Positions 1 through 64,000 of a stretch of DNA of 64,000 bases are shown one piece after another. A model generated the notes under the pieces. That model was not told the DNA's origin. It made no database searches and was given only the letters and a program-made list of their open reading frames with translations. Numbering within the stretch: position 1 is the stretch's first letter; the number at the start of each line of letters is the position of its first letter. Position numbers and translations under genes: made by a program. Source of the stretch: Rivularia sp. MS3 (GTDB lineage Bacteria > Cyanobacteriota > Cyanobacteriia > Cyanobacteriales > Nostocaceae); assembly GCA_019192545.1 (NCBI GenBank), contig JAHCMI010000017.1:62001-126000 (forward strand), read 5' to 3'.

Positions 1-1
1 T

Positions 2-1279
2 ATGACTTTGGCTTCCCAGGGGTTTAAAACGCTGTTCACAAGAGAAATTGCACAGAATCCTCTAAAAATTCCTGCCTATTTAATCAGCGGCACTTTTTTA
101 CAGTTTTTATTTAGCATTACTGGTTATGCAGTAATGGCACTTGTAGTACACGCTCTTCCCTACAATCAAAATACTTCGATAGTTTGTTACGTTTTAGGTT
201 TAGCTATCATCCCATTTTCTCTTTCTAACGTTACTGAAGCTATATTTCAAGCTGAAGAGAAAATGCATTTAATTGCTGTTAGTACGGTACCTGTTTATAT
301 CGTGCGCTTAATAGCGATTATTTGGGCTATGAATCTGAAATATAATATCGTCACTGTTGCGGTAATTATGGTGGCTTCAGAGTTGTTAATATTTTTTCTC
401 GAATGGTGTTTGGTAACGCAGTTTGTTAAATATGAATGGCGATTGAACTGGAAGTTCATGTGGGATACAACCAAAGCTTCTGGTTCTTTTATAGTTATTG
501 AAGGTATATCAGTTCTAGGTTATAGGCTTCAGGTTTTTATTCTTTCTTTATTAGGTGGTGAATTAGTTGTAGGGCTATACGGTGCAGTTTTACAGTTAAT
601 GCAGCCTTTTCAAATTATTTCCCATAGTGTTGTTTTAGCTGTTTTCCCTAAAATGTCTAAAGCTATTGATTCTGGAAAAGATAGTCAGCGTCAAATTACG
701 CAAATCACTATAGAGATATTGTTGATGGTTGCTTTACCTTTGCTGCTTGGAATTGTTTTTTTTGGTAAAGATTTACTTGTTTTGCTTTACCAAGAAGAAA
801 GTTTTACGGAAGCAAGTTTTGCTCTCAATGTATTTGCTATTGGATTAATTTCTTCTGCATTTATTAGACCGTTAAGTTACCTGTTAGTAGCTAATGGCTT
901 TGAGAAAGTTAATCTTTGGCAAGTATTTATTACTACTATTTTAGATTGTTTAATTAGTATTGTTCTTGTGTCTCAATATAAGTTAAACGGTGCAGCTATT
1001 ACGGTAATATTTACCGATTATGTGGCTCTACTAATTTATTATTTTGAATCTTCTAGACGATTATTTTCATTAGATTTATGGTCTACAGTCTTTCGTCCTT
1101 TGATAATAGGTGTTTTTATGCTACCTGTTTTTATAACTTTAAAAAGTTTCGGTTTAGATATTATCTTAGTTTTAATAATATCTAGCCTGATTTACTTTGC
1201 ATTAGTTGGTACTTTAGGATTTTATACAGTTTACCATTCTAAAGATGAGTGGGCAAAATTGTTACTTAAACGAAAATAA
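2..1279 (+). CDS. Wzx-type polysaccharide flippase, 5' end outside window
   Basis: Membrane protein of the MOP/polysaccharide-export superfamily that would move lipid-linked sugar repeat units across the plasma membrane. The 425 visible residues are almost entirely hydrophobic helices separated by short charged loops. The first residues (ASQGFKTLFTREIAQNP) match the region after the first two helices in this family, so roughly 60 residues are probably missing upstream and the ATG at base 2 is unlikely to be the true start. It ends in a basic tail (KLLLKRK). The next gene, a glycosyltransferase, begins about 40 bp downstream, followed by more sugar transferases, which fits a Wzx/Wzy-type pathway. 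The superfamily is confident; the exact substrate cannot be read. Confidence 0.85.
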   Translation: MTLASQGFKTLFTREIAQNPLKIPAYLISGTFLQFLFSITGYAVMALVVHALPYNQNTSIVCYVLGLAIIPFSLSNVTEAIFQAEEKMHLIAVSTVPVYIVRLIAIIWAMNLKYNIVTVAVIMVASELLIFFLEWCLVTQFVKYEWRLNWKFMWDTTKASGSFIVIEGISVLGYRLQVFILSLLGGELVVGLYGAVLQLMQPFQIISHSVVLAVFPKMSKAIDSGKDSQRQITQITIEILLMVALPLLLGIVFFGKDLLVLLYQEESFTEASFALNVFAIGLISSAFIRPLSYLLVANGFEKVNLWQVFITTILDCLISIVLVSQYKLNGAAITVIFTDYVALLIYYFESSRRLFSLDLWSTVFRPLIIGVFMLPVFITLKSFGLDIILVLIISSLIYFALVGTLGFYTVYHSKDEWAKLLLKRK

Positions 1280-1319
1280 TCAAAACTTAAGTTTTGGATT
1301 CTATAGAAAAGGTGGAATG

Positions 1320-2303
1320 ATGAATCCAGAAGTATCTGTAATTATTCTTGCTTATAATACTGAAAATTATATTGCCCAAGCAATAAATTCTGCATTAAGA
1401 CAAACTCAGAAAAACATTGAAATTATTGTAGTTGATGATGGTTCTGAAGATAAAACCTTAGAAATTGTTCAGAGCTTTTCTGACAAACGCATAAAAGTAT
1501 TGGTAAATCAGCGAAATAGAGGTCAAAACTTTTGCACTAATTTAGCCATAAAAGAGGCCCAAGGAAATTGGATAACTCGACTGGATTCAGATGACTGGTA
1601 TGCAGTCGATAGATTAGAAAAACTTTTAAATGTTGCTAATTTAGAGAATGTAGATATGATTGCTGATGACATATATTTTATTCAAGATAGAAAAGCTGTT
1701 CCTTGGAGTACTTTATTAATTCAAAGTAAATTCAAAATTAAAGAAAATACTATAATTTCTCCTATATCTTTTGTTGAAAAAGATGTACCCGGAATATGGG
1801 GTTTACCTTTAGGCTTAACTAAACCATTAATTAAAAGAGATTTTATTGTTAAGCATAATATCGAAAATAATGAAAATATTTTTCTTGGTGGAGACTTTTG
1901 GCTATATTTATCTTGTTTGGCATATGGAGCAAATTTTTTATTATTACCAAAACCTTATTATTTTTACCGTTCCCGTGATGGTTCCTTAGTAAAACAAAGT
2001 AATATTAAAAGAATTGAAGCATATTCTCAAGCAACAAAATATTATCTACAGCAGGATTATATACAAAATAATCAAAAATTACTTAACGCTTTACAAAAAC
2101 GTTTGATTTTGATTGAAAAAACTAAACCTTACTTTAAAGTTGTTGACTCTCTTAAACAAGCTAATTATCTCAAAGCTTTAATAAATATGGTAAAAAATCC
2201 TTATTTTTTCTATCATTTATGCACTCAATTACCAAGAATAATACGTCGTAGATTAGCTTTATGCTTCAATCAAATAAGCGTCAGCAAATCTAATTATTTA
2301 TAG
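1320..2303 (+). CDS. Family 2 glycosyltransferase
   Basis: GT-A fold glycosyltransferase expected to add a sugar to a lipid-linked oligosaccharide on the cytoplasmic face of the membrane. The N-terminus has the GT2 nucleotide-binding start (VSVIILAYN), the VVDDGS motif and the metal-binding LDSDDW around residue 90. The C-terminal third is Lys/Asn-rich and less conserved. The reading frame is open further upstream, but two consecutive ATG codons at 1317 and 1320 follow a purine-rich AAAGGTGG, and the family alignment begins here; 1320 gives the better spacing. It lies between a flippase and a GT4 in a same-strand run. Acceptor and donor cannot be predicted. Confidence 0.88.
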   Translation: MNPEVSVIILAYNTENYIAQAINSALRQTQKNIEIIVVDDGSEDKTLEIVQSFSDKRIKVLVNQRNRGQNFCTNLAIKEAQGNWITRLDSDDWYAVDRLEKLLNVANLENVDMIADDIYFIQDRKAVPWSTLLIQSKFKIKENTIISPISFVEKDVPGIWGLPLGLTKPLIKRDFIVKHNIENNENIFLGGDFWLYLSCLAYGANFLLLPKPYYFYRSRDGSLVKQSNIKRIEAYSQATKYYLQQDYIQNNQKLLNALQKRLILIEKTKPYFKVVDSLKQANYLKALINMVKNPYFFYHLCTQLPRIIRRRLALCFNQISVSKSNYL

Positions 2304-2353
2304 CAATTATAATTTTTCAATTCACAATTTTTTTCAGGGAATAAACAGACAAA

Positions 2354-3460
2354 ATGAAAGTAGCTTTATTACATTTTTGCTTTTACGAATATACCGTCCA
2401 ATTAGCTAACGCTTTAGCCGCTCAAGACATCGAGCTTACTTTAATACACCCCGAACAATTAACCGAACAAACACAAGGTTTACTAGATTCACGAATTAAG
2501 GTAATTACTTTTAAAAAATATCGCATCCGCGATTTGCGTAATTTATCAGCAATGGGTAAATTAATCAGTATCATTCGTAAGCTTGAACCCGATGTATTGC
2601 ACGTTCAAGAAACAAACGATCCTTGGTACGATTTAACTTTGTTGCTTAATAAAATGCCTCCTTTAGTGACGACTATTCACGATGTTTTTCGTCATCCTGG
2701 AGACAAAGATAATGTCATCGGTTCAGAATATACAAGACAAATTGCATTTTGGCGATCGCAACAGTTAATTGTTCATGCAAATTTTCTCAAGAATGCTTTG
2801 GTAAAAGAGTTTGCAGTTCCTCAAGAAAGGGTATGCATTCTGCCTCATGGAGAGTTGGGTAGTTTATATCAACGATTGGCAAAAGATAATAATACAGTTA
2901 GAGAACCCTATACTCTTTTGTTCTACGGACGTATTTGGGCTTACAAAGGTTTAAATTATCTGCTTGAAGCAATGCCATCAATAATAGAGAGCATTCCTCA
3001 AGTGAAATTAATTATTGCTGGAAAAGGAGAAAATTTCAAACGATATTTTCCTAATGGGCAGGATGAGAAACATTACGAAATTCTCAATAAATATATTCCA
3101 TCAGAAGATGTGGCAAGTCTTTTTAAACGTAGTGCCGCAGTTATTTTACCCTACATAGAAGCATCTCAGAGCGGTGTGGCATCTTTAGCTTATGCAATGG
3201 GTACCCCAGTTATTGCTTCGGAAATCGGTGGTTTGGCTGAAATGATTTGTTCGGAGCAAGATGGATTATTAGTTCCCCCTCGGGATGCAGATGCTTTAGC
3301 CGATGCGATTATTCGTTTGCTTAGCGATCGCAAATTACAGCAGCAGATCCAAACAGCAGCACTGTATCGTTGTGAAGATGATTTGAACTGGTTAAATATT
3401 GCTACTCAAACAATTGAAATTTATCGTAAAGCAATTTATCTCAAAAATATTTCTCGGTGA
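2354..3460 (+). CDS. Family 4 glycosyltransferase
   Basis: GT-B fold retaining glycosyltransferase, 368 residues, probably building the surface polysaccharide repeat unit. The N-terminal half has the Rossmann-like start (MKVALLHFCFYEYTVQLANAL) and an acceptor-side helix region with VLHVQE. The C-terminal half has LLFYGRIWAYKGLNYLLEA, then LIIAGKGE, then the donor-sugar region IEASQSGVASLAYAMGTPVI followed by an EIGGLAEMI segment. The leading Glu of the usual E-x7-E motif is seen at IEASQS; the second acidic residue is not obvious. It is followed directly by a ligase/polymerase-type gene with a 4-bp GTGA overlap, which implies translational coupling. Confidence 0.9.
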   Translation: MKVALLHFCFYEYTVQLANALAAQDIELTLIHPEQLTEQTQGLLDSRIKVITFKKYRIRDLRNLSAMGKLISIIRKLEPDVLHVQETNDPWYDLTLLLNKMPPLVTTIHDVFRHPGDKDNVIGSEYTRQIAFWRSQQLIVHANFLKNALVKEFAVPQERVCILPHGELGSLYQRLAKDNNTVREPYTLLFYGRIWAYKGLNYLLEAMPSIIESIPQVKLIIAGKGENFKRYFPNGQDEKHYEILNKYIPSEDVASLFKRSAAVILPYIEASQSGVASLAYAMGTPVIASEIGGLAEMICSEQDGLLVPPRDADALADAIIRLLSDRKLQQQIQTAALYRCEDDLNWLNIATQTIEIYRKAIYLKNISR

Positions 3461-4749
3461 AAGTAATGAAGAAACTTTTATTATTTACCGAAGAGGCATT
3501 TACAGTTGCATCTCTACTGCTGTACTCTGGAGGACCGTTAACAGTAATTTTATCCGGTGGAGCAAGTGAAGGAGATGATTCAGGAGAAACGAACACTTCT
3601 TTAATTTTAGTTTTATTCTTCTTCAATTATTTGGTAACTCTTTTCTTACTTATTCTGCGATGGAAAAAGGTTTTGCAAATAATGAAGAAAGAGAAAATTA
3701 TTGTATTATTAGTAGGAGTTGCTTTATTCTCTTTCTTATGGTCTTCTCAGCCAAAAAAAACTATAACTAGGGGAATTGCCATAGTTGGAACTAGCTTATT
3801 TGGTTTATATTTTGCTTCACGATATACCATCAAACAACAGTTGAAGCTTTTAGGCTGGATGTATGGCATTGCTGTAATATTTAGTTTTATATTTGTTGCA
3901 GCATTACCCAAGTATGGAATCATGGGCGGGGTTCATGCAGGAAAATGGCGAGGTATTTACAATCATAAAAATACTCTGGGTAAAGTCATTGTTCCAGGAA
4001 TTGCTGTCTTTTTACTATTAGCTAGTAGCTCGAAAAAATATAGTTGGCTGCTATGGATGTGTTTTAGCTTAGCTTTTATTCTTTTACTACGCTCTGGATC
4101 GACAACTTCCTTAATAAATGGCATATGCATAATCGCTGCTTGCATTTCCTTTCGAGTTTTTCGATGGCGAGACGATTTTATGGTGCCTAGCACAATTGCA
4201 ATCGGAAGTTTCGGCGCAATTTTTTATGTGATTATTTCGGTAACTACAGAAGCTATTCTCAAAGCACTTGGTAAAGATCCTACTCTTACCGGGCGTGGAG
4301 ATATGTGGCCTTATATCTTTGAAATGATTGGATATAAACCTTTTTTAGGTTACGGATATGGTGCCTTTTGGTACGGCCCAGATACCCCTTCTTTCTATAT
4401 TTGGCAGGCTACTGGATGGACTCCCCCTAATTCCCATAATGGTTTCTTAGACTTATGGTTACAAATTGGCTTGATAGGGTTATTAATTTATATATTTGGA
4501 TTTTTAACCATTACTTTACCAAAAGCATTTTATTGGTTGCGAACTACTAGAACATCTGAAGGATTCTGGCCTTTAACATATATGACCTATATGTTGCAGG
4601 CAAATATTAGTGAAACCACACTGATGATTCAAAACGATTTGTTCTGGGTAATTTATGTAGCAATCGCTTTTTCAGTCCAAATGCCACCAGAAAGTCACAA
4701 GTCAAAATATATAAATGAGTTAAATACTATTTCAAGCAGTTATCGTTAA
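3457..4749 (+). CDS. O-antigen ligase/polymerase (Wzy/WaaL-type) membrane protein
   Basis: Polytopic membrane protein of the O-antigen ligase family, which polymerises or transfers undecaprenyl-linked glycans on the outer face of the plasma membrane. About ten to twelve hydrophobic segments are visible. The conserved Wzy_C region sits at residues 265-345: GRGDMWPYIFEMIG, then KPFLGYGYGAFW, then a PNSHNGFLDLWLQIGLIG segment with the usual His-Asn pair in the periplasmic loop. The GTG start at 3457 overlaps the stop of the preceding glycosyltransferase; an ATG three codons later (3466) is an alternative. With the flippase it supplies the export and assembly half of the cluster. Ligase and polymerase cannot be told apart from sequence alone. 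Confidence 0.88.
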   Translation: MKVMKKLLLFTEEAFTVASLLLYSGGPLTVILSGGASEGDDSGETNTSLILVLFFFNYLVTLFLLILRWKKVLQIMKKEKIIVLLVGVALFSFLWSSQPKKTITRGIAIVGTSLFGLYFASRYTIKQQLKLLGWMYGIAVIFSFIFVAALPKYGIMGGVHAGKWRGIYNHKNTLGKVIVPGIAVFLLLASSSKKYSWLLWMCFSLAFILLLRSGSTTSLINGICIIAACISFRVFRWRDDFMVPSTIAIGSFGAIFYVIISVTTEAILKALGKDPTLTGRGDMWPYIFEMIGYKPFLGYGYGAFWYGPDTPSFYIWQATGWTPPNSHNGFLDLWLQIGLIGLLIYIFGFLTITLPKAFYWLRTTRTSEGFWPLTYMTYMLQANISETTLMIQNDLFWVIYVAIAFSVQMPPESHKSKYINELNTISSSYR

Positions 4750-4845
4750 AAACTACGAATATTCAGTATATTTTCTTTGCTTTGAAACAGTCTATCTGCT
4801 AAAAAAGATACATAATCAACCAATACATTTTTTACCTATCAAATC

Positions 4846-7401
4846 ATGTTAAATAAAAATTTAGAATATTGGCAAAACAAACTGACTAGGTTACCAGTTT
4901 TAGAACTAAGCACTGATAAAGCAAGAACTAACGAGGGAGAATATGAGATTGGCATAGAAACCTTTACTTTTTCTGAGCAACTATGTTTATCATTAAAAGC
5001 GCTAAATCAAAATTGCCAAAATGGACTATTAAAAAGTTTATTAGCAGCGTTCAAATGCCTGCTGTATAAATACACAAATCAAGAAGATATAATAGTCGGC
5101 TCTTACATTCGTCTTCCAAACAATCTAGATTTTAATACATTAGCTTTCAGAAGCACTATCTCTGATAATCTTTGTTTTAATCAATTATTAGAACAAGTCA
5201 ATCAAACAGTAAGCGAAGACTTGAAGCATCAAGATTTTTCTTGGCAGCAACTGCTCAAAGGATTATCAACCAAAGACAATCATAACCATAAAAGCATCTT
5301 TCAAGTTATGTTTAGCTTACAAGATGCTTGTGTGATGGATGCACCATTACCGATTAATGTTGATGATTTGCAATTAGATTTATCTGTATTTGTTGTAGAA
5401 GCAGCAGAAGGCTTAAAAGGAACATTTATATACAATCAACAGCTATTCGAGCCGCAAACCATAAAGCGGATGATTAATCATTTCGAGAATTTAGTTTCAT
5501 TTGTTGTTGATAATCCCCAGACAAAAGTCGGTGAAATTGCAATTTTAAGCAACGCCGAACGGCATCAAATCTTAGTTGAGTGGAATCAAACACAATTAGA
5601 CTATCCCCACGACAAATGTATTCATCAACTTTTTGAGGAACAAGTAGCTAAAACACCAGATGCCTTAGCTGTTGTATTTGAACAACAACAGCTAACTTAC
5701 AGGCAATTAGATAATCGGGCAAATCAACTTGCCAACTATCTGCAAACTTTAGAAATTAAACCAGACGATAGGGTTGGTATTTGCATCAATCGCTGTTTGA
5801 ATATGGTAGTAGGCATACTAGCAATTCTCAAAGCAGGGGCTGCTTATATACCTATAGATCCTAATTATCCTCAAGAGCGTTTATCTCATATGCTCGATGA
5901 TTCAGGTATATCAGTATTGTTAACCACAGAAGACTTACTACCGGGGCTACCGCAAAACAAGGCAAAGTCAATCTGTTTGGATCGAGATTGGCAGGATTTA
6001 ATTGCTCATCACACTCAACAATCTCCCGAGAGCGATGTCAAGCCGTCAAATTTAGCTTACATCATCTACACTTCTGGCTCTACAGGTAAATCTAAAGGAG
6101 TAATGATCGAGCATCATTCTTTAGTTAATTTTACTACTACTGCCACAAAAGAATATGGAATAAATCATCGCGATCGGGTTCTGCAATTTGCCTCGATTAG
6201 TTTTGATGTCGCTGTGGAAGAAATGTATCCCACTCTTACTAATGGTGCAACTTTAATCCTGCGAACCGATGAGTTTTTAACCAACGGCGAAAGGATGCTG
6301 CAAAAATGCGATGAATGGGGAATAACTGTATTAGATTTACCTACGGCATACTGGCATCAATTAGCTTCCGATTTAGCAACAGGAGAATATCTTGCCCCTG
6401 AAAACTTAAGATTAGTAATTATCGGTGGGGAAGCAGTCATTCCAGAAAAAGTTAGAACATGGCAAAAATCTTTTCAGAATAATCAATATCCGGAATTAAT
6501 TAACACTTACGGACCTACCGAAGCGACTGTTGTTGTCACTAGATGTAAGCTGTCTGAATCTATTAATCAAGATACTCAGCTTGCACAAATGACAATTGGA
6601 AAACCTTTTGATAATGTCAAGATTTATATTCTAGATTCTGACTTGAATCCAGTTCCCATAGGAGTCCCTGGTGAATTACACATTGGTGGTTTATGCTTGG
6701 CACGCGGTTATCTTAACAGACCACAATTAACCGCACAAAAGTTTATCTGCGACCCCTTTAATCCCGGAATGAGAATCTATAAATCTGGAGATTTAGCCCG
6801 TTTTCTCCCCGATGGTAATATTGATTTTCTCGGACGCATCGACCATCAAGTCAAAATTCGCGGTTTTCGCATCGAGTTAGGAGAAATTGAAACTGTTCTC
6901 AATCAACATCCTGCTGTTAAACAAGCGATTGTGATTCCCCAAGAATACGACACTGGGGATAAACGTTTGATTGCTTATATTGTTCCTCAACCGACTCAAT
7001 CTCCTACAAATAAACAGTTAAAACAGTTTCTCAAAACCAGCCTTCCAGAATACATGATACCTTCGGGCTTTGTGATTTTAGAAGCTTTACCCTTAACCCC
7101 GAATGACAAAGTAGACCGTAAAGCTCTTCCCAAACCCGATAAAACTAATCTTAATTTAGAAGAAGAATATTTATCTGCTCGCAACGACGTTGAACAAAAA
7201 TTAGTTTCTCTTTGGGAACAGGCTTTTGGCATTCATCCAATTGGCATTAAAGATAATTTCTTTTCCTTGGGCGGTAATTCTTTAATGGCTACGTCAATGG
7301 TTGCTCAAATTGAAAATCTTTTTGGTCGAAAACTTACTCAAGCTGTATTTTTCCAAGCACCTACTATTCAACAATTAGCTGATTTTATTCAAGAAGAAAA
7401 T
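4846..7401 (+). repeat. 2.56-kb direct repeat, copy 1 (paired with 8510-11065)
   Basis: The first 852 codons of this gene repeat at 8510-11065, at an offset of 3664 bp. Reading both copies side by side I find only one different base, at 7364 versus 11028 (ACT to AAT, Thr to Asn), close to the 3' edge. Similarity drops sharply just before the ATG and again after 7401. The copies were not machine-aligned. Confidence 0.93.
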
Positions 7402-8109
7402 CACAGTAAAAACATTGCCAAAATCAATCATAATGGTAAAAAATTACCTTTGTTCATAATTTCTAATACTGGTTTTTTATACCAGGAAATGATAAAGTAT
7501 TTGGATTCAGAACAGCCGGTATACATAATTCAAGAAACATTAGATAAAGCTCCCGATATGGCATCACGCTGCATTCAACAAATACGGGACATCCAGCCAC
7601 AAGGTCCATATCATTTAATGGGTCATTCTTACGAAGGTTTGGTTACCTATGAAATTGGAAGGCAATTACAGGCACAAAATGAACAAGTTGCTTTTTTAGG
7701 GATGGTTGATACTCCCATTCCAGAAGTAGAAAATCGAGCAAAACGCGAAACATCGTTGAACAAACGCTATCGAAGGCTAAAAATTGTTTTTACACTCTCC
7801 CCAAAACATATATTCAACTTTTTTAAAGAACGAATAGACTACAGGCTTTCTAAAAAGTTTTATCCGTTGTTATCAACTCTAGAAAAACTAACTGACGAAC
7901 ATAAAGTTGAATCTTATCCAGGTAAGATAACTATCTACTCTGCAATCTATGAATTTTACAAGCTTGAAGACCCCTATCTCGGCTGGGATAAATGGGTTAC
8001 AGGTGGAATTGAAATACATGAAATACCCGGTACCCATCGCTCAATGCTATTAAGACCTGACAATGCTAAACTTCTAGCCCAAAAGCTCAGTAGTTGTTTA
8101 GAAAAGTAA
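4846..8109 (+). CDS. NRPS-like protein: half condensation, adenylation, carrier, thioesterase (copy 1)
   Basis: Non-ribosomal peptide synthetase-like protein, 1087 residues. Residues 1-245 match only the second half of a condensation domain (LEYWQNKLTRLPVLELSTDK onwards); the catalytic HHxxxDG half is absent. The adenylation domain runs from about 265 to 765, with TSGSTGKSKG near 407, FDVAVEE (A4, with the Asp that normally holds an amino group), YGPTEA near 555, YKSGDLARF near 645 and NDKVDRKAL near 752. The carrier domain has LGGNSL near 807 for phosphopantetheine. The thioesterase has GHSYEG near 926, an Asp in MVDTPIPE and a His in GTHRS near 1062. It should activate one amino acid-like substrate, load it and release it. 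It sits inside a polysaccharide cluster. A rho-independent terminator follows at once. Confidence 0.9.
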   Translation: MLNKNLEYWQNKLTRLPVLELSTDKARTNEGEYEIGIETFTFSEQLCLSLKALNQNCQNGLLKSLLAAFKCLLYKYTNQEDIIVGSYIRLPNNLDFNTLAFRSTISDNLCFNQLLEQVNQTVSEDLKHQDFSWQQLLKGLSTKDNHNHKSIFQVMFSLQDACVMDAPLPINVDDLQLDLSVFVVEAAEGLKGTFIYNQQLFEPQTIKRMINHFENLVSFVVDNPQTKVGEIAILSNAERHQILVEWNQTQLDYPHDKCIHQLFEEQVAKTPDALAVVFEQQQLTYRQLDNRANQLANYLQTLEIKPDDRVGICINRCLNMVVGILAILKAGAAYIPIDPNYPQERLSHMLDDSGISVLLTTEDLLPGLPQNKAKSICLDRDWQDLIAHHTQQSPESDVKPSNLAYIIYTSGSTGKSKGVMIEHHSLVNFTTTATKEYGINHRDRVLQFASISFDVAVEEMYPTLTNGATLILRTDEFLTNGERMLQKCDEWGITVLDLPTAYWHQLASDLATGEYLAPENLRLVIIGGEAVIPEKVRTWQKSFQNNQYPELINTYGPTEATVVVTRCKLSESINQDTQLAQMTIGKPFDNVKIYILDSDLNPVPIGVPGELHIGGLCLARGYLNRPQLTAQKFICDPFNPGMRIYKSGDLARFLPDGNIDFLGRIDHQVKIRGFRIELGEIETVLNQHPAVKQAIVIPQEYDTGDKRLIAYIVPQPTQSPTNKQLKQFLKTSLPEYMIPSGFVILEALPLTPNDKVDRKALPKPDKTNLNLEEEYLSARNDVEQKLVSLWEQAFGIHPIGIKDNFFSLGGNSLMATSMVAQIENLFGRKLTQAVFFQAPTIQQLADFIQEENHSKNIAKINHNGKKLPLFIISNTGFLYQEMIKYLDSEQPVYIIQETLDKAPDMASRCIQQIRDIQPQGPYHLMGHSYEGLVTYEIGRQLQAQNEQVAFLGMVDTPIPEVENRAKRETSLNKRYRRLKIVFTLSPKHIFNFFKERIDYRLSKKFYPLLSTLEKLTDEHKVESYPGKITIYSAIYEFYKLEDPYLGWDKWVTGGIEIHEIPGTHRSMLLRPDNAKLLAQKLSSCLEK

Positions 8110-8124
8110 GTTGTTCTATATTCT

Positions 8125-8153
8125 AAGTAAGGGCTGCGGCCCTTACTTTTTTT
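8125..8153 (+). terminator. Rho-independent terminator after NRPS-like copy 1
   Basis: A perfect 10-bp stem AAGTAAGGGC / GCCCTTACTT with a four-base loop is followed by a T run. It begins 15 bp after the stop codon, so the two NRPS-like genes are probably transcribed separately. Confidence 0.88.
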
Positions 8154-8509
8154 CAGTAATTAATAGTTGACATAAAAAATCATAAATACTACTTTTATGT
8201 ATTTATCTTTTCATCAATAAACTCTTCCTTTGTCTTATTGTATTACTTTTTATATTCCTGCTATTACAGAGATATTTAATCAAATTACTTACATAGTCTC
8301 AGACAGAATAAAATATTGAAGGCGCACAATCCTTAAAATATAAGCGAATATTTTATATATTAATATATTCTTGAAAATCTCTATTTATCTTTAAATGTTA
8401 ACGTTTTATATTAGCTGCTATCTTAAGTATATTTTCTAAAGAAATATAATATATTTTTTGATAAAAAAGAGATACGGGCAATAATTATATCTGTTATAAA
8501 GTATACATT
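8154..8509. other. AT-rich spacer between the two NRPS-like genes
   Basis: Very AT-rich, with no open frame of note. It probably holds the promoter of copy 2. The last 50 bp (TGATAAAAAAGAGATAC onwards) weakly resemble the bases before copy 1 (TGCTAAAAAAGATAC onwards), as expected if upstream regions of an older duplication have diverged. Confidence 0.6.
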
Positions 8510-11065
8510 ATGTTAAATAAAAATTTAGAATATTGGCAAAACAAACTGACTAGGTTACCAGTTTTAGAACTAAGCACTGATAAAGCAAGAACTAACGAGG
8601 GAGAATATGAGATTGGCATAGAAACCTTTACTTTTTCTGAGCAACTATGTTTATCATTAAAAGCGCTAAATCAAAATTGCCAAAATGGACTATTAAAAAG
8701 TTTATTAGCAGCGTTCAAATGCCTGCTGTATAAATACACAAATCAAGAAGATATAATAGTCGGCTCTTACATTCGTCTTCCAAACAATCTAGATTTTAAT
8801 ACATTAGCTTTCAGAAGCACTATCTCTGATAATCTTTGTTTTAATCAATTATTAGAACAAGTCAATCAAACAGTAAGCGAAGACTTGAAGCATCAAGATT
8901 TTTCTTGGCAGCAACTGCTCAAAGGATTATCAACCAAAGACAATCATAACCATAAAAGCATCTTTCAAGTTATGTTTAGCTTACAAGATGCTTGTGTGAT
9001 GGATGCACCATTACCGATTAATGTTGATGATTTGCAATTAGATTTATCTGTATTTGTTGTAGAAGCAGCAGAAGGCTTAAAAGGAACATTTATATACAAT
9101 CAACAGCTATTCGAGCCGCAAACCATAAAGCGGATGATTAATCATTTCGAGAATTTAGTTTCATTTGTTGTTGATAATCCCCAGACAAAAGTCGGTGAAA
9201 TTGCAATTTTAAGCAACGCCGAACGGCATCAAATCTTAGTTGAGTGGAATCAAACACAATTAGACTATCCCCACGACAAATGTATTCATCAACTTTTTGA
9301 GGAACAAGTAGCTAAAACACCAGATGCCTTAGCTGTTGTATTTGAACAACAACAGCTAACTTACAGGCAATTAGATAATCGGGCAAATCAACTTGCCAAC
9401 TATCTGCAAACTTTAGAAATTAAACCAGACGATAGGGTTGGTATTTGCATCAATCGCTGTTTGAATATGGTAGTAGGCATACTAGCAATTCTCAAAGCAG
9501 GGGCTGCTTATATACCTATAGATCCTAATTATCCTCAAGAGCGTTTATCTCATATGCTCGATGATTCAGGTATATCAGTATTGTTAACCACAGAAGACTT
9601 ACTACCGGGGCTACCGCAAAACAAGGCAAAGTCAATCTGTTTGGATCGAGATTGGCAGGATTTAATTGCTCATCACACTCAACAATCTCCCGAGAGCGAT
9701 GTCAAGCCGTCAAATTTAGCTTACATCATCTACACTTCTGGCTCTACAGGTAAATCTAAAGGAGTAATGATCGAGCATCATTCTTTAGTTAATTTTACTA
9801 CTACTGCCACAAAAGAATATGGAATAAATCATCGCGATCGGGTTCTGCAATTTGCCTCGATTAGTTTTGATGTCGCTGTGGAAGAAATGTATCCCACTCT
9901 TACTAATGGTGCAACTTTAATCCTGCGAACCGATGAGTTTTTAACCAACGGCGAAAGGATGCTGCAAAAATGCGATGAATGGGGAATAACTGTATTAGAT
10001 TTACCTACGGCATACTGGCATCAATTAGCTTCCGATTTAGCAACAGGAGAATATCTTGCCCCTGAAAACTTAAGATTAGTAATTATCGGTGGGGAAGCAG
10101 TCATTCCAGAAAAAGTTAGAACATGGCAAAAATCTTTTCAGAATAATCAATATCCGGAATTAATTAACACTTACGGACCTACCGAAGCGACTGTTGTTGT
10201 CACTAGATGTAAGCTGTCTGAATCTATTAATCAAGATACTCAGCTTGCACAAATGACAATTGGAAAACCTTTTGATAATGTCAAGATTTATATTCTAGAT
10301 TCTGACTTGAATCCAGTTCCCATAGGAGTCCCTGGTGAATTACACATTGGTGGTTTATGCTTGGCACGCGGTTATCTTAACAGACCACAATTAACCGCAC
10401 AAAAGTTTATCTGCGACCCCTTTAATCCCGGAATGAGAATCTATAAATCTGGAGATTTAGCCCGTTTTCTCCCCGATGGTAATATTGATTTTCTCGGACG
10501 CATCGACCATCAAGTCAAAATTCGCGGTTTTCGCATCGAGTTAGGAGAAATTGAAACTGTTCTCAATCAACATCCTGCTGTTAAACAAGCGATTGTGATT
10601 CCCCAAGAATACGACACTGGGGATAAACGTTTGATTGCTTATATTGTTCCTCAACCGACTCAATCTCCTACAAATAAACAGTTAAAACAGTTTCTCAAAA
10701 CCAGCCTTCCAGAATACATGATACCTTCGGGCTTTGTGATTTTAGAAGCTTTACCCTTAACCCCGAATGACAAAGTAGACCGTAAAGCTCTTCCCAAACC
10801 CGATAAAACTAATCTTAATTTAGAAGAAGAATATTTATCTGCTCGCAACGACGTTGAACAAAAATTAGTTTCTCTTTGGGAACAGGCTTTTGGCATTCAT
10901 CCAATTGGCATTAAAGATAATTTCTTTTCCTTGGGCGGTAATTCTTTAATGGCTACGTCAATGGTTGCTCAAATTGAAAATCTTTTTGGTCGAAAACTTA
11001 CTCAAGCTGTATTTTTCCAAGCACCTAATATTCAACAATTAGCTGATTTTATTCAAGAAGAAAAT
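8510..11065 (+). repeat. 2.56-kb direct repeat, copy 2 (paired with 4846-7401)
   Basis: Second copy of the near-identical block. The left edge coincides with the ATG and the right edge falls at the carrier-thioesterase linker, so the boundaries match coding units rather than random points. This fits a gene-conversion tract or a recent partial duplication over an older pair. Confidence 0.93.
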
Positions 11066-11779
11066 GTTATAGAAAGTGTTATAAGAATCAATTGTCATGG
11101 AAACAAACTGCCTCTATTTATTATTGCAAATAATGGCTTTTTGTATCAGCAAATGATTGACAAGTTAGATATAGAGCAACCAGTTTATATTGTACAAGAA
11201 CCTTTAGACAAAGCTCCCGATATGGCATCACGCTGTATTCAACAAATACGAGATATCCAGCCACAAGGCCCATACAATTTAATGGGTCATTCTTATGAAG
11301 GTTTGGTTACTTATGAAATAGCCCAACAGCTATATTTACAAAATGAGCAGATAGCTTTTTTAGGAATGCTTGATACGCCTACGCCAGAAGTAGAAAACAG
11401 AGCAGAAGAAGCTAGATTACTTTTCAAACGTTATCAACGGCTAAAAGTAGTTTTAGGCTTTTCTTGGAAAGATAAAACTAGCTTTTTTAAAGAACGAATA
11501 GAGTATAGACTTAACGAATCATTTCAACCATTAATGCCAACTCTGACTAAATTTATGAATGAATATGAAGTTAAACCATTACCGATTAAAGTAAATATTT
11601 TTGTAGCTACATTTGAGTTTTATGGGCTTGAAGATGCTAATTTTGGCTGGAATAAATGGACTAAGGAAGTGGAAATACATAAAATTCCTGGTACTCATCG
11701 TTCTATGTTGTTAAAGCCAGAAAATGCCCAACTTGTAGCCGAAAAATTAAGTGCCTGTTTGAATATTAAAAAAAAATAA
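8510..11779 (+). CDS. NRPS-like protein: half condensation, adenylation, carrier, thioesterase (copy 2)
   Basis: Tandem paralogue of the preceding gene, 1089 residues. Residues 1-852 equal copy 1 except Thr to Asn just after the carrier domain, so the half condensation domain, the adenylation domain and its substrate pocket, and the LGGNSL carrier site are the same. The thioesterase differs: it starts with VIESVIRINCHG instead of HSKNIAKINHNG and has many replacements, but keeps GHSYEG, LDTPTPE and GTHRS. The two proteins should load the same substrate but may release it differently. The best conserved part of the thioesterase pair lies around the nucleophile (APDMASRCIQQIRDIQPQGP is shared). 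Its own terminator follows at 11852. Confidence 0.9.
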   Translation: MLNKNLEYWQNKLTRLPVLELSTDKARTNEGEYEIGIETFTFSEQLCLSLKALNQNCQNGLLKSLLAAFKCLLYKYTNQEDIIVGSYIRLPNNLDFNTLAFRSTISDNLCFNQLLEQVNQTVSEDLKHQDFSWQQLLKGLSTKDNHNHKSIFQVMFSLQDACVMDAPLPINVDDLQLDLSVFVVEAAEGLKGTFIYNQQLFEPQTIKRMINHFENLVSFVVDNPQTKVGEIAILSNAERHQILVEWNQTQLDYPHDKCIHQLFEEQVAKTPDALAVVFEQQQLTYRQLDNRANQLANYLQTLEIKPDDRVGICINRCLNMVVGILAILKAGAAYIPIDPNYPQERLSHMLDDSGISVLLTTEDLLPGLPQNKAKSICLDRDWQDLIAHHTQQSPESDVKPSNLAYIIYTSGSTGKSKGVMIEHHSLVNFTTTATKEYGINHRDRVLQFASISFDVAVEEMYPTLTNGATLILRTDEFLTNGERMLQKCDEWGITVLDLPTAYWHQLASDLATGEYLAPENLRLVIIGGEAVIPEKVRTWQKSFQNNQYPELINTYGPTEATVVVTRCKLSESINQDTQLAQMTIGKPFDNVKIYILDSDLNPVPIGVPGELHIGGLCLARGYLNRPQLTAQKFICDPFNPGMRIYKSGDLARFLPDGNIDFLGRIDHQVKIRGFRIELGEIETVLNQHPAVKQAIVIPQEYDTGDKRLIAYIVPQPTQSPTNKQLKQFLKTSLPEYMIPSGFVILEALPLTPNDKVDRKALPKPDKTNLNLEEEYLSARNDVEQKLVSLWEQAFGIHPIGIKDNFFSLGGNSLMATSMVAQIENLFGRKLTQAVFFQAPNIQQLADFIQEENVIESVIRINCHGNKLPLFIIANNGFLYQQMIDKLDIEQPVYIVQEPLDKAPDMASRCIQQIRDIQPQGPYNLMGHSYEGLVTYEIAQQLYLQNEQIAFLGMLDTPTPEVENRAEEARLLFKRYQRLKVVLGFSWKDKTSFFKERIEYRLNESFQPLMPTLTKFMNEYEVKPLPIKVNIFVATFEFYGLEDANFGWNKWTKEVEIHKIPGTHRSMLLKPENAQLVAEKLSACLNIKKK

Positions 11780-11851
11780 GTCTTTAACGTTAACAAAAAT
11801 CTGTAGATTATCCCTATAGAATTTCAGGCATTATGTCTGTCTAATATAAAG

Positions 11852-11888
11852 AAGTATCTCCTGTAAATCAATTTACAGGTACTTTTTT
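11852..11888 (+). terminator. Rho-independent terminator after NRPS-like copy 2
   Basis: The stem CCTGTAAAT / ATTTACAGG, extended by AAGTA / TACTT across a three-base bulge, is followed by a run of six T. It lies about 75 bp after the stop codon. Confidence 0.8.
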
Positions 11889-12009
11889 GCTTAGAAATAC
11901 CTATAGGTATTTTTATATTATGTATTAGCTGACAAAATTTAATTCAAATTTAAAAAAGACTGTGGAAAACACTAATTGTAACTACTGAAAATACTCTTAT
12001 GTATAGTTA

Positions 12010-12110
12010 TGTAATTTTCCGGATGGCAATAGTTGCTTTTTTTTGCGATTGTTAGAGAATAATCATTTGCATAAAATTATCCGGATTTATTTTCCGGAAA
12101 ATATTTTGAT
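12010..12110. promoter_or_regulatory. Cluster of TCCGGA palindromes upstream of a glycosyltransferase
   Basis: Three TCCGGA cores occur within about 85 bp, the last forming a 14-bp perfect palindrome ATTTTCCGGAAAAT at 12089-12102, some 55 bp before the next start codon. In DNA this AT-rich the grouped sites stand out and could be an operator. No known regulator is assigned. The rest of the 11780-12156 spacer holds the preceding terminator and AT-rich sequence. Confidence 0.35.
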
Positions 12111-12156
12111 AAAGCGCCGCAATTTTTCCTTATTTTCTAATTCATTTTAATATTGA

Positions 12157-13323
12157 ATGTTTATGAGCAAACTAAATATTCTCATGCTGGGTGCTAGCCT
12201 AGAACAAAATGGAGGTATAGCAACTGTTGAAAAACTGATACTTAAGCACGGAGCCGAAAATGTCAATTTTAGGCACATTACCAGTCATGATGAAGGAACA
12301 ATCCTCCATAGAATTAAAGTTTTTATCAAAGCCTTTACTGCTCTACTGTGGAATCTAATCGATAACAAAGCAGATATTTTACACGTACATATTTCAGATG
12401 GTGGCAGCTTGGTAAGAAAGGCGATTATTGCAATGACTGCTTTTATATTTAACAAGCCTATACTAATGCACGCTCATGGTGCTGAATTCCAAACGACTTA
12501 CTCCAAACTACCATTACTAGCTCAGCTTCTTTTTAGTAAAATATTTCGTTCCTGCGATAACTTTATTGTTCTTTCTAAAAATTGGGAAGAGTACTATACA
12601 AATAACTTGGGATTAAAAAAACAACAAGTTGTAGTTTTGCCTAATCCTACTGAATTACCGATACAAATACCTAATAGAGTTAATACTTCATCCATTAAAT
12701 TCGGCTTTTGTGGAAGAATCGGTTCGCGCAAAGGAACATTCGATTTAATTCAAGCCTTCGCAGAAATGCCTCAAAGCTTCAAAGAACGTTCGGAATTGAT
12801 TGTTGCCGGAGATGGAGATATTGAGCAAGCAGCTAAGTTAGCTGAAAGTCTAAATATTAAAAACAAGGTTCGATTCTTAGGATGGATAGACTCTAAAACC
12901 AGAGAAAAACTACTCGCTGATATTAACGTATTTATTTTACCTTCTTATAACGAAGGATTACCGATGGCTCTATTAGAAGCTATGGGCTGGGGCTTACCAG
13001 TAATAGTTACACCAGTAGGAGGTATACCCGAACTAATCACTTCGACAGAGAATGGTTTATTAGTCACACCCGGAGATATTCAGCAACTGTCTGACATGAT
13101 GCAATCATTGATTGAAAATCAGTCCTTAAGAGTCTCTTTAGGAAATGCAGCCAGAGAGTCTGTTATTCCTCTTGATGTTAAAACTTATAGCAATAACATG
13201 TATCAAATTTATAAATCGGTTATTGAGTGTAAATCAAAACGGTCCTCTCTTTTACATTCACTGTCGAGAAATTTTGCAGCGACTTTTAGGCGCTCAAATC
13301 TAATCCCACGCAATAAATATTGA
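12157..13323 (+). CDS. Family 4 glycosyltransferase
   Basis: GT-B retaining glycosyltransferase, 388 residues. The N-terminal domain has LNILMLGASLEQNGGIATVEK and a HVHISDGG segment. The C-terminal domain has FGFCGRIGSRKGTFDLIQAF, LIVAGDGD and a clear E-x7-E motif in NEGLPMALLEAMGWGLPVIV followed by TPVGGIPELI. It likely adds a sugar to the growing surface glycan. ATG codons at 12157 and 12163 are both in frame; neither has a strong ribosome-binding site. It has its own spacers and a terminator whose stem includes the stop codon. Confidence 0.9.
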   Translation: MFMSKLNILMLGASLEQNGGIATVEKLILKHGAENVNFRHITSHDEGTILHRIKVFIKAFTALLWNLIDNKADILHVHISDGGSLVRKAIIAMTAFIFNKPILMHAHGAEFQTTYSKLPLLAQLLFSKIFRSCDNFIVLSKNWEEYYTNNLGLKKQQVVVLPNPTELPIQIPNRVNTSSIKFGFCGRIGSRKGTFDLIQAFAEMPQSFKERSELIVAGDGDIEQAAKLAESLNIKNKVRFLGWIDSKTREKLLADINVFILPSYNEGLPMALLEAMGWGLPVIVTPVGGIPELITSTENGLLVTPGDIQQLSDMMQSLIENQSLRVSLGNAARESVIPLDVKTYSNNMYQIYKSVIECKSKRSSLLHSLSRNFAATFRRSNLIPRNKY

Positions 13324-13365
13324 ATAATTAATTTTTTTGTAGAGATTAATTATTCAAGTATTTTT
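13320..13365 (+). terminator. Terminator overlapping the glycosyltransferase stop codon
   Basis: A 13-bp perfect inverted repeat TTGAATAATTAAT / ATTAATTATTCAA with a 12-base loop is followed by GTATTTTT. The stem lacks GC pairs apart from one, so its strength is uncertain. The TGA stop lies inside the left arm. Confidence 0.65.
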
Positions 13366-13580
13366 CCTCCGGAAGTAAAAAATAAATGTATTTATTTTAA
13401 CCTTTTTTTTTATTTTGACTGAGTATATACTTAGTTATACTCATTTGAGTTATTCTTTGACGGCTTTTGAGCAGTTGAAAATACTCAAACCATTTTGAAA
13501 TTAGGGTTTTCTAATGCATTTACTTACAAGTGAAGTAATTTCGATGCAGTTTTTAGTTTAGCGAATGCTCAGAATAAATT

Positions 13581-14339
13581 ATGAGAGTAAATATTTGTGG
13601 AGTCAAAATTGACAATTATAGTTTTAATGAGGTGGTAGAACGTATAGTAGACCATGCCCTTACAGGTGTTGCTCCTGCTTACGTTGTTACTCCTAATGCA
13701 CAACATGTGTTAACCCTTCAGCGCGATAATTATTTCCGCAATATCTATAAAAAGGCATTTCTAGCGGTGCCTGATGGTGTTTCGCTATTATGGTCAGCTA
13801 AATTCTTGCAAACGCCTTTAAACGGTCGCGTTAACGGTACAGATTTATTTGAAGAGTTATCTGCTGTAGCTGAGAAGAAAGGACTCAAAGTCTTTTTACT
13901 AGGCGGCCGCCCTGGTGCTGCTGATGCGGCTAAAAGAACTTTACAAGCCAGACATCCAGACTTAAACATAGTTGGAACCCATTGTCCGCCTTATGGTTTT
14001 GAATCTCAACCAGAACAATTAGCCTTAATTAATTCCAAAATCAAAGCAGTAGCGCCAGATATTCTTTTTGTCGGATTAGGCGCTCCTAAACAGGAAAAAT
14101 GGATATACGAAAATTATCTAGAACTAGGAGTACCTGTTTCTTTAGGTATTGGAGTTAGTTTTGAATTAGTTGCGGATATGGTACAAAGAGCGCCTTTGTG
14201 GATGCAAAAATGGGGTTTGGAGTGGTTGTTCCGTTTGATTGTTGAACCAAAGCGTTTGTGGAAACGTTATATCATGGGAAATCCTCAGTTTATGTGGTTG
14301 GTAATTCAACAAAAGCTAGGTTTTCGTAAGCTAGCTTAA
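13581..14339 (+). CDS. WecG/TagA/CpsF family glycosyltransferase (GT26)
   Basis: GT26-family enzyme, 252 residues, a normal family length. Members transfer N-acetylmannosamine, N-acetylmannosaminuronate or similar sugars to a polyprenyl-diphosphate-linked acceptor at the inner membrane face. Visible landmarks are VVTPNAQHVL near residue 38, AVPDGVSLLW near 65, the glycine-rich LFLLGG-type strand (KVFLLGGRPGAADAA), and VGLGAPKQEKWI near 170. The C-terminal basic amphipathic region (LFRLIVEPKRLWKRYIMG) is typical for membrane attachment. The next gene starts 9 bp downstream, so the two probably form an operon. Donor sugar is not predictable. Confidence 0.93.
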   Translation: MRVNICGVKIDNYSFNEVVERIVDHALTGVAPAYVVTPNAQHVLTLQRDNYFRNIYKKAFLAVPDGVSLLWSAKFLQTPLNGRVNGTDLFEELSAVAEKKGLKVFLLGGRPGAADAAKRTLQARHPDLNIVGTHCPPYGFESQPEQLALINSKIKAVAPDILFVGLGAPKQEKWIYENYLELGVPVSLGIGVSFELVADMVQRAPLWMQKWGLEWLFRLIVEPKRLWKRYIMGNPQFMWLVIQQKLGFRKLA

Positions 14340-14348
14340 TAAGTAATC

Positions 14349-15527
14349 ATGTCAAAAAAAAAATTATTAAGTAGAAGGGCTTTTTTAGCTGCTATAGGCG
14401 GTTTAACGGCAATGGGTGCGGTAATAATAGGTAAAAAAGAATTAGAACGTCAGCAGATAATCGCTTTAGACGACCCAGATTGCGAATGTATCAAATATCC
14501 TGGGGATGAATCTTTAAAAGAACGTGCTGCTAAGAAAAAAATACTTTTTGGTACAGCTATACGACATCCATTGCTTTTAAATGATAAAGAATATGCTCAA
14601 AGTTTAATTAAAGAATGCTCAATATTAGTTTCAGAATGGGGATTTAAATGGTACGTTTACCCTAAAGCATTGCGTCCAACACCTGAATCTTTTGATTTTA
14701 CTGCGGCTGACTTAATGTATAATTTTGCTCGTACTCATGGCATGAAAGTTCGGGGGCATACATTAGTATGGTACATGTCTCTACCTCCTTGGTTTGAGAA
14801 GACAGTCAACCGTCAAAATGCTAAAGATATTCTTGAAAAACATATTAATACCGTTGTAGGACGTTACCGAGGAAACATGCATTCTTGGGATGTTGTCAAT
14901 GAAGCCATAGAACCAAAAGATGGACATCCTAACGGTTTAAGAAAAACGCCTTGGTTAGAGTTTATAGGAGAAGATTATATAGACCTTGCTTTTCGTTTAG
15001 CTCATAAAGCAGATCCAGAAGCAATGCTGGTTTATAACGATTATGGTTTAGTTTACGACGCTCCTGAAGACGAAGCCAAACGAAATGCCGTGATTAAACT
15101 TCTAAAGCGTTTAAAATCTCAGGGAACTCCTATTCACGCTTTAGGTTTGCAAGCTCATTTAGATGGCAGCGAAACTAGATTCAATCATCAGGTATTGAAA
15201 GATTTTTTAGCCCAAGTTGCCGATATGGGTTTAAAAATTATGATTACTGAGCTTGATGTTACTGATAAAGATTTACCAGGTGATATAAAAGTGCGGGACA
15301 GAATAGTTGCTAAAGCTTACAGCGATTATTTGCGCGTTGCGTTAGAAGAACCTGCGGTAATCGCGGTTTTAACTTGGGGGTTAAACGATCGACATAGTTG
15401 GTTGAATGAATTTCAACCTCGAGAAGATGGTGCATCAGTTCGTCCTTTACCACTCGACGCAGACGGAAAACGAAAACTTGCTTGGAATGCGATGGCTAAT
15501 GCTTTTGATGCAGCGCCAAGCCGTTAA
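14349..15527 (+). CDS. Tat-exported GH10 endo-1,4-beta-xylanase
   Basis: Glycoside hydrolase family 10 enzyme, 392 residues, that cleaves beta-1,4-xylan-like chains with retention. The N-terminus has a twin-arginine signal (LSRRAFLAAIGGLTAMGAVI), so it is expected to be folded before export. The catalytic acid/base is Glu185 in WDVVNEAIEP and the nucleophile Glu301 in MITELDVTD; GHTLVW and LGLQAHLDG are further GH10 landmarks. It starts 9 bp after a GT26 gene inside a polysaccharide locus. I infer that it trims or remodels the organism's own beta-1,4-linked exopolysaccharide rather than feeding on plant xylan. The enzyme family is certain; the true substrate is not. Confidence 0.93.
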   Translation: MSKKKLLSRRAFLAAIGGLTAMGAVIIGKKELERQQIIALDDPDCECIKYPGDESLKERAAKKKILFGTAIRHPLLLNDKEYAQSLIKECSILVSEWGFKWYVYPKALRPTPESFDFTAADLMYNFARTHGMKVRGHTLVWYMSLPPWFEKTVNRQNAKDILEKHINTVVGRYRGNMHSWDVVNEAIEPKDGHPNGLRKTPWLEFIGEDYIDLAFRLAHKADPEAMLVYNDYGLVYDAPEDEAKRNAVIKLLKRLKSQGTPIHALGLQAHLDGSETRFNHQVLKDFLAQVADMGLKIMITELDVTDKDLPGDIKVRDRIVAKAYSDYLRVALEEPAVIAVLTWGLNDRHSWLNEFQPREDGASVRPLPLDADGKRKLAWNAMANAFDAAPSR

Positions 15528-15757
15528 TCATAATTCGATTTAAATATTAATTGAATATGCATTTACGCAGCTACAGCAAACAATGTAATTTTCGCTTTTC
15601 ATTCTTATTACCTACTATTAATTGTACATATATCCCAAACGTATCTTTATAGTTTTAAAATTTAACTAAATCAAATTGCGTCAGGTATTTACGCAGTTTT
15701 TTTTATTAATTATTATAATTTATAAGTACTTTTATTTACAGATATTCTTAGAAAAAA

Positions 15758-15795
15758 TTAAACAAAGTAAAAAATATTTTTTTTACTTTGTTTAA
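15758..15795. repeat. 17-bp perfect AT-only-type inverted repeat
   Basis: TTAAACAAAGTAAAAAA and its exact complement flank a four-base loop. It lies in the 15528-15903 spacer between the xylanase and the sugar transferase, about 110 bp before the next start. It is too AT-rich and lacks a clear following T run for a confident terminator call; it may act as one or as a binding site. The rest of the spacer is AT-rich and unremarkable. Confidence 0.6.
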
Positions 15796-15903
15796 GTATA
15801 ATATACTTTTTGTCTACGAATATTTATTTATTTCTATGTCACAATGATGTCACTAAATTGAATTATAATTTGTATATAAGTAACCAAATTTTTATTAAAA
15901 GTT

Positions 15904-17349
15904 ATGTCTTTTGTTAGTGAATTATCAGGTAATCATAGCGTCTTGGATTTACGCGCCCCATCTTTAACACAACTACGTAAAAGAGTCGGCGCAATATGGC
16001 TTCGTAGAATAGCCCTAATGTTGGTAGACGGAATATGCTTGAGAATTGCCTGGAAAATAGCACAATTACAAAGTTTCAACTCGAATCTTAATTCATTTGA
16101 AAAAGACAATTTATTTTTTATCTTGTCAACTATTGCAATCCAGATTTGTTTAATTGCAACTCAAGGATTATACGAAGCAGGAGAAAAACGACGCGACTAC
16201 TATACCCTCAACAAAACTATAACGTTTTCTTATTTTATATTATTGCTTTTTGAATCTCTGTACTTAGAAAATAATTTGTTTCCAAGAGGTATGTTGGTTA
16301 CAATATGGCTTTTGAGTATGGCACTTGCCAGTTTGGGAAGGTTTTTGGTAAATACTGCGATTTTGAGGCTTAGAAAGCAAAATGTCATTACTTGCCCAAC
16401 ATATATTATCTGTTCTCCAGCAGAGAAAGAAAAAGCTATTCAATTATTAGAAGAACAGAATTGCTATAATCTTGTAGGTTGGAAAGACGTTAATTCAATT
16501 TCGCAATCGCTGAGTGATTTGTCAACTACGACAGAAGAAATAGTTAATTTAGGAGTTGCAGAAGTATTTGTTTGCTCTTGGCAATCAATAGAAAACCGAA
16601 TGCACCTTTACTGGAAGTTAAGAAATGCTGGCGTTATTTTACATGTTTTGCCAATTGAGTTACAAGCGGTAGAACAAAGATTAGAACTGAAAATGCTTGG
16701 TGGTATCCCAATCTTGAATTTTATGCCTCCAGCTATTACTGGAAGCGATTTTTGGACAAAACGATATTTTGATTTTTGGTGTTCGGCATTGTTCGTTTTA
16801 TTTGCATCACCAATTTATCTATTAATTGCGTTATTAATCAAATTAGATTCTCCCGGCCCAGTATTTTACAAACAAACTCGTGTTGGTTTGCATGGAAAGC
16901 CTTTCAAAGTCTGGAAATTTCGCACGATGGTGACGAACGCAGATGAATTACAAAAACAGTTAGAAGCACAAAACGAAACTCAAGACGGAATTCTTTTCAA
17001 AATCAAAGACGATCCACGTATTACCAGAGTCGGCAAGTTTCTTCGTCAGTATAGTTTAGATGAATTTCCTCAATTATTTAATGTTCTTTTTGGAGAAATG
17101 AGTTTAGTCGGTCCTCGTCCTTTACCAGTAAGAGACGTACAAAAGTTTTCCAGCCATCACTTTATTCGTCAAGAAGTTCTTCCCGGAATTACTGGTTTAT
17201 GGCAAATCTCCGGCCGTTCGGATATTGATGACTTTGAGAAAGTGATTAATTTGGATAAAACTTATATGGAAAACTGGTCGCTTTCTTTAGATTTACAGAT
17301 TATCTTACAAACTATCAAAGTAATATTGGAAAAGAAAGGAGCTTACTAA
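15904..17349 (+). CDS. Polyprenyl-phosphate sugar-1-phosphate transferase (WcaJ/GumD type)
   Basis: Initiating enzyme of polysaccharide synthesis, which puts the first sugar phosphate onto undecaprenyl phosphate. The 481 residues show four N-terminal membrane segments (about 35-150), a central nucleotide-binding-like cytosolic region (ITCPTYIICSPAE onward) and the bacterial sugar transferase domain from about 280 to the end: KRYFDFWCSALFVLFASPIY, then KLDSPGPVFYKQTRVG, KVWKFRTMV, a DPRITRVGKFLR segment, DEFPQLFNVLFGEMSLVGPRP and LPGITGLWQISGR. It is the last gene of the surface polysaccharide run and completes a Wzx/Wzy-type set with the flippase and ligase. The sugar, usually glucose or galactose, is not determined. 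Confidence 0.93.
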   Translation: MSFVSELSGNHSVLDLRAPSLTQLRKRVGAIWLRRIALMLVDGICLRIAWKIAQLQSFNSNLNSFEKDNLFFILSTIAIQICLIATQGLYEAGEKRRDYYTLNKTITFSYFILLLFESLYLENNLFPRGMLVTIWLLSMALASLGRFLVNTAILRLRKQNVITCPTYIICSPAEKEKAIQLLEEQNCYNLVGWKDVNSISQSLSDLSTTTEEIVNLGVAEVFVCSWQSIENRMHLYWKLRNAGVILHVLPIELQAVEQRLELKMLGGIPILNFMPPAITGSDFWTKRYFDFWCSALFVLFASPIYLLIALLIKLDSPGPVFYKQTRVGLHGKPFKVWKFRTMVTNADELQKQLEAQNETQDGILFKIKDDPRITRVGKFLRQYSLDEFPQLFNVLFGEMSLVGPRPLPVRDVQKFSSHHFIRQEVLPGITGLWQISGRSDIDDFEKVINLDKTYMENWSLSLDLQIILQTIKVILEKKGAY

Positions 17350-17493
17350 ATCGAGAATTGTTGCTGTAAGAGGATGTTTTAAAAGTAAGTAATGCGGCTA
17401 TCAAAAGAATAATTCAAATAATGTAGAGATGGATATTAATAACCTCTCTGCATTTTTTTACTGTTATTAATTCAAAATTACTTGATATAAATA

Positions 17494-17695
17494 GGGTCTG
17501 CTGAATTAATTTAAAACACTTATATTGCAAGCTTTTGGGGCTATTTAGACTGGAAAAAGTGCAAGAAAATAGGGATATAAGCCTTAAAAACCTTGCATCT
17601 CGCATTTTTTGGACTCCAAAAATTAGAGGTAAAACTGTTCCCTGTTCCCTTTTCCCTATTCCCTACCCTGATTAAAAGACTTTTTCAACAAACCC
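17494..17695. mobile_element. MITE-like element with 6-bp target duplication (family A)
   Basis: A 202-bp element begins GGGTCTGCTGAA and ends TTCAACAAACCC, an imperfect terminal inverted repeat (10 of 12). It is flanked on both sides by the hexamer TAAATA (17488-17493 and 17696-17701), a clean target duplication. It has no transposase; a short reverse-strand frame through it is not a gene. It would need a full-length insertion sequence elsewhere to move. Confidence 0.72.
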
Positions 17696-17733
17696 TAAAT
17701 AGGAATGGCAGCAAACGAAATATTTTTTTGTAA

Positions 17734-17794
17734 GATGCTGCGATACTTAGATTAATTTTCAAGGCAATAATAATAATTGTAGTGTCACGCACCA
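17734..17794 (-). repeat. 61-bp dispersed repeat, copy 1
   Basis: On the minus strand it starts GGTGCGTGACAC and ends near AGTATCGCAGCATC. Related copies lie at 29598-29658 and 56822-56878. The 17702-17946 spacer otherwise holds a small stem (TTCCGGTTGCACCGGAA) and purine-rich CAGAGGACGCAAAG-type filler common between cyanobacterial genes. Confidence 0.6.
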
Positions 17795-17946
17795 TCCGAG
17801 TCTTGTGACAGTTGCTGCCATTGCTGATAGATTCCGGTTGCACCGGAATTATAAAAAACCCCAGAGGACGCAAAGAGCGCAGAGGAAGAAGAGGAATCTC
17901 TAATCATTTCGATACAAACGTAAACGATATGACATCTTGCACTCTA

Positions 17947-18678
17947 TTAATCTCCTTGAGGATATTCATCCCATAAGGGTGTAATTTCACGCAAGCTTTG
18001 GAAGTCACCATCACCCAGTATTAAATGGTCTATCAAAGGAATCTGCAAAAATTGCGCTCCTCCTAATAGCTGCCGGGTTAGTTCGATATCTTCTGGGCTA
18101 GGCTCTAGATTTGCTGAAGGGTGATTGTGTGCAACTATTAAACGGGTGGCACTTTGACGTATCACTTCCCGAAATATCTCGCGAGGAGGAGCTAAAGTTT
18201 CTGTTGCAGTTCCAACGGTAATTACTTGAGTTCCTAATAAACGATTTTTTACATCTAACAGCACGACTGCAAATTTTTCTTGCTGTTGCCACATCAAATC
18301 TTGGCTGAGTGCAGCAGCAGCAGCAGCAGGACTATCAATTAATGTACCTTCTCCCGGACGCGCTTGAAAAGTGCGCTTGCCTAACTCTATGGCCGCTAAA
18401 ATCGCTGTTGCCTTTGCCGGACCGATTCCGGGAATTTTGATTAACTCGGCAGCGCTGATATCTCGCAGAACTACTAAAGGTTCGCGTTGATGTTTGCTTA
18501 ATTCCTGTAAAATAAATTGTCCTAAACCTACGGCAGATAGCTTGCCAGCACCTTGCCCCGTACCGAGTAGAATTGCAATCAGTTCAGCAGTCGCTAAAAC
18601 TTTTGCACCATGAGTTAACAAGCGTTCTCGCGGACGCTCGTTTTCAGCCATGTCGGCAATTCTGAGGCAGTAGGTCAT
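17947..18678 (-). CDS. radC: RadC family protein with JAB/MPN domain
   Basis: RadC/UPF0758 protein, 243 residues, standard length. An N-terminal helix-hairpin-helix region ([24 protein letters not shown], about residues 75-98) suggests DNA binding. The C-terminal JAMM metalloprotease-like motif is intact: a conserved Glu region ([16 protein letters not shown]) and [16 protein letters not shown] near residue 185. The family is historically tied to DNA repair or recombination, but its biochemical function is not settled. The coding region contains a run of Ala codons (GCA-type triplets) near residue 110. It is a single gene read away from the polysaccharide locus. Confidence 0.95.
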
Positions 18679-18852
18679 GGATAAACTAAGGAATAATAAT
18701 CATAGGTGTACCTATTTTTATTTATCCCAGTTTGAGCCGCAGAATTTATCAAAAAAGAAGTAAATATTTAGTAAATATTTAGTAAATATTTCAAATCTCC
18801 ACATCCGAAGCAAGGATGGGAAAGTAAATAAATATCTTTCCTCATCCTGTAT

Positions 18853-19812
18853 CTAAACTTTTATCTGCAAACCTTCTTGAGATATTTGTGTGGCTTTAAG
18901 CATATGATAAGTAATCAAAAGTTGAGTCAGAGCAAGGGGGTAACTTTGAATACTTTCTCCTGTAGTTCCAGCAACTGTACCTAACTCTGGGTTGCTTTCG
19001 CGATCGCAGACGTTTTTTAAGTTAGGCATGTCGGAACAAATAATTTGTTCTAACCTTTCCACCTGCTTTAATGTCGCGTGCCCATCGACCTCTAAAACGT
19101 CTACAGGTTTGCTCATATCTCTATCTAAGTCCAAGCGAATAGCTGACATGGAATTACCATTACCAGAGTTGACTATTTGCGTAAAATCTGGGTGAGGAAT
19201 TGTCGGACGCAGTACTAAGCGTACATTTAAATGTCCGTTATTTTCTTGCGAATCATCCTCGGGGGGATAAAAACTGACAACAATATCCGACCATTGACGT
19301 TGGGGACGGATAAAGTTCTCTGAATCTGGTTCCCGTTGTTTGAGCGCCCGTAAAACTTGTTCTTCGGTGTATCCGCGCTTTTGAGTATCCCGTTTAACTT
19401 TCCAACTTGCACGTAAGGATTCTGGAGGAGCTAGATAAACTTTGACATCGTAACATTCTCTGGCTTTACGAGTTGAATAACCCAGCAATCCTTCTATTAT
19501 CACGAATTTGTTGGGTTTTATATATTCAGGTGCATCTAAATTACCAGTTGTATGATTGTAGATAGGCTTGAGAATCGGTAGCCCATTACGCAGCAGTGAA
19601 AGGTGTTGCTGCATAATATCTAAATAATTGCAGTCAGGATCTAAAGCTGTAATCCCAATTTCCGCACGCTGCTTGCGGTCGTAACGATGATAATCGTCCG
19701 TACAAATAACGGTAACATTTTCCGGGCCTAATACTTGGGCGATACCTTTAGTTAAAGTTGTTTTACCCGCAGCACTGTCACCTACAATACCCAATATAAT
19801 CGGACGAGTCAT
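18853..19812 (-). CDS. Phosphoribulokinase-like P-loop kinase (PRK paralogue)
   Basis: Phosphoribulokinase/uridine kinase family protein. The start at 19812 (MTRPIILGIVG) is preferred over an upstream frame extension because GGGGG lies just upstream and family alignments begin here, giving 319 residues. The P-loop is GDSAAGKTT; PRK landmarks DDYHRYDRKQR, ITALDPDCNYLDIM and KPIYNHTTG follow. In Calvin-cycle PRK of cyanobacteria the P-loop reads GDSGCGKS and its Cys pairs with a second Cys after VIC to allow thioredoxin control. Here the first Cys is Ala and only the second (TVICTDDY) remains, so that switch cannot form. It is probably a second PRK-like protein rather than the main prk. Substrate is unproven. 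Confidence 0.85.
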   Translation of the reverse strand: MTRPIILGIVGDSAAGKTTLTKGIAQVLGPENVTVICTDDYHRYDRKQRAEIGITALDPDCNYLDIMQQHLSLLRNGLPILKPIYNHTTGNLDAPEYIKPNKFVIIEGLLGYSTRKARECYDVKVYLAPPESLRASWKVKRDTQKRGYTEEQVLRALKQREPDSENFIRPQRQWSDIVVSFYPPEDDSQENNGHLNVRLVLRPTIPHPDFTQIVNSGNGNSMSAIRLDLDRDMSKPVDVLEVDGHATLKQVERLEQIICSDMPNLKNVCDRESNPELGTVAGTTGESIQSYPLALTQLLITYHMLKATQISQEGLQIKV

Positions 19813-20059
19813 TTTACCCCCTTCAAGAAGCAGAGAACGTAATTTAAAACTGTGTACTAATTTACCAATTGTAGGGATTAATGAGAAACAACTCAATAAT
19901 TATTAAGAGATGCTTCGTTAATGCAAACAATTAATTGCTAATAGAACTAGCAAATATTAAGTTTGTTTATAAAACTGTAAATATTTTTATCGAAGTATAT
20001 AAATTGATAAATTTAAATGACCTTCGCGGGCAGGAATGCCCGTACAAAAATAATTAACG

Positions 20060-21931
20060 TTACTTCCTATATCCCCTAGGTGTTATCATCCATTGTCCAT
20101 AACTACGAGTACTTTGATTACCAATCAAAACCGTAGTTAACATATCCACTGGAACATCTAATAATTTCTCTAAAGTGGTTATAGTAATTTGTTCATCTTC
20201 GCGATAAACCGAACGTACTACGGCTACCGGTGTCTCGGGATTGCGGTACTTCAGAAAAATTTCTCTAGCTTCAGTTAACTGCTGAGTACGGGTTTTAGAT
20301 TTAGGATTATACAAAGCTGTGACAAAATCGGCTGCTGCTGCTGCTTCTAAACGCTTAATAATTATCTCCCAAGGAGTAAGTAAATCGCTTAAGCTGACAG
20401 CGCAAAAATCGTGCATTAGAGGTGTACCAACTCTTGCAGCAGCCGATTGAAAAGCGCTAACTCCAGGAAATACTTCTACGTGAGGATTTTTCCCATTCCA
20501 ACCGCTTGCTTGTAAATCTTCCATGACTAAGCCAGCCATTCCGTAAATTCCACTATCTCCTGAAGAAATAACAGCTACAGTTAATCCCCAATTTGCCAAC
20601 TCGATAGCACGAGCGGCGCGATCGCGTTCTTTGGTAATCGGCAGAGCCTCTACAATCTGGTGTTTTCGGAGAATAGGAGCAATCAAATCTATATATAAGC
20701 TATAGCCAATGACTGCATCGGCGCTAGCCACTGCGGTTTGTGCAGCTGGGGTCATTTGTTCTAGGTTTCCCGGCCCAGTTCCGACAAGCAATAATTTACC
20801 GACTTTACCGATGTATTCTTTTTCTGCTTGGGCTATGGCAATTGTAACTGCACCCTTTTGATTTTGGTTTGAAGAGCGATAAATTTGTTTTGGGATTTGT
20901 AGAGACGCAATATTTTGAGAAGATGTATTAGATTGTTGAGTGGCAGCGACAATTGCAGCAGCTTCGGCAACGCTGGGTGTTCCCACTTCTTTTTCCACAA
21001 CTTGGGAAGGATTGGGTACTGTCACCGTGCTAAGAGTTTCGGATGGGAAGGTTATCAAAGGTAAATTGCTTTCATGACAAAATTCTAATAAACCCACTTC
21101 ATCAGACTTAATATCAATCGTGGCAATACCCGCAATAGCAGAAAGTGCTAATTGATTCTCTAGAAATACTTTATCAATAGCATCTGCAATTACCTGTTTT
21201 GAAGTACCTCTTTCGCAACCGATTCCTACCCATAATACTCGGGGATGCCAGGTGAGGGAAGGGAGGCAAAGAGGGGAGGAAGGGGAGAGGGGGGGAGAAT
21301 ATTGTTTGTGTGAAATAAAAATTTTGGCTTTGGTGGTTTGTGATTCGTTGAATTTGAAGGGATGGGATTTAGGCAAATTATTTTGCCATAAGGTTGAACC
21401 AACTTCTTGAATTACTTCAACTTCTTCACCTTTGGCGACTGCTGCACTAACCGCATTCCAATCACCTTCGCCGCGACACCATCCGAAAGGGATACCTAGC
21501 ATATCCACCGCTGGTAATTCCAAACCGTTAGAAGCGCCGGTTAAAACAGGTGTTGCACCTAATTGTAAAGCAATCAATTGGGTTAATTTATCGGCACCAC
21601 CCTGATGCCCGCCACATAAACTAATTACAAATTTTCCAGTTTCATCTACTACCACTACTGCTGGATCTGTAGACTTGCTTTTAAGTAAATTTGAAATCAG
21701 TCTAACTACCGCACCTGTTGCTAAACAGAAAACAAAAGCTTGATGATTATCCCATAAATTGGCTAGGTGATTTTTCAGGGAATCTTTGTATGTTTTTGCG
21801 TGATTTATTTCAGATAATGATTCTGGAACCCATAAAGTATTATCTTGGTTTTGACAAAGGAATTGAAGTTTCTTTGCACCAGTGGGGGTAGTGGCAATAA
21901 AAGCAATGGGAGAGAATTCGTTGAGGAGCAA
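20060..21931 (-). CDS. cobJ: CbiG-CobJ fusion: cobalt-precorrin-5A hydrolase-like and precorrin-3B C17-methyltransferase
   Basis: Bifunctional corrin-ring enzyme of cobalamin synthesis, 623 residues. Residues 1-330 resemble CbiG: an N-terminal region with LATGAVVRLI and CGGHQGGADKL, a mid-region, and a C-terminal part with WVGIGCERGTSKQVIADAI and PSVAEAAAIVAA. A short low-complexity Ser/Pro linker sits in between (SPPLSPSSPLCLPSL). Residues 375-623 form the SAM-dependent methyltransferase CobJ/CbiH with LLLVGTGPGNLEQMTPAAQ, SSGDSGIYGMAGL and PGVSAFQSAAARVG. It uses S-adenosylmethionine to methylate C17 and contract the ring. Such CbiG-CobJ fusions are known in cyanobacteria. Another cobalamin gene, cobH, is near the right end of the window. 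Confidence 0.93.
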   Translation of the reverse strand: MLLNEFSPIAFIATTPTGAKKLQFLCQNQDNTLWVPESLSEINHAKTYKDSLKNHLANLWDNHQAFVFCLATGAVVRLISNLLKSKSTDPAVVVVDETGKFVISLCGGHQGGADKLTQLIALQLGATPVLTGASNGLELPAVDMLGIPFGWCRGEGDWNAVSAAVAKGEEVEVIQEVGSTLWQNNLPKSHPFKFNESQTTKAKIFISHKQYSPPLSPSSPLCLPSLTWHPRVLWVGIGCERGTSKQVIADAIDKVFLENQLALSAIAGIATIDIKSDEVGLLEFCHESNLPLITFPSETLSTVTVPNPSQVVEKEVGTPSVAEAAAIVAATQQSNTSSQNIASLQIPKQIYRSSNQNQKGAVTIAIAQAEKEYIGKVGKLLLVGTGPGNLEQMTPAAQTAVASADAVIGYSLYIDLIAPILRKHQIVEALPITKERDRAARAIELANWGLTVAVISSGDSGIYGMAGLVMEDLQASGWNGKNPHVEVFPGVSAFQSAAARVGTPLMHDFCAVSLSDLLTPWEIIIKRLEAAAAADFVTALYNPKSKTRTQQLTEAREIFLKYRNPETPVAVVRSVYREDEQITITTLEKLLDVPVDMLTTVLIGNQSTRSYGQWMITPRGYRK

Positions 21932-21966
21932 TTTGAGTTTCCTGTTAGCTGATGAAGTTTGATGTT

Positions 21967-22731
21967 TTAGTATCCCATAAGATCATTTTTGATATTAGGT
22001 GATATGGTTTGCATTTGTTTCATATAAATTTCGTTTGTTAAATCATCATCACGCAAACGAACAAAATCTTCTAACTCCTTTTCCATTAATTGAGCAAAAC
22101 TTGTTGCTGTCCAATTCATTCCAGGAATCCACGAAGCCCAACAACCCCCAGCCCATTCACCTTGAGTATCTTGCTCTTTAGGATCTAAAAGCCAAATAGC
22201 TGCATCTCCCCAAGAGCTAATAGCTAAGCTTCTTTTAACTTGCGTTCCTTGTTCGTAATAAGTAAGTCGGCAGAAATAAACAAAACTATGTAACAAAATG
22301 TAAATTAGCTTGAAACCCTTACTCCTACTGCCTACTGCCCACTGCCCACTGCCTTGTCCTAATTACAATTTTCAACGCCAACCTACTTAATAGTTGTCAG
22401 GAATATCTTGTCTTTTTTCTGCTTTAAAGGCAATACCGTACAAATGTGAGTCTCGTATTCGTAACCAATCAATCTTTTCTACCGGAAGAATATCGTAAAT
22501 AAAATAACCAGTTTCTCGCCAACCATTTGTTACAAGATAGAAGTTTCGCAATGAATTTGGAAGACTTATGCCAAGACGTTTTTCAGCTTCCACTATCTGT
22601 GTTTCGGTTGCAGGTTCGTAACCCATCCACTGACTTTGATAAACTTCTTCATCAACTTCAATTTCCGAATTATCAGCTAACAATTCGAGACTATAGCGCT
22701 TTAAAAATTGCTGCCATTGGTTTGCATTCAT
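21967..22731 (-). pseudogene. SMI1/KNR4 family gene split by a repeat insertion
   Basis: Two reverse-strand frames together cover one SMI1/KNR4 domain. The first (22731-22387) has the N-terminal part with EIVEAEKRLGISLPNSLRNFY-like sequence and NGWRETG, and stops right after DIPDNY. The second (22296-21967, TTG-initiated if at all) carries the C-terminal part: LAISSWGDAAIWLLDPKEQ and EGEW-like GEWAGGCWASW. About 90 bp separate them, including heptamer repeats of the CTGCCCA type and a stop codon. Intact relatives run straight through from the Tyr to a FVY segment. I infer an insertion that broke the gene; two short functional proteins are less likely. SMI1 proteins often act as immunity or scaffold proteins. 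Confidence 0.68.
22320..22352. repeat. Heptamer short tandem repeats (CTGCCCA type)
   Basis: Reads as successive CTACTGC/CCACTGC units (ACTGCCTACTGCCCACTGCC). It lies in the segment that interrupts the SMI1/KNR4 gene. Confidence 0.7.
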
Positions 22732-22809
22732 ATGTATAATTTTTAATATTTATGGTGCGTTGCGCTTTGCGACAACACACCTTGCGATGTATAATCTGCT
22801 GACTAAAAA

Positions 22810-24447
22810 TTATCTCATCTGCGATTTTCTACGAGGGGGATTGTTTTCTGGTGGCGTTTCGGGAATCTCTGGTGGTGGCTCAGGAGCGGGAGGTTGAGGA
22901 GTTGCACCAGTATTAATAATTGCGCCTCGATAAATTAAAGCACCTAAAGTATTTAGTTTAAATCCCCAACCTTGAGGTAAGTTATCGTCATTGTCATTTT
23001 GCCCTAAGTCTACATAAATACGCGGTGGTATAAAATATTTGACATCAGATGCACCTACTAATTCATCTGCTTGTTGCATAATCTTATCGACTATAGAATC
23101 AAGTTGGGCGTAACTATCGTAGTTTTGTTGTAGTTGCGATTTGATAAAAGCAATAAATTCTTTTACTCCTTTGATTTTTTCGTTTGTTTCTGCGGTTGCT
23201 TCTTCCGATGTTTCAACATGAGGATTATCGAATCCTAATTGTTTGAGAATTAATGGCTCTAAATATCCAAACAGCTTGACTTGTGCTTTGATAATTGTGG
23301 GATTGTTTACGTCTTGATGACGCGGTAGCAAAGTACGGAAAGCACGACGCAGTATTTGAGAAAGTGTAAAAGGTGGAAAAGGAATGCTGTTAGAATCTAT
23401 ATTGATGCCGTTGTTTGCCATGAATATGTCTAAAGGTTGTAAATCTGACGGTACAACTGGCATCTGGATATTAAAAGCTTGAAATTCTGGGTTCGCGCTG
23501 CGGTTGCTGAGAATATTTTCTTGTCTGCTATTTTGCTGTGCTTGAATTGCTAAGATTTGCTTGGCTTTATTCTCATCGTTTAATAATAAAGTTAAACCTT
23601 TGAGATTAAAAGGATAAATAGGAGTATTTAAGCCTATATACACAAATTCAGCGCAATAAGCTTTGTTATTAACATTGTTGAGAAAGTTAATTGCGCTTTC
23701 ATCACCAAGAGTGGCTAAAGCGCAATTTTTCAAAAATTCTTTGAGACTAGCTTTATCGATAACGCGGGTTGGATCTCCTCCGTTAAAATCGTTTTGGGAA
23801 AATTTGACAAAGGGATTCATTAAAGCCAGCCAGCAGATAATGCTATCGGTATAACCCCTTTGCTGCCGTGAATTGACAAATTCAGGAAAAACTAAATTTT
23901 GTGCTACTGCAATAAATCCGCCTTCACCATATAATCCACGATGATAACTATCGGGTTCGTTAAAAGAAGCAAAAGCCTTGGTTCCATCTTCTCTAATCGC
24001 CGGTACAATTATCCCAGAATGATGACCTTCATTTTTGATGAAGATTTCCATCAAATCATTGATTTCAGAATAGCTTTGAGGGCTGCGACGTAAATCAATT
24101 TCTTTTCCGTAACGGTCTTTATTGTACTGAAAAGTGCAAACCAACAAACCATATCGTTCGAGAAACTTGGCAATATCTTCATATCCTGAAACCGTCTCCC
24201 CTTGGGGATTTGTAACTATTTCCTCATCTGCAATACCAATAAAACCAGGTACTTTGATTGTTTCAGCATCTAAAAAAGCATCATCTTCAACGATTACCTG
24301 TTTGAAAAATAATCGTTTCATATCTTCTACAGGTTTCCCTTCCTTATAATCAGGACTTTGGATAGAATTAAAAACTTCTAAATCTACATCTTTGGCAGAA
24401 TACAAAGGTAAATCCCTATCTGCTTGCAAATCAATATTGCCGTTCAT
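22810..24447 (-). CDS. Unrecognised 545-residue protein, possible permuted papain-like fold
   Basis: I do not recognise this protein. The ATG at 24447 is preferred to a TTG four codons earlier. Features seen: a region rich in acidic residues at the N-terminus; NEGHHSGIIVPAI near residue 145; NKAYCAEFVYIGLN near 268; a helical region 400-480; and a Pro-rich tail (about 520-545: PAPEPPPEIPETPPENNPP) ending in basic residues. A His before GIIV followed over 100 residues later by a Cys in YCAEFVY is the order seen in circularly permuted NlpC/P60-papain-like enzymes, but this is pattern resemblance only. There is no signal peptide. It is divergent from a small ribbon-helix-helix frame. Confidence 0.75.
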   Translation of the reverse strand: MNGNIDLQADRDLPLYSAKDVDLEVFNSIQSPDYKEGKPVEDMKRLFFKQVIVEDDAFLDAETIKVPGFIGIADEEIVTNPQGETVSGYEDIAKFLERYGLLVCTFQYNKDRYGKEIDLRRSPQSYSEINDLMEIFIKNEGHHSGIIVPAIREDGTKAFASFNEPDSYHRGLYGEGGFIAVAQNLVFPEFVNSRQQRGYTDSIICWLALMNPFVKFSQNDFNGGDPTRVIDKASLKEFLKNCALATLGDESAINFLNNVNNKAYCAEFVYIGLNTPIYPFNLKGLTLLLNDENKAKQILAIQAQQNSRQENILSNRSANPEFQAFNIQMPVVPSDLQPLDIFMANNGINIDSNSIPFPPFTLSQILRRAFRTLLPRHQDVNNPTIIKAQVKLFGYLEPLILKQLGFDNPHVETSEEATAETNEKIKGVKEFIAFIKSQLQQNYDSYAQLDSIVDKIMQQADELVGASDVKYFIPPRIYVDLGQNDNDDNLPQGWGFKLNTLGALIYRGAIINTGATPQPPAPEPPPEIPETPPENNPPRRKSQMR

Positions 24448-24509
24448 TTTATTGACCAAGGTATAAAACTTTTCGTATTATGAAATACTTTTGTTTTTAA
24501 TACACTGAT

Positions 24510-24779
24510 TTGCAGAAAACTTTATATTATGAACTACCCTGCTGTAAGACGAGCGAGGTTTACATTTTCCCTATCCGTCTTACCGAACTTACTAAGTTTT
24601 TGACGCTTAGGATTACCGAAGCAGAAAAAGCATTAGTCCAGCAATATTGTGAACTAACTAGTCGCAATCAAACAGATGTGTTTAGGGAATTTTTTCGTGA
24701 ACTGGTAAGTAGATTGTCGAAACAAGGGATATCGAATCCCTTGCTTTGTTCGGGGGCTATTCATTCCCACTTTATCTAA
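24510..24779 (+). CDS. Small ribbon-helix-helix-like protein
   Basis: Up to 89 residues. The segment LTLRITEAEKALVQQYCELTSRNQTDVFREFFREL looks like a ribbon-helix-helix (CopG/Arc-type) DNA-binding unit: a beta strand with alternating residues, then two helices with a polar turn. The start is unclear: the frame opens with TTG at 24510, while the recognisable domain begins at another TTG at 24600. There is no good ribosome-binding site for either. The C-terminal part beyond SRLSKQG looks unconserved. It might be a degraded gene or a short regulator of its divergent neighbour. Confidence 0.45.
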   Translation: MQKTLYYELPCCKTSEVYIFPIRLTELTKFLTLRITEAEKALVQQYCELTSRNQTDVFREFFRELVSRLSKQGISNPLLCSGAIHSHFI

Positions 24780-24840
24780 AAGAGGGATGGGAAATTCCGC
24801 CGTTTTAGTTAAACATATTGGAATTAATGCAAACCGCTTC

Positions 24841-26121
24841 TTACTCTCTTTCTTCAGCAGCTTTTAAAATTTTGACAATACTAGGATAACCGTTAAATTC
24901 TGCGAGCATCAAAGCAGTATAACCACCTCGATTTTTCAAGTTTACATCTGCACCAGCTTTTAATAATACTTCAACTAATTTCACATAGCCTAATGAGGTT
25001 GCCCACATCAATGCTGTAGCGCTGTTTTCATCTTTACAATTGACATTAGCACCATGCGCTAATAATTCTTGAGTTATTGTTTTAAAATTACGTTTTGTAG
25101 CTTCGATTAATATGATTTTTCCATCTTGTAATTGAGTGTTTGCGTCTGCACCATTTTCCAATAAAACTTTTAGGGTTTCTACGTTTCCTTGTATGGCAGC
25201 TAAAGTTAGCGGTGTTTCAGATAAATTTCTGACTTCTAAATCGGCACCTTGTTCTAAAAGTGCTTTGATGATATTACTGTAACCTTGTAAAGCAGCTACA
25301 AGTATAGGTGTATCGCCTAAATTATTTCTCTTATTAACATCTGCACCGGCTTTGAGAAGCAATTCTACAATTTCGCTAAAACCTTCGACAACTGCAATAT
25401 GTAAAGGTGTTTCTCCATGATTATCTTGAAAATTTACGTCAGCACCTTTATTTATTAAAGTTTCTACTATAGAAGTATGTCCCCCGGCAGCAGCAATTGA
25501 TAATGCTGTGTCTCCATCTGTATTTTTTTCATTTACCTCAATATTGGAGCTTAATAGTGCCTTCACGACTTCCAAATATCCTTGTTCTGAGGCTAACATC
25601 AATAAAGTTTCACCTTGTTCATCTTGGATATTTACATCAGCACCAGCTTTAACTAAAATATCAACTACGCCAGAATGCCCTTGTTTTACAGCTAATTCTA
25701 AAGCCGTGTCATTGTCTTTATCTTGAAGATTTACATTAGCCCCAGCATCAATTAAAGCTTGAACGATAGAACTGTAACCTTTAAGAGCCGCTATCATTAA
25801 AGCCGTGCTGCCGTCTTCATTAACTGCATTTACGTTAGCACCTTTTGATATTAATATGCGTACAATATCGAGTTGTTTTGCCGCACAAGCTAACATCAAA
25901 GCCGTCAAACCATAACGTTTTCTTTTACAATCAATATTTGCACCCGATTCAACAAGCATTTTCACAATTTCTGTATAGCCTGAATTCGCTGCAAACATTA
26001 ACGCTGTAGTGCCATCTCCATCGTTTACACTTGCAGAAGCACCCGTACTTAAAAAAGTTCGCACCCTTTTTATGTCACCGCTTCTAGCTGCTTCTAACAG
26101 TGAAGCATTGTTTTTGCTCAT
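24841..26121 (-). CDS. Ankyrin repeat protein (about 13 repeats)
   Basis: A 426-residue protein made almost only of ankyrin repeats of 33 residues, about 13 by eye, with the pattern DGxTALMxAAxxGxxxIVxxLLxxGADVN. The start at 26121 (MSKNNASLLEAARSG) is chosen because the 24 residues upstream in the frame are translated from GGGCAT-type repeat DNA, not conserved protein. There is no signal peptide or other domain, so it is probably a cytosolic protein-binding scaffold. Partners are unknown. Repeats 10 and 11 depart most from the consensus (SETPLTLAAIQGN, DGKIILIEATKRN). Confidence 0.93.
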   Translation of the reverse strand: MSKNNASLLEAARSGDIKRVRTFLSTGASASVNDGDGTTALMFAANSGYTEIVKMLVESGANIDCKRKRYGLTALMLACAAKQLDIVRILISKGANVNAVNEDGSTALMIAALKGYSSIVQALIDAGANVNLQDKDNDTALELAVKQGHSGVVDILVKAGADVNIQDEQGETLLMLASEQGYLEVVKALLSSNIEVNEKNTDGDTALSIAAAGGHTSIVETLINKGADVNFQDNHGETPLHIAVVEGFSEIVELLLKAGADVNKRNNLGDTPILVAALQGYSNIIKALLEQGADLEVRNLSETPLTLAAIQGNVETLKVLLENGADANTQLQDGKIILIEATKRNFKTITQELLAHGANVNCKDENSATALMWATSLGYVKLVEVLLKAGADVNLKNRGGYTALMLAEFNGYPSIVKILKAAEERE

Positions 26122-26154
26122 TGGTAGCTGTTGGTAATTGATAATTGGGAATTG

Positions 26155-26350
26155 GGCATGGGGCATGGGGCATTGGGCATTGATGAGCCTCACATTGAGA
26201 AGAGAGTGAGAGAAGGGGAGAGAAATTCAAATTCCTAACTCCTAACTCCCGTACAGACGTAGCAGTGCTACGTCTCTACATTACTAACTTTTAACTCTTT
26301 CCAATGCCCTATTCCCTATCCCCAATTCCCGTTTTCATTTTCCCATCCCC
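26155..26350. repeat. Mixed short repeats: GGGCAT units and TACGTCTCTA hairpin
   Basis: Contains GGGCATG/GGGCATT tandem units, a CTAACTC pair and a hairpin ACGTAGCAGTGCTACGT (part of a GTAGAGACGTAGCA-type palindrome, seen again near 50058). It separates the ankyrin gene from the DUF4079 gene. Confidence 0.6.
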
Positions 26351-26416
26351 TACTCCCCATTACCCCGACGCGCTATGCTAATTTTTATGAAGATTTAAGT
26401 ATTGGGGGAGAACACG

Positions 26417-26881
26417 ATGGAACTTTCGCCAGAAGTTAAATACTGGATGCAATTTTTTCATCCCGTGCTAATGTGGGCACTTTTGCTATGTACGCTCTAT
26501 GCAGCTTACTTGGGTTTGCAGGTACAGCGTACTAGAAGTGCTAAGGGTGAAGAGAAGAAAGAACTTATCAAAGGTAAATACAATATCAAACACTTTCAAA
26601 TAGGTTCTTTATTATTAGCACTAATGGTATCCGGTTCCATTGGTGGGATGGCTGTTACCTATATTAATAATGGTAAATTATTTGTCGGTCCCCATTTATT
26701 AGCAGGGCTAGGAATGACAGCTTTGATTGGTTTTTCCGCTTCTTTATCTCCTTTTATGCAGAAAGGAGCGAATTGGGCGCGGATGACTCATATTTTGTTA
26801 AATTTTACTATTTTAGGACTTTTTACTTGGCAGGCTATCAGTGGCGTGCAAATCGTCCAAAAAATTCTTAGTAATGCCTAA
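26417..26881 (+). CDS. DUF4079 membrane protein
   Basis: Cyanobacterial/plastid DUF4079 family protein of 154 residues. Four hydrophobic segments are visible: FFHPVLMWALLLCTLYAAYL, a GSLLLALMVSGSIGGMAV segment, LLAGLGMTALIGFSASL and HILLNFTILGLFTWQAI. His residues at the membrane edges (FFHPVLMW, MTHILLN) recall b-type cytochrome-like packing, but heme binding is inference. The ATG at 26417 is chosen because GGGGGAGA sits 6-12 bp upstream. It is a single gene with no operon partner. Function is unknown. Confidence 0.87.
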   Translation: MELSPEVKYWMQFFHPVLMWALLLCTLYAAYLGLQVQRTRSAKGEEKKELIKGKYNIKHFQIGSLLLALMVSGSIGGMAVTYINNGKLFVGPHLLAGLGMTALIGFSASLSPFMQKGANWARMTHILLNFTILGLFTWQAISGVQIVQKILSNA

Positions 26882-26959
26882 TTTTTGATATCTGTTAATT
26901 ATGAAGTGTGAAGCATAAGGGTAGAGTCATTTCAACCTTTATGCTCCATCCTTCATTTC

Positions 26960-27670
26960 TCATGCTTTTTTAGATTTATGTGAAAAAGGTATGCCTAAAG
27001 ATTGATGAAAATCTTCTTGGACTTTGCGTGTTAAACGACGAGATACTTGACGAACAATTTGATTGAGCAGGCGATCGCCGGTTGTTTGAATTAAGGATTT
27101 AGGCAAACGTTTTATAAAATTTGGAAATTCCACATAAACAGTTAAATACAACTGCCATTCGACTCTGGTTTTCGGGGTTAATTGAGCGGTATTATCTTCG
27201 TTTTCGCTTTCGACTAGCTGTAGGGATGCACGATAATCGACATCGTAACCAGGTGGCTGATAGTCAGGAATAGGTATGGTGCGAATGCGGTAAACACCTT
27301 CTTGAGGTGGCAAGAGTTCTAAACCGATTTTCGGCTCTACGTCATAGTTGAAAGCACCAAAACGACCGATAATGATTTCATAACCGTTTTCTCCTAAAGG
27401 CTTTACTTTCATTGGTTGAGCGCAACGAGAAAACCATTCTGAGTGATTGTTAAGATAATTGGCAACAGTTTCTGCTGGTGCGTATAACTCCATACAGTCG
27501 CTGAAAGTACCGTAAAATTTGGTTTGTTGTTCCAAATCTACTTGTAAATCGACTTCCAGAGGGAAACTTTGGCTTTCAGATATATTTGATATATCAGTTA
27601 TAGTTGATGCCACAGATATAATTTTTTCCCTTTCTTTATCAGATTTACACTCTCGATTGATTGAAACCAT
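26960..27670 (-). CDS. DUF1997 family protein
   Basis: Cyanobacterial and plant DUF1997 protein, 236 residues. After a polar N-terminus of about 45 residues comes a START/polyketide-cyclase-like beta fold: FYGTFSDCMELYAPAETVANYLNNH, WFSRCAQPMKVKPLGENGYEI, the FGAFNYDVEPKIGLELLPP segment and a C-terminal amphipathic helix with many Arg (LLNQIVRQVSRRLTRKVQEDFH). Related proteins are annotated as lipid- or hydrophobic-ligand-binding; no function is established. No signal or membrane helix is seen. It stands alone, opposite in strand to its neighbours. Confidence 0.87.
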   Translation of the reverse strand: MVSINRECKSDKEREKIISVASTITDISNISESQSFPLEVDLQVDLEQQTKFYGTFSDCMELYAPAETVANYLNNHSEWFSRCAQPMKVKPLGENGYEIIIGRFGAFNYDVEPKIGLELLPPQEGVYRIRTIPIPDYQPPGYDVDYRASLQLVESENEDNTAQLTPKTRVEWQLYLTVYVEFPNFIKRLPKSLIQTTGDRLLNQIVRQVSRRLTRKVQEDFHQSLGIPFSHKSKKA

Positions 27671-27849
27671 TAGTGCATTCCTGTATACTTTTAAGTTTAA
27701 TTAAAATAATAATTCCCATCCTAGATGAAATGTTTCGCATCAGTAAGCCAAATTCATTGAAACATTAACAATGCGATCTAAAGTTCACCGAATCTCTACA
27801 ATAGAGAAGAGAGAACAATGATAGATGTTTCCAGTGGTAGAGAATTATC

Positions 27850-28509
27850 ATGAAAGCTTTTGTAGCAGGGGCAACAGGTGAGACGGGCAGACGGATTGTA
27901 CAAGAGTTGATGGCTCGTGAAATTCCGGTTCGTGCATTAGTAAGAGATTTAGATAAAGCTAGGAGTATTTTGCCTGCTGATGTGGACTTAGTGCAAGGTG
28001 ATGTTTTGCAACCACAGTCTTTATCTGCGGCTTTAGGAGACAGCACGGTGCTATTATGTGCAACTGGTGCTGCACCCGGTTTCGATCCTACAGCACCTTA
28101 TAAGGTAGATTACGAAGGTACAAAAAACTTGGTGGATGCTGCAAAAGCAAAAGGTATAGAACATTTTACATTTGTTTCTTCTTTATGTACTTCTAAATTG
28201 TTCCATCCGCTAAATTTATTCTGGTTGATTTTAGTTTGGAAAAAACAAGCTGAGGAATACATTCAAAAAAGCGGTTTAACTTATACAATAGTGCGTCCCG
28301 GTGGATTGAAAAACGAAGACAACAGCAATCCCATTGTTATGCAAAGTGCAGATACACTGTTTGACGGCAGTATTCCCCGTCAAAAGGTAGCCCAAGTTTG
28401 TGTAGAATCACTTTTTGAACCAGCTTCGCGAAATAAAATTGTAGAAATTGTTTCTAAGCAAGAGGCCGCTGCGAAAAGTTTTGCAGAATTATTTGCAGCA
28501 GTAGCTTAA
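27850..28509 (+). CDS. NAD(P)-binding NmrA/atypical SDR protein
   Basis: Atypical short-chain dehydrogenase fold, 219 residues. The N-terminal glycine motif AGATGETGRRIVQEL binds NAD(P); VRALVRDLDKA follows with the Arg that favours NADPH; DVDLVQGDVLQ, LLCATGA, DYEGTKNLVDAAKAKGIEHFTFVSS and TIVRPGGL are typical of the Tic62/Ycf39/HCF173-like group of cyanobacteria and plastids. There is no full YxxxK pair of classical SDRs, so it may sense redox or chaperone proteins rather than catalyse. Its role is not predictable. The ATG at 27850 follows GGTAGAGAATTATC with weak ribosome-binding similarity. Confidence 0.87.
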   Translation: MKAFVAGATGETGRRIVQELMAREIPVRALVRDLDKARSILPADVDLVQGDVLQPQSLSAALGDSTVLLCATGAAPGFDPTAPYKVDYEGTKNLVDAAKAKGIEHFTFVSSLCTSKLFHPLNLFWLILVWKKQAEEYIQKSGLTYTIVRPGGLKNEDNSNPIVMQSADTLFDGSIPRQKVAQVCVESLFEPASRNKIVEIVSKQEAAAKSFAELFAAVA

Positions 28510-28512
28510 AGA

Positions 28513-28556
28513 GGAAGTAGCAAGTAGCGAGTAGCAAGTAGCAAGTAGCAAGTAAG
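28513..28556. repeat. Heptamer tandem repeat (AGTAGCA)
   Basis: About five units of AGTAGCA with one variant (AGTAGCG) follow directly after the stop of the NAD(P)-binding gene. The remainder of the 28510-28817 spacer is AT-rich with a further ACTTGCTACTC inverted copy near 28610, so the region could fold. Confidence 0.75.
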
Positions 28557-28817
28557 TTAATAATTAGTTTTGATTATAGGTTGCTGAACAAAACATTTAA
28601 AAACTTTTACTTGCTACTCTTTACTCACTATTTAAAGAATTTCTATCCTCTCTTCCCCCTCTGTACCCCTCTCACTTTCTTTTCTCCGTCGCTTAAAAAT
28701 AATCATTGCTAGAATTAAACTTATTCGAGAATCCGGTTTAATCAAAATTTTACTTTGCCGGAATAGTTCTATTTATTTTTGTTGTTATCTATTACGTGGC
28801 TATTTTAATTAATATTG

Positions 28818-29510
28818 ATGAGTCAAACTCTTAAAGGTTTTCATTTCAAAGGCATTGAAAAACTTATCGGACCTGTAGCCGCCCTTCTTGCCTTTGTCTG
28901 TATGTTTCAGTGGTATATTCACGGCAGCTTTGAGCCAAATAGCGATCCTGTATTTCAAAAGAGACAGCCACCTCTAATTATGGAGGGAGGAGACCCTTAT
29001 ATACGGGCTTTAATGAGAACTATTTCTGCGAGTGAAGCTAATAGCAAGCGCCCCTATTCAATTTTGTATGGCGGGGAACACGTTAGCGATTTAAGCCGAC
29101 ATCCCGAAAAATGCGTCACAATTCCCATCGGACCAAATAAAGGAAATTGTTCTACAGCTGCGGGAAGATATCAGGTTATTAATACTACTTGGTTTAAAAT
29201 TGCTGAGCGCTATCATCCAGAACAGCCGATGCCGATGATGTTTTGGGCTAACTATAGTTTTGAAGCCCAATATCAAGACCAAGTGGTTCATAGTTGGTTG
29301 AATGATTCTAAGGAATGGGGAGTTAGTATTCCTCAGTTGTTACGGCAAGGAAAAATCAATAAAGTTTTAAAATTACTTTCTCCTACCTGGACAAGTTTGG
29401 GATATGGTATTGAAACTAATTCGGTGAGTAGCAGTTTACCAAGAATCTATAAGAAAGTTTTGCAGGAAGAATTGAACGCGGTGAGTCAAGTAAGAAAAGT
29501 GAAGCAGTAA
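28818..29510 (+). CDS. Lambda-lysozyme-like muramidase, membrane-anchored
   Basis: Protein of 230 residues with an N-terminal membrane helix (LIGPVAALLAFVCMFQWYI, about 16-34) and a domain resembling the phage lambda endolysin/GH104 group. Landmarks are TISASEANSKRPYSILYGGE with the likely catalytic Glu, a Cys pair (EKCVTIPIGPNKGNC), the AAGRYQVINTTWFKIA motif and an SWLNDSKEWG segment. It should cut peptidoglycan glycan strands on the outer side of the plasma membrane. ATG at 28818 is preferred to the TTG before it. No phage genes lie nearby, so it looks like a resident cell-wall enzyme. Confidence 0.82.
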   Translation: MSQTLKGFHFKGIEKLIGPVAALLAFVCMFQWYIHGSFEPNSDPVFQKRQPPLIMEGGDPYIRALMRTISASEANSKRPYSILYGGEHVSDLSRHPEKCVTIPIGPNKGNCSTAAGRYQVINTTWFKIAERYHPEQPMPMMFWANYSFEAQYQDQVVHSWLNDSKEWGVSIPQLLRQGKINKVLKLLSPTWTSLGYGIETNSVSSSLPRIYKKVLQEELNAVSQVRKVKQ

Positions 29511-29514
29511 AAAA

Positions 29515-29665
29515 ATTGTAGGGTGTGTGACGGTTACGATAATTTCACACCTGTGACGAAACGATTTGAAATTACCGTCACGCACCAACAGGTTTATGGT
29601 GCGTGACACCAGAAAGCTTATTACTACGTTGAAAATTAGTTGAAGTGTCACAGCACCCGACGAGA
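29515..29665. repeat. Inverted-repeat element containing 61-bp dispersed repeat copy 2
   Basis: From GTAGGGTGTGTGACGG to AGTGTCACAGCACCC the segment has imperfect inverted ends and an inner GTCACGCACCAACAGGTTTATGGTGCGTGAC hairpin. The part 29598-29658 matches the repeats at 17734 (minus) and 56822. It lies between two convergent genes. Confidence 0.6.
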
Positions 29666-29682
29666 AAATGACATAGTAAACC

Positions 29683-30486
29683 TTAGAAAAAGTCCTGAAT
29701 ATTTCTGACATATACAGAAGTTTGTTCTAAATGAATATTATGAGCAGCATTATCAACTATTTGTAGTTCGCATAAGTGATTAACCGCAATCATTTTTCTA
29801 TTTATTTCGACAAATTTCTTATCGTTTTCTCCTACCAGCAAAAGTATGGGAATTTTGTTTTCCTTTAATTTATCCCATAAAGATGGTTGAATCCCCGTAC
29901 CCATCAATCGCAGGGATTTAGCTAATTTGACAGGATTATTTTGCAAGCGATTTTCTATCATCTGCTCAAAATGCGGATGATTTTTAATGTTACCGAAAAT
30001 CTGCTGATTGTACCAATTATCTAAAAATTTTCTGAAATCATCTCGTTGAATACTTCTTGCTAACTTTCTAGCTATTTGTTCGTCCCGTTTAACTCTTTCT
30101 AATCTTTCTTTATCCGACGCTAAACCAGGTGAAGCCGATTCTAAAATAATTTTATGGAAACGTTGAGGAAATTTTAAGGTTAAATATAAAGCTAATCTTC
30201 CACCCATAGAATATCCAACCAAAAAACACCGTTCAATTTGTAATTCATCTAATAAATTGATTAATGCATCGGCAATTTGCGGCATTTTATAGCAATCATC
30301 ATCTAAAATGTTAGTCTTACCATGTCCGGGAAGGTCGATATTTAAACAATAAAACTCATCTGTTAACAAAGATATCGCTTCATCAAATTCATGAATATTC
30401 CCCATAAAACCGTGTAAAAAAAGAATCAGCGGTTTATCTGGTTTACCACTGAAACAATAATTAAGTATATATTTGTGAAAACTCAT
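29683..30486 (-). CDS. menH: MenH: 2-succinyl-6-hydroxy-2,4-cyclohexadiene-1-carboxylate synthase
   Basis: Alpha/beta hydrolase of phylloquinone (vitamin K1) synthesis, 267 residues. MenH removes pyruvate from the SEPHCHC intermediate to give SHCHC. Visible are the oxyanion strand LILFLHGFMGN, DLPGHGKT, the nucleophile elbow GYSMGGRLALYL (Ser near residue 93), LLLVGENDKKF with the Asp, and the His in VDNAAHNIHLEQ. The SMGGR arrangement, with Arg after the elbow, is typical of MenH. It is the quinone of photosystem I in cyanobacteria. The gene stands alone here; no other men genes are in the window. Confidence 0.85.
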   Translation of the reverse strand: MSFHKYILNYCFSGKPDKPLILFLHGFMGNIHEFDEAISLLTDEFYCLNIDLPGHGKTNILDDDCYKMPQIADALINLLDELQIERCFLVGYSMGGRLALYLTLKFPQRFHKIILESASPGLASDKERLERVKRDEQIARKLARSIQRDDFRKFLDNWYNQQIFGNIKNHPHFEQMIENRLQNNPVKLAKSLRLMGTGIQPSLWDKLKENKIPILLLVGENDKKFVEINRKMIAVNHLCELQIVDNAAHNIHLEQTSVYVRNIQDFF

Positions 30487-30652
30487 TGAAGCTATCTAGT
30501 ACAGTACGGCTTAAATAGCGCACCCCTTTAAAAAGTTTGCAAGCCTTATCACATAACACTTCTGCGGACAATATACAATTAATTTTGCCTAAATACTTAT
30601 AGATACTATTAGGATAGCTGATTTAGCTTAATTTAAAATATTTAATTATTTT

Positions 30653-31024
30653 TTAAGGCAAAAATCTATCTAAAGCTGCTTTTAATTCTTCCATTTCAGC
30701 ATCAATATTGCCATTTTTTGCCGCTCTGGCAACGCACTCCGTTAAGTGTTCGTCTAAAACAATCCGCGCTACTTTATCAATTGCACCTCTAACGGCAGCA
30801 ATCTGCAACAAAACATCAGGACAGGGAGAATTTTGCTGCACCATCGATTTAATTCCTCTAATATGACCTTCTATTCGCGATAGTCGATTAACTATCTTTC
30901 TTAAAGACTCTTCACTGTGAACGTGATCGTGGGTTGAGTGCGTATGATTGTGGTTGTGTTCCGAAATTTTACTATCATTACTGTCACTCAGTATCGGCTC
31001 GTTTTGCTTTGATGTTCCATTCAT
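30653..31024 (-). CDS. CsoR/RcnR-type metal-sensing repressor, InrS-like
   Basis: DUF156 repressor of 123 residues. It forms an all-helical oligomer that leaves DNA on metal binding. The core begins LRKIVNRLSRIEGHIRGIKSMVQ near residue 42. Ligands seen are Cys in QNSPCPDV, and His and Cys in DEHLTECV, the family Cys-His-Cys set. A His-rich N-terminus (HNHNHTHSTHDHVH) ending in a His just before the first helix fits the nickel sensor InrS, which adds an N-terminal His ligand; a copper sensor is the alternative. No metal exporter gene is adjacent. The divergent spacer to the protease gene (31025-31360) shows no clear GC-tract operator. Confidence 0.85.
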   Translation of the reverse strand: MNGTSKQNEPILSDSNDSKISEHNHNHTHSTHDHVHSEESLRKIVNRLSRIEGHIRGIKSMVQQNSPCPDVLLQIAAVRGAIDKVARIVLDEHLTECVARAAKNGNIDAEMEELKAALDRFLP

Positions 31025-31360
31025 GTGGTGTTTTCGGGGTTGAGGCAGTAATTACAATCCTAACGCAAAGAATAAACACTCCGATGGAGTCTTTGTAATC
31101 TCAATACGAGTTGATATAAGGCTTATTAGCTTTCTCAGATAAAAAATACAAACCTAATTTTTGCTAATATCATTAATAAATTGAATCGCAGCTAAAGTTT
31201 GTTTAATGCCCTATCGTTAAGCATTAGAGCTTAAACAAACAAAACTAGAATATGACGGAAAACGTCTAAATTTACGACTATTGAAAGCATAATGTTTTCA
31301 GTAGCTGCACGCAAAAATGTCAAGAAAAACTAACAATCAGGCTGAAAAACGGTCTTAGTA

Positions 31361-32572
31361 ATGAAATTTACAAATTTTCCTAAGTCTATAAGACAACTAA
31401 GTACGCATTTATTAGCAATTATTATGGGAGTTTTGCTTGGTGGCAATACTCTGTTGGTATTACCTTCGCAAGCAGAACCCGCACCGACTGCATTCGTTGA
31501 TTCATCAGAATTTATAGCGCAGAAGCCTTCAAATGCTAATGCCGCGATTGGAAGCAGTAGCTTTGTTACGGCAGCGGTGAATCGAGTTGGTATGGCTGTA
31601 GTTCGTATTGATACAGAACGCACTGTAAGCCGTCGTCTTCCCGAACCTTTTACGGAAGACCCATTTTTTCGGAGATTTTTCGGCGATTTACCTAGAAACT
31701 TGCCTCCAGAAGAATTACGCGGTTTAGGTTCTGGTTTCATTATTGACAAAAGCGGATTGGTTTTAACTAATGCTCATGTAGTTGATAAAGCTGATAAAGT
31801 AACAGTTCGTCTCAAGGATGGCCGTAAATTTGAAGGTAAAGTTCAAGGTGCGGATGAAGTCACTGATTTAGCCGTTGTAAAAATAAATGCTGGTGGCGAT
31901 TTACCAGTTGCAAGCTTGGGTTCATCGAGCAACGTGCAAGTTGGAGACTGGGCGATCGCCGTGGGGAATCCTTTGGGTTTCGATAATACGGTGACTTTGG
32001 GAATTGTCAGTACTTTGAAGCGTCCTAGTTCTCAAGTTGGTATTTCTTCTAAGCGTTTAGAATTTATTCAAACCGATGCAGCCATTAACCCCGGAAATTC
32101 TGGCGGTCCTTTATTAAACGATAGAGGCGAAGTTATCGGTATAAATACGGCTATTCGTGCCGATGCGATGGGTATTGGTTTTGCGATTCCTATTGATAAA
32201 GCCAAGCAAATTAGTAGCGAATTACAGCGTAACGGAAGAGTTGCCCATCCATTTATAGGTATAGCAATGGATGATTTAACCCCCGAACAAGCACGACGCA
32301 TCAACGCTAATCCTAATTCTCCTATTCAAGTACCAGAAGTTAAAGGTATTTTGGTAAGAAGAGTGGTAGCCAATTCTCCAGCAGCGAAGGCAGGTATCCG
32401 TATAGGAGATGTAATTGTAGCAATTGATGGAGAAAGTATTACTAAAGGTGAAGAATTACTGAATATAGTTGAGAACAGCGGTGTAGGTCAAAATTTACAG
32501 TTAAAAGTCCGGAGAGGCACTCGCACTCAGCAAATATCTTTGCGTACCGCTGATATGAAAGATTTTTCTTAG
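31361..32572 (+). CDS. HtrA/Deg-family serine protease with one PDZ domain
   Basis: Periplasmic or thylakoid-lumen protease of the HhoA/HhoB/HtrA group, 403 residues. An N-terminal membrane/signal segment (LLAIIMGVLLGGNTLLVLPSQAEP, about 17-40) precedes a trypsin-like domain with the triad His139 (TNAHVV), Asp169 (DLAVV) and Ser247 (GNSGGPL). A single PDZ domain follows (about 285-390) with KGILVRRVVANSPAAKAGIRIGDVI. It degrades damaged or misfolded exported proteins under stress. One PDZ domain and the length match the cyanobacterial Deg proteins. Which of the paralogues it is cannot be decided. Confidence 0.93.
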   Translation: MKFTNFPKSIRQLSTHLLAIIMGVLLGGNTLLVLPSQAEPAPTAFVDSSEFIAQKPSNANAAIGSSSFVTAAVNRVGMAVVRIDTERTVSRRLPEPFTEDPFFRRFFGDLPRNLPPEELRGLGSGFIIDKSGLVLTNAHVVDKADKVTVRLKDGRKFEGKVQGADEVTDLAVVKINAGGDLPVASLGSSSNVQVGDWAIAVGNPLGFDNTVTLGIVSTLKRPSSQVGISSKRLEFIQTDAAINPGNSGGPLLNDRGEVIGINTAIRADAMGIGFAIPIDKAKQISSELQRNGRVAHPFIGIAMDDLTPEQARRINANPNSPIQVPEVKGILVRRVVANSPAAKAGIRIGDVIVAIDGESITKGEELLNIVENSGVGQNLQLKVRRGTRTQQISLRTADMKDFS

Positions 32573-32636
32573 AAATAGCGAGTAGGGAGTATGGAATAAG
32601 GTTAAAGGTCAAAGGTTAAAGGTTTAATAATAATTT

Positions 32637-32676
32637 TTAACCAACTCCTAACTCCTAACTCCTAACTCCTAACTTT
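32637..32676. repeat. Heptamer tandem repeat (CTCCTAA)
   Basis: Four consecutive CTCCTAA units between convergent genes; preceded by GGTTAAAGGTCAAAGGTTAAAGG, another short-period repeat. Both are typical intergenic filler in filamentous cyanobacteria. Confidence 0.8.
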
Positions 32677-32696
32677 TTCCTTCTCTCCTCATCTTC

Positions 32697-33539
32697 TTAA
32701 CTTCTTCGCATAAAAGGCTTCATGTCTTGTAAAATCACTTCATGGTGGTGTTCTTGTGGATAATGCCCTACATCATTGATTTTAACTATTTGAGCATCGA
32801 GTGCTGAATCTACAAATTTTTCTGCCATTTCTACATTTAACCAAGGGTCATTTTTTCCCCACTGAACCAAAATCGGTTTTTGCCATTCTTTAAATCCAGA
32901 TTCTATTTCTTCCATTGCTGTTTTTAGCTGCAAATTCCGAATAGTTGCTAATAAACTTCTTCCCGTTGCCGAAGCTTTTAAAAATGGTTTGCGATAAATA
33001 TCTAAATCTTTGTCTTTGATAACGTAGCGGCTACCGCCTTCTAGGGTTCTGTCAACTAATAAGGGGTCTTGTGTCATCATTTCTCCGGCCAAAGGTAGAC
33101 CCATTTGTTGAATTTTCCACGGCAATTTAACCGTAGATGAAATTGGCGTGTTGAGTATAATTAAACTGGCTATTTTATCGGGATTGCGTAAAGCGTATTG
33201 CAAGCCGACAGAACCTAAAAAACCTTGAACTACCAAAGAAAAACTTTCGAGTTCCAATGCTTCAACGAAAGCATCTAAAGCTTTTATATATGCTTCGGGA
33301 GTATAAGCAAAATCTCTTTTTTCTGGTTTGGCTGAAAAACCGGAACCAATCCAGTCTGGTGCAATAACTTTGTTACCTTGTTGTGCTAATCCCGGCATGA
33401 TATTTCGCCAACCGTAACTTTGTGAAACTAAACCGTGCAGCATTAGAACTGGTTGTAAATCGCTTCTGCCTACTGGTTCTGTTTGTCGATAAAACCATTC
33501 TAGGGAATCTACTGTTATTTTGTGTTCTGTTATAGACAT
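32697..33539 (-). CDS. Alpha/beta hydrolase-fold protein lacking the nucleophile
   Basis: A 280-residue protein with the fold of haloalkane dehalogenases and epoxide hydrolases: LMLHGLVSQSYGWRNIMP (oxyanion region), APDWIGSGFSAKP, a lid region, VQWGKNDPWLNVEMAEKF with the third Asp position, and DVGHYPQEHHHE with the His. At the nucleophile elbow, where GxSxG or QDWGG is expected, it reads VVQGFLGSVGLQYAL, so Gly replaces the Ser or Asp. I recall this arrangement as conserved in cyanobacterial relatives. It may bind a ligand or use another residue. Start at 33539 (MSITEHKITVDSLEW) is taken from conservation; an open frame extends 20 codons upstream. Confidence 0.85.
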   Translation of the reverse strand: MSITEHKITVDSLEWFYRQTEPVGRSDLQPVLMLHGLVSQSYGWRNIMPGLAQQGNKVIAPDWIGSGFSAKPEKRDFAYTPEAYIKALDAFVEALELESFSLVVQGFLGSVGLQYALRNPDKIASLIILNTPISSTVKLPWKIQQMGLPLAGEMMTQDPLLVDRTLEGGSRYVIKDKDLDIYRKPFLKASATGRSLLATIRNLQLKTAMEEIESGFKEWQKPILVQWGKNDPWLNVEMAEKFVDSALDAQIVKINDVGHYPQEHHHEVILQDMKPFMRRS

Positions 33540-33673
33540 TAACAAAAAGCCTGATGCAAATATTTTTGTTATTAATTCCGAATTAAAATTGGGAATCAAA
33601 AGGGTAGAAATCGTAAAAAATTGACTTCTCCCTTAAATAGCATAGGCTTTTGAGTGCTTTTAACAAAATTAGT

Positions 33674-34102
33674 TTATTTAAGAAGCGTTATACCTAATAG
33701 GAAACCATCTGCTTTCCTTAGAATAACGTAAGCTTTCCTAAAAGTCCTATAAGACCTTGTTTTTCCTGCCCGAAGACGGCGATTCTTGCCTTGAAAAGTA
33801 CCTGAAATTTCTACTAATCGAACTTGAGTTTTAGCAAGTGGATGGTCTTCTGATACAGGTTCTGGTAATTCTTGTAGAGCTTCTTTATAGCTTACTATAC
33901 TAGACTTTATAACTTTTGAGTTAATTGCTTTGAAACGTTTTGTTACTCTGTCTAAAGCTATTTGTACTGCAACTTGCTCACCAATATCACCAGTTGGATT
34001 TAGTGGAAATGGAAGACTTGGTAACAAATCGGTATTTAGAAGAGGTAGTTGCTGTTTTATTTCTTCAGAATTGTGTGCAGAATCTTTAGGGGAACCATTC
34101 AT
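33674..34102 (-). CDS. Unknown 142-residue protein
   Basis: Not recognised. The N-terminal third is polar and Pro/Leu-rich (QQLPLLNTDLLPSLPFPLNP); the rest is a mixed alpha/beta region with EQVAVQIALDRVTKRFKAINSKV, then a basic stretch (QGKNRRLRAGKTRSYRTFRKAYVIL) that could bind nucleic acid or acidic partner. No signal or membrane segment. Its start lies 5 bp after the stop of the upstream gene on the same strand, so the two are almost surely cotranscribed. Confidence 0.7.
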   Translation of the reverse strand: MNGSPKDSAHNSEEIKQQLPLLNTDLLPSLPFPLNPTGDIGEQVAVQIALDRVTKRFKAINSKVIKSSIVSYKEALQELPEPVSEDHPLAKTQVRLVEISGTFQGKNRRLRAGKTRSYRTFRKAYVILRKADGFLLGITLLK

Positions 34103-34107
34103 AATAA

Positions 34108-34881
34108 CTAAGCAGCTTTAAAGAATCGAATAATTTCGCGCACGTGTTCTAAAAATTGCCCGTCGGTAGAAAGTTGAGCGATCGCCTGTTTTGATTCTTG
34201 CGATAAGCGTTGGTGGTCGATTTTGTTGGTTGCTCGCAATTCTTCTATATTTGCTGCAATAGTCGCTAATTCTCTACGAGTTTCTTTTGTATTAGCTTGT
34301 TGCTTTGCTGTTAAAGAGTCAAAATTTTCTGGGTTGAGCTTTTCTTCGATAAGAAACAATTTTTCTTCAATAGTACTGAAACGATTGCGTAATTCTACAA
34401 TATCTTCGCGGGGATATTTTAGCTCTTTGCCAATAGTTGTTAATCTTGCGTATAAATATTCGTAAGCGCTAATAGCTGGACGTAAACCCGTTAATAGTAA
34501 CGCTGCACCGGAACTAATATAACCAACGACGCTGATACCAGTTGCGGCTAAGGCATAAAGACCGATTGTAGATATTATATGTAGAAAAACCGCAACTATT
34601 AAGGAACGTTTTACTAATACTTTGACGTATTTTACTTGTTTCTCATCGACAGGAATTTGCTTTTGAATAGATTGTTCTGCATCGAATAAAGTTTCTTTTG
34701 CTTTGAAATGAACGTTCCAAGGTACGGTAACAATTACCAAAAGCCACCAAAAACTAGCACCACCAATTACCCAGTCTAGAAAGTTGCCAGCAGGAACATT
34801 AAACCATTGCAGTACGCTAAATGATACAAGGGTGACTGCTACTATACTGATAGTGCTACTGATAAATAAATTTAAATACAT
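34108..34881 (-). CDS. Unknown membrane protein with C-terminal coiled coil
   Basis: Not recognised; 257 residues. Four hydrophobic segments: residues 3-25 (LFISSTISIVAVTLVSFSVL), 35-55 (DWVIGGASFWWLLVIVTVPW), 93-115 and 118-140. From about 155 to 245 the protein is charged and heptad-like (EDIVELRNRFSTIEEKLFLIEEKL and later ELATIAANIEELRATNKIDHQRL), which predicts a cytosolic coiled coil. It probably tethers a partner to the membrane, possibly the basic protein encoded 5 bp downstream. No family function is known to me. Confidence 0.75.
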   Translation of the reverse strand: MYLNLFISSTISIVAVTLVSFSVLQWFNVPAGNFLDWVIGGASFWWLLVIVTVPWNVHFKAKETLFDAEQSIQKQIPVDEKQVKYVKVLVKRSLIVAVFLHIISTIGLYALAATGISVVGYISSGAALLLTGLRPAISAYEYLYARLTTIGKELKYPREDIVELRNRFSTIEEKLFLIEEKLNPENFDSLTAKQQANTKETRRELATIAANIEELRATNKIDHQRLSQESKQAIAQLSTDGQFLEHVREIIRFFKAA

Positions 34882-35310
34882 CTAATTTTTTAAACCTTAA
34901 TTACTGAAAGTATTATTTTAATCATGAAGGGGTATAAAAATATTAGAATTGAATCTTGTGATGGTTTGTATATTTACACAAGATTATTTGTATAAAATAG
35001 CTGAAAGTATAGTAATTTTATACAGCTTATAAGTTGTTGTATTGTGATAGTTTTGTAACTAGCATATAGTTCGTAGCATTTTGCAAATAACTGTTAAATA
35101 TCTCAACTTCATAGTTTATTTAAAATATTGCAAAGTATTGATAAAGGTAAATGTAATTACTTCAGAACATTAGACAATTTGGTATGACTAAATAATTGCT
35201 GAGGATATATAATAGCCTTCTACCGACTTCGACCTTCATAAATTAAAAAAATGGGAAATATTCCCATTGATTTTTGGTAAAGCAGATTATTTAAGTATAA
35301 AAAAACCGGT
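34882..35310. other. AT-rich spacer with a hairpin before the KGK gene
   Basis: Mostly featureless AT-rich DNA between divergent genes. At 35250-35268 a perfect 8-bp stem AATGGGAA / TTCCCATT with a three-base loop is followed by GATTTTT, resembling a terminator 42 bp before the KGK gene start. No gene precedes it on that strand for over 400 bp, so it may be an attenuator in the leader. Confidence 0.5.
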
Positions 35311-35604
35311 ATGGAAAAGCAGTTCGAGCGATTGGAACGTAACGAAGTTATATCTATTAGTGCGGAAGATTCTGGAAATTTGGAAATTTCTTCGACTTTT
35401 AAAGTTTTAGAATTGCTAGAAGTTATACAGAAATATATTAGTTTTCAGATGCCAGAAGCATCCTTGTTTGATGAAGGTATTAACTGTGAAATATTAAAGT
35501 TAGGCGCTAGAGGCTGGAAAAAGGGAAAAGTAAGAATTTGTGTTGAATTTTGTGCTGAGGAACCTGAATATCCTTTAGAAGACCTTGCAGAACTACTAGA
35601 GTAA
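35311..35604 (+). CDS. KGK family protein
   Basis: A 97-residue protein of the cyanobacterial KGK family, named for the motif seen here in GARGWKKGKVRICVEF near residue 70. The rest is acidic: an N-terminal LERNEVISISAEDSGNL, a helix LELLEVIQKYISF, and a C-terminal EEPEYPLEDLAELL. It has no signal peptide. The family has many paralogues in filamentous cyanobacteria and no established function. A terminator-like hairpin lies just upstream. Confidence 0.85.
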   Translation: MEKQFERLERNEVISISAEDSGNLEISSTFKVLELLEVIQKYISFQMPEASLFDEGINCEILKLGARGWKKGKVRICVEFCAEEPEYPLEDLAELLE

Positions 35605-35699
35605 ATTTAAGGTTAAAGGTCAAAGGTTATAGGTCAAAACTCAAAGATTAAAAGTCAAATTCATCATTAATAACTGCTAACTTCTAACTGCAATTCATA

Positions 35700-36806
35700 T
35701 TACCAGTCATCTTCATTATTATTACGTCTTCTTCTAGAACTTTTACGTTTTTCTAGAGGTGGAAGTTTTTGCCTCTCATCATCGTAATAATTGTCAGTTT
35801 CTCTACGTCTTTCTCGTGCTGGAGGTTCGTATGACTCTAGTTCATCATCGTAATAACTGTCAGTTTCTCTACGTCTTTCTCGTGCTGGAGGTTCGTATGA
35901 CTCTAGTTCATCATCGTAATAATTGTCAATTTCTCTACCTTTTTCTCTAGGGTAAGCTTCTAGTTCATCGTCGTAATAACTGTCAATTTCTCTACCTTTT
36001 TCTCTAGGGTAAGGTTCTCGTTCATCGTCGTAATAACTGTCAATTTCTCTACTTCTTTGTCTAGGGTAAGCTTCGTACTCGTCATCATAATACCCATCAA
36101 TATCTTTACTTCTTTCTTGAGGTGGGCGACGGCGACGATTGCGAGTGCTGTAACTTTCTTCTCTATCATCGCGAATGCGGCGGCTTACTTGATTAAAGAA
36201 GTCTTGACGTAAAACGGGATAATCGCTAACCCATAAATTACGACTGGGAATATATATATCGCTTATTTCTTCAATTCGGCTTAAATCGGGAGTGTTGGAC
36301 ATAACCAACATTTCTGCTACCTGCCCAGGTTTAATAATTTTGTGAGAACTTTTTAACGGTGCTTTGAGTAAAGCAGTAAATCCGCTTTCGTCTCCAACTT
36401 CCAAGTTAATTCGTTTTTCTCGATTTTCTACAATTACTAAATCACCTTTATTGTTGACAGTTTCTTGCTTGCCTACCAATTCTTCAGTAATCCACCAGTC
36501 GAGTACTTTACCGCGAACAAAACCAGCGTATTTGTAACGACGACATTTCCAATTTCGGATACTAGCCCACAATACCGGACCCCATAACCAGTAAAGAGCG
36601 CCAACTAATCCAAAGAAAAATACAACTGGGCCTAAAGGAAGTCGTAAAATTACTTCTATAAGTAAAATTACAGTAGCAATAATCACAGATATTAATAATC
36701 GCTGCAAAAAATCAGAAAATTTTCCCCAATAGTGTTTGTACTGCGAACCGGTGGCAATCAGGGGAACTAGTTGTTCAAATTTTTCGCGTGTCAGTGGGAC
36801 AAGCAT
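35700..36806 (-). CDS. Membrane protein with YYDDE tandem-repeat tail
   Basis: A 368-residue protein. Residues 35-80 form two membrane helices (LLISVIIATVILLIEVILRLP and LGPVVFFFGLVGALYWLWGPVL). Residues 95-210 form a soluble domain with VRGKVLDWWITEELVGKQETV and VSDYPVLRQDFFNQVSRRIRDD. From about 225 the tail has six units of 19 or 22 residues, each with a YYDDE core, e.g. REIDSYYDDELEAYPREKG and RRETDSYYDDELESYEPPA, ending in SSRRRRNNNEDDW. Relatives are sometimes labelled phosphate ABC transporter permease, which the sequence does not support. The tail is charged on both signs and likely disordered. Function unknown. Confidence 0.8.
   Translation of the reverse strand: MLVPLTREKFEQLVPLIATGSQYKHYWGKFSDFLQRLLISVIIATVILLIEVILRLPLGPVVFFFGLVGALYWLWGPVLWASIRNWKCRRYKYAGFVRGKVLDWWITEELVGKQETVNNKGDLVIVENREKRINLEVGDESGFTALLKAPLKSSHKIIKPGQVAEMLVMSNTPDLSRIEEISDIYIPSRNLWVSDYPVLRQDFFNQVSRRIRDDREESYSTRNRRRRPPQERSKDIDGYYDDEYEAYPRQRSREIDSYYDDEREPYPREKGREIDSYYDDELEAYPREKGREIDNYYDDELESYEPPARERRRETDSYYDDELESYEPPARERRRETDNYYDDERQKLPPLEKRKSSRRRRNNNEDDW
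35770..36110 (-). repeat. In-frame tandem repeat encoding YYDDE units
   Basis: Two adjacent 66-bp units (starting near 35793 and 35859) are almost identical in DNA, followed by three 57-bp units and a more diverged one. All keep the reading frame. Near-identity at the DNA level suggests recent gain of units by slippage or unequal recombination. Confidence 0.85.
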
Positions 36807-36960
36807 TTTAGATTTTAAATTTTAGATTTTGCGGAAAGTTGCGGTGCGGGGGTTCCCCCCGTTGAGCAAACTTTTTAAGACGGATGTTGGATTATAGGAC
36901 ACTAATTAAAGTTTTTTGCTTCATAATAAGTGTCCGAGGTTATAAACTTAAGATTTCAAC

Positions 36961-37791
36961 TTAAAGAATCTTCTCTAATCCATATACTAACGACTTTAGC
37001 TGAAGAATTTTGCGAATTGCTAATAAAACTCCTGGCATGTAGCAAGTTCTATCGCTGGTATCGTGTCTTAAAGTATAAATTTGACCGGATGCGCCAAAGA
37101 TAACTTCTTGATGAGCAATTAAACCGGGTAAGCGAACGCTGTGAATCCTGATTCCCTCGTCGGCTTGGCTTCCTCGCGCTCCTGCTATGTGTTCGGTTTC
37201 ATTCACTATCGCTTGGTTGTAGGTTTTACCTAATTCTCCCAACATTTGAGCAGTTTTGATTGCTGTGCCGCTGGGTGCATCTGCTTTTTGGTTGTGGTGA
37301 AGTTCGATGATTTCAACATGGTCAAAATATTTCGATGCTGTAACTGCCGCTTGCTGAAGTAGTACCATTCCGATGGAGAAATTAGGAATAATTAAACATC
37401 CAGTAGAAGCTTTATCGGCAAAATCTGCTAAATCTTTCAATTGTTCTGCACTTAACCCAGTAGTTCCAACTACAGGACGTACTCCATAGGCGATCGCGCT
37501 GCGAATGTTGTCGTACACGCAATCGGGATGCGTAAAATCAACTACTACACCGGGCTGTTTCCCTTGGGAAGCAAAAGCCAGCATCGGCTCCATTTGATTG
37601 GTAATCGGAACTTCTAGAGCTTCGCCTAGGCCAGCTAACTCACCAGCATCTTTGTCTTGATGTTCCGGACTTGTATCGATTGCGCCGACTAAATCCATAT
37701 CGGGTGCTTCCGACACAGCCTTTATCACCTCTCGACCCATTTTTCCCGCAGCACCATTAACAACAACTGGTATCGGTCCTTGATTAGCCAT
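36961..37791 (-). CDS. dapB: 4-hydroxy-tetrahydrodipicolinate reductase
   Basis: DapB of the lysine/diaminopimelate pathway, 276 residues, reducing the product of DapA with NAD(P)H. The N-terminal Rossmann motif [41 protein letters not shown], the active-site [15 protein letters not shown] with catalytic His and Lys, and the C-terminal [21 protein letters not shown] and [15 protein letters not shown] are all present. It supplies meso-diaminopimelate for peptidoglycan and lysine. The gene is monocistronic. Confidence 0.97.
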
Positions 37792-38360
37792 ATTTCTACT
37801 TTATATTTTTACTTTAAAATCCACAAACGAATTGTAGACCCTGTTTAGTTTTTGGGGAAGACGGAGGGGGAAGAGGAGCCACTGCGTTGCCGAGGTTCCC
37901 AAGCCACTCTCGTGCGCGGGTTCCCCGCGTTGAGAGAAGTGGCGCTCGGTTGAAGCAAGTGGCGTGGGGAAGAAAATTGATAACTCCTAACTGTTCGCTG
38001 TTCGCTGTTTATGGAACTTGGCTAATATTTTGGCAGTCGATGATTTAAACTTGCGATAAAATTATTTCTTGTCTTGATTGGTTGTGAGATATCTCGTTAA
38101 ACTGTTTTCACTTCCATTTTGACTGTTAAGGTGTAAAAAGTATTCGGGGTGAAGTATTTTTGAGGTTGGAAGTTATGGCTTTTTTTTAACCTATCTTGCT
38201 TCTTTTCCTTGCCTACCTAATATTCTCTATTAAACAACGGCTATTTTTACGTCATACGGTAGATACGGTCTACATTGTATAAAATTGACTGAGCAGCTAT
38301 CAATGGGCGTGAAAAAATAAAAGCCGTAAAGCTTTGCTAGTTACAACGGTTCTCAGATAC
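37792..38360. other. Spacer with GC-rich dispersed hairpin repeats
   Basis: At about 37880-37980 there are GC-rich palindromic pieces such as GCGCGGGTTCCCCGCG and repeated AAGTGGCG words, like those seen at 36845 (GCGGGGGTTCCCCCCG) and 42120. These are dispersed intergenic repeats. The remainder is AT-rich and should carry the promoter of the small exported protein gene that follows. Confidence 0.55.
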
Positions 38361-38723
38361 ATGAACAAAAAATTCTTTCTTAAATTACTTTCGAGTCCGG
38401 TATTGTTTTCGTCTATGGTGTCGATGGCGGTTTTTACTCAGCCAGCTAGCGCTAACGAAACAGTTAACTCTACCCCCAGACAATTTTCTTGCGGACGGAG
38501 AGCCACTGTAGCTATGGCAAATCGTAGCGTAGGCTGTACCCGTTTACGGCAGAGAAATTCTACACCTAATGTTAATGGACAAAAAGGTTTGCTTCCTAAC
38601 GAAGTACCTGAATTAGAATTTACTGACGAAGAAAGTGATGCTTCTGTTGCTTTGTTTGGCTGTGATTGCCCAGCTTGCTTAAATGCTCTACGTCAAATAC
38701 GCGGTTTGCCTCCTATGACATAA
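38361..38723 (+). CDS. Small exported protein ending in a GCxCxxC motif
   Basis: A 120-residue protein starting MNKKFFLKLLSSPV, with a signal peptide ending near QPASANET (about residue 32). An open frame extends 9 codons upstream from TTG, but the ATG fits the signal peptide. The mature part has two single Cys (FSCGRRATV, SVGCTRL), an acidic stretch (EVPELEFTDEESDAS) and a C-terminal FGCDCPACLNALRQI. I do not recognise the family. A similar ending (LGCKCAYCV) occurs in the exported protein at 44988. The Cys cluster could bind metal or heme-like cofactor or be modified; none is proven. It has its own terminator. Confidence 0.75.
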   Translation: MNKKFFLKLLSSPVLFSSMVSMAVFTQPASANETVNSTPRQFSCGRRATVAMANRSVGCTRLRQRNSTPNVNGQKGLLPNEVPELEFTDEESDASVALFGCDCPACLNALRQIRGLPPMT

Positions 38724-38840
38724 ATGCACATCTTGCAGCAGCTTTCATAAATCCGGTTTATTTGTGATTTGATCAATAGAAACCGGTTGGATGCAAGATT
38801 TGAGTTTAAATAGTCTTTTGGCAAAAAAATACAAATAAAG

Positions 38841-38879
38841 GTCAGAGGTAATATGATTAGTTGCTTCTGACTTTTTTTT
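38841..38879 (+). terminator. Rho-independent terminator
   Basis: Stem GTCAGAGGTAA / TTGCTTCTGAC (11 pairs with two G-U) and a ten-base loop is followed by eight T. About 118 bp after the small exported protein gene. The 38724-39115 spacer also holds a CCGGTTT / AAACCGG inverted repeat at about 38754-38797. Confidence 0.8.
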
Positions 38880-39115
38880 GCAGTGGAGATTAGTGTTGTG
38901 TGTCATTAGTTTTGCGAGGTTTTGTAACGGTTATAAACTGTTGTAAAAAAACCTTCTAGAGCGCAGAGCAACCACAGAAAGAGAATTGAAAATCATGAGT
39001 GTATAAATTTGGCAACTCGTTTTTTGTAATTGGTAATTGAGAACTGTCCTAATTGCTGTGAGATAATTTAAACTCAAAGTGATAGGTTTTTATAGTTCTG
39101 TATCAAAAACTTGTA

Positions 39116-39547
39116 ATGAACGATACTTTACCACCGGCTCTTGCTAAAATTGTTAAACGCTTTCAACGTGCAACTGAACCTAAGCGCCGCTACGAACAAT
39201 TAATTTGGTACGGCCAAAAACTTGCTGAATTTCCAGAATCGGAAAAGACACCAGAAAATAAAGTTCCCGGCTGCGTTTCTCAGGTATTCGTGACTGCTTC
39301 TTTAAATGACAACAAAATCACTTTTCAAGGCGATTCTGATTCACAATTAACTAAAGGTTTATTAGCACTTTTAATTGAAGGCTTAAATGGCTCAACACCT
39401 ACAGAAATTGTTCAACTGACTCCTGATTTTATTCAAGAAACGGGTTTGAATGTCAGTTTAACTCCTTCACGTGCTAATGGTTTCTATAATATTTTTAAAA
39501 CTATGCAGAAAAAGGCATTGGAATCGCAAGAATCCGTGTCAAATTGA
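39116..39547 (+). CDS. sufE: SufE cysteine-desulfurase sulfur acceptor
   Basis: SufE-family protein of 143 residues that takes persulfide sulfur from SufS and passes it to the SUF Fe-S scaffold. The key Cys is in NKVPGCVSQVFV near residue 52. Further family landmarks are RYEQLIWYGQKLAEFP and the C-terminal SRANGFYNIFKTM. Length is normal. It stands alone rather than in a suf operon, as is usual in cyanobacteria. Confidence 0.95.
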   Translation: MNDTLPPALAKIVKRFQRATEPKRRYEQLIWYGQKLAEFPESEKTPENKVPGCVSQVFVTASLNDNKITFQGDSDSQLTKGLLALLIEGLNGSTPTEIVQLTPDFIQETGLNVSLTPSRANGFYNIFKTMQKKALESQESVSN

Positions 39548-39689
39548 ACTACAGTTAATTGCAAAATAAATGATACATTGAGGCTGTTAATTGAGGGAAA
39601 GGCTGCATTTGTTGATAAAAGCATGTAATAACTTTAACCTTTAGCTTTTAACTTTTGATTTTTGATTCGCAGGCAGGAATAATTGCAGA

Positions 39690-40610
39690 ATGACGACAGG
39701 TTTCTCATCTATCGAAACGAACGCTAGGATTGGCGGAGTAGTAGAAAAATTTGTGTGGAATAGGGAAGAGCAAGATTTTCCTATAGTTTATGAATCTTTG
39801 GGTGGAGGCTCCCCAGTATTGCTTTTTCCGGCATTTAGTACGGTTTCCATGCGTTCGGAAATGAGCGGAATCGCAAAACGAATTTCCCATCAATATAAAG
39901 CAATAGCGATTGATTTTCCCGGTTTTGGAGATTCCGGTCGCCCTAAAGCCGATTATGGTCCTGCTTTATACAGAGATTTTATAGAAGATTTTGTATTAAC
40001 TACTTTTGAGAAAAAACCTGTTTCCGTAGTTGCCGCAGGTCACAGCGCTCCTTATGTTTTATGGTTAGCAAGTAAATATCCTCAAGTGTTTTCTCGGATA
40101 GTTCTTGTAGCACCAACTTGGCGCGGTCCTTTAGCTGTTATGGGTGTGAATGGAATTATCAGGAACTTAGTTAAGCAAGTAGTTAGATTGCCAATTATTG
40201 GTCAATTTCTTTATAAGCTCAATACCTTACCATCGTTTTTAAAGTTCATGTATCGTCGTCACGTTTATGTCGATGCAGAAAAATTAACTCCGAATTTTAT
40301 TGAAGATAAATGGGAAAGCACTCAGCAGCCTGGAGGAAGATTTGCTCCTGCTGCGTTTGTAACTGGATGTCTGGATCTTGTCAGCAGAAGAAGCGATTTA
40401 CTGGGATTGGTGAGAAAGGTATCGGTACCGATTATGGTGGTAATCGCAAAATCTTCTCCTAGATCGTCACGGCAAGAAATGGAAGCCATCGCCAACTTAC
40501 CAGGAGTTGAGAGCGTGGTGCTCGAAGGCTCTTTAGGAATGCATGAGGAATATCCAGATATAGTTGCTGAAGAAATTTTGCCTTTTTTAGGAGCTACTGT
40601 GAGTCTTTGA
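39690..40610 (+). CDS. Alpha/beta fold hydrolase
   Basis: A 306-residue alpha/beta hydrolase. Landmarks are VLLFPAFSTVSMRSEM near residue 45, AIDFPGFGDSGRPKADYG, the nucleophile elbow AAGHSAPYVLWLA (GHSAP, so Ala-Pro follow the Ser instead of a Gly), a cap region rich in basic residues (PSFLKFMYRRHVYVDAEKL), and LGMHEEYPDIVAEEI with the likely His. The substrate cannot be predicted. It follows sufE by 140 bp but no functional tie is evident. Confidence 0.85.
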   Translation: MTTGFSSIETNARIGGVVEKFVWNREEQDFPIVYESLGGGSPVLLFPAFSTVSMRSEMSGIAKRISHQYKAIAIDFPGFGDSGRPKADYGPALYRDFIEDFVLTTFEKKPVSVVAAGHSAPYVLWLASKYPQVFSRIVLVAPTWRGPLAVMGVNGIIRNLVKQVVRLPIIGQFLYKLNTLPSFLKFMYRRHVYVDAEKLTPNFIEDKWESTQQPGGRFAPAAFVTGCLDLVSRRSDLLGLVRKVSVPIMVVIAKSSPRSSRQEMEAIANLPGVESVVLEGSLGMHEEYPDIVAEEILPFLGATVSL

Positions 40611-40933
40611 CAGAAGGCTTTGTTTTAGGAAAATTAAACGTAGCTAGAACCTGTTGATAGGAATTCCAAGCCTGGAGGCTAAGAAGGAAAATAAACAAAG
40701 AAAAATCAAATAAATTTTTAATTTGTACTGATGTTGCTTGCTGATAATTGACTATTAGTTTATTAGACAAAAGAGCCAGGAGGGCATTGCTTATTAATTG
40801 GACAATGCTAAATCTCTACACCACTTTTGTTATGTAGTTAACAAATTTTATACATCTTTGTCAGCAACATCGGTTTTTTTTGTATATTATTTGTGTCTGT
40901 AAAACATTGATTAAATAAGCATCTGAAATATAT
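40611..40933. other. Spacer upstream of the CobW-family gene
   Basis: AT-rich, with a purine-rich AGGAGG at about 40780 that precedes only a 16-codon frame. No Zur-box-like palindrome is visible before the CobW-family gene. Nothing else seen. Confidence 0.5.
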
Positions 40934-41902
40934 ATGGTTAATACAGCAACAAGCGTAGTACCTGTAACAGTTTTGACTGGTTATTTAGGAGCGGGAAAAA
41001 CAACTTTATTAAATCGGATTCTGACTTACGAACATGGTAAGAAGGTAGCGGTAATAGTTAATGAGTTTGGCGAAGTTGGTATTGATAATCAATTGGTTAT
41101 CGATACTGATGAAGAAATTTTCGAGATGAACAACGGCTGTATTTGCTGTACTGTTCGCGGTGACTTAATGCGGATTATCGGTAATTTAATGAAGCGTCGC
41201 GATAAATTTGACCATTTAGTCATTGAAACTACTGGTTTGGCAGATCCAGCGCCGGTGATTCAGACATTCTTCGTTGATGAAGATATGCGCGAGCAATTGC
41301 TACTTGATGCTGTGGTGACTGTGGTTGATGCCAAGCATATTTGGCAACATTGGGATGCTGATGAAGCTCAAGAACAAATCGCATTCGCTGACGTAATTTT
41401 GATTAATAAAACAGATTTGGTTTCCTCAGAGCAGCTAGAAGAATTGGAAAATAAAATTCGGGGAATGAACGCGATCGCTAAAATTCATCGTACCCAAGAT
41501 GCAAAGTTAGAAATGGATGCATTGCTTGGTGTAAAAGCGTTTGACTTGGATAGAGCTTTAGAAATCGATCCAGAATTTTTAGGTGAAGATGCTCACGAGC
41601 ATGATGAGGATGTTTACTCGGTTGCTTTGGTGGAAGAAGGCGAACTTGATGGTGATAAGTTGGATAAATGGTTGAGTAATTTACTACAAACCCAAGGCCC
41701 CGATATCTTCCGTACCAAAGGAATTTTAACTATTGCTGGTGAAGAAAACCGGTTTGTATTCCAAGGTGTACATATGTTATTAGATGGTAGACCAGATAGA
41801 CCTTGGAAGGAAAACGAAACTCGTAAAAATGAGCTTGTGTTTATTGGGCGTAATCTTGATGAAGCGAAGTTGAGAGAAGAATTTAAGGCTTGTGTAGCGT
41901 AG
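40934..41902 (+). CDS. CobW/COG0523 family GTPase, metal chaperone type
   Basis: G3E P-loop GTPase, 322 residues. Walker A TGYLGAGKTTLL near residue 15, the metal-binding CxCC in NNGCICCTVRGD near 70, IETTGLADPAP (switch/Walker B side), and INKTDLV as the guanine motif. A His/Asp stretch (DAHEHDED) lies near 225, and the C-terminal CobW_C domain holds TKGILTIAGEENRFVFQGVHML. Relatives deliver zinc, cobalt or other metals to client proteins. No metal-responsive operator or clear client gene is adjacent, so the metal is unknown. Confidence 0.92.
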   Translation: MVNTATSVVPVTVLTGYLGAGKTTLLNRILTYEHGKKVAVIVNEFGEVGIDNQLVIDTDEEIFEMNNGCICCTVRGDLMRIIGNLMKRRDKFDHLVIETTGLADPAPVIQTFFVDEDMREQLLLDAVVTVVDAKHIWQHWDADEAQEQIAFADVILINKTDLVSSEQLEELENKIRGMNAIAKIHRTQDAKLEMDALLGVKAFDLDRALEIDPEFLGEDAHEHDEDVYSVALVEEGELDGDKLDKWLSNLLQTQGPDIFRTKGILTIAGEENRFVFQGVHMLLDGRPDRPWKENETRKNELVFIGRNLDEAKLREEFKACVA

Positions 41903-42362
41903 ATTGTGAGAGGGGGAGAGGGGGAAGAATTAATAACTCCTCACTCCTAACTCTTGACTATAGGAATCCGGTTTGAATATTGAAAACAATTAAGTACTTG
42001 CAGGGTGTGTTATGGCTTCAGCCGTGAGCGCACCGAAATGTATATATGATGGTGCGTTGCGCGCAGCAAGCAACACAACGGCAGTATTGGGGGAGGAAAA
42101 TCCACACCCGGACACTTGCTCGTACTGCGGGAACCTCCGCAACGCAGTGTCCTCCCAATCTGCCTCCCCTACGTGTTTTATGCCCTCTGGGCACGCTGCG
42201 CTAACAAAAATCTGCGGAGTAATCCTATATTAGACGTAATGCGAGAATAACTGTCACGAAGTGACAATGATTTTAGAAAGCTTGCTCAAAGGTTCCCTGT
42301 AAGCATTGAATTTTTGGTATTTTCACAACTTATAATAAAGATTTATATTTAGTAAATTAAAA
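41903..42362. repeat. Repeat-rich spacer
   Basis: Holds CTCCTAACTC units, a GGTGCGTTGCGC-type piece, GCGGGAACCTCCGCAACGCAGTG, and TATGCCCTCTGGGCACGCTGCGCTAAC, all resembling dispersed intergenic repeats seen elsewhere in the window (22750, 54910, 57070). An open frame of 73 codons here is made of these repeats and is not called as a gene. Confidence 0.6.
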
Positions 42363-42731
42363 GTGGTTGATATTACATCAGCAACAGCCCTTATTTCTTC
42401 AGTTGTGGCATTATTCGGTAGTTACATTTCATACCGCCAGGTACGTCAGGGGATACAGCGTCTTGAAGTAGAGCAGAAAAAAATTGAAGCTCAATTTGGG
42501 CAAGAACTATCTGCTGAAAGATCGGTGCAAAAGCTTCTTGAATGTACAAAATGGAAAAGAAGAACATTTAATACGCTTAAATATCATCTGGGTGGGTTTG
42601 AAGATGATGAACTCCGAAAAATACTTATCCGAGCAGGTGCAATTCGTTTTGAAGAAGATGTTGAGACTTGGGGGCTTTTAGAAAGAAACATAATTGAACT
42701 AGAACGAGAATCGTTTACCGAAAAATTCTGA
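42363..42731 (+). CDS. Unknown small membrane-anchored protein
   Basis: A 122-residue protein starting at GTG. The N-terminus has one hydrophobic helix (SATALISSVVALFGSYISY), followed by a charged helix (LEVEQKKIEAQFGQELSAERSV). The C-terminal half, FNTLKYHLGGFEDDELRKILIRAGAIRFEEDVETWGLLERN, resembles a small domain that I have seen in other cyanobacterial hypothetical proteins, possibly winged-helix like; no function is known. There is no good ribosome-binding site. It lies just before a WD40 gene. Confidence 0.62.
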   Translation: MVDITSATALISSVVALFGSYISYRQVRQGIQRLEVEQKKIEAQFGQELSAERSVQKLLECTKWKRRTFNTLKYHLGGFEDDELRKILIRAGAIRFEEDVETWGLLERNIIELERESFTEKF

Positions 42732-42797
42732 CACTGTTTTTAGGGAAAATCTCTAAAACTACACACAGTGTCCTCAAAATCTAAAATCCAAAATCTC

Positions 42798-43844
42798 ATG
42801 AGCCAATCTACCGTCAATTCCCAAGAATTTTCCCTTATCTCATCGCAAACTCTTTCGGATTACGTTACTGCTGTTGCTTTCTCGCCACAAGGAGATATTT
42901 TAACTGCGACTTCTGCTGCTGGGGAAGTTGTATTTTGGCAAAATGGTAAATTAGAAACTTTGCAATCTGGGAATGGTGAGTCTGTTGATTGCGTTGCTTT
43001 TTCTTATGATGGTAAATTTATCGCTGCTGCTGGGCAAAGCGGACAAGTTAAAATTTGGCAGGGCAATGATTTAATTGCAACTTTGGATGGATTTGGCTGG
43101 GTTGATAAATTGGCTTGGAGTCCTAAATGCAATCATTTAGCTTTCAGTTTGGGACGTAAAATACAGGTTTGGGATGCTGACTCAAAAAGTTTAGTTGTCA
43201 ATTTAAGTTTTGATAATTCTTCTGCTCTAGGCATTGATTGGCGAAATGATGGTAAATATCTTGCTATCGGCGGACATCGAGGAGTTAAAGTTTGGAATAC
43301 TCAAAGCTGGAATGACGAACCATATATTTTGGATATTCCTTCCACAAGTTTAGCAATGGCTTGGTCTGCTGATGGAAAGTATCTTGCTTCTGGTAACATG
43401 GACAAAACTATTGCTGTTGTCGAAAGCGAATTACTACTTTCGGAAGATGACCCGCAACCGTGGATTATGCATGGTTTTCCCGGTAAAATACGTCAAGTTG
43501 CATGGTCACAAATAGATACAAATATAGGTGCCCCTTTACTTGCTTGCTCTAGCATGGACGGAATAGTCTTGTGGGAAAAACAACCCGGTGAAGATTCCGA
43601 TTGGGAAGGAGGGATTTTAACCAATCATGCCGGTATTATTCAGGCGATCGCCTTCGCTCCTAATAGCTTTTTACTGGCTTCTGCTGCTAGCGATGGCTGG
43701 CTGTGTTTGTGGCAAGATGCTCGGGAAGTTTCCCAAATTATTACTGGTGTTGCCGATGGTTTTACCTGTATGGATTGGCATCCTCAAGCAAGTAAAATTG
43801 CCGCAGGTGGGGAAAATGGGGAGTTGTTGATTTGGGGAAAGTAG
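42798..43844 (+). CDS. WD40 repeat protein
   Basis: A beta-propeller protein of 348 residues, about seven WD40 blades. Recurrent elements are VTAVAFSPQGDILTATSAAGEVVFWQ, VDCVAFSYDGKFIAAAGQSGQVKIWQ, LAMAWSADGKYLASGNMDKTI and IQAIAFAPNSFLLASAASDGWLCLWQ. The ATG at 42798 (MSQSTVNSQEF) is preferred over a GTG ten codons upstream. There is no kinase or other fused domain, unlike many cyanobacterial WD40 proteins, so it is likely a free scaffold. Partners are unknown. Confidence 0.9.
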   Translation: MSQSTVNSQEFSLISSQTLSDYVTAVAFSPQGDILTATSAAGEVVFWQNGKLETLQSGNGESVDCVAFSYDGKFIAAAGQSGQVKIWQGNDLIATLDGFGWVDKLAWSPKCNHLAFSLGRKIQVWDADSKSLVVNLSFDNSSALGIDWRNDGKYLAIGGHRGVKVWNTQSWNDEPYILDIPSTSLAMAWSADGKYLASGNMDKTIAVVESELLLSEDDPQPWIMHGFPGKIRQVAWSQIDTNIGAPLLACSSMDGIVLWEKQPGEDSDWEGGILTNHAGIIQAIAFAPNSFLLASAASDGWLCLWQDAREVSQIITGVADGFTCMDWHPQASKIAAGGENGELLIWGK

Positions 43845-43969
43845 TATTTGATCAAAAATCTTAAGACAGATAAATAATATCTATCAGCTACCTCTAAAGT
43901 CTGTTAGGAAAAACCCATAAAAGTGACAAGATAAGATAATCGCTTTTTTCAGTTTATTGAAGTTTTAAT

Positions 43970-44848
43970 ATGAGTCGTAACGGGGAACAAGAGCCAGATG
44001 AACTCAGCGAGTCTCGTGCTAGCGAATTAGGATTAGGGGAAGACGAAAAACGAAAAATCGATGAACTTGGACGTGCTAAAGCTATTGTTATCCATGAGGT
44101 TATTCGCTTAGAAGGAGAACATGAATTACAGCGTCCATCTTTAGCTTTAGCTTTTTCTGGATTAGCTGCTGGTTTATCGATGGGGTTTTCGTTAGTTGCT
44201 GAAGGCTTAATTTACTCTGCGTTACCGGATGAAGCTTGGCGTACTTTAATCGCTAGCTTTGGCTACACAATCGGTTTTTTGATTGTAATATTAGGTCGTC
44301 AAGAATTGTTTACTGAGAAGACTCTAACGCCGATTTTACCTTTATTTAACGAGCTAACCGCTCAGAGATTTGGACGAGTAATACGACTTTGGGCGATTGT
44401 TTTAGCAAGTAATTTGATTGGTGGTTTAATATTTGCTGCGATTATTGGTTATTCCGAAATTTTCTCTGAAGATGTACGTCAGGGATTTGCCGAAATTGCC
44501 CGCAAGGAAATGCAAGGTGGATTTGGGAATCTGATATTGCGGGGAATATTTGCAGGATGGCTAATTGCACTTTTAACTTGGTTACTTCCCTCCGTACCAA
44601 ACTCCCGATTAAGCATTATTATCATCATTACCTACTTGGTAAAACTAGCTGGATTAGCTCACATTATTGCTGGCTCAATCGCCGTTTTTTACCTGATTAT
44701 CAGCCAAGCAATCACCTGGGGTGAATATTTCGGAGAATTTGCGATTGCTACTTTGCTGGGTAATGTTATCGGTGGTGTTTCTTTCGTTGCAGCTCTTAAT
44801 TATGGACAAATTGCGCCTCAAAATAAGCACGGCAAAAATCACCGCTGA
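43970..44848 (+). CDS. Formate/nitrite transporter (FNT) family protein, YfdC-like
   Basis: FNT-family membrane channel, 292 residues. After a charged cytosolic N-terminus (EDEKRKIDELGRAKAIVIHEVIR) six helices are visible: LALAFSGLAAGLSMGFSLVA, LIASFGYTIGFLIVILGRQELF, LWAIVLASNLIGGLIFAAII, the ILRGIFAGWLIALLTWLLP segment, a helix near 235 with LVKLAGLAHIIAGSIAVFYL, and EFAIATLLGNVIGGVSFVAAL. GRQELFTE and LAHIIAGS are characteristic FNT positions, with a central His. The long N-terminus is like YfdC. Substrate, a small monovalent anion, is unknown. Confidence 0.9.
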   Translation: MSRNGEQEPDELSESRASELGLGEDEKRKIDELGRAKAIVIHEVIRLEGEHELQRPSLALAFSGLAAGLSMGFSLVAEGLIYSALPDEAWRTLIASFGYTIGFLIVILGRQELFTEKTLTPILPLFNELTAQRFGRVIRLWAIVLASNLIGGLIFAAIIGYSEIFSEDVRQGFAEIARKEMQGGFGNLILRGIFAGWLIALLTWLLPSVPNSRLSIIIIITYLVKLAGLAHIIAGSIAVFYLIISQAITWGEYFGEFAIATLLGNVIGGVSFVAALNYGQIAPQNKHGKNHR

Positions 44849-44987
44849 CAGTAATTATAAATATGTCGATTGCGTAGGCACTAAATTTAGAACCCAAAGT
44901 CTACGATACTATCGCCTGTCAACTCAGTAATTCTCAAGATATGATAGTTACTTAAGCAGATACCGTAAACTATTTAAATTACAAACT

Positions 44988-45260
44988 ATGATAATCGCGA
45001 AGCTCGTTTTGTTAACTTCACCCTTGTTTGTTGCCTGTATGTTGTTCTTCGTAAATCCCGCAGCAGCATCCCCCATTGATACTGTATCGACACAAACACA
45101 CATTAGTTCAACTTCAGCAGAATCAGTTCATGGGTTAGCAACTTTGAATCAGGCTGATACATCTAATCCGATTAGAGACTATCTTGGCTGTAAGTGTGCT
45201 TACTGCGTTGGGGTTGAATCTCCATTACAAGGTAAATTACCATTTTCTGGTCTTTTATAA
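44988..45260 (+). CDS. Small exported protein with GCxCxxC motif
   Basis: A 90-residue protein with a signal peptide (MIIAKLVLLTSPLFVACMLFF, cleavage near NPAAASPID) and a Ser/Thr-rich mature part. Near the end it has DYLGCKCAYCVGVESPL. This resembles FGCDCPACLNA in the protein at 38361; both are short, exported, acidic to neutral, and end shortly after the Cys motif. I do not recognise the family. A strong terminator 30 bp downstream makes it monocistronic. It may bind metal or cofactor through the Cys cluster; this is inference. Confidence 0.7.
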   Translation: MIIAKLVLLTSPLFVACMLFFVNPAAASPIDTVSTQTHISSTSAESVHGLATLNQADTSNPIRDYLGCKCAYCVGVESPLQGKLPFSGLL

Positions 45261-45289
45261 AATTAAATTCAGCTTTTAAATAAATCATC

Positions 45290-45320
45290 AACCCGGTTTT
45301 TTGCAGAAACCGGGTTTTTT
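45290..45320 (+). terminator. Rho-independent terminator
   Basis: A perfect 10-bp stem AACCCGGTTT / AAACCGGGTT with a seven-base loop followed by T residues, 29 bp after the small exported protein gene. The rest of 45321-45641 is very AT-rich and should hold the promoter of the next gene; nothing else seen. Confidence 0.9.
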
Positions 45321-45641
45321 AATGTTTATCGACAAATAAAAATTGCTATATATTATAATTACCTATCATAGCTATTTATAAATTTCATATTTTATTATTA
45401 TTTAAATTTCAGATATAAATCTAACTAAATAAGACATCCAGTCATACATTAAAAAAGTTAATTGATACACTTTATATAACTATTTACAACCAATTTAAAT
45501 TAATTTTTATCGCAAAAATAATTACAATTTTTGTTGCAATATTACTTTTAGTTAACGTAGCGATAAATACTTTGTCGATAATGATTATGATTGTTTGCGG
45601 CAATCATTTGTTAATTATTTGACTCAAGAGAGAAAAGCAAA

Positions 45642-46466
45642 ATGACACCACAAGCTACTGCAAATCTTATTGAGCAAGATTTTGTCGTTAATTCCAAGAA
45701 ATCTTTATCTGTTGTCATCGAAGGGGAACAAGCTACACCTATTAATCAACTTCCCCAGTCGTGGCAAGATATTTCTACAGGTAAATCTAATACCAAACTT
45801 TCTAATGCCGAAGATTATGTGAAAATGGCGCAGCTATTTTTTCACAAAATGTCTAAAGGTGATGTTGATTTATTTAATAAATTTGAGAACTTAGGGCACT
45901 TAAAACCTGCTTTTTGTGAAATATTTGGTACTTTAGCTTGGGAAGCTCTTGATTTTTACGGCAAGGATTTCGATGTAGATAGATATCCTAATTTTGATTT
46001 AGTTGAACAATCACTTTCCCCACAAGAAGAAGATTATACCGAGCGCAAACAAATTGTCGAAATCGGTAAAGCTTTGTTTGCGGAGTTTGGTTACGATTTA
46101 CCAGCTTCTTTTTATCACGTACATTTAGCTCCCGTTTACAGAGAAGAAGTGTCAGAAATTCGTCCGCTGAGATTCTCCGAGGAAGATAAGTTAAATGCAC
46201 GGGCATGGGATGCTTCTTTACATGGGCAAAAGGTATTTCCCATTCAGTTGATGGTGCAAAGTATTTCTTCTCAGCATGGATTTTTCCAGGAGCATGGTTG
46301 TGGCTGTAACCATGCAATGACTAGAGTTAAAACTACCGATACCTCTTTTGATTATCAAATTCGTCCAGAAATGCGTAACACTTGGATTCGCGATTTTATC
46401 TGGACTGTATGGTATGAGTATGCTTTCTTTAACTTTGTGCCGGTAACTCGTTTTTTAGTTGATTAA
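45642..46466 (+). CDS. Unknown 274-residue His/Cys-containing protein
   Basis: I do not recognise this protein. It appears soluble, with no signal or membrane segment. The N-terminal 60 residues are polar. Notable are FYHVHLAPVYREEVSEI near residue 160, and near 210-225 SISSQHGFFQEHGCGCNHAMTRV, which groups three His and two Cys and could bind a metal. The C-terminus is aromatic (WTVWYEYAFFNFVPVTRF). The start is supported by AAGAGAGAAAAGC just upstream. It is flanked by terminators, so it is a single-gene unit. Confidence 0.72.
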   Translation: MTPQATANLIEQDFVVNSKKSLSVVIEGEQATPINQLPQSWQDISTGKSNTKLSNAEDYVKMAQLFFHKMSKGDVDLFNKFENLGHLKPAFCEIFGTLAWEALDFYGKDFDVDRYPNFDLVEQSLSPQEEDYTERKQIVEIGKALFAEFGYDLPASFYHVHLAPVYREEVSEIRPLRFSEEDKLNARAWDASLHGQKVFPIQLMVQSISSQHGFFQEHGCGCNHAMTRVKTTDTSFDYQIRPEMRNTWIRDFIWTVWYEYAFFNFVPVTRFLVD

Positions 46467-46560
46467 GCTTAAGATATTTGACAGCAAGAACATCTCCCCG
46501 TAAAGTTCTCTTTGTAGCACAAGAGTTGTACCTTATTTAAGTGCAGAGTTCTGTATGTTG

Positions 46561-46593
46561 TAGTTCCCAGGTTTTGCTTGGGAACTAGTTTTT
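46561..46593 (+). terminator. Rho-independent terminator
   Basis: A 9-bp stem TAGTTCCCA / TGGGAACTA around GGTTTTGCT is followed by GTTTTT. It ends the unknown gene about 95 bp upstream. The remaining 46594-46829 spacer is AT-rich. Confidence 0.75.
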
Positions 46594-46829
46594 GCAGGCT
46601 TCGCTTCTAAATTGTTGGCATAAGATACAAAACCTTAACCAAGATTATCTCGAATTTAATCGCACTTTAAGTAATCATAAAAGCTGAAGATAAGACAATT
46701 GTAACTACGAGCTAAGTATTTTTTTGTATAAAAATAAAAATTCCTTTTTCTCTTCTTAAACACGTACATTAATAGAATGAGATGTTATGATTTGTTGAGA
46801 ATTCTTTTTAAGATGATAGGAGCAATATT

Positions 46830-47090
46830 ATGAGCAATTCATCGCCACCAAGTTATCCGAGCAAGTCAAAAATGTTGCATAATCTCTTTTCGGAAGCTTA
46901 TAAAACAGCAAAACAGGGATTGTGTGGGGATAAAATCCTTGCTCAAAAGAGTAAAGTCGAAGAAAGATTAGAAATTTGTTCTAATTGTGAAAAGTATAAT
47001 GCAGAAGCTAAACGCTGTACTTTATGTGGATGTTTCATGTTAGTAAAGGCAAATATTGAGACTTCCGAATGCCCCGATGGTAAATGGTAA
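46830..47090 (+). CDS. Small zinc-ribbon-like protein (DUF6171-like)
   Basis: An 86-residue protein with Cys pairs arranged as CSNCEKYNAEAKRCTLCGCFMLVK and a final ECPDGKW. The pattern C-x2-C, C-x2-C-x-C and Cys-Pro-x-Gly-Lys-Trp resembles small zinc-binding proteins often found in phage and bacterial genomes (DUF6171-like). The N-terminal half is a polar helix. A good ribosome-binding site (TAGGAGC) precedes the ATG. The peptide deformylase gene starts 25 bp later, suggesting cotranscription. Confidence 0.75.
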   Translation: MSNSSPPSYPSKSKMLHNLFSEAYKTAKQGLCGDKILAQKSKVEERLEICSNCEKYNAEAKRCTLCGCFMLVKANIETSECPDGKW

Positions 47091-47115
47091 GTTCGCTTTG
47101 TAAAAAATAATTTTT

Positions 47116-47583
47116 ATGGTTGTTAAACCTCTGGTGTATCATCCCAATTCTTTACTTAGAGAAGTATCAATTAAAGTTGATGCTTTTGATTCAGATTTGC
47201 AAGATTTGATTGAAGATTTGGTTGATACTATGCTTGCAGAAGATTCTATGGGATTAGCTGCACCTCAAATTGGAGAATTGAAGCGAGTTTTTGTTTTAAA
47301 TAAGAAACGTATTACAGGAAATAAAAGCAAAAACTATCAGTCTGAGGATATATTATGCATTGTAAATCCTCGAATAGAGCATCAAGAAAATTCTATTGAT
47401 TCAAGCGAAGGATGCTTGAGTTTTCCAGGAAGACGAGAAACAGTTAAGCGTTTTAGTAATACAAGGTTAAAAGCTGTCAACCAAGAAAATCAACCTTTTA
47501 CTCTTGATGCCGATGGAATGCTGTCGATTATTATTCAACATGAAATTGACCATTTGAACGGGATTCTTTTTATAGACAGGTAA
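47116..47583 (+). CDS. def: Peptide deformylase
   Basis: Metallo-enzyme of 155 residues that removes the formyl group from new N-termini. All three motifs are intact: GLAAPQIG near residue 46, EGCLSFPG near 97 with the metal Cys, and QHEIDHLNG near 140 with both metal His and the catalytic Glu. It is shorter than many type 1B enzymes, ending soon after LFIDR. Cyanobacteria often carry more than one def; whether this is the main copy is unknown. It follows a small zinc-ribbon gene by 25 bp. Confidence 0.95.
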   Translation: MVVKPLVYHPNSLLREVSIKVDAFDSDLQDLIEDLVDTMLAEDSMGLAAPQIGELKRVFVLNKKRITGNKSKNYQSEDILCIVNPRIEHQENSIDSSEGCLSFPGRRETVKRFSNTRLKAVNQENQPFTLDADGMLSIIIQHEIDHLNGILFIDR

Positions 47584-47694
47584 TAAATAGGTAATAGGTA
47601 ATTGAGCATTAAAAACTGTTAATTTTTAACTTACAACTTACAACTCGCTATTCGCTACTTACTACTTGGTAATTAAAAAATATAACCATCCCGC

Positions 47695-48498
47695 TTAATT
47701 CCTAATTAATTGCGCTTCTTTGTTAAAAAACTGATGGGAAATAGCTTTAGTTAGCACAATAGCTGTTAACAGATTGCTGAATGCCACCATAAACATCAGT
47801 AAAATTTGATATGATGCGGCTTCTGCTGCAACTTGAAATGGTTGTTTGTCATAATCAACCCCGCTAATGATTAATCCACTCATAAATCCGGGTATTGTTA
47901 CCATTCCGATTATCATCATTTGATTGATAGTAGGAATCAAAGCAGCGCGGATTGCATCTTTTTTATACTGCTTGATTGCCTGTTGCGGAGTTGCTCCCAA
48001 GCTCAGATGAGTTTCGATTTCAGCATGGCTAGCATTGATTGTACTGACAAAACGCTCTCCTGCGATCGCGGCTGCATTCATAGCATTACCTAATACAACT
48101 CCGGCTAGAGGAATCACGTATTGCGGCTGAAACCATCTATCAGGTTGGATTATCAAAAAAGTTGCGTACATCAAAGTGAATGCAGTGCTTAAGAACATTG
48201 AACCCCACACTAAAGGTAGAATTCCTGGCATTTTTTGAGTAATGCGGTTTTTGGCAACAATCGCCGCAAGAGTCAGCATTACTGCTAAAATCGCCAAAAC
48301 AGCCCATAGGTTATTTAAAGCAAGAACGAAGTCTAAAATGTATCCCAAGACTAGCAACTGAAGTATAGTTCTGACGGTGGCAAAAGCTAAATTTAGTTCC
48401 AGCCCGATTTTTTGCCAAATAGATAAACCTATTGCTATAGCCATTAACCCTATAGCAATTGCCAAGTCTAAAAAATCTAGTTCTATCAATTCTGACAT
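47695..48498 (-). CDS. FetB/UPF0014 family ABC permease
   Basis: Integral membrane subunit of the UPF0014 (YbbM/FetB) family, 267 residues with about seven helices. Landmarks are NLAFATVRTILQLLVLGYIL near residue 35, the VLGNAMNAAAIAGERF segment, LSLGATPQQAIKQYKKDAIRAALIP, and IPGFMSGLIISGVDYDKQPFQVA. In E. coli FetA-FetB exports iron. No ATPase subunit gene is adjacent here, so the partner must lie elsewhere. ATG at 48498 is preferred to a TTG before it. The divergent DegT gene starts 428 bp away. Confidence 0.85.
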   Translation of the reverse strand: MSELIELDFLDLAIAIGLMAIAIGLSIWQKIGLELNLAFATVRTILQLLVLGYILDFVLALNNLWAVLAILAVMLTLAAIVAKNRITQKMPGILPLVWGSMFLSTAFTLMYATFLIIQPDRWFQPQYVIPLAGVVLGNAMNAAAIAGERFVSTINASHAEIETHLSLGATPQQAIKQYKKDAIRAALIPTINQMMIIGMVTIPGFMSGLIISGVDYDKQPFQVAAEAASYQILLMFMVAFSNLLTAIVLTKAISHQFFNKEAQLIRN

Positions 48499-48926
48499 CA
48501 AAATTACTTGTTGAAATTACTTCTATTTTCCCACTATCGATAAATACCGATGCACTACATCGGGTTTTATTTTACTTAAATCCTAAAGGAGTGTCAGAAA
48601 CCCGATTTCTTGTCGCAAAAGCATGACTCTGTGTTTGCAAAACCGGGTTTGTTTGGGATTATTGAGAATAATGCTGTCGGCTGAGATTTTAAGCGCTTAT
48701 TTTGAAAAATATTATATTTCTTTGCCGATGAAGATAGCACACCGATGTATCAATATACGAAATCAAACATTTTCTAACACCATACAAATATAAGATGTTA
48801 TATTGCCGATAATTAAGTGAAACTCTTGCTGATAGGGTATTATAAGCGACAGTAGAAAACAGCAAATATGATTCAAAATTTAACAAGTCATTCAGCACTA
48901 TCATCGATATTCATATAACAAAACTC
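48499..48926. promoter_or_regulatory. Divergent promoter region with a long hairpin
   Basis: Between the FetB-type gene and the DegT gene. At 48597-48655 an imperfect inverted repeat AGAAACCCGATTT and AAAACCGGGTTT surrounds about 30 bp; this CCCGGTTT-type word also forms the terminator at 45290. No specific regulator site is identified. Confidence 0.4.
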
Positions 48927-50051
48927 ATGATACAAAGTGTAGATTCTATTCCAGCTTTTGATAACAAACAGCAATATTCTACAATCGCAGCAGAAGTTAG
49001 CTCGGCAGTTTTAGAGGTTCTATCTTCCGGGCGTTATATTGGTGGCCCTTTGGTGGAAGAATTAGAAAAAAATCTAGCTGCTCATACGAATGTAAGTGAA
49101 TGTGTAGGCTGTAATTCTGGTACGGATGCTCTTTACTTAGCTTTGAGAGCTTACGGTATTGGTGCGGGAGATGAGGTAATTACGACACCTTTTACCTTTG
49201 TAGCAACCTGTGAAACTATTAGTGCAGTGGGTGCAAAACCGGTATTCGTCGATATTGATGCAGCTACTTTCAATTTAGATTTGCAGCAAGTAGCAGCAGC
49301 TATAACACCATTAACTAAAGCTATTATTCCGGTTCATTTGTTCGGACAACCGGTAGATATGACATCCTTAATGGCAATAGCTCAAGCTAACAATTTGCTA
49401 GTAATAGAAGATTGCGCTCAGTCAACCGGAGCAATGTGGGATAAACAAAAAGTAGGAAGTATCGGAGATATCGGTTGCTTTAGCTTTTATCCGACAAAAA
49501 ATTTGGGTGGATGCGGTGATGGTGGTGCAATTACCGTTAATAATGCAGAAATCGCTCAAAAACTGCGAGTATTAAAAGACCACGGTCAAAAAAGTAAATA
49601 CCACTACGAAGAAATTGGTGTAAATAGCAGATTAGATTCGATTCAAGCAGCTATCTTACTAATTAAATTGCGTTATTTAGATAGTTGGAATCAACAAAGA
49701 CAGCAAATAGCTGCTCGCTATCACGAACTACTTAGTCAGGTTCCGGGTATCATAACTCCTGAAGAATTACCTGGTGGTACTGGAGTATGGAATCAATACA
49801 CCATCCGGGTTGAGAATGGCAAAAGAGATTTTTTACACAATCAGTTAAAAGAAAAAGGTGTAAATACAGCAATTTACTATCCTCGTCCTTTACATTTGCA
49901 GCCAGTTTATCAAAGTTTGGGTTATCAACCGGGACAATTACCGGTAGCTGAACAAGCCTGTAACGAAGTTTTATCTTTACCAATGTTCCCAGAACTTACT
50001 CAAGAACAGCAAGAACGGGTAGTTTACAGCATCAAACAAGTCATAAGTTAA
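48927..50051 (+). CDS. DegT/DnrJ/EryC1/StrS sugar aminotransferase
   Basis: PLP-dependent aminotransferase, 374 residues, that turns a nucleotide keto-sugar into an amino-sugar. Visible are FVGCNSGTDALYLALRAYGI-like SECVGCNSGTDAL, TTPFTFVATCETI, VDIDAATFNLD, VIPVHLFGQPVDM, IEDCAQSTGA and the Schiff-base Lys191 in YPTKNLGGCGDGG. It could supply an amino-sugar for surface glycans, but it is 30 kb from the polysaccharide locus. A hairpin GAGACGCAGCAATGCTACGTCTC follows. Confidence 0.92.
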   Translation: MIQSVDSIPAFDNKQQYSTIAAEVSSAVLEVLSSGRYIGGPLVEELEKNLAAHTNVSECVGCNSGTDALYLALRAYGIGAGDEVITTPFTFVATCETISAVGAKPVFVDIDAATFNLDLQQVAAAITPLTKAIIPVHLFGQPVDMTSLMAIAQANNLLVIEDCAQSTGAMWDKQKVGSIGDIGCFSFYPTKNLGGCGDGGAITVNNAEIAQKLRVLKDHGQKSKYHYEEIGVNSRLDSIQAAILLIKLRYLDSWNQQRQQIAARYHELLSQVPGIITPEELPGGTGVWNQYTIRVENGKRDFLHNQLKEKGVNTAIYYPRPLHLQPVYQSLGYQPGQLPVAEQACNEVLSLPMFPELTQEQQERVVYSIKQVIS

Positions 50052-50057
50052 ACAGTT

Positions 50058-50086
50058 TAGAGACGCAGCAATGCTACGTCTCTATA
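50058..50086. repeat. Dispersed hairpin GAGACGtAGCAnTGCTACGTCTC
   Basis: AGAGACGCAGC and GCTACGTCTCT pair with one mismatch. It sits in the 41-bp space between convergent genes and could terminate both. A related palindrome is at about 26255. Confidence 0.65.
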
Positions 50087-50092
50087 GATTTT

Positions 50093-50845
50093 CTAACTCA
50101 ACACCTTTTCTTCTTTTTCTTCTGTCTGCATCGCTTCAACTAAACTACGTACAGCGGCAATCATGGCAACTTCACTCGACAGCTGGTTGATTGCCGAACC
50201 TACTCCCACACCAGCAGCACCAGCAGCAATTGCTAGAGGTGCCGTAACGGCCGAAATTCCCGAAGCGCAGAGTACGGGAACCGAAACAGCGCGAGAAATT
50301 TCGTAAGCTGCTGCTAACGTCGGAGATGCTTTTTCAATTAATCCTAAAGTACCTGCATTTTGAGGTTTGCTGCTGGTACCACCTTCTGTTTGAATAATAT
50401 CTGCACCTGCTTTGACTAATTCTTCGGCTAACTGTACCTGTCGATCTAATGTCAGAATATGTGGAACGGTAACCGAAAGAGTAATTCTAGGAAGTAATGC
50501 GCGGGTTTGCTTTGTTAAAGCTAAAACTTCCTCAGCTTCAAATCTAATTCCTTGTGCGTAAAAAGAATCAAAATTACCAATTTCGATTAAGTCGGCACCA
50601 GATGCAACTGCTTTGAGAAACTTTTCAGGCTCTACAGCCGATACACATATTGGTAAATCGGTGAGTTTTTTCGCCATTTTTACTAACTGTGCATCGGCTG
50701 CAATATCAAGAAAACTTGCACCACCAAGCTGTGCAGCTTTCACGGTTGCAGCAACTCGGTTAGTATCAAAGTTATTCAAGCCACTGATGACTTTAAGTAC
50801 GCGACGATTAGTAAATGCACGTTCTAGTTTAGAATCCATAATCAT
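50093..50845 (-). CDS. ycf23: Ycf23 / DUF561 TIM-barrel protein
   Basis: Ycf23 family protein, 250 residues, conserved in cyanobacteria and red-lineage plastids. It looks like a TIM barrel: RRVLKVISGLNNFDTNRVAATVKAA, GGASFLDIAADAQLV, LPICVSAVEPEKFLKAV, GADLIEIGNFDSFY, ITLSVTVPHILTLDRQVQLA, a GADIIQTEGGTSSKPQ segment and PVLCASGISAVTAPLAIAAGAAGVGVGSA. These phosphate-binding-like loops hint at a phosphorylated ligand. Function is unproven. Start at 50845 or 50839. Confidence 0.92.
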   Translation of the reverse strand: MIMDSKLERAFTNRRVLKVISGLNNFDTNRVAATVKAAQLGGASFLDIAADAQLVKMAKKLTDLPICVSAVEPEKFLKAVASGADLIEIGNFDSFYAQGIRFEAEEVLALTKQTRALLPRITLSVTVPHILTLDRQVQLAEELVKAGADIIQTEGGTSSKPQNAGTLGLIEKASPTLAAAYEISRAVSVPVLCASGISAVTAPLAIAAGAAGVGVGSAINQLSSEVAMIAAVRSLVEAMQTEEKEEKVLS

Positions 50846-51219
50846 AGGTAGAAGTGATGCTGGGCAAATAAGGATTATTTTACCGTTACTATATTACTTT
50901 AAGCTGCGGATATCGTAGATATTAAAATGTTAATTAATCAAGATAAATTCTTTTAGCACTCAGGCCACCCTACAAAAAATTACTTTTTTAGTTGTTCGTC
51001 ATTATTAATATGGTGGAGTACTAAGTTTATTTTCGTGAAAATATATTTATTTAGTTTTAGACGAATAATAAACCCAATTTGAGCAGGTGAAATAAGATGT
51101 AAAATTTATTTTATTGACTTGGTTTGTACTTATAATTATGAATCATCCGGTATAAAAGAGTCTTTGATATTTTTATTTACTAAACTAAGATAAAGATTTT
51201 TTAAATGAAAATAAAAATA
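50846..51219. other. AT-rich spacer, nothing identified
   Basis: The spacer between ycf23 and the histidine kinase, both minus-strand. It must contain the ycf23 promoter at its left and the end of the kinase gene at its right. No repeat, hairpin or frame of note was seen. Confidence 0.5.
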
Positions 51220-53502
51220 TTAAATTGGGATTTTAATTATAAATTTAGCCCCATTTCCAGGTGAGGTAATACAATCTAAAGTACCGCCATGCTTTTGGGT
51301 AATAATTTGATAGCTAATCGATAATCCCAAACCAGTTCCTTTTCCTTCTACTTTAGTTGTGAAAAAAGCGTCAAATAATTTGTCTTTTATTTGTAGAGGA
51401 ATTCCGGTTCCATTGTCTGCAATAATTATAGTTATCCAGCTAGCATCTTTTTCAGTAGTCAGTGTAATTATATTAGGGTTTTGACTGACTTCTTGATAAC
51501 TTTTACCTTGATTTGATTCATCTAGGGCATCAATAGCATTAGAAATCAAATTCATAAACACTTGATTTATTTGACCATAATAGCATTCAACTAAAGGTAG
51601 TTCGGCGTAATTCTTTACAATTTGAATCGCCGGACGTTGTGGTTTTGCCTTCAGACGATGAGATAAAATCATTAAGGTAGTATCAAGACCTTCATGTAAG
51701 TTGACAGCTTTTTTCTCATCGGAACTAGTACGCGAATAATTGCGTAAAGACTGCATGATATCCTTTATACGGTCGGTTCCTAACTTCATCGAAGAAATCA
51801 TTTTGGGCAAATCTTCAGTTAGATATTCTAAGTCTATTGCTTCTATTTCTTCTGCAATTACGTCTCCTGGGTTGGGAAATTCTTGCCGATATAAATTTAG
51901 TAGGTTGAATAAATCTTTTGTATAGTTTTCGGCATGGGATAAGTTACCGGAAATAAAACTAACTGGATTATTTACTTCGTGAGCAACACCAGCAACTAAT
52001 TGTCCGAGTTGGGAGATTTTTTCAGTTTGTATTAGTTGCGATTGAGTCGATTGTAATTGCAATAAAGTTTTTTCTAATTCTTGGGTGCGCTGTTTTAAAG
52101 CTTTTTGAGCTTGATTGCGTTCCTGAATATCTCGCGCAATTACCAATGCATGAGGTTTACCATTGTAAATGAAAGATGTAGCTTTAACCTCGATATCGAA
52201 CAGCGTACCGTTTTTATGGATAACCATAGCTTGGCAAGAAAAATCTTCACCAGATTTTACAGTTGTAATAAAATTATTAAATAAGTAAAGATAATCTGAG
52301 TGAATGTAATCTGAAGGATTTAAAGTCATAAATTCTTGACTCGAATAACCATACATTTGACATAATGTCGGATTTACAGCAACTGCCTTACCGGTTTCTA
52401 AATCAAATATTGATAACCCATCATTAACAGTTTCAAAAATGCTGCGGTACTGTTGTTCTTGTTGTTGTAAAGCTGCTTCTATGTTTTTACGTTTAACAGT
52501 AATCGCAATTTCTTTGGCAATATTACCTAATACTTCAAGGGTATTTTGACTCATAGGCTTTTTAGAAAACATCGCCATAACACCCATAAGTTGCGAATCC
52601 GCAATTAACGGATATCCTGCAAAAGCTATCATTCCTTCGCGAATAGCCCATTGTTTATCGCTTGTTCTTTCATCAGTTTGAACCGAATTAGTAATATGGG
52701 GTTTATTTTCTTTCGCAATTAAACCTATTTTATATTTGCCGACTGGTATGCAACTGTGAGAACCGTCGATATGCGTATACATACCGGCACTTGCTTGTAA
52801 TTTTAGAACTTTTTGTTGGGGATGATGAATCCAAATTCTCGCAAATGCCATATCCAGGTGAAAAGAGATAATTTCCGTACATTTTTGCAGCATTTGCTGT
52901 AAATCGCTGCTTCTTGCTAGAGTTGAATCGATTTCGGTTCTTAATTTCAGAATGCGTGATTTTTGTTGTTCGCTAGCAAATAAACGAGCATTTTTGACTG
53001 CGATCGCGATTTGAGAAACAAGAATTCTAATAGTTTCTAATTTTAATGATGTGAATGCATTTGTTTTAACAGTATTTTCTAAATAAATAATACCGATAAA
53101 ATTATTCTGAAAATTAATTGGAATACATAAAATAGATTTACATTTATGCCGCTCAATATAGATATCGTGGTTATAAATCGAGTCTGCTGCGTTTTGAACA
53201 ACTATGCTTTCCTGAAAAATGATTGCATGATTGATGATATCTTGAGGTATATCAATACAATCAGTTACGGGAATCGATTTATTGATTATTTTATTGCTAT
53301 CTTCTTGATTTTTAATTGCTTCTACAAATAATTGCTGATTTTTTTCTAAAATTAAACAACCCTTTTGAGCGCTGGCTGCTTCTAAAATAATTTCTAATGC
53401 TGCTCTAGGTAGATTTTCTATATTCATTTCGCTTTGTATCGCTTCCGAAGCTTTTACAATCGCATTTAAGTCGAAAAGTTGACTGGTGCTATAGGAAAGC
53501 AT
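51220..53502 (-). CDS. Histidine kinase with two GAF domains and a PAS domain
   Basis: Soluble sensor kinase of 760 residues. Domains in order: GAF 1 (about 25-175), GAF 2 (about 195-335, with RIWIHHPQQKVLKLQASAGM), PAS (about 350-465, with IFETVNDGLSIFDLETGKAVAVNP), a short coiled coil, HisKA with His508 in GVAHEVNNPVSFI, and HATPase with NLISNAIDALDES (N box), DNGTGIP (G1), FFTTK (F) and GTGLGLS (G2). No membrane segment or receiver domain is present, so it signals to a separate response regulator, none of which is adjacent. GAF 1 has no CxH pattern for a bilin, so it is not clearly a phytochrome-type photoreceptor. Confidence 0.92.
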   Translation of the reverse strand: MLSYSTSQLFDLNAIVKASEAIQSEMNIENLPRAALEIILEAASAQKGCLILEKNQQLFVEAIKNQEDSNKIINKSIPVTDCIDIPQDIINHAIIFQESIVVQNAADSIYNHDIYIERHKCKSILCIPINFQNNFIGIIYLENTVKTNAFTSLKLETIRILVSQIAIAVKNARLFASEQQKSRILKLRTEIDSTLARSSDLQQMLQKCTEIISFHLDMAFARIWIHHPQQKVLKLQASAGMYTHIDGSHSCIPVGKYKIGLIAKENKPHITNSVQTDERTSDKQWAIREGMIAFAGYPLIADSQLMGVMAMFSKKPMSQNTLEVLGNIAKEIAITVKRKNIEAALQQQEQQYRSIFETVNDGLSIFDLETGKAVAVNPTLCQMYGYSSQEFMTLNPSDYIHSDYLYLFNNFITTVKSGEDFSCQAMVIHKNGTLFDIEVKATSFIYNGKPHALVIARDIQERNQAQKALKQRTQELEKTLLQLQSTQSQLIQTEKISQLGQLVAGVAHEVNNPVSFISGNLSHAENYTKDLFNLLNLYRQEFPNPGDVIAEEIEAIDLEYLTEDLPKMISSMKLGTDRIKDIMQSLRNYSRTSSDEKKAVNLHEGLDTTLMILSHRLKAKPQRPAIQIVKNYAELPLVECYYGQINQVFMNLISNAIDALDESNQGKSYQEVSQNPNIITLTTEKDASWITIIIADNGTGIPLQIKDKLFDAFFTTKVEGKGTGLGLSISYQIITQKHGGTLDCITSPGNGAKFIIKIPI

Positions 53503-53938
53503 CGTTTCACCCCTTAATATAGTTTTGCCTATTATTTATAATTCCCATAATCAAAGTAAGAATCGACATGATCTAGTTTTAATCTTTCTTTAAAGTAATA
53601 TTTCAATTAGAGAGCATACTTTGCTAGAAAGATGTCCCGCGAATGATTAATAAAACTTAAAATTTTTCAGTTTTCTCTAAATCCACTTTTGTAAGGGAAA
53701 TTTTAATTGTTTTTTCTGCCAAAGTTGGAAGAATCAAAATTTGCCGCGTAATGCCCGTTGAAATTTAAAAGCTTGGGTAATTACCTAATGACTGATACTT
53801 AAAAAATAACTGGAATTAGATACAAATTTTCAAATATATTTTATTCGGATATTACTTAGTATTATCCAAAGGCGATCGCTGCCTGTTCTATAGTAAAAAA
53901 ATAGATATAAAGTAGTGACGGTGGGATTACGGCATAAT
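53503..53938. other. Divergent spacer upstream of histidine kinase and Tab2-like gene
   Basis: AT-rich with one HIP1 octamer at about 53873. It should contain both promoters. No gene or clear operator was seen. Confidence 0.5.
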
Positions 53939-54793
53939 ATGGGCAGCATTTGGGAACTCGATTACTACTCGCGTCCGATTTTGGACGAAAATAAAAAGAA
54001 AGTTTGGGAAGTATTGATTTGTGAAACTCCTTCGGATATAAGCAGCAAAACTGATTCTTTATTTCGCTACGCTAAATACTGTTCTAGTACAACGGTAAAT
54101 TCTGTATGGCTGCAAACTGCGTTGCAAGAAGCAATAGATAAAGCAGGGGAAGCACCGGTAAAAATCCGCTTTTTCCGCCGTCAAATGAACAATATGATAA
54201 CTAAAGCTTGTGAGGATATTGGTATTCCTGCCCAAGCAAGTCGTCGGACATTAGCGTTAAACCAATGGCTACAGCAGCGAATGGATGAAGTTTATCCCCA
54301 AGAAGCAGGTTATCAAGGAGGTACTAACCCCTCGGTAAGATTGGAATCTCCTTTACCCCAACGTTTACCCGATGCTTTAGAAGGAGAACAATTACAATTT
54401 GTGACCTTAAGTGCTGCGGACTTTGCGGATATGCCAGAGTGGGATATTGATTTTGGTGAGGCTTTTCCTTTAGATTTAGCTGGAATTTCATCGGAAGCTA
54501 AAATTCCTGGTGTGTTGATTTTTTCTAATAGAGCATTACCTATTGCAGCTTGGATGTCTGGTTTAGAATTAGCTTGGTTGAGGTTTGATAGTTCTAAAAA
54601 AGGCAGTTTGCTTTTGGAAACAGGTGCAACTGAAAGCTGGATTTTAGCCAATATCAAGAATCCCCAAATGCTTTTAGAAGCACAAAATTTTGCACAAGCC
54701 AAGCAAAAGGCTAACGGAGTTCATTTTATTGGAGTACAGTCCGATCCAACTTCGGAATCCTTCGCGGGTTTTTGGCTGTTAAAAGAAATTTGA
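53939..54793 (+). CDS. Tab2/Atab2 family protein
   Basis: A 284-residue protein of the Tab2/Atab2 family (formerly DUF1092). In chloroplasts Tab2 and Atab2 bind RNA and are needed for translation of photosystem I mRNAs. The start MGSIWELDYYSRPILDENKKK is the family N-terminus, so ATG 53939 is chosen over a GTG eight codons earlier. Other landmarks are KIRFFRRQMNNMITKACEDIGIP and ASRRTLALNQWLQQRM, and the C-terminal HFIGVQSDPTSESFAGFWLL. The cyanobacterial role is presumed similar but is not shown. Confidence 0.92.
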   Translation: MGSIWELDYYSRPILDENKKKVWEVLICETPSDISSKTDSLFRYAKYCSSTTVNSVWLQTALQEAIDKAGEAPVKIRFFRRQMNNMITKACEDIGIPAQASRRTLALNQWLQQRMDEVYPQEAGYQGGTNPSVRLESPLPQRLPDALEGEQLQFVTLSAADFADMPEWDIDFGEAFPLDLAGISSEAKIPGVLIFSNRALPIAAWMSGLELAWLRFDSSKKGSLLLETGATESWILANIKNPQMLLEAQNFAQAKQKANGVHFIGVQSDPTSESFAGFWLLKEI

Positions 54794-55104
54794 GGCATGG
54801 GGAATAAAATAACGAAAGTTAGGAATTAAGACTTATACCAATTCTGTATAAGGCTGCGCTAAATTACCCTCACTATGGAAGAGTAGGGCTACCCAAAGCA
54901 AGCCTACCTATGCCCTTCGGGCACGCTACGCTAACGTTGGCTGAATTAAGCGCATCTTTATAAAGAAATGGTATTAAGAGTTAGAAAAAAATCAAAATTT
55001 CAACCAGCGGTGGCTGTTCGCTGATATCCTTTGACCTGTAATTATATTTCCTTGTGAATAACTGCTAGTAATTAACTACTAGTAACTAACTACTAACAAT
55101 TAAA
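54794..55104. repeat. Spacer with dispersed palindrome and TAACTACTAG repeats
   Basis: Contains GCCCTTCGGGCACGCTACGCTAACG at about 54911, a dispersed palindromic word also seen at 42180 and 57070, and near 55065 repeated AACTACTAGTAACTAACTACTAAC. Confidence 0.6.
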
Positions 55105-56403
55105 ATGACTAATGATTTGGCAGAACAGTTGCTAGAGCTAGCAACAAAAGCTGGTGCAACTGAAGCGGAAGTATATCAATCAGATTCACTTTCTAAACCA
55201 GTTTTTTTTGAAGCAAACCGCCTTAAACAACTTGAAAGCAATCAAAGTACCGGTACTGCATTACGATTATGGTATGACAACCGTCCGGGGCTTACTGTTG
55301 CAAATGGCCCTGTTGAAGCGGAAACTATGGTGACAAAGGCTATTGCTTTAAGTAAGTTAAATCAGCCAGAAGAAATACAATTAACAGGTAATTCTCAACT
55401 TGTTTACCCAAACCTTGGAGAAGATGTACCTTCCTCTAAGCTAGCGGAATGGGGAAAACAGACTATTGATTCGATTCGCGATGTTTACCCAGATGTGATT
55501 TGTAATGGTGATTGGGAATGTGATTTAGAAACTACCAGGTTAGTTAATACTCAAGGTTTAGATTCTCACTATACCGATACTACCCTCAGTTGTTATGTTT
55601 CTGCCGAGTGGGTAAGGGGTGATGATTTTTTAAGCGTTGCGGATGGGCAAACCGAACGTGGAAAACTCAATCCCGATAGATTGGCGCAACAAATTTTACA
55701 GCGATTAAATTGGGCAAAGTCTAACGTCGAAATACCATCGAATCGCATTCAGGTTTTGTTTACTTCTAAAGCTGCTGATATGCTTTGGGGAACTTTGCAG
55801 GCTGCACTCAATGGTAAACGAGTCTTAGAAGGTTCTTCCCCTTGGGTTGAGCGTATGGATAAACCAGTGGTTTCACCTTTGCTTACTCTTTATCAAGAAC
55901 CTAATGCAGGGCCTTATAGCTGTCCTTTTGATGACGAAGGTACTCCTACCCGCGATTTAGTTTTTGTTAGAGATGGAGTATTGCAAAATTTTTACTGCGA
56001 TCGCGCTACGGGGCATCAGTTAAACATGGATACTACTGGTAATGGTTTTCGACCGAGTTTAAGTAGTTATCCGACTCCGGGATTATTTAACTGTCTGATA
56101 AAACCGGGAAGTGGAAGTTTGCCCGAACTAATTAAAGAAATGGACAATGGCTTGATTGTAGACCAAATGCTCGGTGGAGGTGGAGGGATTTCCGGCGATT
56201 TTTCTATTAATATTGACCTAGGTTATTATGTCCAAAATGGTCAAGTTACCGGACGTATTAAAGATACTATGGTGTCTGGTAATGTGTACACGGCTTTAAA
56301 GCAGTTAATTAAACTTGGTGGAGATGCTGAATGGAATGGTTCTTGCTACACTCCATCTTTGATAGTTGATGGATTATCCTGCACTGGTAAAAATAGCTCG
56401 TAA
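55105..56403 (+). CDS. TldD/PmbA family protein, PmbA (TldE)-like
   Basis: Modulator of gyrase family protein of 432 residues. It resembles the PmbA/TldE subunit, which pairs with the metalloprotease TldD to process modified peptides and degrade unfolded chains. The N-terminal domain has ATKAGATEAEVYQSDS and TGTALRLWYDNRPG; the C-terminal domain has VLFTSKAADMLWGTL, FDDEGTPTRDLVFVRDGVL, and GGGGGISGDFSINIDLGYYVQNGQVTG. The TldD metal motif HExxxH is absent, which fits PmbA. No tldD is in the window. Confidence 0.88.
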   Translation: MTNDLAEQLLELATKAGATEAEVYQSDSLSKPVFFEANRLKQLESNQSTGTALRLWYDNRPGLTVANGPVEAETMVTKAIALSKLNQPEEIQLTGNSQLVYPNLGEDVPSSKLAEWGKQTIDSIRDVYPDVICNGDWECDLETTRLVNTQGLDSHYTDTTLSCYVSAEWVRGDDFLSVADGQTERGKLNPDRLAQQILQRLNWAKSNVEIPSNRIQVLFTSKAADMLWGTLQAALNGKRVLEGSSPWVERMDKPVVSPLLTLYQEPNAGPYSCPFDDEGTPTRDLVFVRDGVLQNFYCDRATGHQLNMDTTGNGFRPSLSSYPTPGLFNCLIKPGSGSLPELIKEMDNGLIVDQMLGGGGGISGDFSINIDLGYYVQNGQVTGRIKDTMVSGNVYTALKQLIKLGGDAEWNGSCYTPSLIVDGLSCTGKNSS

Positions 56404-56768
56404 TCTTTAATCAAACCTCACCCTTTTATGGGTGAACATGTTTATTAATAGTTAAGATTACATTATAACATATTAATATACTATTCTTCGTTAATGAATA
56501 TTGATTAATTAAAGTTGATAAATTAAAACTTAATTAATTAGAAGTTTCTTGTTAGACTAATATTAGTTTTAATAGCTGGATATATTTATCTATAATCTGG
56601 ATATTTTTGATTTTCATTATACCTGGAAAAAACTTTGTTCCTACTCTTATTGCAAGCAATAAGTGCGATTTTTCCTAATTTTGACCGAAAACAAAGGGAT
56701 TCAAACCCCGCCCTTGTAGGGCGGCGAGGATGTCAAAAACATCTTATGAATATCTAACAAATACTAAT
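56404..56768. other. Spacer with a possible IS200/IS605-like end remnant
   Basis: AT-rich up to 56640. At 56696-56735, GGGATTCAAACCCCGCCCTTGTAGGGCGGCG has a 7-bp stem CCGCCCT / AGGGCGG with a three-base loop, of the sort found at the ends of IS200/IS605 elements. No transposase or TnpB frame is near. Confidence 0.35.
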
Positions 56769-56967
56769 AGGACTTACGTAAACGACATCAGGGATGATCG
56801 CAATTGTCACAATACTTAGGTGGTGCGTGACACTAAAAACATTATTGCTACGTTCAGCACTAGTTAAAGTGTCACAGGGTTCACATTAAAATTTTTTTTA
56901 GAGGAAAAAATTTTAATGGGTTGCATCACAGCACCCTACAACAAAATATGTAGTTTGCGTAAGTCCT
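56769..56967. mobile_element. MITE-like element family B, copy 1
   Basis: Begins AGGACTTACGTAAACGAC and ends GTAGTTTGCGTAAGTCCT: an 18-bp terminal inverted repeat with few mismatches. TA dinucleotides flank the GGACTTACG cores, as for IS630/Tc1-type elements. Inside lies copy 3 of the 61-bp dispersed repeat (56822-56878). About 199 bp, no coding capacity. Confidence 0.7.
56822..56878 (+). repeat. 61-bp dispersed repeat, copy 3
   Basis: GGTGCGTGACAC through AGTGTCACAGGG, matching the copy at 29598 in both ends and in a central CTACGTT word. It is nested in MITE family B copy 1. Confidence 0.6.
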
Positions 56968-57405
56968 AGACATATTTTTCTTGTAGTAGGGACACGTGAG
57001 GTTAAATCGTACAGCATTTTATTCTAAAACTCTTTTGGCAAGGAGAGAACTTGACGGGGAGATGTTCTTCCCCTTCGGGTACTCTATCTCCCTCCGGGAG
57101 ACGCTGAACCGCACGCTTTGCGTGAACGCTAACGAGAAAGCTTAGTCTAACGACTCACTTCGTGAACGCTTACAACACGAAGGCTTGGCTTATGCCGGGG
57201 AACCCGTCTACGGCAGTTGTTCATGGAGAGAAGTTGGGGGGAAGTATTTCTAACTAAATCAAAATACTTTTATATATTTGTGAAGTGCTAATTACTAAGT
57301 AGTAAGTCGTAAGTAGGGAGTTAGGAATTAACAGTTTCCAATGCCCAATTACCAATTACCTATTATCAATGCTCAATTCCCAATGCCCAATTCCCAATTC
57401 CTAAT
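56968..57405. repeat. Spacer rich in palindromic and short tandem repeats
   Basis: Holds CCCCTTCGGG, CTCCCTCCGGGAG and GCACGCTTTGCGTGAACGCTAACG palindromes near 57065-57140, then CCCAATTACC-type short repeats up to the start of the ClC gene. No coding sequence. Confidence 0.6.
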
Positions 57406-60003
57406 ATGTTTCTGACTAAGTATTTTCGTGATTTTTGGCAGCCCAGGAAAGGTTTAGCAATTGCAGAAGCTTGTGTTATTGGGGTAGTCGCTGCTTTATC
57501 TGCGATATTTCTTAGATTTAGTTCGGGTGGCTTAGGAACATTTCGAGTCAACACTTCCTATGCAATACCAGCATTCTTGGCTTTACCCTTAATCGGGGCT
57601 AGCTTTGGCTTTACTGCTGGTTTCTTAGTAGATAGGTTTGCACCAGAGGCTTCGGGTAGCGGTATTCCTCAAGTTAAAGCAAGTCTAGCTAATATACCCA
57701 TCAGATTATCTTGGCGGGTAGCTCTTGTAAAACTGATTGGCGCTATTTTGACATTAGGTTCGGGAATGACTTTGGGTAGGCAAGGACCTACAGTTCATGT
57801 TGGTGCGGCTTTAGCAGCAGGAATGAGTCGGGTGTTTCCTACTTCTCCGGATCATCGCAGACAGATGATAGCTGCTGGTGCTGGTGCGGGATTAGCGGCA
57901 GCTTTCAATGCTCCAATTACCGGTATATTATTCGTTGTAGAAGAACTACTGCAAGATTTATCGGGAATCACTTTAGGAACAGCTATAATCGCTTCGTTTA
58001 TTGGGGGAGTGCTTTCCAGACTTTTAGGCGGTAGAAGTTTACAGCTAAATCTAGAATTAATCGAATCACAAACCACTTTCGCGATTACAGAACTGCCTTT
58101 CTACTTAATTTTAGGTGTTCTGGCAGGTTTGCTAGCTGCATTATTCAGACATGGTTTGATTCAAAGCCTCAAATTCTATCGTAAATTGCGGATAAGTCTA
58201 CCTTTAAAATTAGCTTTGGCTGGTTTGGTGTCTGGTATTTTAATTGCGATGTTACCCGAACTATTCCGTAATAATACTGGTTTGCGAGAATTTATTCTTG
58301 CTGGTAAGCCAAGCGTTTACAGAGTTGCATTGGTATTTGTAGCGCAATTTATTCTGACATTAATCGCATTTGGCTCTGGAGCGCCTGGAGGATTATTTGC
58401 TCCCAGCCTTATTCTAGGTTCATGTTTGGGATATTTAATTGGGGTTATAGAATTTCGCTTTTTGGGTATAAGCTCCCCCGATACTTATGCTTTGGTAGGA
58501 ATGGGAGCATTTTTTAGCGGTGTTTCTAAGGTTCCCATCACGGCGATTATGATTATTTTTGAGATAACTACAGATTTCAATCTGGTATTACCTTTAATGA
58601 TTGGTGCTGTAACCTCTTATCTGGTTGCTGATAAATTAATACCAGGTTCGCTGTATACCAAACTTTTAGAACTTAACGGTATTGATATCGATACAGAAAC
58701 TTCTATCGATGGCAGAATTACTCAATTAACTGCCCAGGAAGTTATGCAGCGTCAGGTGGAAACCCTACAGGCTCAGATGACTGTAGACGAGGCTATACAG
58801 GCATTTTCTCATTCAACCCAACGGGGATTTCCCGTTTTAGAAAACAGTAAGTTAGTAGGAATTGTCACCCAAAGCGATTTAATGAAAATACGGGAAGGCA
58901 AGTTATCTAGAAATGCACCTGTAAAAGAAATAATGACATCGCAACCGGTAACTATTACCACCGAACATAATTTAAGCAACGTACTATACTTATTAAATAG
59001 GCATCAAATTAGCCGTTTGCCGGTTTTGGAGGGACGTAGATTTGTGGGAATGATTAGCCGAGGCGATATAATTCGAGCCGAAGCGAACTATCTTAATTGC
59101 GAAAGTTTCCCCAATCAACCGAAAATCAAACCTTCTTACAAAGTTTATCAAACGCAGTCACCGAGCGTTGGCACAGGAAGATTGTTAGTTTTAATAGCTA
59201 ATCCCGAAACGGCAGAGAAGCTGTTACAGATGGCAGCAATGATTGCCAAACACAACCGCTACGAAGTTGAATGTTTGCAGGTAATAACTATTTCTCGTCA
59301 TAATAAACCAGCAGAAACACCCGTGAAAACAGCATCAAGCAGAAAGCTGTTATTGTCTGCGGAAGTTATGGGTAAAAAATGGAAAATTCCAGTACATACT
59401 CAAATACGAGTAGCCCACGAAGTTGGAAATGCAACCTTAGAAACGGTTAAAGAGCGGCATATAAATACATTATTAATGGGGTGGAAAGGCAGTACTGATA
59501 CTCCCGGACGCATTTTCGGTAATGTTGTAGATACGATAATTCGTCAAGCTACCTGTGAATTATTGCTGGTAAAGTTGGGTAATTTTTCCCATCCAATTAA
59601 TTTTAAACGCTGTTTGGTGCCAATGGCTGGCGGCCCAAATTCAAAAATTGCGCTGAAATTATTGCCTGCCTTAGCTACTTACACTCAAAAATTAGAAATT
59701 CGTTTGACACAAGTTTTTCCATCTGAAGCTCAGATAAATGTCAAAATATTGCAAGCTGCGAAACGTTTGCTTGTTCATAGATACAAGTTATCCAATAAAA
59801 TAAATGCCATTCCTATCAAAGCTAATTCCGTACCAGAAGGCATAATCGATTTAGTTAAAACAGGAAACTTCGATGTGGTAGTTTTAGGTGCTTCCGGTGA
59901 GGGAATGTTACAGCAAGCAATTAATGGCAATATTCCAGAAGCAATTGCCTCGGGGGTAGACTGTACCGTAATTTTAGTTCGGAGCATGAGTCACGAAGAT
60001 TAA
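57406..60003 (+). CDS. ClC chloride channel/antiporter with CBS pair and two USP-like domains
   Basis: A 865-residue ClC-family protein. The membrane core (about 15-420) has GSGIPQVKA, GRQGPTVHVGAALA, FNAPITGILFVVEELLQ and GSGAPGGLFAPSL. The second motif is normally GREGP; here Gln126 (codon CAA at 57781) replaces the external gating glutamate. Two CBS domains follow (about 445-565, with VMQRQVETLQAQMTVDEAI and EIMTSQPVTITTEHNLSNV), then two universal-stress-protein-like domains (about 590-725 and 735-865). CBS and USP parts usually bind adenine nucleotides. Q at the gate suggests an always-open, proton-uncoupled chloride path. Confidence 0.92.
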   Translation: MFLTKYFRDFWQPRKGLAIAEACVIGVVAALSAIFLRFSSGGLGTFRVNTSYAIPAFLALPLIGASFGFTAGFLVDRFAPEASGSGIPQVKASLANIPIRLSWRVALVKLIGAILTLGSGMTLGRQGPTVHVGAALAAGMSRVFPTSPDHRRQMIAAGAGAGLAAAFNAPITGILFVVEELLQDLSGITLGTAIIASFIGGVLSRLLGGRSLQLNLELIESQTTFAITELPFYLILGVLAGLLAALFRHGLIQSLKFYRKLRISLPLKLALAGLVSGILIAMLPELFRNNTGLREFILAGKPSVYRVALVFVAQFILTLIAFGSGAPGGLFAPSLILGSCLGYLIGVIEFRFLGISSPDTYALVGMGAFFSGVSKVPITAIMIIFEITTDFNLVLPLMIGAVTSYLVADKLIPGSLYTKLLELNGIDIDTETSIDGRITQLTAQEVMQRQVETLQAQMTVDEAIQAFSHSTQRGFPVLENSKLVGIVTQSDLMKIREGKLSRNAPVKEIMTSQPVTITTEHNLSNVLYLLNRHQISRLPVLEGRRFVGMISRGDIIRAEANYLNCESFPNQPKIKPSYKVYQTQSPSVGTGRLLVLIANPETAEKLLQMAAMIAKHNRYEVECLQVITISRHNKPAETPVKTASSRKLLLSAEVMGKKWKIPVHTQIRVAHEVGNATLETVKERHINTLLMGWKGSTDTPGRIFGNVVDTIIRQATCELLLVKLGNFSHPINFKRCLVPMAGGPNSKIALKLLPALATYTQKLEIRLTQVFPSEAQINVKILQAAKRLLVHRYKLSNKINAIPIKANSVPEGIIDLVKTGNFDVVVLGASGEGMLQQAINGNIPEAIASGVDCTVILVRSMSHED

Positions 60004-60007
60004 GCAG

Positions 60008-60857
60008 TTATCCATAAGCACCATTCGGTAAAAATCCCAAAAGCTGCTTCAATCTTTTATCTGCTTTTTCATAGCAATGACTGGGCATTTGATAATTCAT
60101 GAATGGCGCATATTTATGTCCGACTAATCTTTTTGCATATGTAATTTGGGTAATGTAACGGGTAGTAAAAGATGAATTTCTCGAACCTCTATGCCAAACT
60201 TGATTATTGAAACATACTGCGCTACCCATTGCTCCCAAGCAGCTATAGATTCTATCTTCATAACTAGAAATATCACCATCGCATAACTTACCAAATAAAT
60301 GCGAACCCGGAATCACTTGTGTTGGGCCGTTTTCTACAGATAAAACATCTGTCAAATAATAGTTAACTGTAAATGCCAGTACATTCAAGCGAATATTAGT
60401 TAGCGGTTTTCCATCGAGGGAAAGCACGTGTGGTGTATCATCTTGATGCCATTTATTTTGAGCCAAGCCATCAGTTTGAGGAGGAATTGTAAAAGAGTTA
60501 TTGTGAATAACGTGAATGACGTTAGCGTTGGGAACTCCCTCTTCTATTGAATAATCAATACTATTTGCTCCACCAATTAAATTTTCTGCAAATGTCACAA
60601 TCGGCTCTAAAGCAAACAATTCTAAATTACTTTGGGAATGCTCGAACATTCTTTTCATCATCATCTTTTTCTTTAAAGGATGATAATTCTCACTTTGATT
60701 TTCTTTGATAGCTTTTTCTAAATCATGCCTTAAAAGCTGACATTGCTCGGGTTTTAAAACATTAGGAATTACTAAAAAACCGTTATTCTTGAAAAAACTC
60801 AATCCATGCATTCAACTCTTTCGCAGATGGTCTTTTACCAGCTAGATACTTAGACAT
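60008..60857 (-). CDS. Phytanoyl-CoA dioxygenase family protein with apparent frameshift near the start
   Basis: Fe(II)/2-oxoglutarate dioxygenase, with iron ligands His122 and Asp124 (KWHQDDTPH) and His207 (QVWHRGSRN) plus Arg218 to bind 2-oxoglutarate, counted from the ATG at 60811. That frame begins MHGLSFFKNNGFLVIPNVL and has no ribosome-binding site. A second ATG at 60857, behind a strong GAAGGAGAGGAG, opens MSKYLAGKRPSAKELNAWIEFF in another frame and stops after 24 codons. Skipping one base at the TTTTTTC run joins both into IEFFKNNGFLVIP, a natural family N-terminus. Either a +1 translational shift, a length change in the T run, or a sequencing error. Substrate unknown. Confidence 0.82.
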
Positions 60858-61151
60858 TCTCCTCTCCTTCTAATTTTTTTCGCGATCGCTAGGAATTGAA
60901 ACGATTCGGACATTCTCGTAATCGTTATTTTAGCAAAACAATACATATGTTCCATTAATAACAGCTTCCCTGCAAAGGTTGAATCTGCTTGATAAAGAGT
61001 GAATAATTTGTGATTCGATGCCAATCTTATGCTGAGAAGAATGTAAAATAAATTAGAACAAGGTTACAAAGTGTAAAGAAACATCATATTTTTTCTTGCC
61101 TTTTGAAACAATTTGCGGCCATTTCAGTGTTGAAATTTATATAAAAAGCTC

Positions 61152-61958
61152 ATGCATAATAGTTTGTGGCGAAGATTCTTCACCTTTTTTACGGTATTAC
61201 TTTTAGCTGGCTCGATTTGGACGACACATACGGGTTCAGCTTATGCTTTCGATAATCCAGAGTTGCTGCCAGACGAATTTACACCAGTTGTAGATTTAGG
61301 AAAATCTTTGAATGTTGTTCAAGAACAAAATTTAGTTCAGGAGCTTTATGATTTTGAAGAGGAAACCGGTTGGCAGTTGCGAGTACTCACTCAGTATGAC
61401 AAAACTCCAGGTAGAGCGGTAATTAAGTTTTGGGGTTTAAACGACCATAGTATTTTGCTGGTTGCTGATTCCCGTGGTGGTAATATTCTCAGTTTTGCGG
61501 TTGGCGATGATGTTTATGAATTGTTACCGCGTACTTTTTGGATAGAACTACAAACTCGTTTCGGTAACTTATATTTTGTACGGGAAAAAGGTGAAGATCA
61601 AGCTATTATTCAAGCTTTACACACTGTAGAAAATTGTTTGCGTCAAGGTGGTTGTAATGTGGTTCCAGGGTTGCCGCGAGAGCAGTGGATTCTAACTTTG
61701 ATTACCTCGGTTATCGGTGGAGCAGTTTGTGGTTTTGCCGCTCAGCCAAGGGAAGAAGGGCAAGTTGTCGCTTGGCAATGGGCTTTAATATTTTCTCCTT
61801 TGTGGGGTATCTTGTTCCTTGCTTTCGGAATTGGTCCTGTAGTGACTCGTACCTCTGAGTGGCTACCTTTGGTTCGTAATATTTCTGGTTTCTTTATTGG
61901 AGCTTTGGTTGCCTATTTGACTCCGATTCTCAATAATTCAACTCCTTCTGAAACATAA
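61152..61958 (+). CDS. Psb32/TLP18.3-like TPM-domain protein
   Basis: A 268-residue exported, membrane-anchored protein. A signal segment (FFTFFTVLLLAGSIWTTHTGSAYA, to about residue 33) leads to a TPM domain (about 40-160: LLPDEFTPVVDLGKSLNVVQEQNL, LYDFEEETGWQLRVLTQYD, ILLVADSRGGNILSFAVGDDVY). Two C-terminal helices (WILTLITSVIGGAVCGFAA and ALIFSPLWGILFLAFGIGPVV) anchor it, and a third may follow. Psb32 and plant TLP18.3 have this layout and support photosystem II repair. The assignment rests on domain layout rather than a close match. Confidence 0.82.
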   Translation: MHNSLWRRFFTFFTVLLLAGSIWTTHTGSAYAFDNPELLPDEFTPVVDLGKSLNVVQEQNLVQELYDFEEETGWQLRVLTQYDKTPGRAVIKFWGLNDHSILLVADSRGGNILSFAVGDDVYELLPRTFWIELQTRFGNLYFVREKGEDQAIIQALHTVENCLRQGGCNVVPGLPREQWILTLITSVIGGAVCGFAAQPREEGQVVAWQWALIFSPLWGILFLAFGIGPVVTRTSEWLPLVRNISGFFIGALVAYLTPILNNSTPSET

Positions 61959-61964
61959 AAGAGT

Positions 61965-62000
61965 TAGGAGTTAGGAGTTAGGAGTTAGGAGTTAAGAGTT
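61965..62000. repeat. Heptamer tandem repeat (GTTAGGA)
   Basis: Five GTTAGGA units, the last degenerate, directly after the TPM gene. This is the complement of the TCCTAAC repeat at 32637. Confidence 0.8.
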
Positions 62001-62127
62001 TAACTTTTGACTCTTAATTTCTTTTTTATGGGCTTACAGGTTAATCTGTTAAGATTAATAATTGATAATCCATACCCTGTGGCAGAAAATTGGTAAATAG
62101 ATAGTTTTAAGGGTTGAAGCTGTAATA

Positions 62128-62309
62128 GGACTTACGCAACGAATATTTGTCATTGCGACCGAAACGAAGTATAGGGAAGCATTCAGCGTTCACCGCAGGT
62201 GCGGCTCAACTGCGGCTCATCGCAACACTTTGCGATGATCCACACCCTTCGGGTGAATACGTCGCTGTCGCTCGGCCCGGACGCAGTTACGTTACTTTTG
62301 CGTAAGTCC
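62128..62309. mobile_element. MITE-like element family B, copy 2
   Basis: GGACTTACGCAAC at the left and TTGCGTAAGTCC at the right match the ends of the element at 56769. TA lies at the left edge; the right edge reads TG, perhaps mutated. The interior differs from copy 1 and carries GCGGCTCATCGCAACACTTTGCGATGATC-type palindromes. Confidence 0.65.
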
Positions 62310-62377
62310 TGTGTAAGTTTAAAACTATTCATTTCTTATCAAATATATTGATTTTGAACAGACCGAGTATGAAAATC

Positions 62378-62386
62378 TGCTATAGT
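62378..62386 (+). promoter_or_regulatory. Extended -10 promoter
   Basis: TGCTATAGT is an extended -10 (TGn plus TATAGT). A TTGAAC lies 21 bp upstream, too far for a standard -35. Transcription would start near 62393, about 295 bp before cobH. Confidence 0.5.
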
Positions 62387-62392
62387 GTTGGT

Positions 62393-62650
62393 ATTTATTA
62401 GCGGTTTTACCGTTGCCGTCAGAGGATACACCCTTCAGAATTAACTGGCGTTTGATAAACGTGCCACAGGCGAGGGATAAGCTCCATAGACAGAGGGTCG
62501 TTAGTAGCGCCTTAAAAGAAGTTTTTAGATAACTTCGACACATATAACGGTCAGTTAGACTGTAGAAGCCTGTGGACTGGCTGATGCCGACATCTCCAGA
62601 GCGAAACAGGAAGTAAGCATCAAGGATTGTGATTAGATTGTCTAGTCACG
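62393..62650 (+). ncRNA. Candidate structured RNA upstream of cobH
   Basis: This stretch is less AT-rich than its flanks and has nested pairing. GTTGCCGTCAG (62412-62422) pairs with CTGATGCCGAC (62581-62591), ten of eleven positions; CCACAGGC (62464-62471) pairs exactly with GCCTGTGG (62568-62575). Inside are hairpins CGTTT/AAACG (near 62450), GAAGTT/AACTTC (62518-62536) and CAGT/ACTG (62552-62562). A 9-bp stem GTGATTAGA/TCTAGTCAC (near 62629-62649) may end it. It could be a free small RNA; the length and long-range closing helix recall 6S RNA, or a leader controlling cobH. No cobalamin-riboswitch box is present. Unidentified. Confidence 0.45.
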
Positions 62651-62688
62651 ATTATATTTGAGTAGGTCTTATGTAACGGAAGCAGAGA

Positions 62689-63345
62689 ATGGAATGGCAC
62701 GTAACCGACGCTCACAGTTTATCAAGTATAGATAAAGAAATTGGTGGTTTTTTGGCTTTGACGCAGTCGCCGGAGAATGCTTCTAAAAATGAGTCTCATC
62801 ACTTTTCACCCGCAGAGTACGAAATTATTAGAAGAGTCATTTACGCTACAGGTGACTTTGAATACAAATCAATCGTCGAATTTTCCGATAGAGCTTTGCA
62901 GGCTTCCGCAGCTGCCCTCGCATCGCGCAGTACGGTTGTTGTAGATGATTCAAAAGTACAAGCTGGTATTGCTCAATCAGTACAGAATACTTTTGCAAAC
63001 CCAGTTTACTGCGCTGTTGAAGCCCAAACCCGTCCGCAACAAGGTAAAACTCGTGCTGCTTGGGGAATGGAAACTTTAGTTAAGCGTTATCCAGAAGGAA
63101 TATTTGTAGTAGGGCAAGCACCAACGGCTTTGATAACATTAATGGAGTTAATTGAAGCAGAAAAAATCAGACCTGTTTTAATAATTGCCACACCGCCGCA
63201 GTTTATTGATATAGATGGAATCAAAAAAAACTTAAAGGAATTTTCAATACCAAACATAACTATAAAAAGTAGAAAAGGAGGCGCTACGGTTGCAGCTGCC
63301 ATTTTGGATGGGTTGATAGATTTAGCTTGGGAAGCTTATGGGTAA
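62689..63345 (+). CDS. cobH: Precorrin-8X methylmutase
   Basis: CobH/CbiC of cobalamin synthesis, 218 residues. It moves a methyl group from C11 to C12 to make hydrogenobyrinic or cobyrinic acid. Visible are SPAEYEIIRRVIYATGDFEYKSIVEFSDRAL, VVVDDSKVQAGIA, GMETLVKRYPEGIFVVGQAPTALITL and SRKGGATVAAAILDGLI. In well-studied CobH the active-site His sits where this protein has Tyr (IYATGD instead of IHATGD). I recall Tyr as common in cyanobacterial versions. The start follows GGAAGCAGAG. A structured leader or RNA lies upstream, and the CbiG-CobJ fusion is about 41 kb away. Confidence 0.9.
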   Translation: MEWHVTDAHSLSSIDKEIGGFLALTQSPENASKNESHHFSPAEYEIIRRVIYATGDFEYKSIVEFSDRALQASAAALASRSTVVVDDSKVQAGIAQSVQNTFANPVYCAVEAQTRPQQGKTRAAWGMETLVKRYPEGIFVVGQAPTALITLMELIEAEKIRPVLIIATPPQFIDIDGIKKNLKEFSIPNITIKSRKGGATVAAAILDGLIDLAWEAYG

Positions 63346-63387
63346 TGGGTAATTGGTAATAGCGAATAGCTCTTTAGTAAAAGTCAA

Positions 63388-63417
63388 AAAAACCTAGTTA
63401 ATAAAAACCAGGTTTTT
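63388..63417. terminator. Terminator between convergent genes
   Basis: AAAAACCT and AGGTTTTT pair, with an inner GTT/AAC after one mismatch. T and A runs on both sides let it serve cobH and the potassium regulator alike. Confidence 0.7.
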
Positions 63418-63457
63418 GATAGTTTTAACAATCGCTAAAATTTTTAACTAGTAAATT

Positions 63458-64000
63458 TTAAATTGGTAAGCGATCTATGTCCTTGTTATGACCAATTACT
63501 ACCATTGCAGAACCTTTTTCAAGACGTTTTTGGGGGTCTGGATTAATGATAAATTTTTCATCAGTACCGCCATTGGTTTTGTTGCTGATAGCCAGTATGT
63601 TTAAACCATAGCGATTGCGTAGCTGTAGTTCGGCAACTGTTTTGCCATCAAATTCGTCGGGTATTGCTATTTCAACAATGCTGTTATCGGGATCGAGGTC
63701 AAACGTATCTAAGATTGCAGGCTTTGTAAGTGTTTGTGCTAAAGCGCAACCGGCTTCATGTTCGGGGAAAACAACTCTGTCTGCGCCGACTTTTCGCAGT
63801 AACTTACAGTGAACTTCGCTAGAAGCTTTAGCTACTACATTTTTTACGCCACCTTCTTTAACATTTAATGTAGTGATAATACTTTCTTGAATATAGTTAC
63901 CAATTGCAATAATCACCGTATCAAACTCAAAAATTCCTGCTTCTTTAAGTGCAGCTGGTTCTGTTGAATCTAATTGTAAAGCATGACCGGTAATCTCTTC
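63458..64000 (-). CDS. TrkA/KtrA-type potassium uptake regulatory protein, 5' end outside window
   Basis: Cytosolic RCK-domain subunit of a potassium transporter or channel. The minus-strand frame stays open to the window edge: upstream of the first candidate start it reads TGHALQLDSTEPAALKEAGI, so the gene is truncated. The visible part has the end of the RCK_N domain (FEFDTVIIAIGNYIQESIITTL, KLLRKVGADRVVFPEHEAG) and the RCK_C domain (SIVEIAIPDEFDGKTVAEL, RYGLNILAISNK, GSAMVVIGHNKDIDRL). KtrA proteins bind ATP or NADH in the N domain and gate KtrB. The N-terminal GxGxxG motif would be outside the window. Confidence 0.9.
   Translation of the reverse strand, partial: EEITGHALQLDSTEPAALKEAGIFEFDTVIIAIGNYIQESIITTLNVKEGGVKNVVAKASSEVHCKLLRKVGADRVVFPEHEAGCALAQTLTKPAILDTFDLDPDNSIVEIAIPDEFDGKTVAELQLRNRYGLNILAISNKTNGGTDEKFIINPDPQKRLEKGSAMVVIGHNKDIDRLPI

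Follow-up and report, generated by a model that had tools for sequence, protein, structure and literature searches.

How can two adjacent genes carry the same first 852 codons, silent positions included, and yet differ clearly in their remaining codons and upstream DNA? The question is raised by a tandem pair of nonribosomal peptide synthetase (NRPS)-like genes in the window, by which we mean the whole stretch of 64,000 nucleotides of Rivularia sp. MS3 that was analysed. The two genes lie within an exopolysaccharide (EPS) locus. The relevant features, including the carrier (PCP) and thioesterase (TE) regions, are as follows.

2..4749, + strand: EPS locus, upstream part (flippase, two glycosyltransferases, Wzy-like polymerase)
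4846..8109, + strand: gene A (half-condensation, adenylation, PCP, TE; 1087 aa)
4846..7401, + strand: homogenised block of 2556 nt, copy A (single mismatch, at 7364)
4852..5574, + strand: half condensation domain of gene A (Pfam profile)
5632..7110, + strand: adenylation domain of gene A (AMP-binding and AMP-binding_C; pocket code DVEDIGTVVK)
7195..7389, + strand: PCP of gene A (carrier Ser is codon 812)
7402..8109, + strand: diverged linker and TE of gene A (Ser codon 928, His codon 1064)
8125..8148, + strand: terminator-like hairpin and T run 3' of gene A (consensus match only)
8423..8474, + strand: element 5' of gene B, shared with the DNA upstream of the single gene of relative G006 (~55 nt, 85%)
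8510..11779, + strand: gene B (layout as gene A; 1089 aa)
8510..11065, + strand: homogenised block, copy B and probable donor (single mismatch, at 11028)
8516..9238, + strand: half condensation domain of gene B (Pfam profile)
9296..10774, + strand: adenylation domain of gene B (pocket code identical to that of gene A)
10859..11053, + strand: PCP of gene B (Pfam; carrier Ser motif)
11066..11779, + strand: diverged linker and TE of gene B (Ser codon 928, His codon 1063)
11860..11879, + strand: terminator-like hairpin and T run 3' of gene B (consensus match only)
12157..17349, + strand: EPS locus, downstream part (glycosyltransferase, WecG/TagA-type transferase, GH10-like xylanase, sugar-phosphate transferase)

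A preliminary description had reported an 852-codon block with one base difference, bounded by the ATG and the carrier-thioesterase linker, and diverged sequence on either side. Alignment of the two genes confirmed all of this (4846-7401 versus 8510-11065). From the ATG, the copies ran for 2518 nt without a difference; the base at −1 already differs (C versus T). The sole mismatch in the fronts (window positions 7364 and 11028) changes codon 840 between Thr and Asn and is followed by 37 identical nt. Divergence sets in at offset 2556 (codon 853). By the Nei-Gojobori method, the fronts, with 549.0 synonymous sites, showed 1 non-synonymous difference and none that was synonymous. The remaining 234 aligned codons gave pS 0.67 (dS 1.64) and pN 0.21 (dN 0.24). 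Identity along the pair was far from uniform: dS was 0 in the fronts and 1.64 in the TEs, and the upstream regions were nearly unrelated, sharing only one 18-nt match (89%, E 0.046). The full alignment has 212 differences in 3258 sites; its longest identical run, 2518, was reached in 0 of 2000 permutations (permutation maximum 216). Elsewhere in the genome, the best-scoring DNA match was 70% identical. For TE-A against TE-B, dN/dS was about 0.15 with dS saturated, and both kept the Ser and His motifs. Purifying selection likely retains both TEs. Genes A and B probably have separate promoters and terminators; consensus matching found 7 terminator-like sites versus 4.5 expected.

Both proteins consist of a truncated condensation (C) domain followed by adenylation, PCP and TE domains, with Pfam scores above cut-offs. 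The GGNSL, SYEG and GTHRS motifs supply a carrier Ser and the TE Ser and His alongside the adenylation domain. The C domain covers only 192-456 of the 456 Pfam profile positions in both proteins, and a complete C domain with HHxxxDG was not found; we take this motif to be part of the missing half. The code DVEDIGTVVK matches the arginine code DVEDIGAVEK at 8/10 positions and the Arg+Lys code DVEDIGGVEK at 8/10 also. The pocket code is arginine-like, and the substrate would probably be a basic amino acid. Among solved structures, the top-scoring single adenylation stretch was ApnA A1 of anabaenopeptin synthetase (PDB 4d4g). Arginine-only ApnA A1 genotypes a-c have DVEDIGAIEK, DVEDIGAVEK or DVESIGAIEK, according to the available part of PMC5311044. 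Positions 322 and 331 set the window code apart from DVEDIGAVEK, and its domain sits in a one-module protein whereas ApnA A1 is part of an assembly line. An AlphaFold2 model of protein A (6-row alignment) had a mean pLDDT of 29.9 and was unusable; PADLOC returned no match for three proteins. A single family for all truncated C domains was rejected by a 13-sequence tree, which placed the window half-C clade apart (100/100) and nested the half-Cs of glycosyltransferase fusions among complete C domains of L155, with weak inner support. Since these groups are separate, truncation at this point may have arisen more than once.

We compared the pair with three genomes of the same genus, including the nearly complete Calothrix parasitica NIES-267. 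Searching genome contigs with TE-A alone recovered nothing; searching with an alignment recovered 22 loci, 3 cyanobacterial and 19 distant. In the tree of fronts, copies clustered by genome (100/100). In the TE tree, gene B joined the single gene of G006 (100/100). Approximately unbiased (AU) tests of four fixed trees showed the conflict to be significant. The front data rejected the TE tree (p 4e-5), and the TE data rejected both tested trees in which A and B are sisters (p 7e-8 and 4e-6), as they did from codon 881 onward (p 3e-4 and 1e-5). A rooted TE protein tree grouped window gene B, G006 and NIES-267 gene B (96/97). This clade had 91/82 in rooted DNA trees and only 78-85/68-78 in unrooted ones. 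The TE of gene A grouped with G004 at 96/93 in the rooted protein tree and only 94/69 in rooted DNA. At silent sites the window fronts are closest within the genome (dS 0, versus 0.51 to G006) and the TEs follow an older tree, as in a gene-converted pair.

Examination of related genomes, as the preliminary description had proposed, revealed a second pair. NIES-267 has a tandem pair in the same place, likewise with homogenised fronts and diverged TEs and with spacers of comparable length (81 and 414 nt, versus 96 and 400 nt in the window). Its fronts differ from those of the window by a dS of about 1.05. Its two copies share identical stretches of 649, 391 and 334 nt, and are 17% diverged in a patch around the amino-acid pocket and 31% diverged in the TE. 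The tract skips this patch and ends ~23 codons beyond the 3' edge of the block in genes A and B, near the TE start. Both copies still branch together in the patch (99.7/100), which gives it the look of an older remnant that escaped conversion; the pair reads as a mosaic of several tract ages. The pattern therefore recurs in another lineage, which falls short of proving a shared duplication. Indeed, because the TE data did not reject sister placement of the NIES-267 copies (AU, p 0.13-0.20), that pair may possibly stem from an independent duplication.

Fronts that group by genome, TEs that group across genomes, and a NIES-267 pair that behaves alike make recurrent gene conversion (concerted evolution) over an old tandem pair very probable; the earlier proposal of conversion over an older pair is hence well supported. 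In the window's genome, conversion most likely ran from B to A. Identity to G006 is 84.9% for the shared front, 86.2% for TE-B and 70.5% for TE-A; eight neighbouring genes gave 80-90.5%, a range that includes the first two values. A DNA search of the window's genome found no other close donor for the front. A homologous-recombination tract would account for the identity of the half-C, adenylation and carrier parts. Its upstream limit would be the ATG, where homology ends, and its downstream limit the point from which the TEs differ too much.

The preliminary description had also read the boundaries at coding-unit edges as a sign of selection. This is only partly supported, although both TEs are likely under purifying selection. 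The 5' edge needs no selection, since alignable sequence starts at the ATG. The 3' edge is shifted in NIES-267, and for this reason we rejected a fixed functional junction. Sparing of the TE is no proof of selection either, because divergence too great for recombination would also spare it.

Could gene B instead have been duplicated recently, the TE and upstream region of A then being replaced from a diverged allele of a related strain? The grouping of TE-A with the single gene of G004 shows an A-type TE in another lineage, which could have been a donor, and G006 has a B-type gene only, with B-like upstream sequence. However, two separate replacements would be required, stopping at the ATG and the linker, and an old pair is simpler given the similarly spaced tandem in NIES-267. 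We consider such replacement improbable. That the fronts were held identical by strong selection on protein and RNA, with no recombination at all, is scarcely credible. Nothing was found in favour of this, and 37% of the synonymous sites differ between this front and that of G006, which shows that silent positions can vary freely there.

An assembly artefact, in which modestly different copies were given a single consensus for their common part, is very improbable. Searches for 16S and 23S matched nothing in the window's assembly, which thus looks like a draft that has lost repeats, perhaps in other places; 16S matches were present in 2 of 3 relatives. Of 14 control genomes, however, just 9 and 10 were positive in these searches, which therefore miss some genes themselves. 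The single mismatch between the fronts is situated 38 nt before the block end, where reads enter unique sequence. Against this, assemblers may merge copies that differ at a few bases but not at a dS of 1.6. Both copies must exist, we reason, since one shared and three unique segments allow a single full path (ligase, front, TE A, front, TE B). In NIES-267 the copies were resolved, with 101 differences in alignment nt 1-2630. Transposon copies, used as a test of repeat resolution (9 matches), included no separate identical pair. A draft assembly may overstate the exact A/B identity, and a few hidden differences within the repeat are possible.

What might the pair do? A sugar-phosphate transferase, flippase, polymerase and glycosyltransferases occur together in conserved order, as in a Wzx/Wzy-type EPS locus. 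TIGR03025 and TIGR00696 scored above cut-off; the flippase and glycosyltransferases scored below family cut-offs. The labels Wzy-like polymerase and Wzc come from reading, and no NCBIfam family matched the former. Gene order is kept in G004, G005, G006 and CSU_2_0, with one glycosyltransferase absent in G004 and CSU_2_0. NRPS genes occur in 9 of 20 related EPS loci fetched (19 from other genera), and in some relatives the same NRPS layout is joined to a family-2 glycosyltransferase in a single protein. From this setting we infer that the pair would aminoacylate the exopolysaccharide of the locus. Both proteins would charge their PCPs with one and the same amino acid, probably a basic (arginine-like) one. 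The two TEs would then either pass it on to two acceptors or bring about two kinds of release; the amino acid would probably decorate the exopolysaccharide. The shared front and diverged TEs suggest one loaded amino acid with two delivering end domains. A broader proposal is that filamentous cyanobacteria put amino acids or short peptides on exopolysaccharides via NRPS modules of Wzx/Wzy loci, sometimes fused to a family-2 glycosyltransferase, the tandem TEs of the window's genus being two transferases that place one basic residue at two positions. We offer this tentatively and think it rather unlikely.

The proteins might instead make a small diffusible amino-acid product, or load other NRPS in trans, the EPS setting being chance; this is a real possibility, if a doubtful one. 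Further NRPS genes in the genome are indicated by DNA matches on contigs C164 and C134, 11 of the 20 EPS loci show no NRPS, and 5 of 11 glycosyltransferase-adenylation fusion loci lacked an EPS marker in the fetched 19.9 kb. Conversely, chance fits poorly with the gene or a relative standing in the same EPS order in five genomes (apart from the missing glycosyltransferase), and with NRPS genes in nearly half of loci drawn, 19 of 20, from other genera. A search of the open-access literature, by title and start of abstract, found no paper dealing with NRPS modules within the EPS loci of cyanobacteria, nor any on glycosyltransferase-NRPS fusions. The main text of PMC4594306, on cyanobacterial EPS genes, contains neither 'nonribosomal' nor 'peptide synthetase'. 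In lincosamide synthetase, according to the available part of PMC4351081, NRPS adenylation and carrier parts couple an amino acid to an amino sugar. This is a possible working analogue, likened by function only; it makes a small antibiotic with other partner enzymes, whereas the window genes lie in a polysaccharide locus.

Gene conversion among NRPS domains is already known. The available part of PMC4256081 describes internal recombination by which the NRPS/PKS domains of one cluster become homogenised and come to branch together, and suggests that domains escape when they have diverged in function or differ too much. The likeness to the window lies in homogenised domains beside different ones that escape; here, however, there are two single-module tandem genes in an EPS locus, with edges at the ATG and carrier-TE linker. 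Subdomain recombination in adenylation cores, in the accessible text of PMC8097286 and PMC9205934, resembles the present case in edges that leave linkers and interfaces intact; in NIES-267, the diverged patch extends over the region of the pocket. Those events bring a new pocket, whereas conversion in the window erases differences. In the present case, a converted pair, a second pair of mosaic age and single-copy relatives are all found at one locus. Hence, the parts over which conversion spread and those it spared can be read directly: loading is shared and release is kept apart. The locus resembles a natural domain-swap experiment and would mark a PCP-TE junction that is tolerated. If the NRPS acts on polysaccharide, it would provide a route to cyanobacterial slime bearing amino acids or peptides, of which the glycosyltransferase-NRPS fusions would be the clearest mark.

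Genes A and B of the window lie head to tail inside a polysaccharide locus.

4846-8109, forward strand: gene A, encoding a truncated condensation domain (half-C), an adenylation domain, a carrier domain (PCP) and a thioesterase (TE)
8510-11779, forward strand: gene B, domain order as in gene A

The locus is on contig C69 of a 9.19-Mb draft assembly (174 contigs). Upstream of gene A, the locus encodes a flippase along with two glycosyltransferases and a Wzy-like polymerase; gene B is followed by a glycosyltransferase, an enzyme of the WecG/TagA type, a GH10-like xylanase and a sugar-phosphate transferase. Matches for the flippase, the xylanase and the glycosyltransferases fall below family cut-offs, and the Wzy and Wzc labels were assigned by reading. 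Only the second half of the condensation domain is present in either protein (Pfam profile 192-456 of 456). A terminator-like hairpin follows each gene; this is weak evidence for terminators, since the stretch has 7 such sites against 4.5 expected by chance.

From the ATG, the two genes share 2518 identical nucleotides, one mismatch and a further 37 identical nucleotides, and then diverge. The identity run is beyond chance; the maximum in 2000 permutations was 216 (212 differences, 3258 aligned sites). The fronts (half-C, adenylation domain and PCP) are identical save one base, as claimed in the preliminary description, and none of 549 synonymous sites has changed. The divergence claimed for the TE parts and upstream regions was also borne out. 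For the TEs, dS is 1.64 (saturated), dN 0.24 and dN/dS ~0.15, and the upstream regions have only an 18-nt match in common. TE divergence is greatest at codons ~960-1040, downstream of the segment with the conserved Asp; we take this to be the region where TE lids sit. Identity between A and B rises to 87-93% around the TE nucleophile (window ~7540-7659 and ~11204-11323; alignment nt 2701-2820), higher than in the flanking TE. This stretch may be an older, second tract of conversion, or it may be strongly constrained.

We found the gene in 4 of 217 family genomes (DNA search, E <= 1e-150), all of the same genus: the window's own, G004 (Richelia sp. UBA3308), G005 (Calothrix parasitica NIES-267, NZ_AP018227.1, nearly complete) and G006. 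A TE profile was searched against seven further genomes from this genus. G004 and G006 matched at E < 1e-130, as did G005 with two hits; a third G005 hit had an E-value of 4e-27, G001 reached 3e-14 and G007 6e-15 at best; G002 and G003 gave no match at 1e-10. The preliminary description had suggested comparing the same locus in related genomes. Here, G005 holds a tandem pair, with gene order as in the window and similar spacers, and G004 and G006 have one gene each. The locus is also present in G003, a draft (84% complete, 1230 contigs), where contig C458 (L105/L167) breaks off 24 nt into the NRPS gene, which directly follows the Wzy-like gene. This may reflect a repeat there that broke the assembly. 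At this position of the locus, Calothrix sp. CSU_2_0 (G083) carries an A-PCP-TE gene (L076:8124-10714) with no condensation match, split into two frames in the draft assembly.

Trees were built from six front or TE sequences, or seven when rooted with CSU_2_0. In the front tree, window A and B cluster, as do G005 A and B (100/100). In the TE tree, window B groups with G006 (100/100), and G005 B is placed next to them (85/78 and 78/68, unrooted DNA). Rooting gave 91/82 (DNA) and 96/97 (protein) for these three, and paired window A with G004 (94/69 and 96/93). Four fixed trees were compared by AU tests. Front data rejected the TE tree (3.9e-5). TE data rejected both the front tree (7.4e-8) and another tree that makes window A and B sisters (4.3e-6); the same two were rejected by TE data from codon 881 on (2.6e-4, 1.3e-5). 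TE data did not reject G005 A and B as sisters (0.20, 0.13). These tests imply that, unless TE-A arrived laterally, the window pair predates the split from G006 and has a new front. Gene B was most likely the conversion donor, since front identity to G006 (84.9%) resembles that of TE-B (86.2%) and eight neighbouring genes (80.0-90.5%), unlike TE-A (70.5%; front and TE values from Nei-Gojobori counts).

The G005 pair (L039) reads as a mosaic. There are no differences at alignment nt 692-1340, 1770-2160 and 2233-2566, and one at 2567-2630. Differences amount to 3.0% at nt 1-691, 9.7% at 2161-2232 and 30.9% from 2631 on. Between two identical stretches, nt 1341-1769 differ by 17.1%. This patch (alignment codons ~447-590) covers the part of the adenylation domain that forms the substrate pocket and contains 9 of 10 specificity-code residues. 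We read the pair as carrying tracts that arose at several different times.

Matches to the Wzy-like protein occur in 136 of 208 family genomes (E <= 1e-60). We took 20 loci from these, largely but not rigidly by rank among genomes other than the four that carry the gene; one genome occurs twice, one locus is from the window's genus and CSU_2_0 recurs. An NRPS adenylation domain was detected in nine (L106, L107, L109-L113, L119, L122; tblastn, 1e-10). None was detected in the other 11 at this threshold, and two of these (L105, L123) hit a contig end. In five of the nine, a family-2 glycosyltransferase is fused to the half-C, A, PCP and TE domains within a single frame of 1474-1499 aa.

Fusion frames, each in an exopolysaccharide (EPS) locus of another genus
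L109:3552-8015, reverse strand
L110:11933-16354
L111:4542-9023
L112:7363-11859, Pfam-confirmed
L113:8498-12979

Pfam, run on the L112 fusion, confirmed the layout, with a condensation match to profile 187-456. A glycosyltransferase plus half-C query was searched against 388 genomes of the order, scoring at most three candidates per genome. At least 10 genomes, from four families, had matches covering both parts (G214, G050, G374, G413, G386, G472, G321, G395, G335, G287). EPS markers adjoin 6 of 11 loci fetched (L155, L161-L165), the sole marker being a sugar-phosphate transferase in four; at the other five (L156-L160) there was no EPS marker within 19.9 kb. L164 and L165 join glycosyltransferase to adenylation domain, with no half-C match. 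Lying between a flippase and a sugar-phosphate transferase, L155:7682-18607 encodes a 3642-aa protein that combines a glycosyltransferase with three NRPS modules plus a TE. In L166, a 3293-aa three-module protein starting with a half-C adjoins a flippase-like gene. L162 has two divergent glycosyltransferase-adenylation frames, 6750-10472 (reverse) and 14260-19899 (forward), flanking a sugar-phosphate transferase match. A 13-sequence tree did not show the half-Cs to form a single family.

All eight first modules read from families f1, f2 and f16 have the code DILQLGMVWK, and two from f32 have DFWNIGMVHK and DFWNVGMVHK. We take the former kind to resemble glycine codes and the latter threonine codes. 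Module 2 of L155 has DIEDVGTVVK, close to the window's DVEDIGTVVK.

Published work already describes recombination of A-cores and the concerted evolution of NRPS/PKS clusters (PMC4256081, PMC8097286, PMC9205934). In the mainly open-access literature, we found no paper dealing with the A/B pair, with NRPS modules encoded in EPS loci of cyanobacteria, or with glycosyltransferase-NRPS fusions.

The code DVEDIGTVVK occurs in both window adenylation domains and in G004 and G006; G005 has DVEDIGVVVK (A) and DIEDIGTVVK (B). ApnA A1 was the top-scoring single adenylation stretch among solved structures. Table 2 of PMC5311044 gives DVEDIGAIEK, DVEDIGAVEK or DVESIGAIEK as arginine-only ApnA A1 genotypes, and two, DVEDIGGVEK and DVEDIGGIEK, as arginine-plus-lysine. 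Because the window codes resemble these, our best guess for the substrate is a basic amino acid. Both TEs retain the Ser and His motifs. A and B, presumably transcribed separately, may load the same cargo and provide two release or transfer enzymes. The HHxxxDG motif normally lies in the first half of a condensation domain. With that half missing, peptide-bond formation would not be expected, so the likeliest use is that the TE would transfer the cargo to something else, most simply polysaccharide or its precursors.
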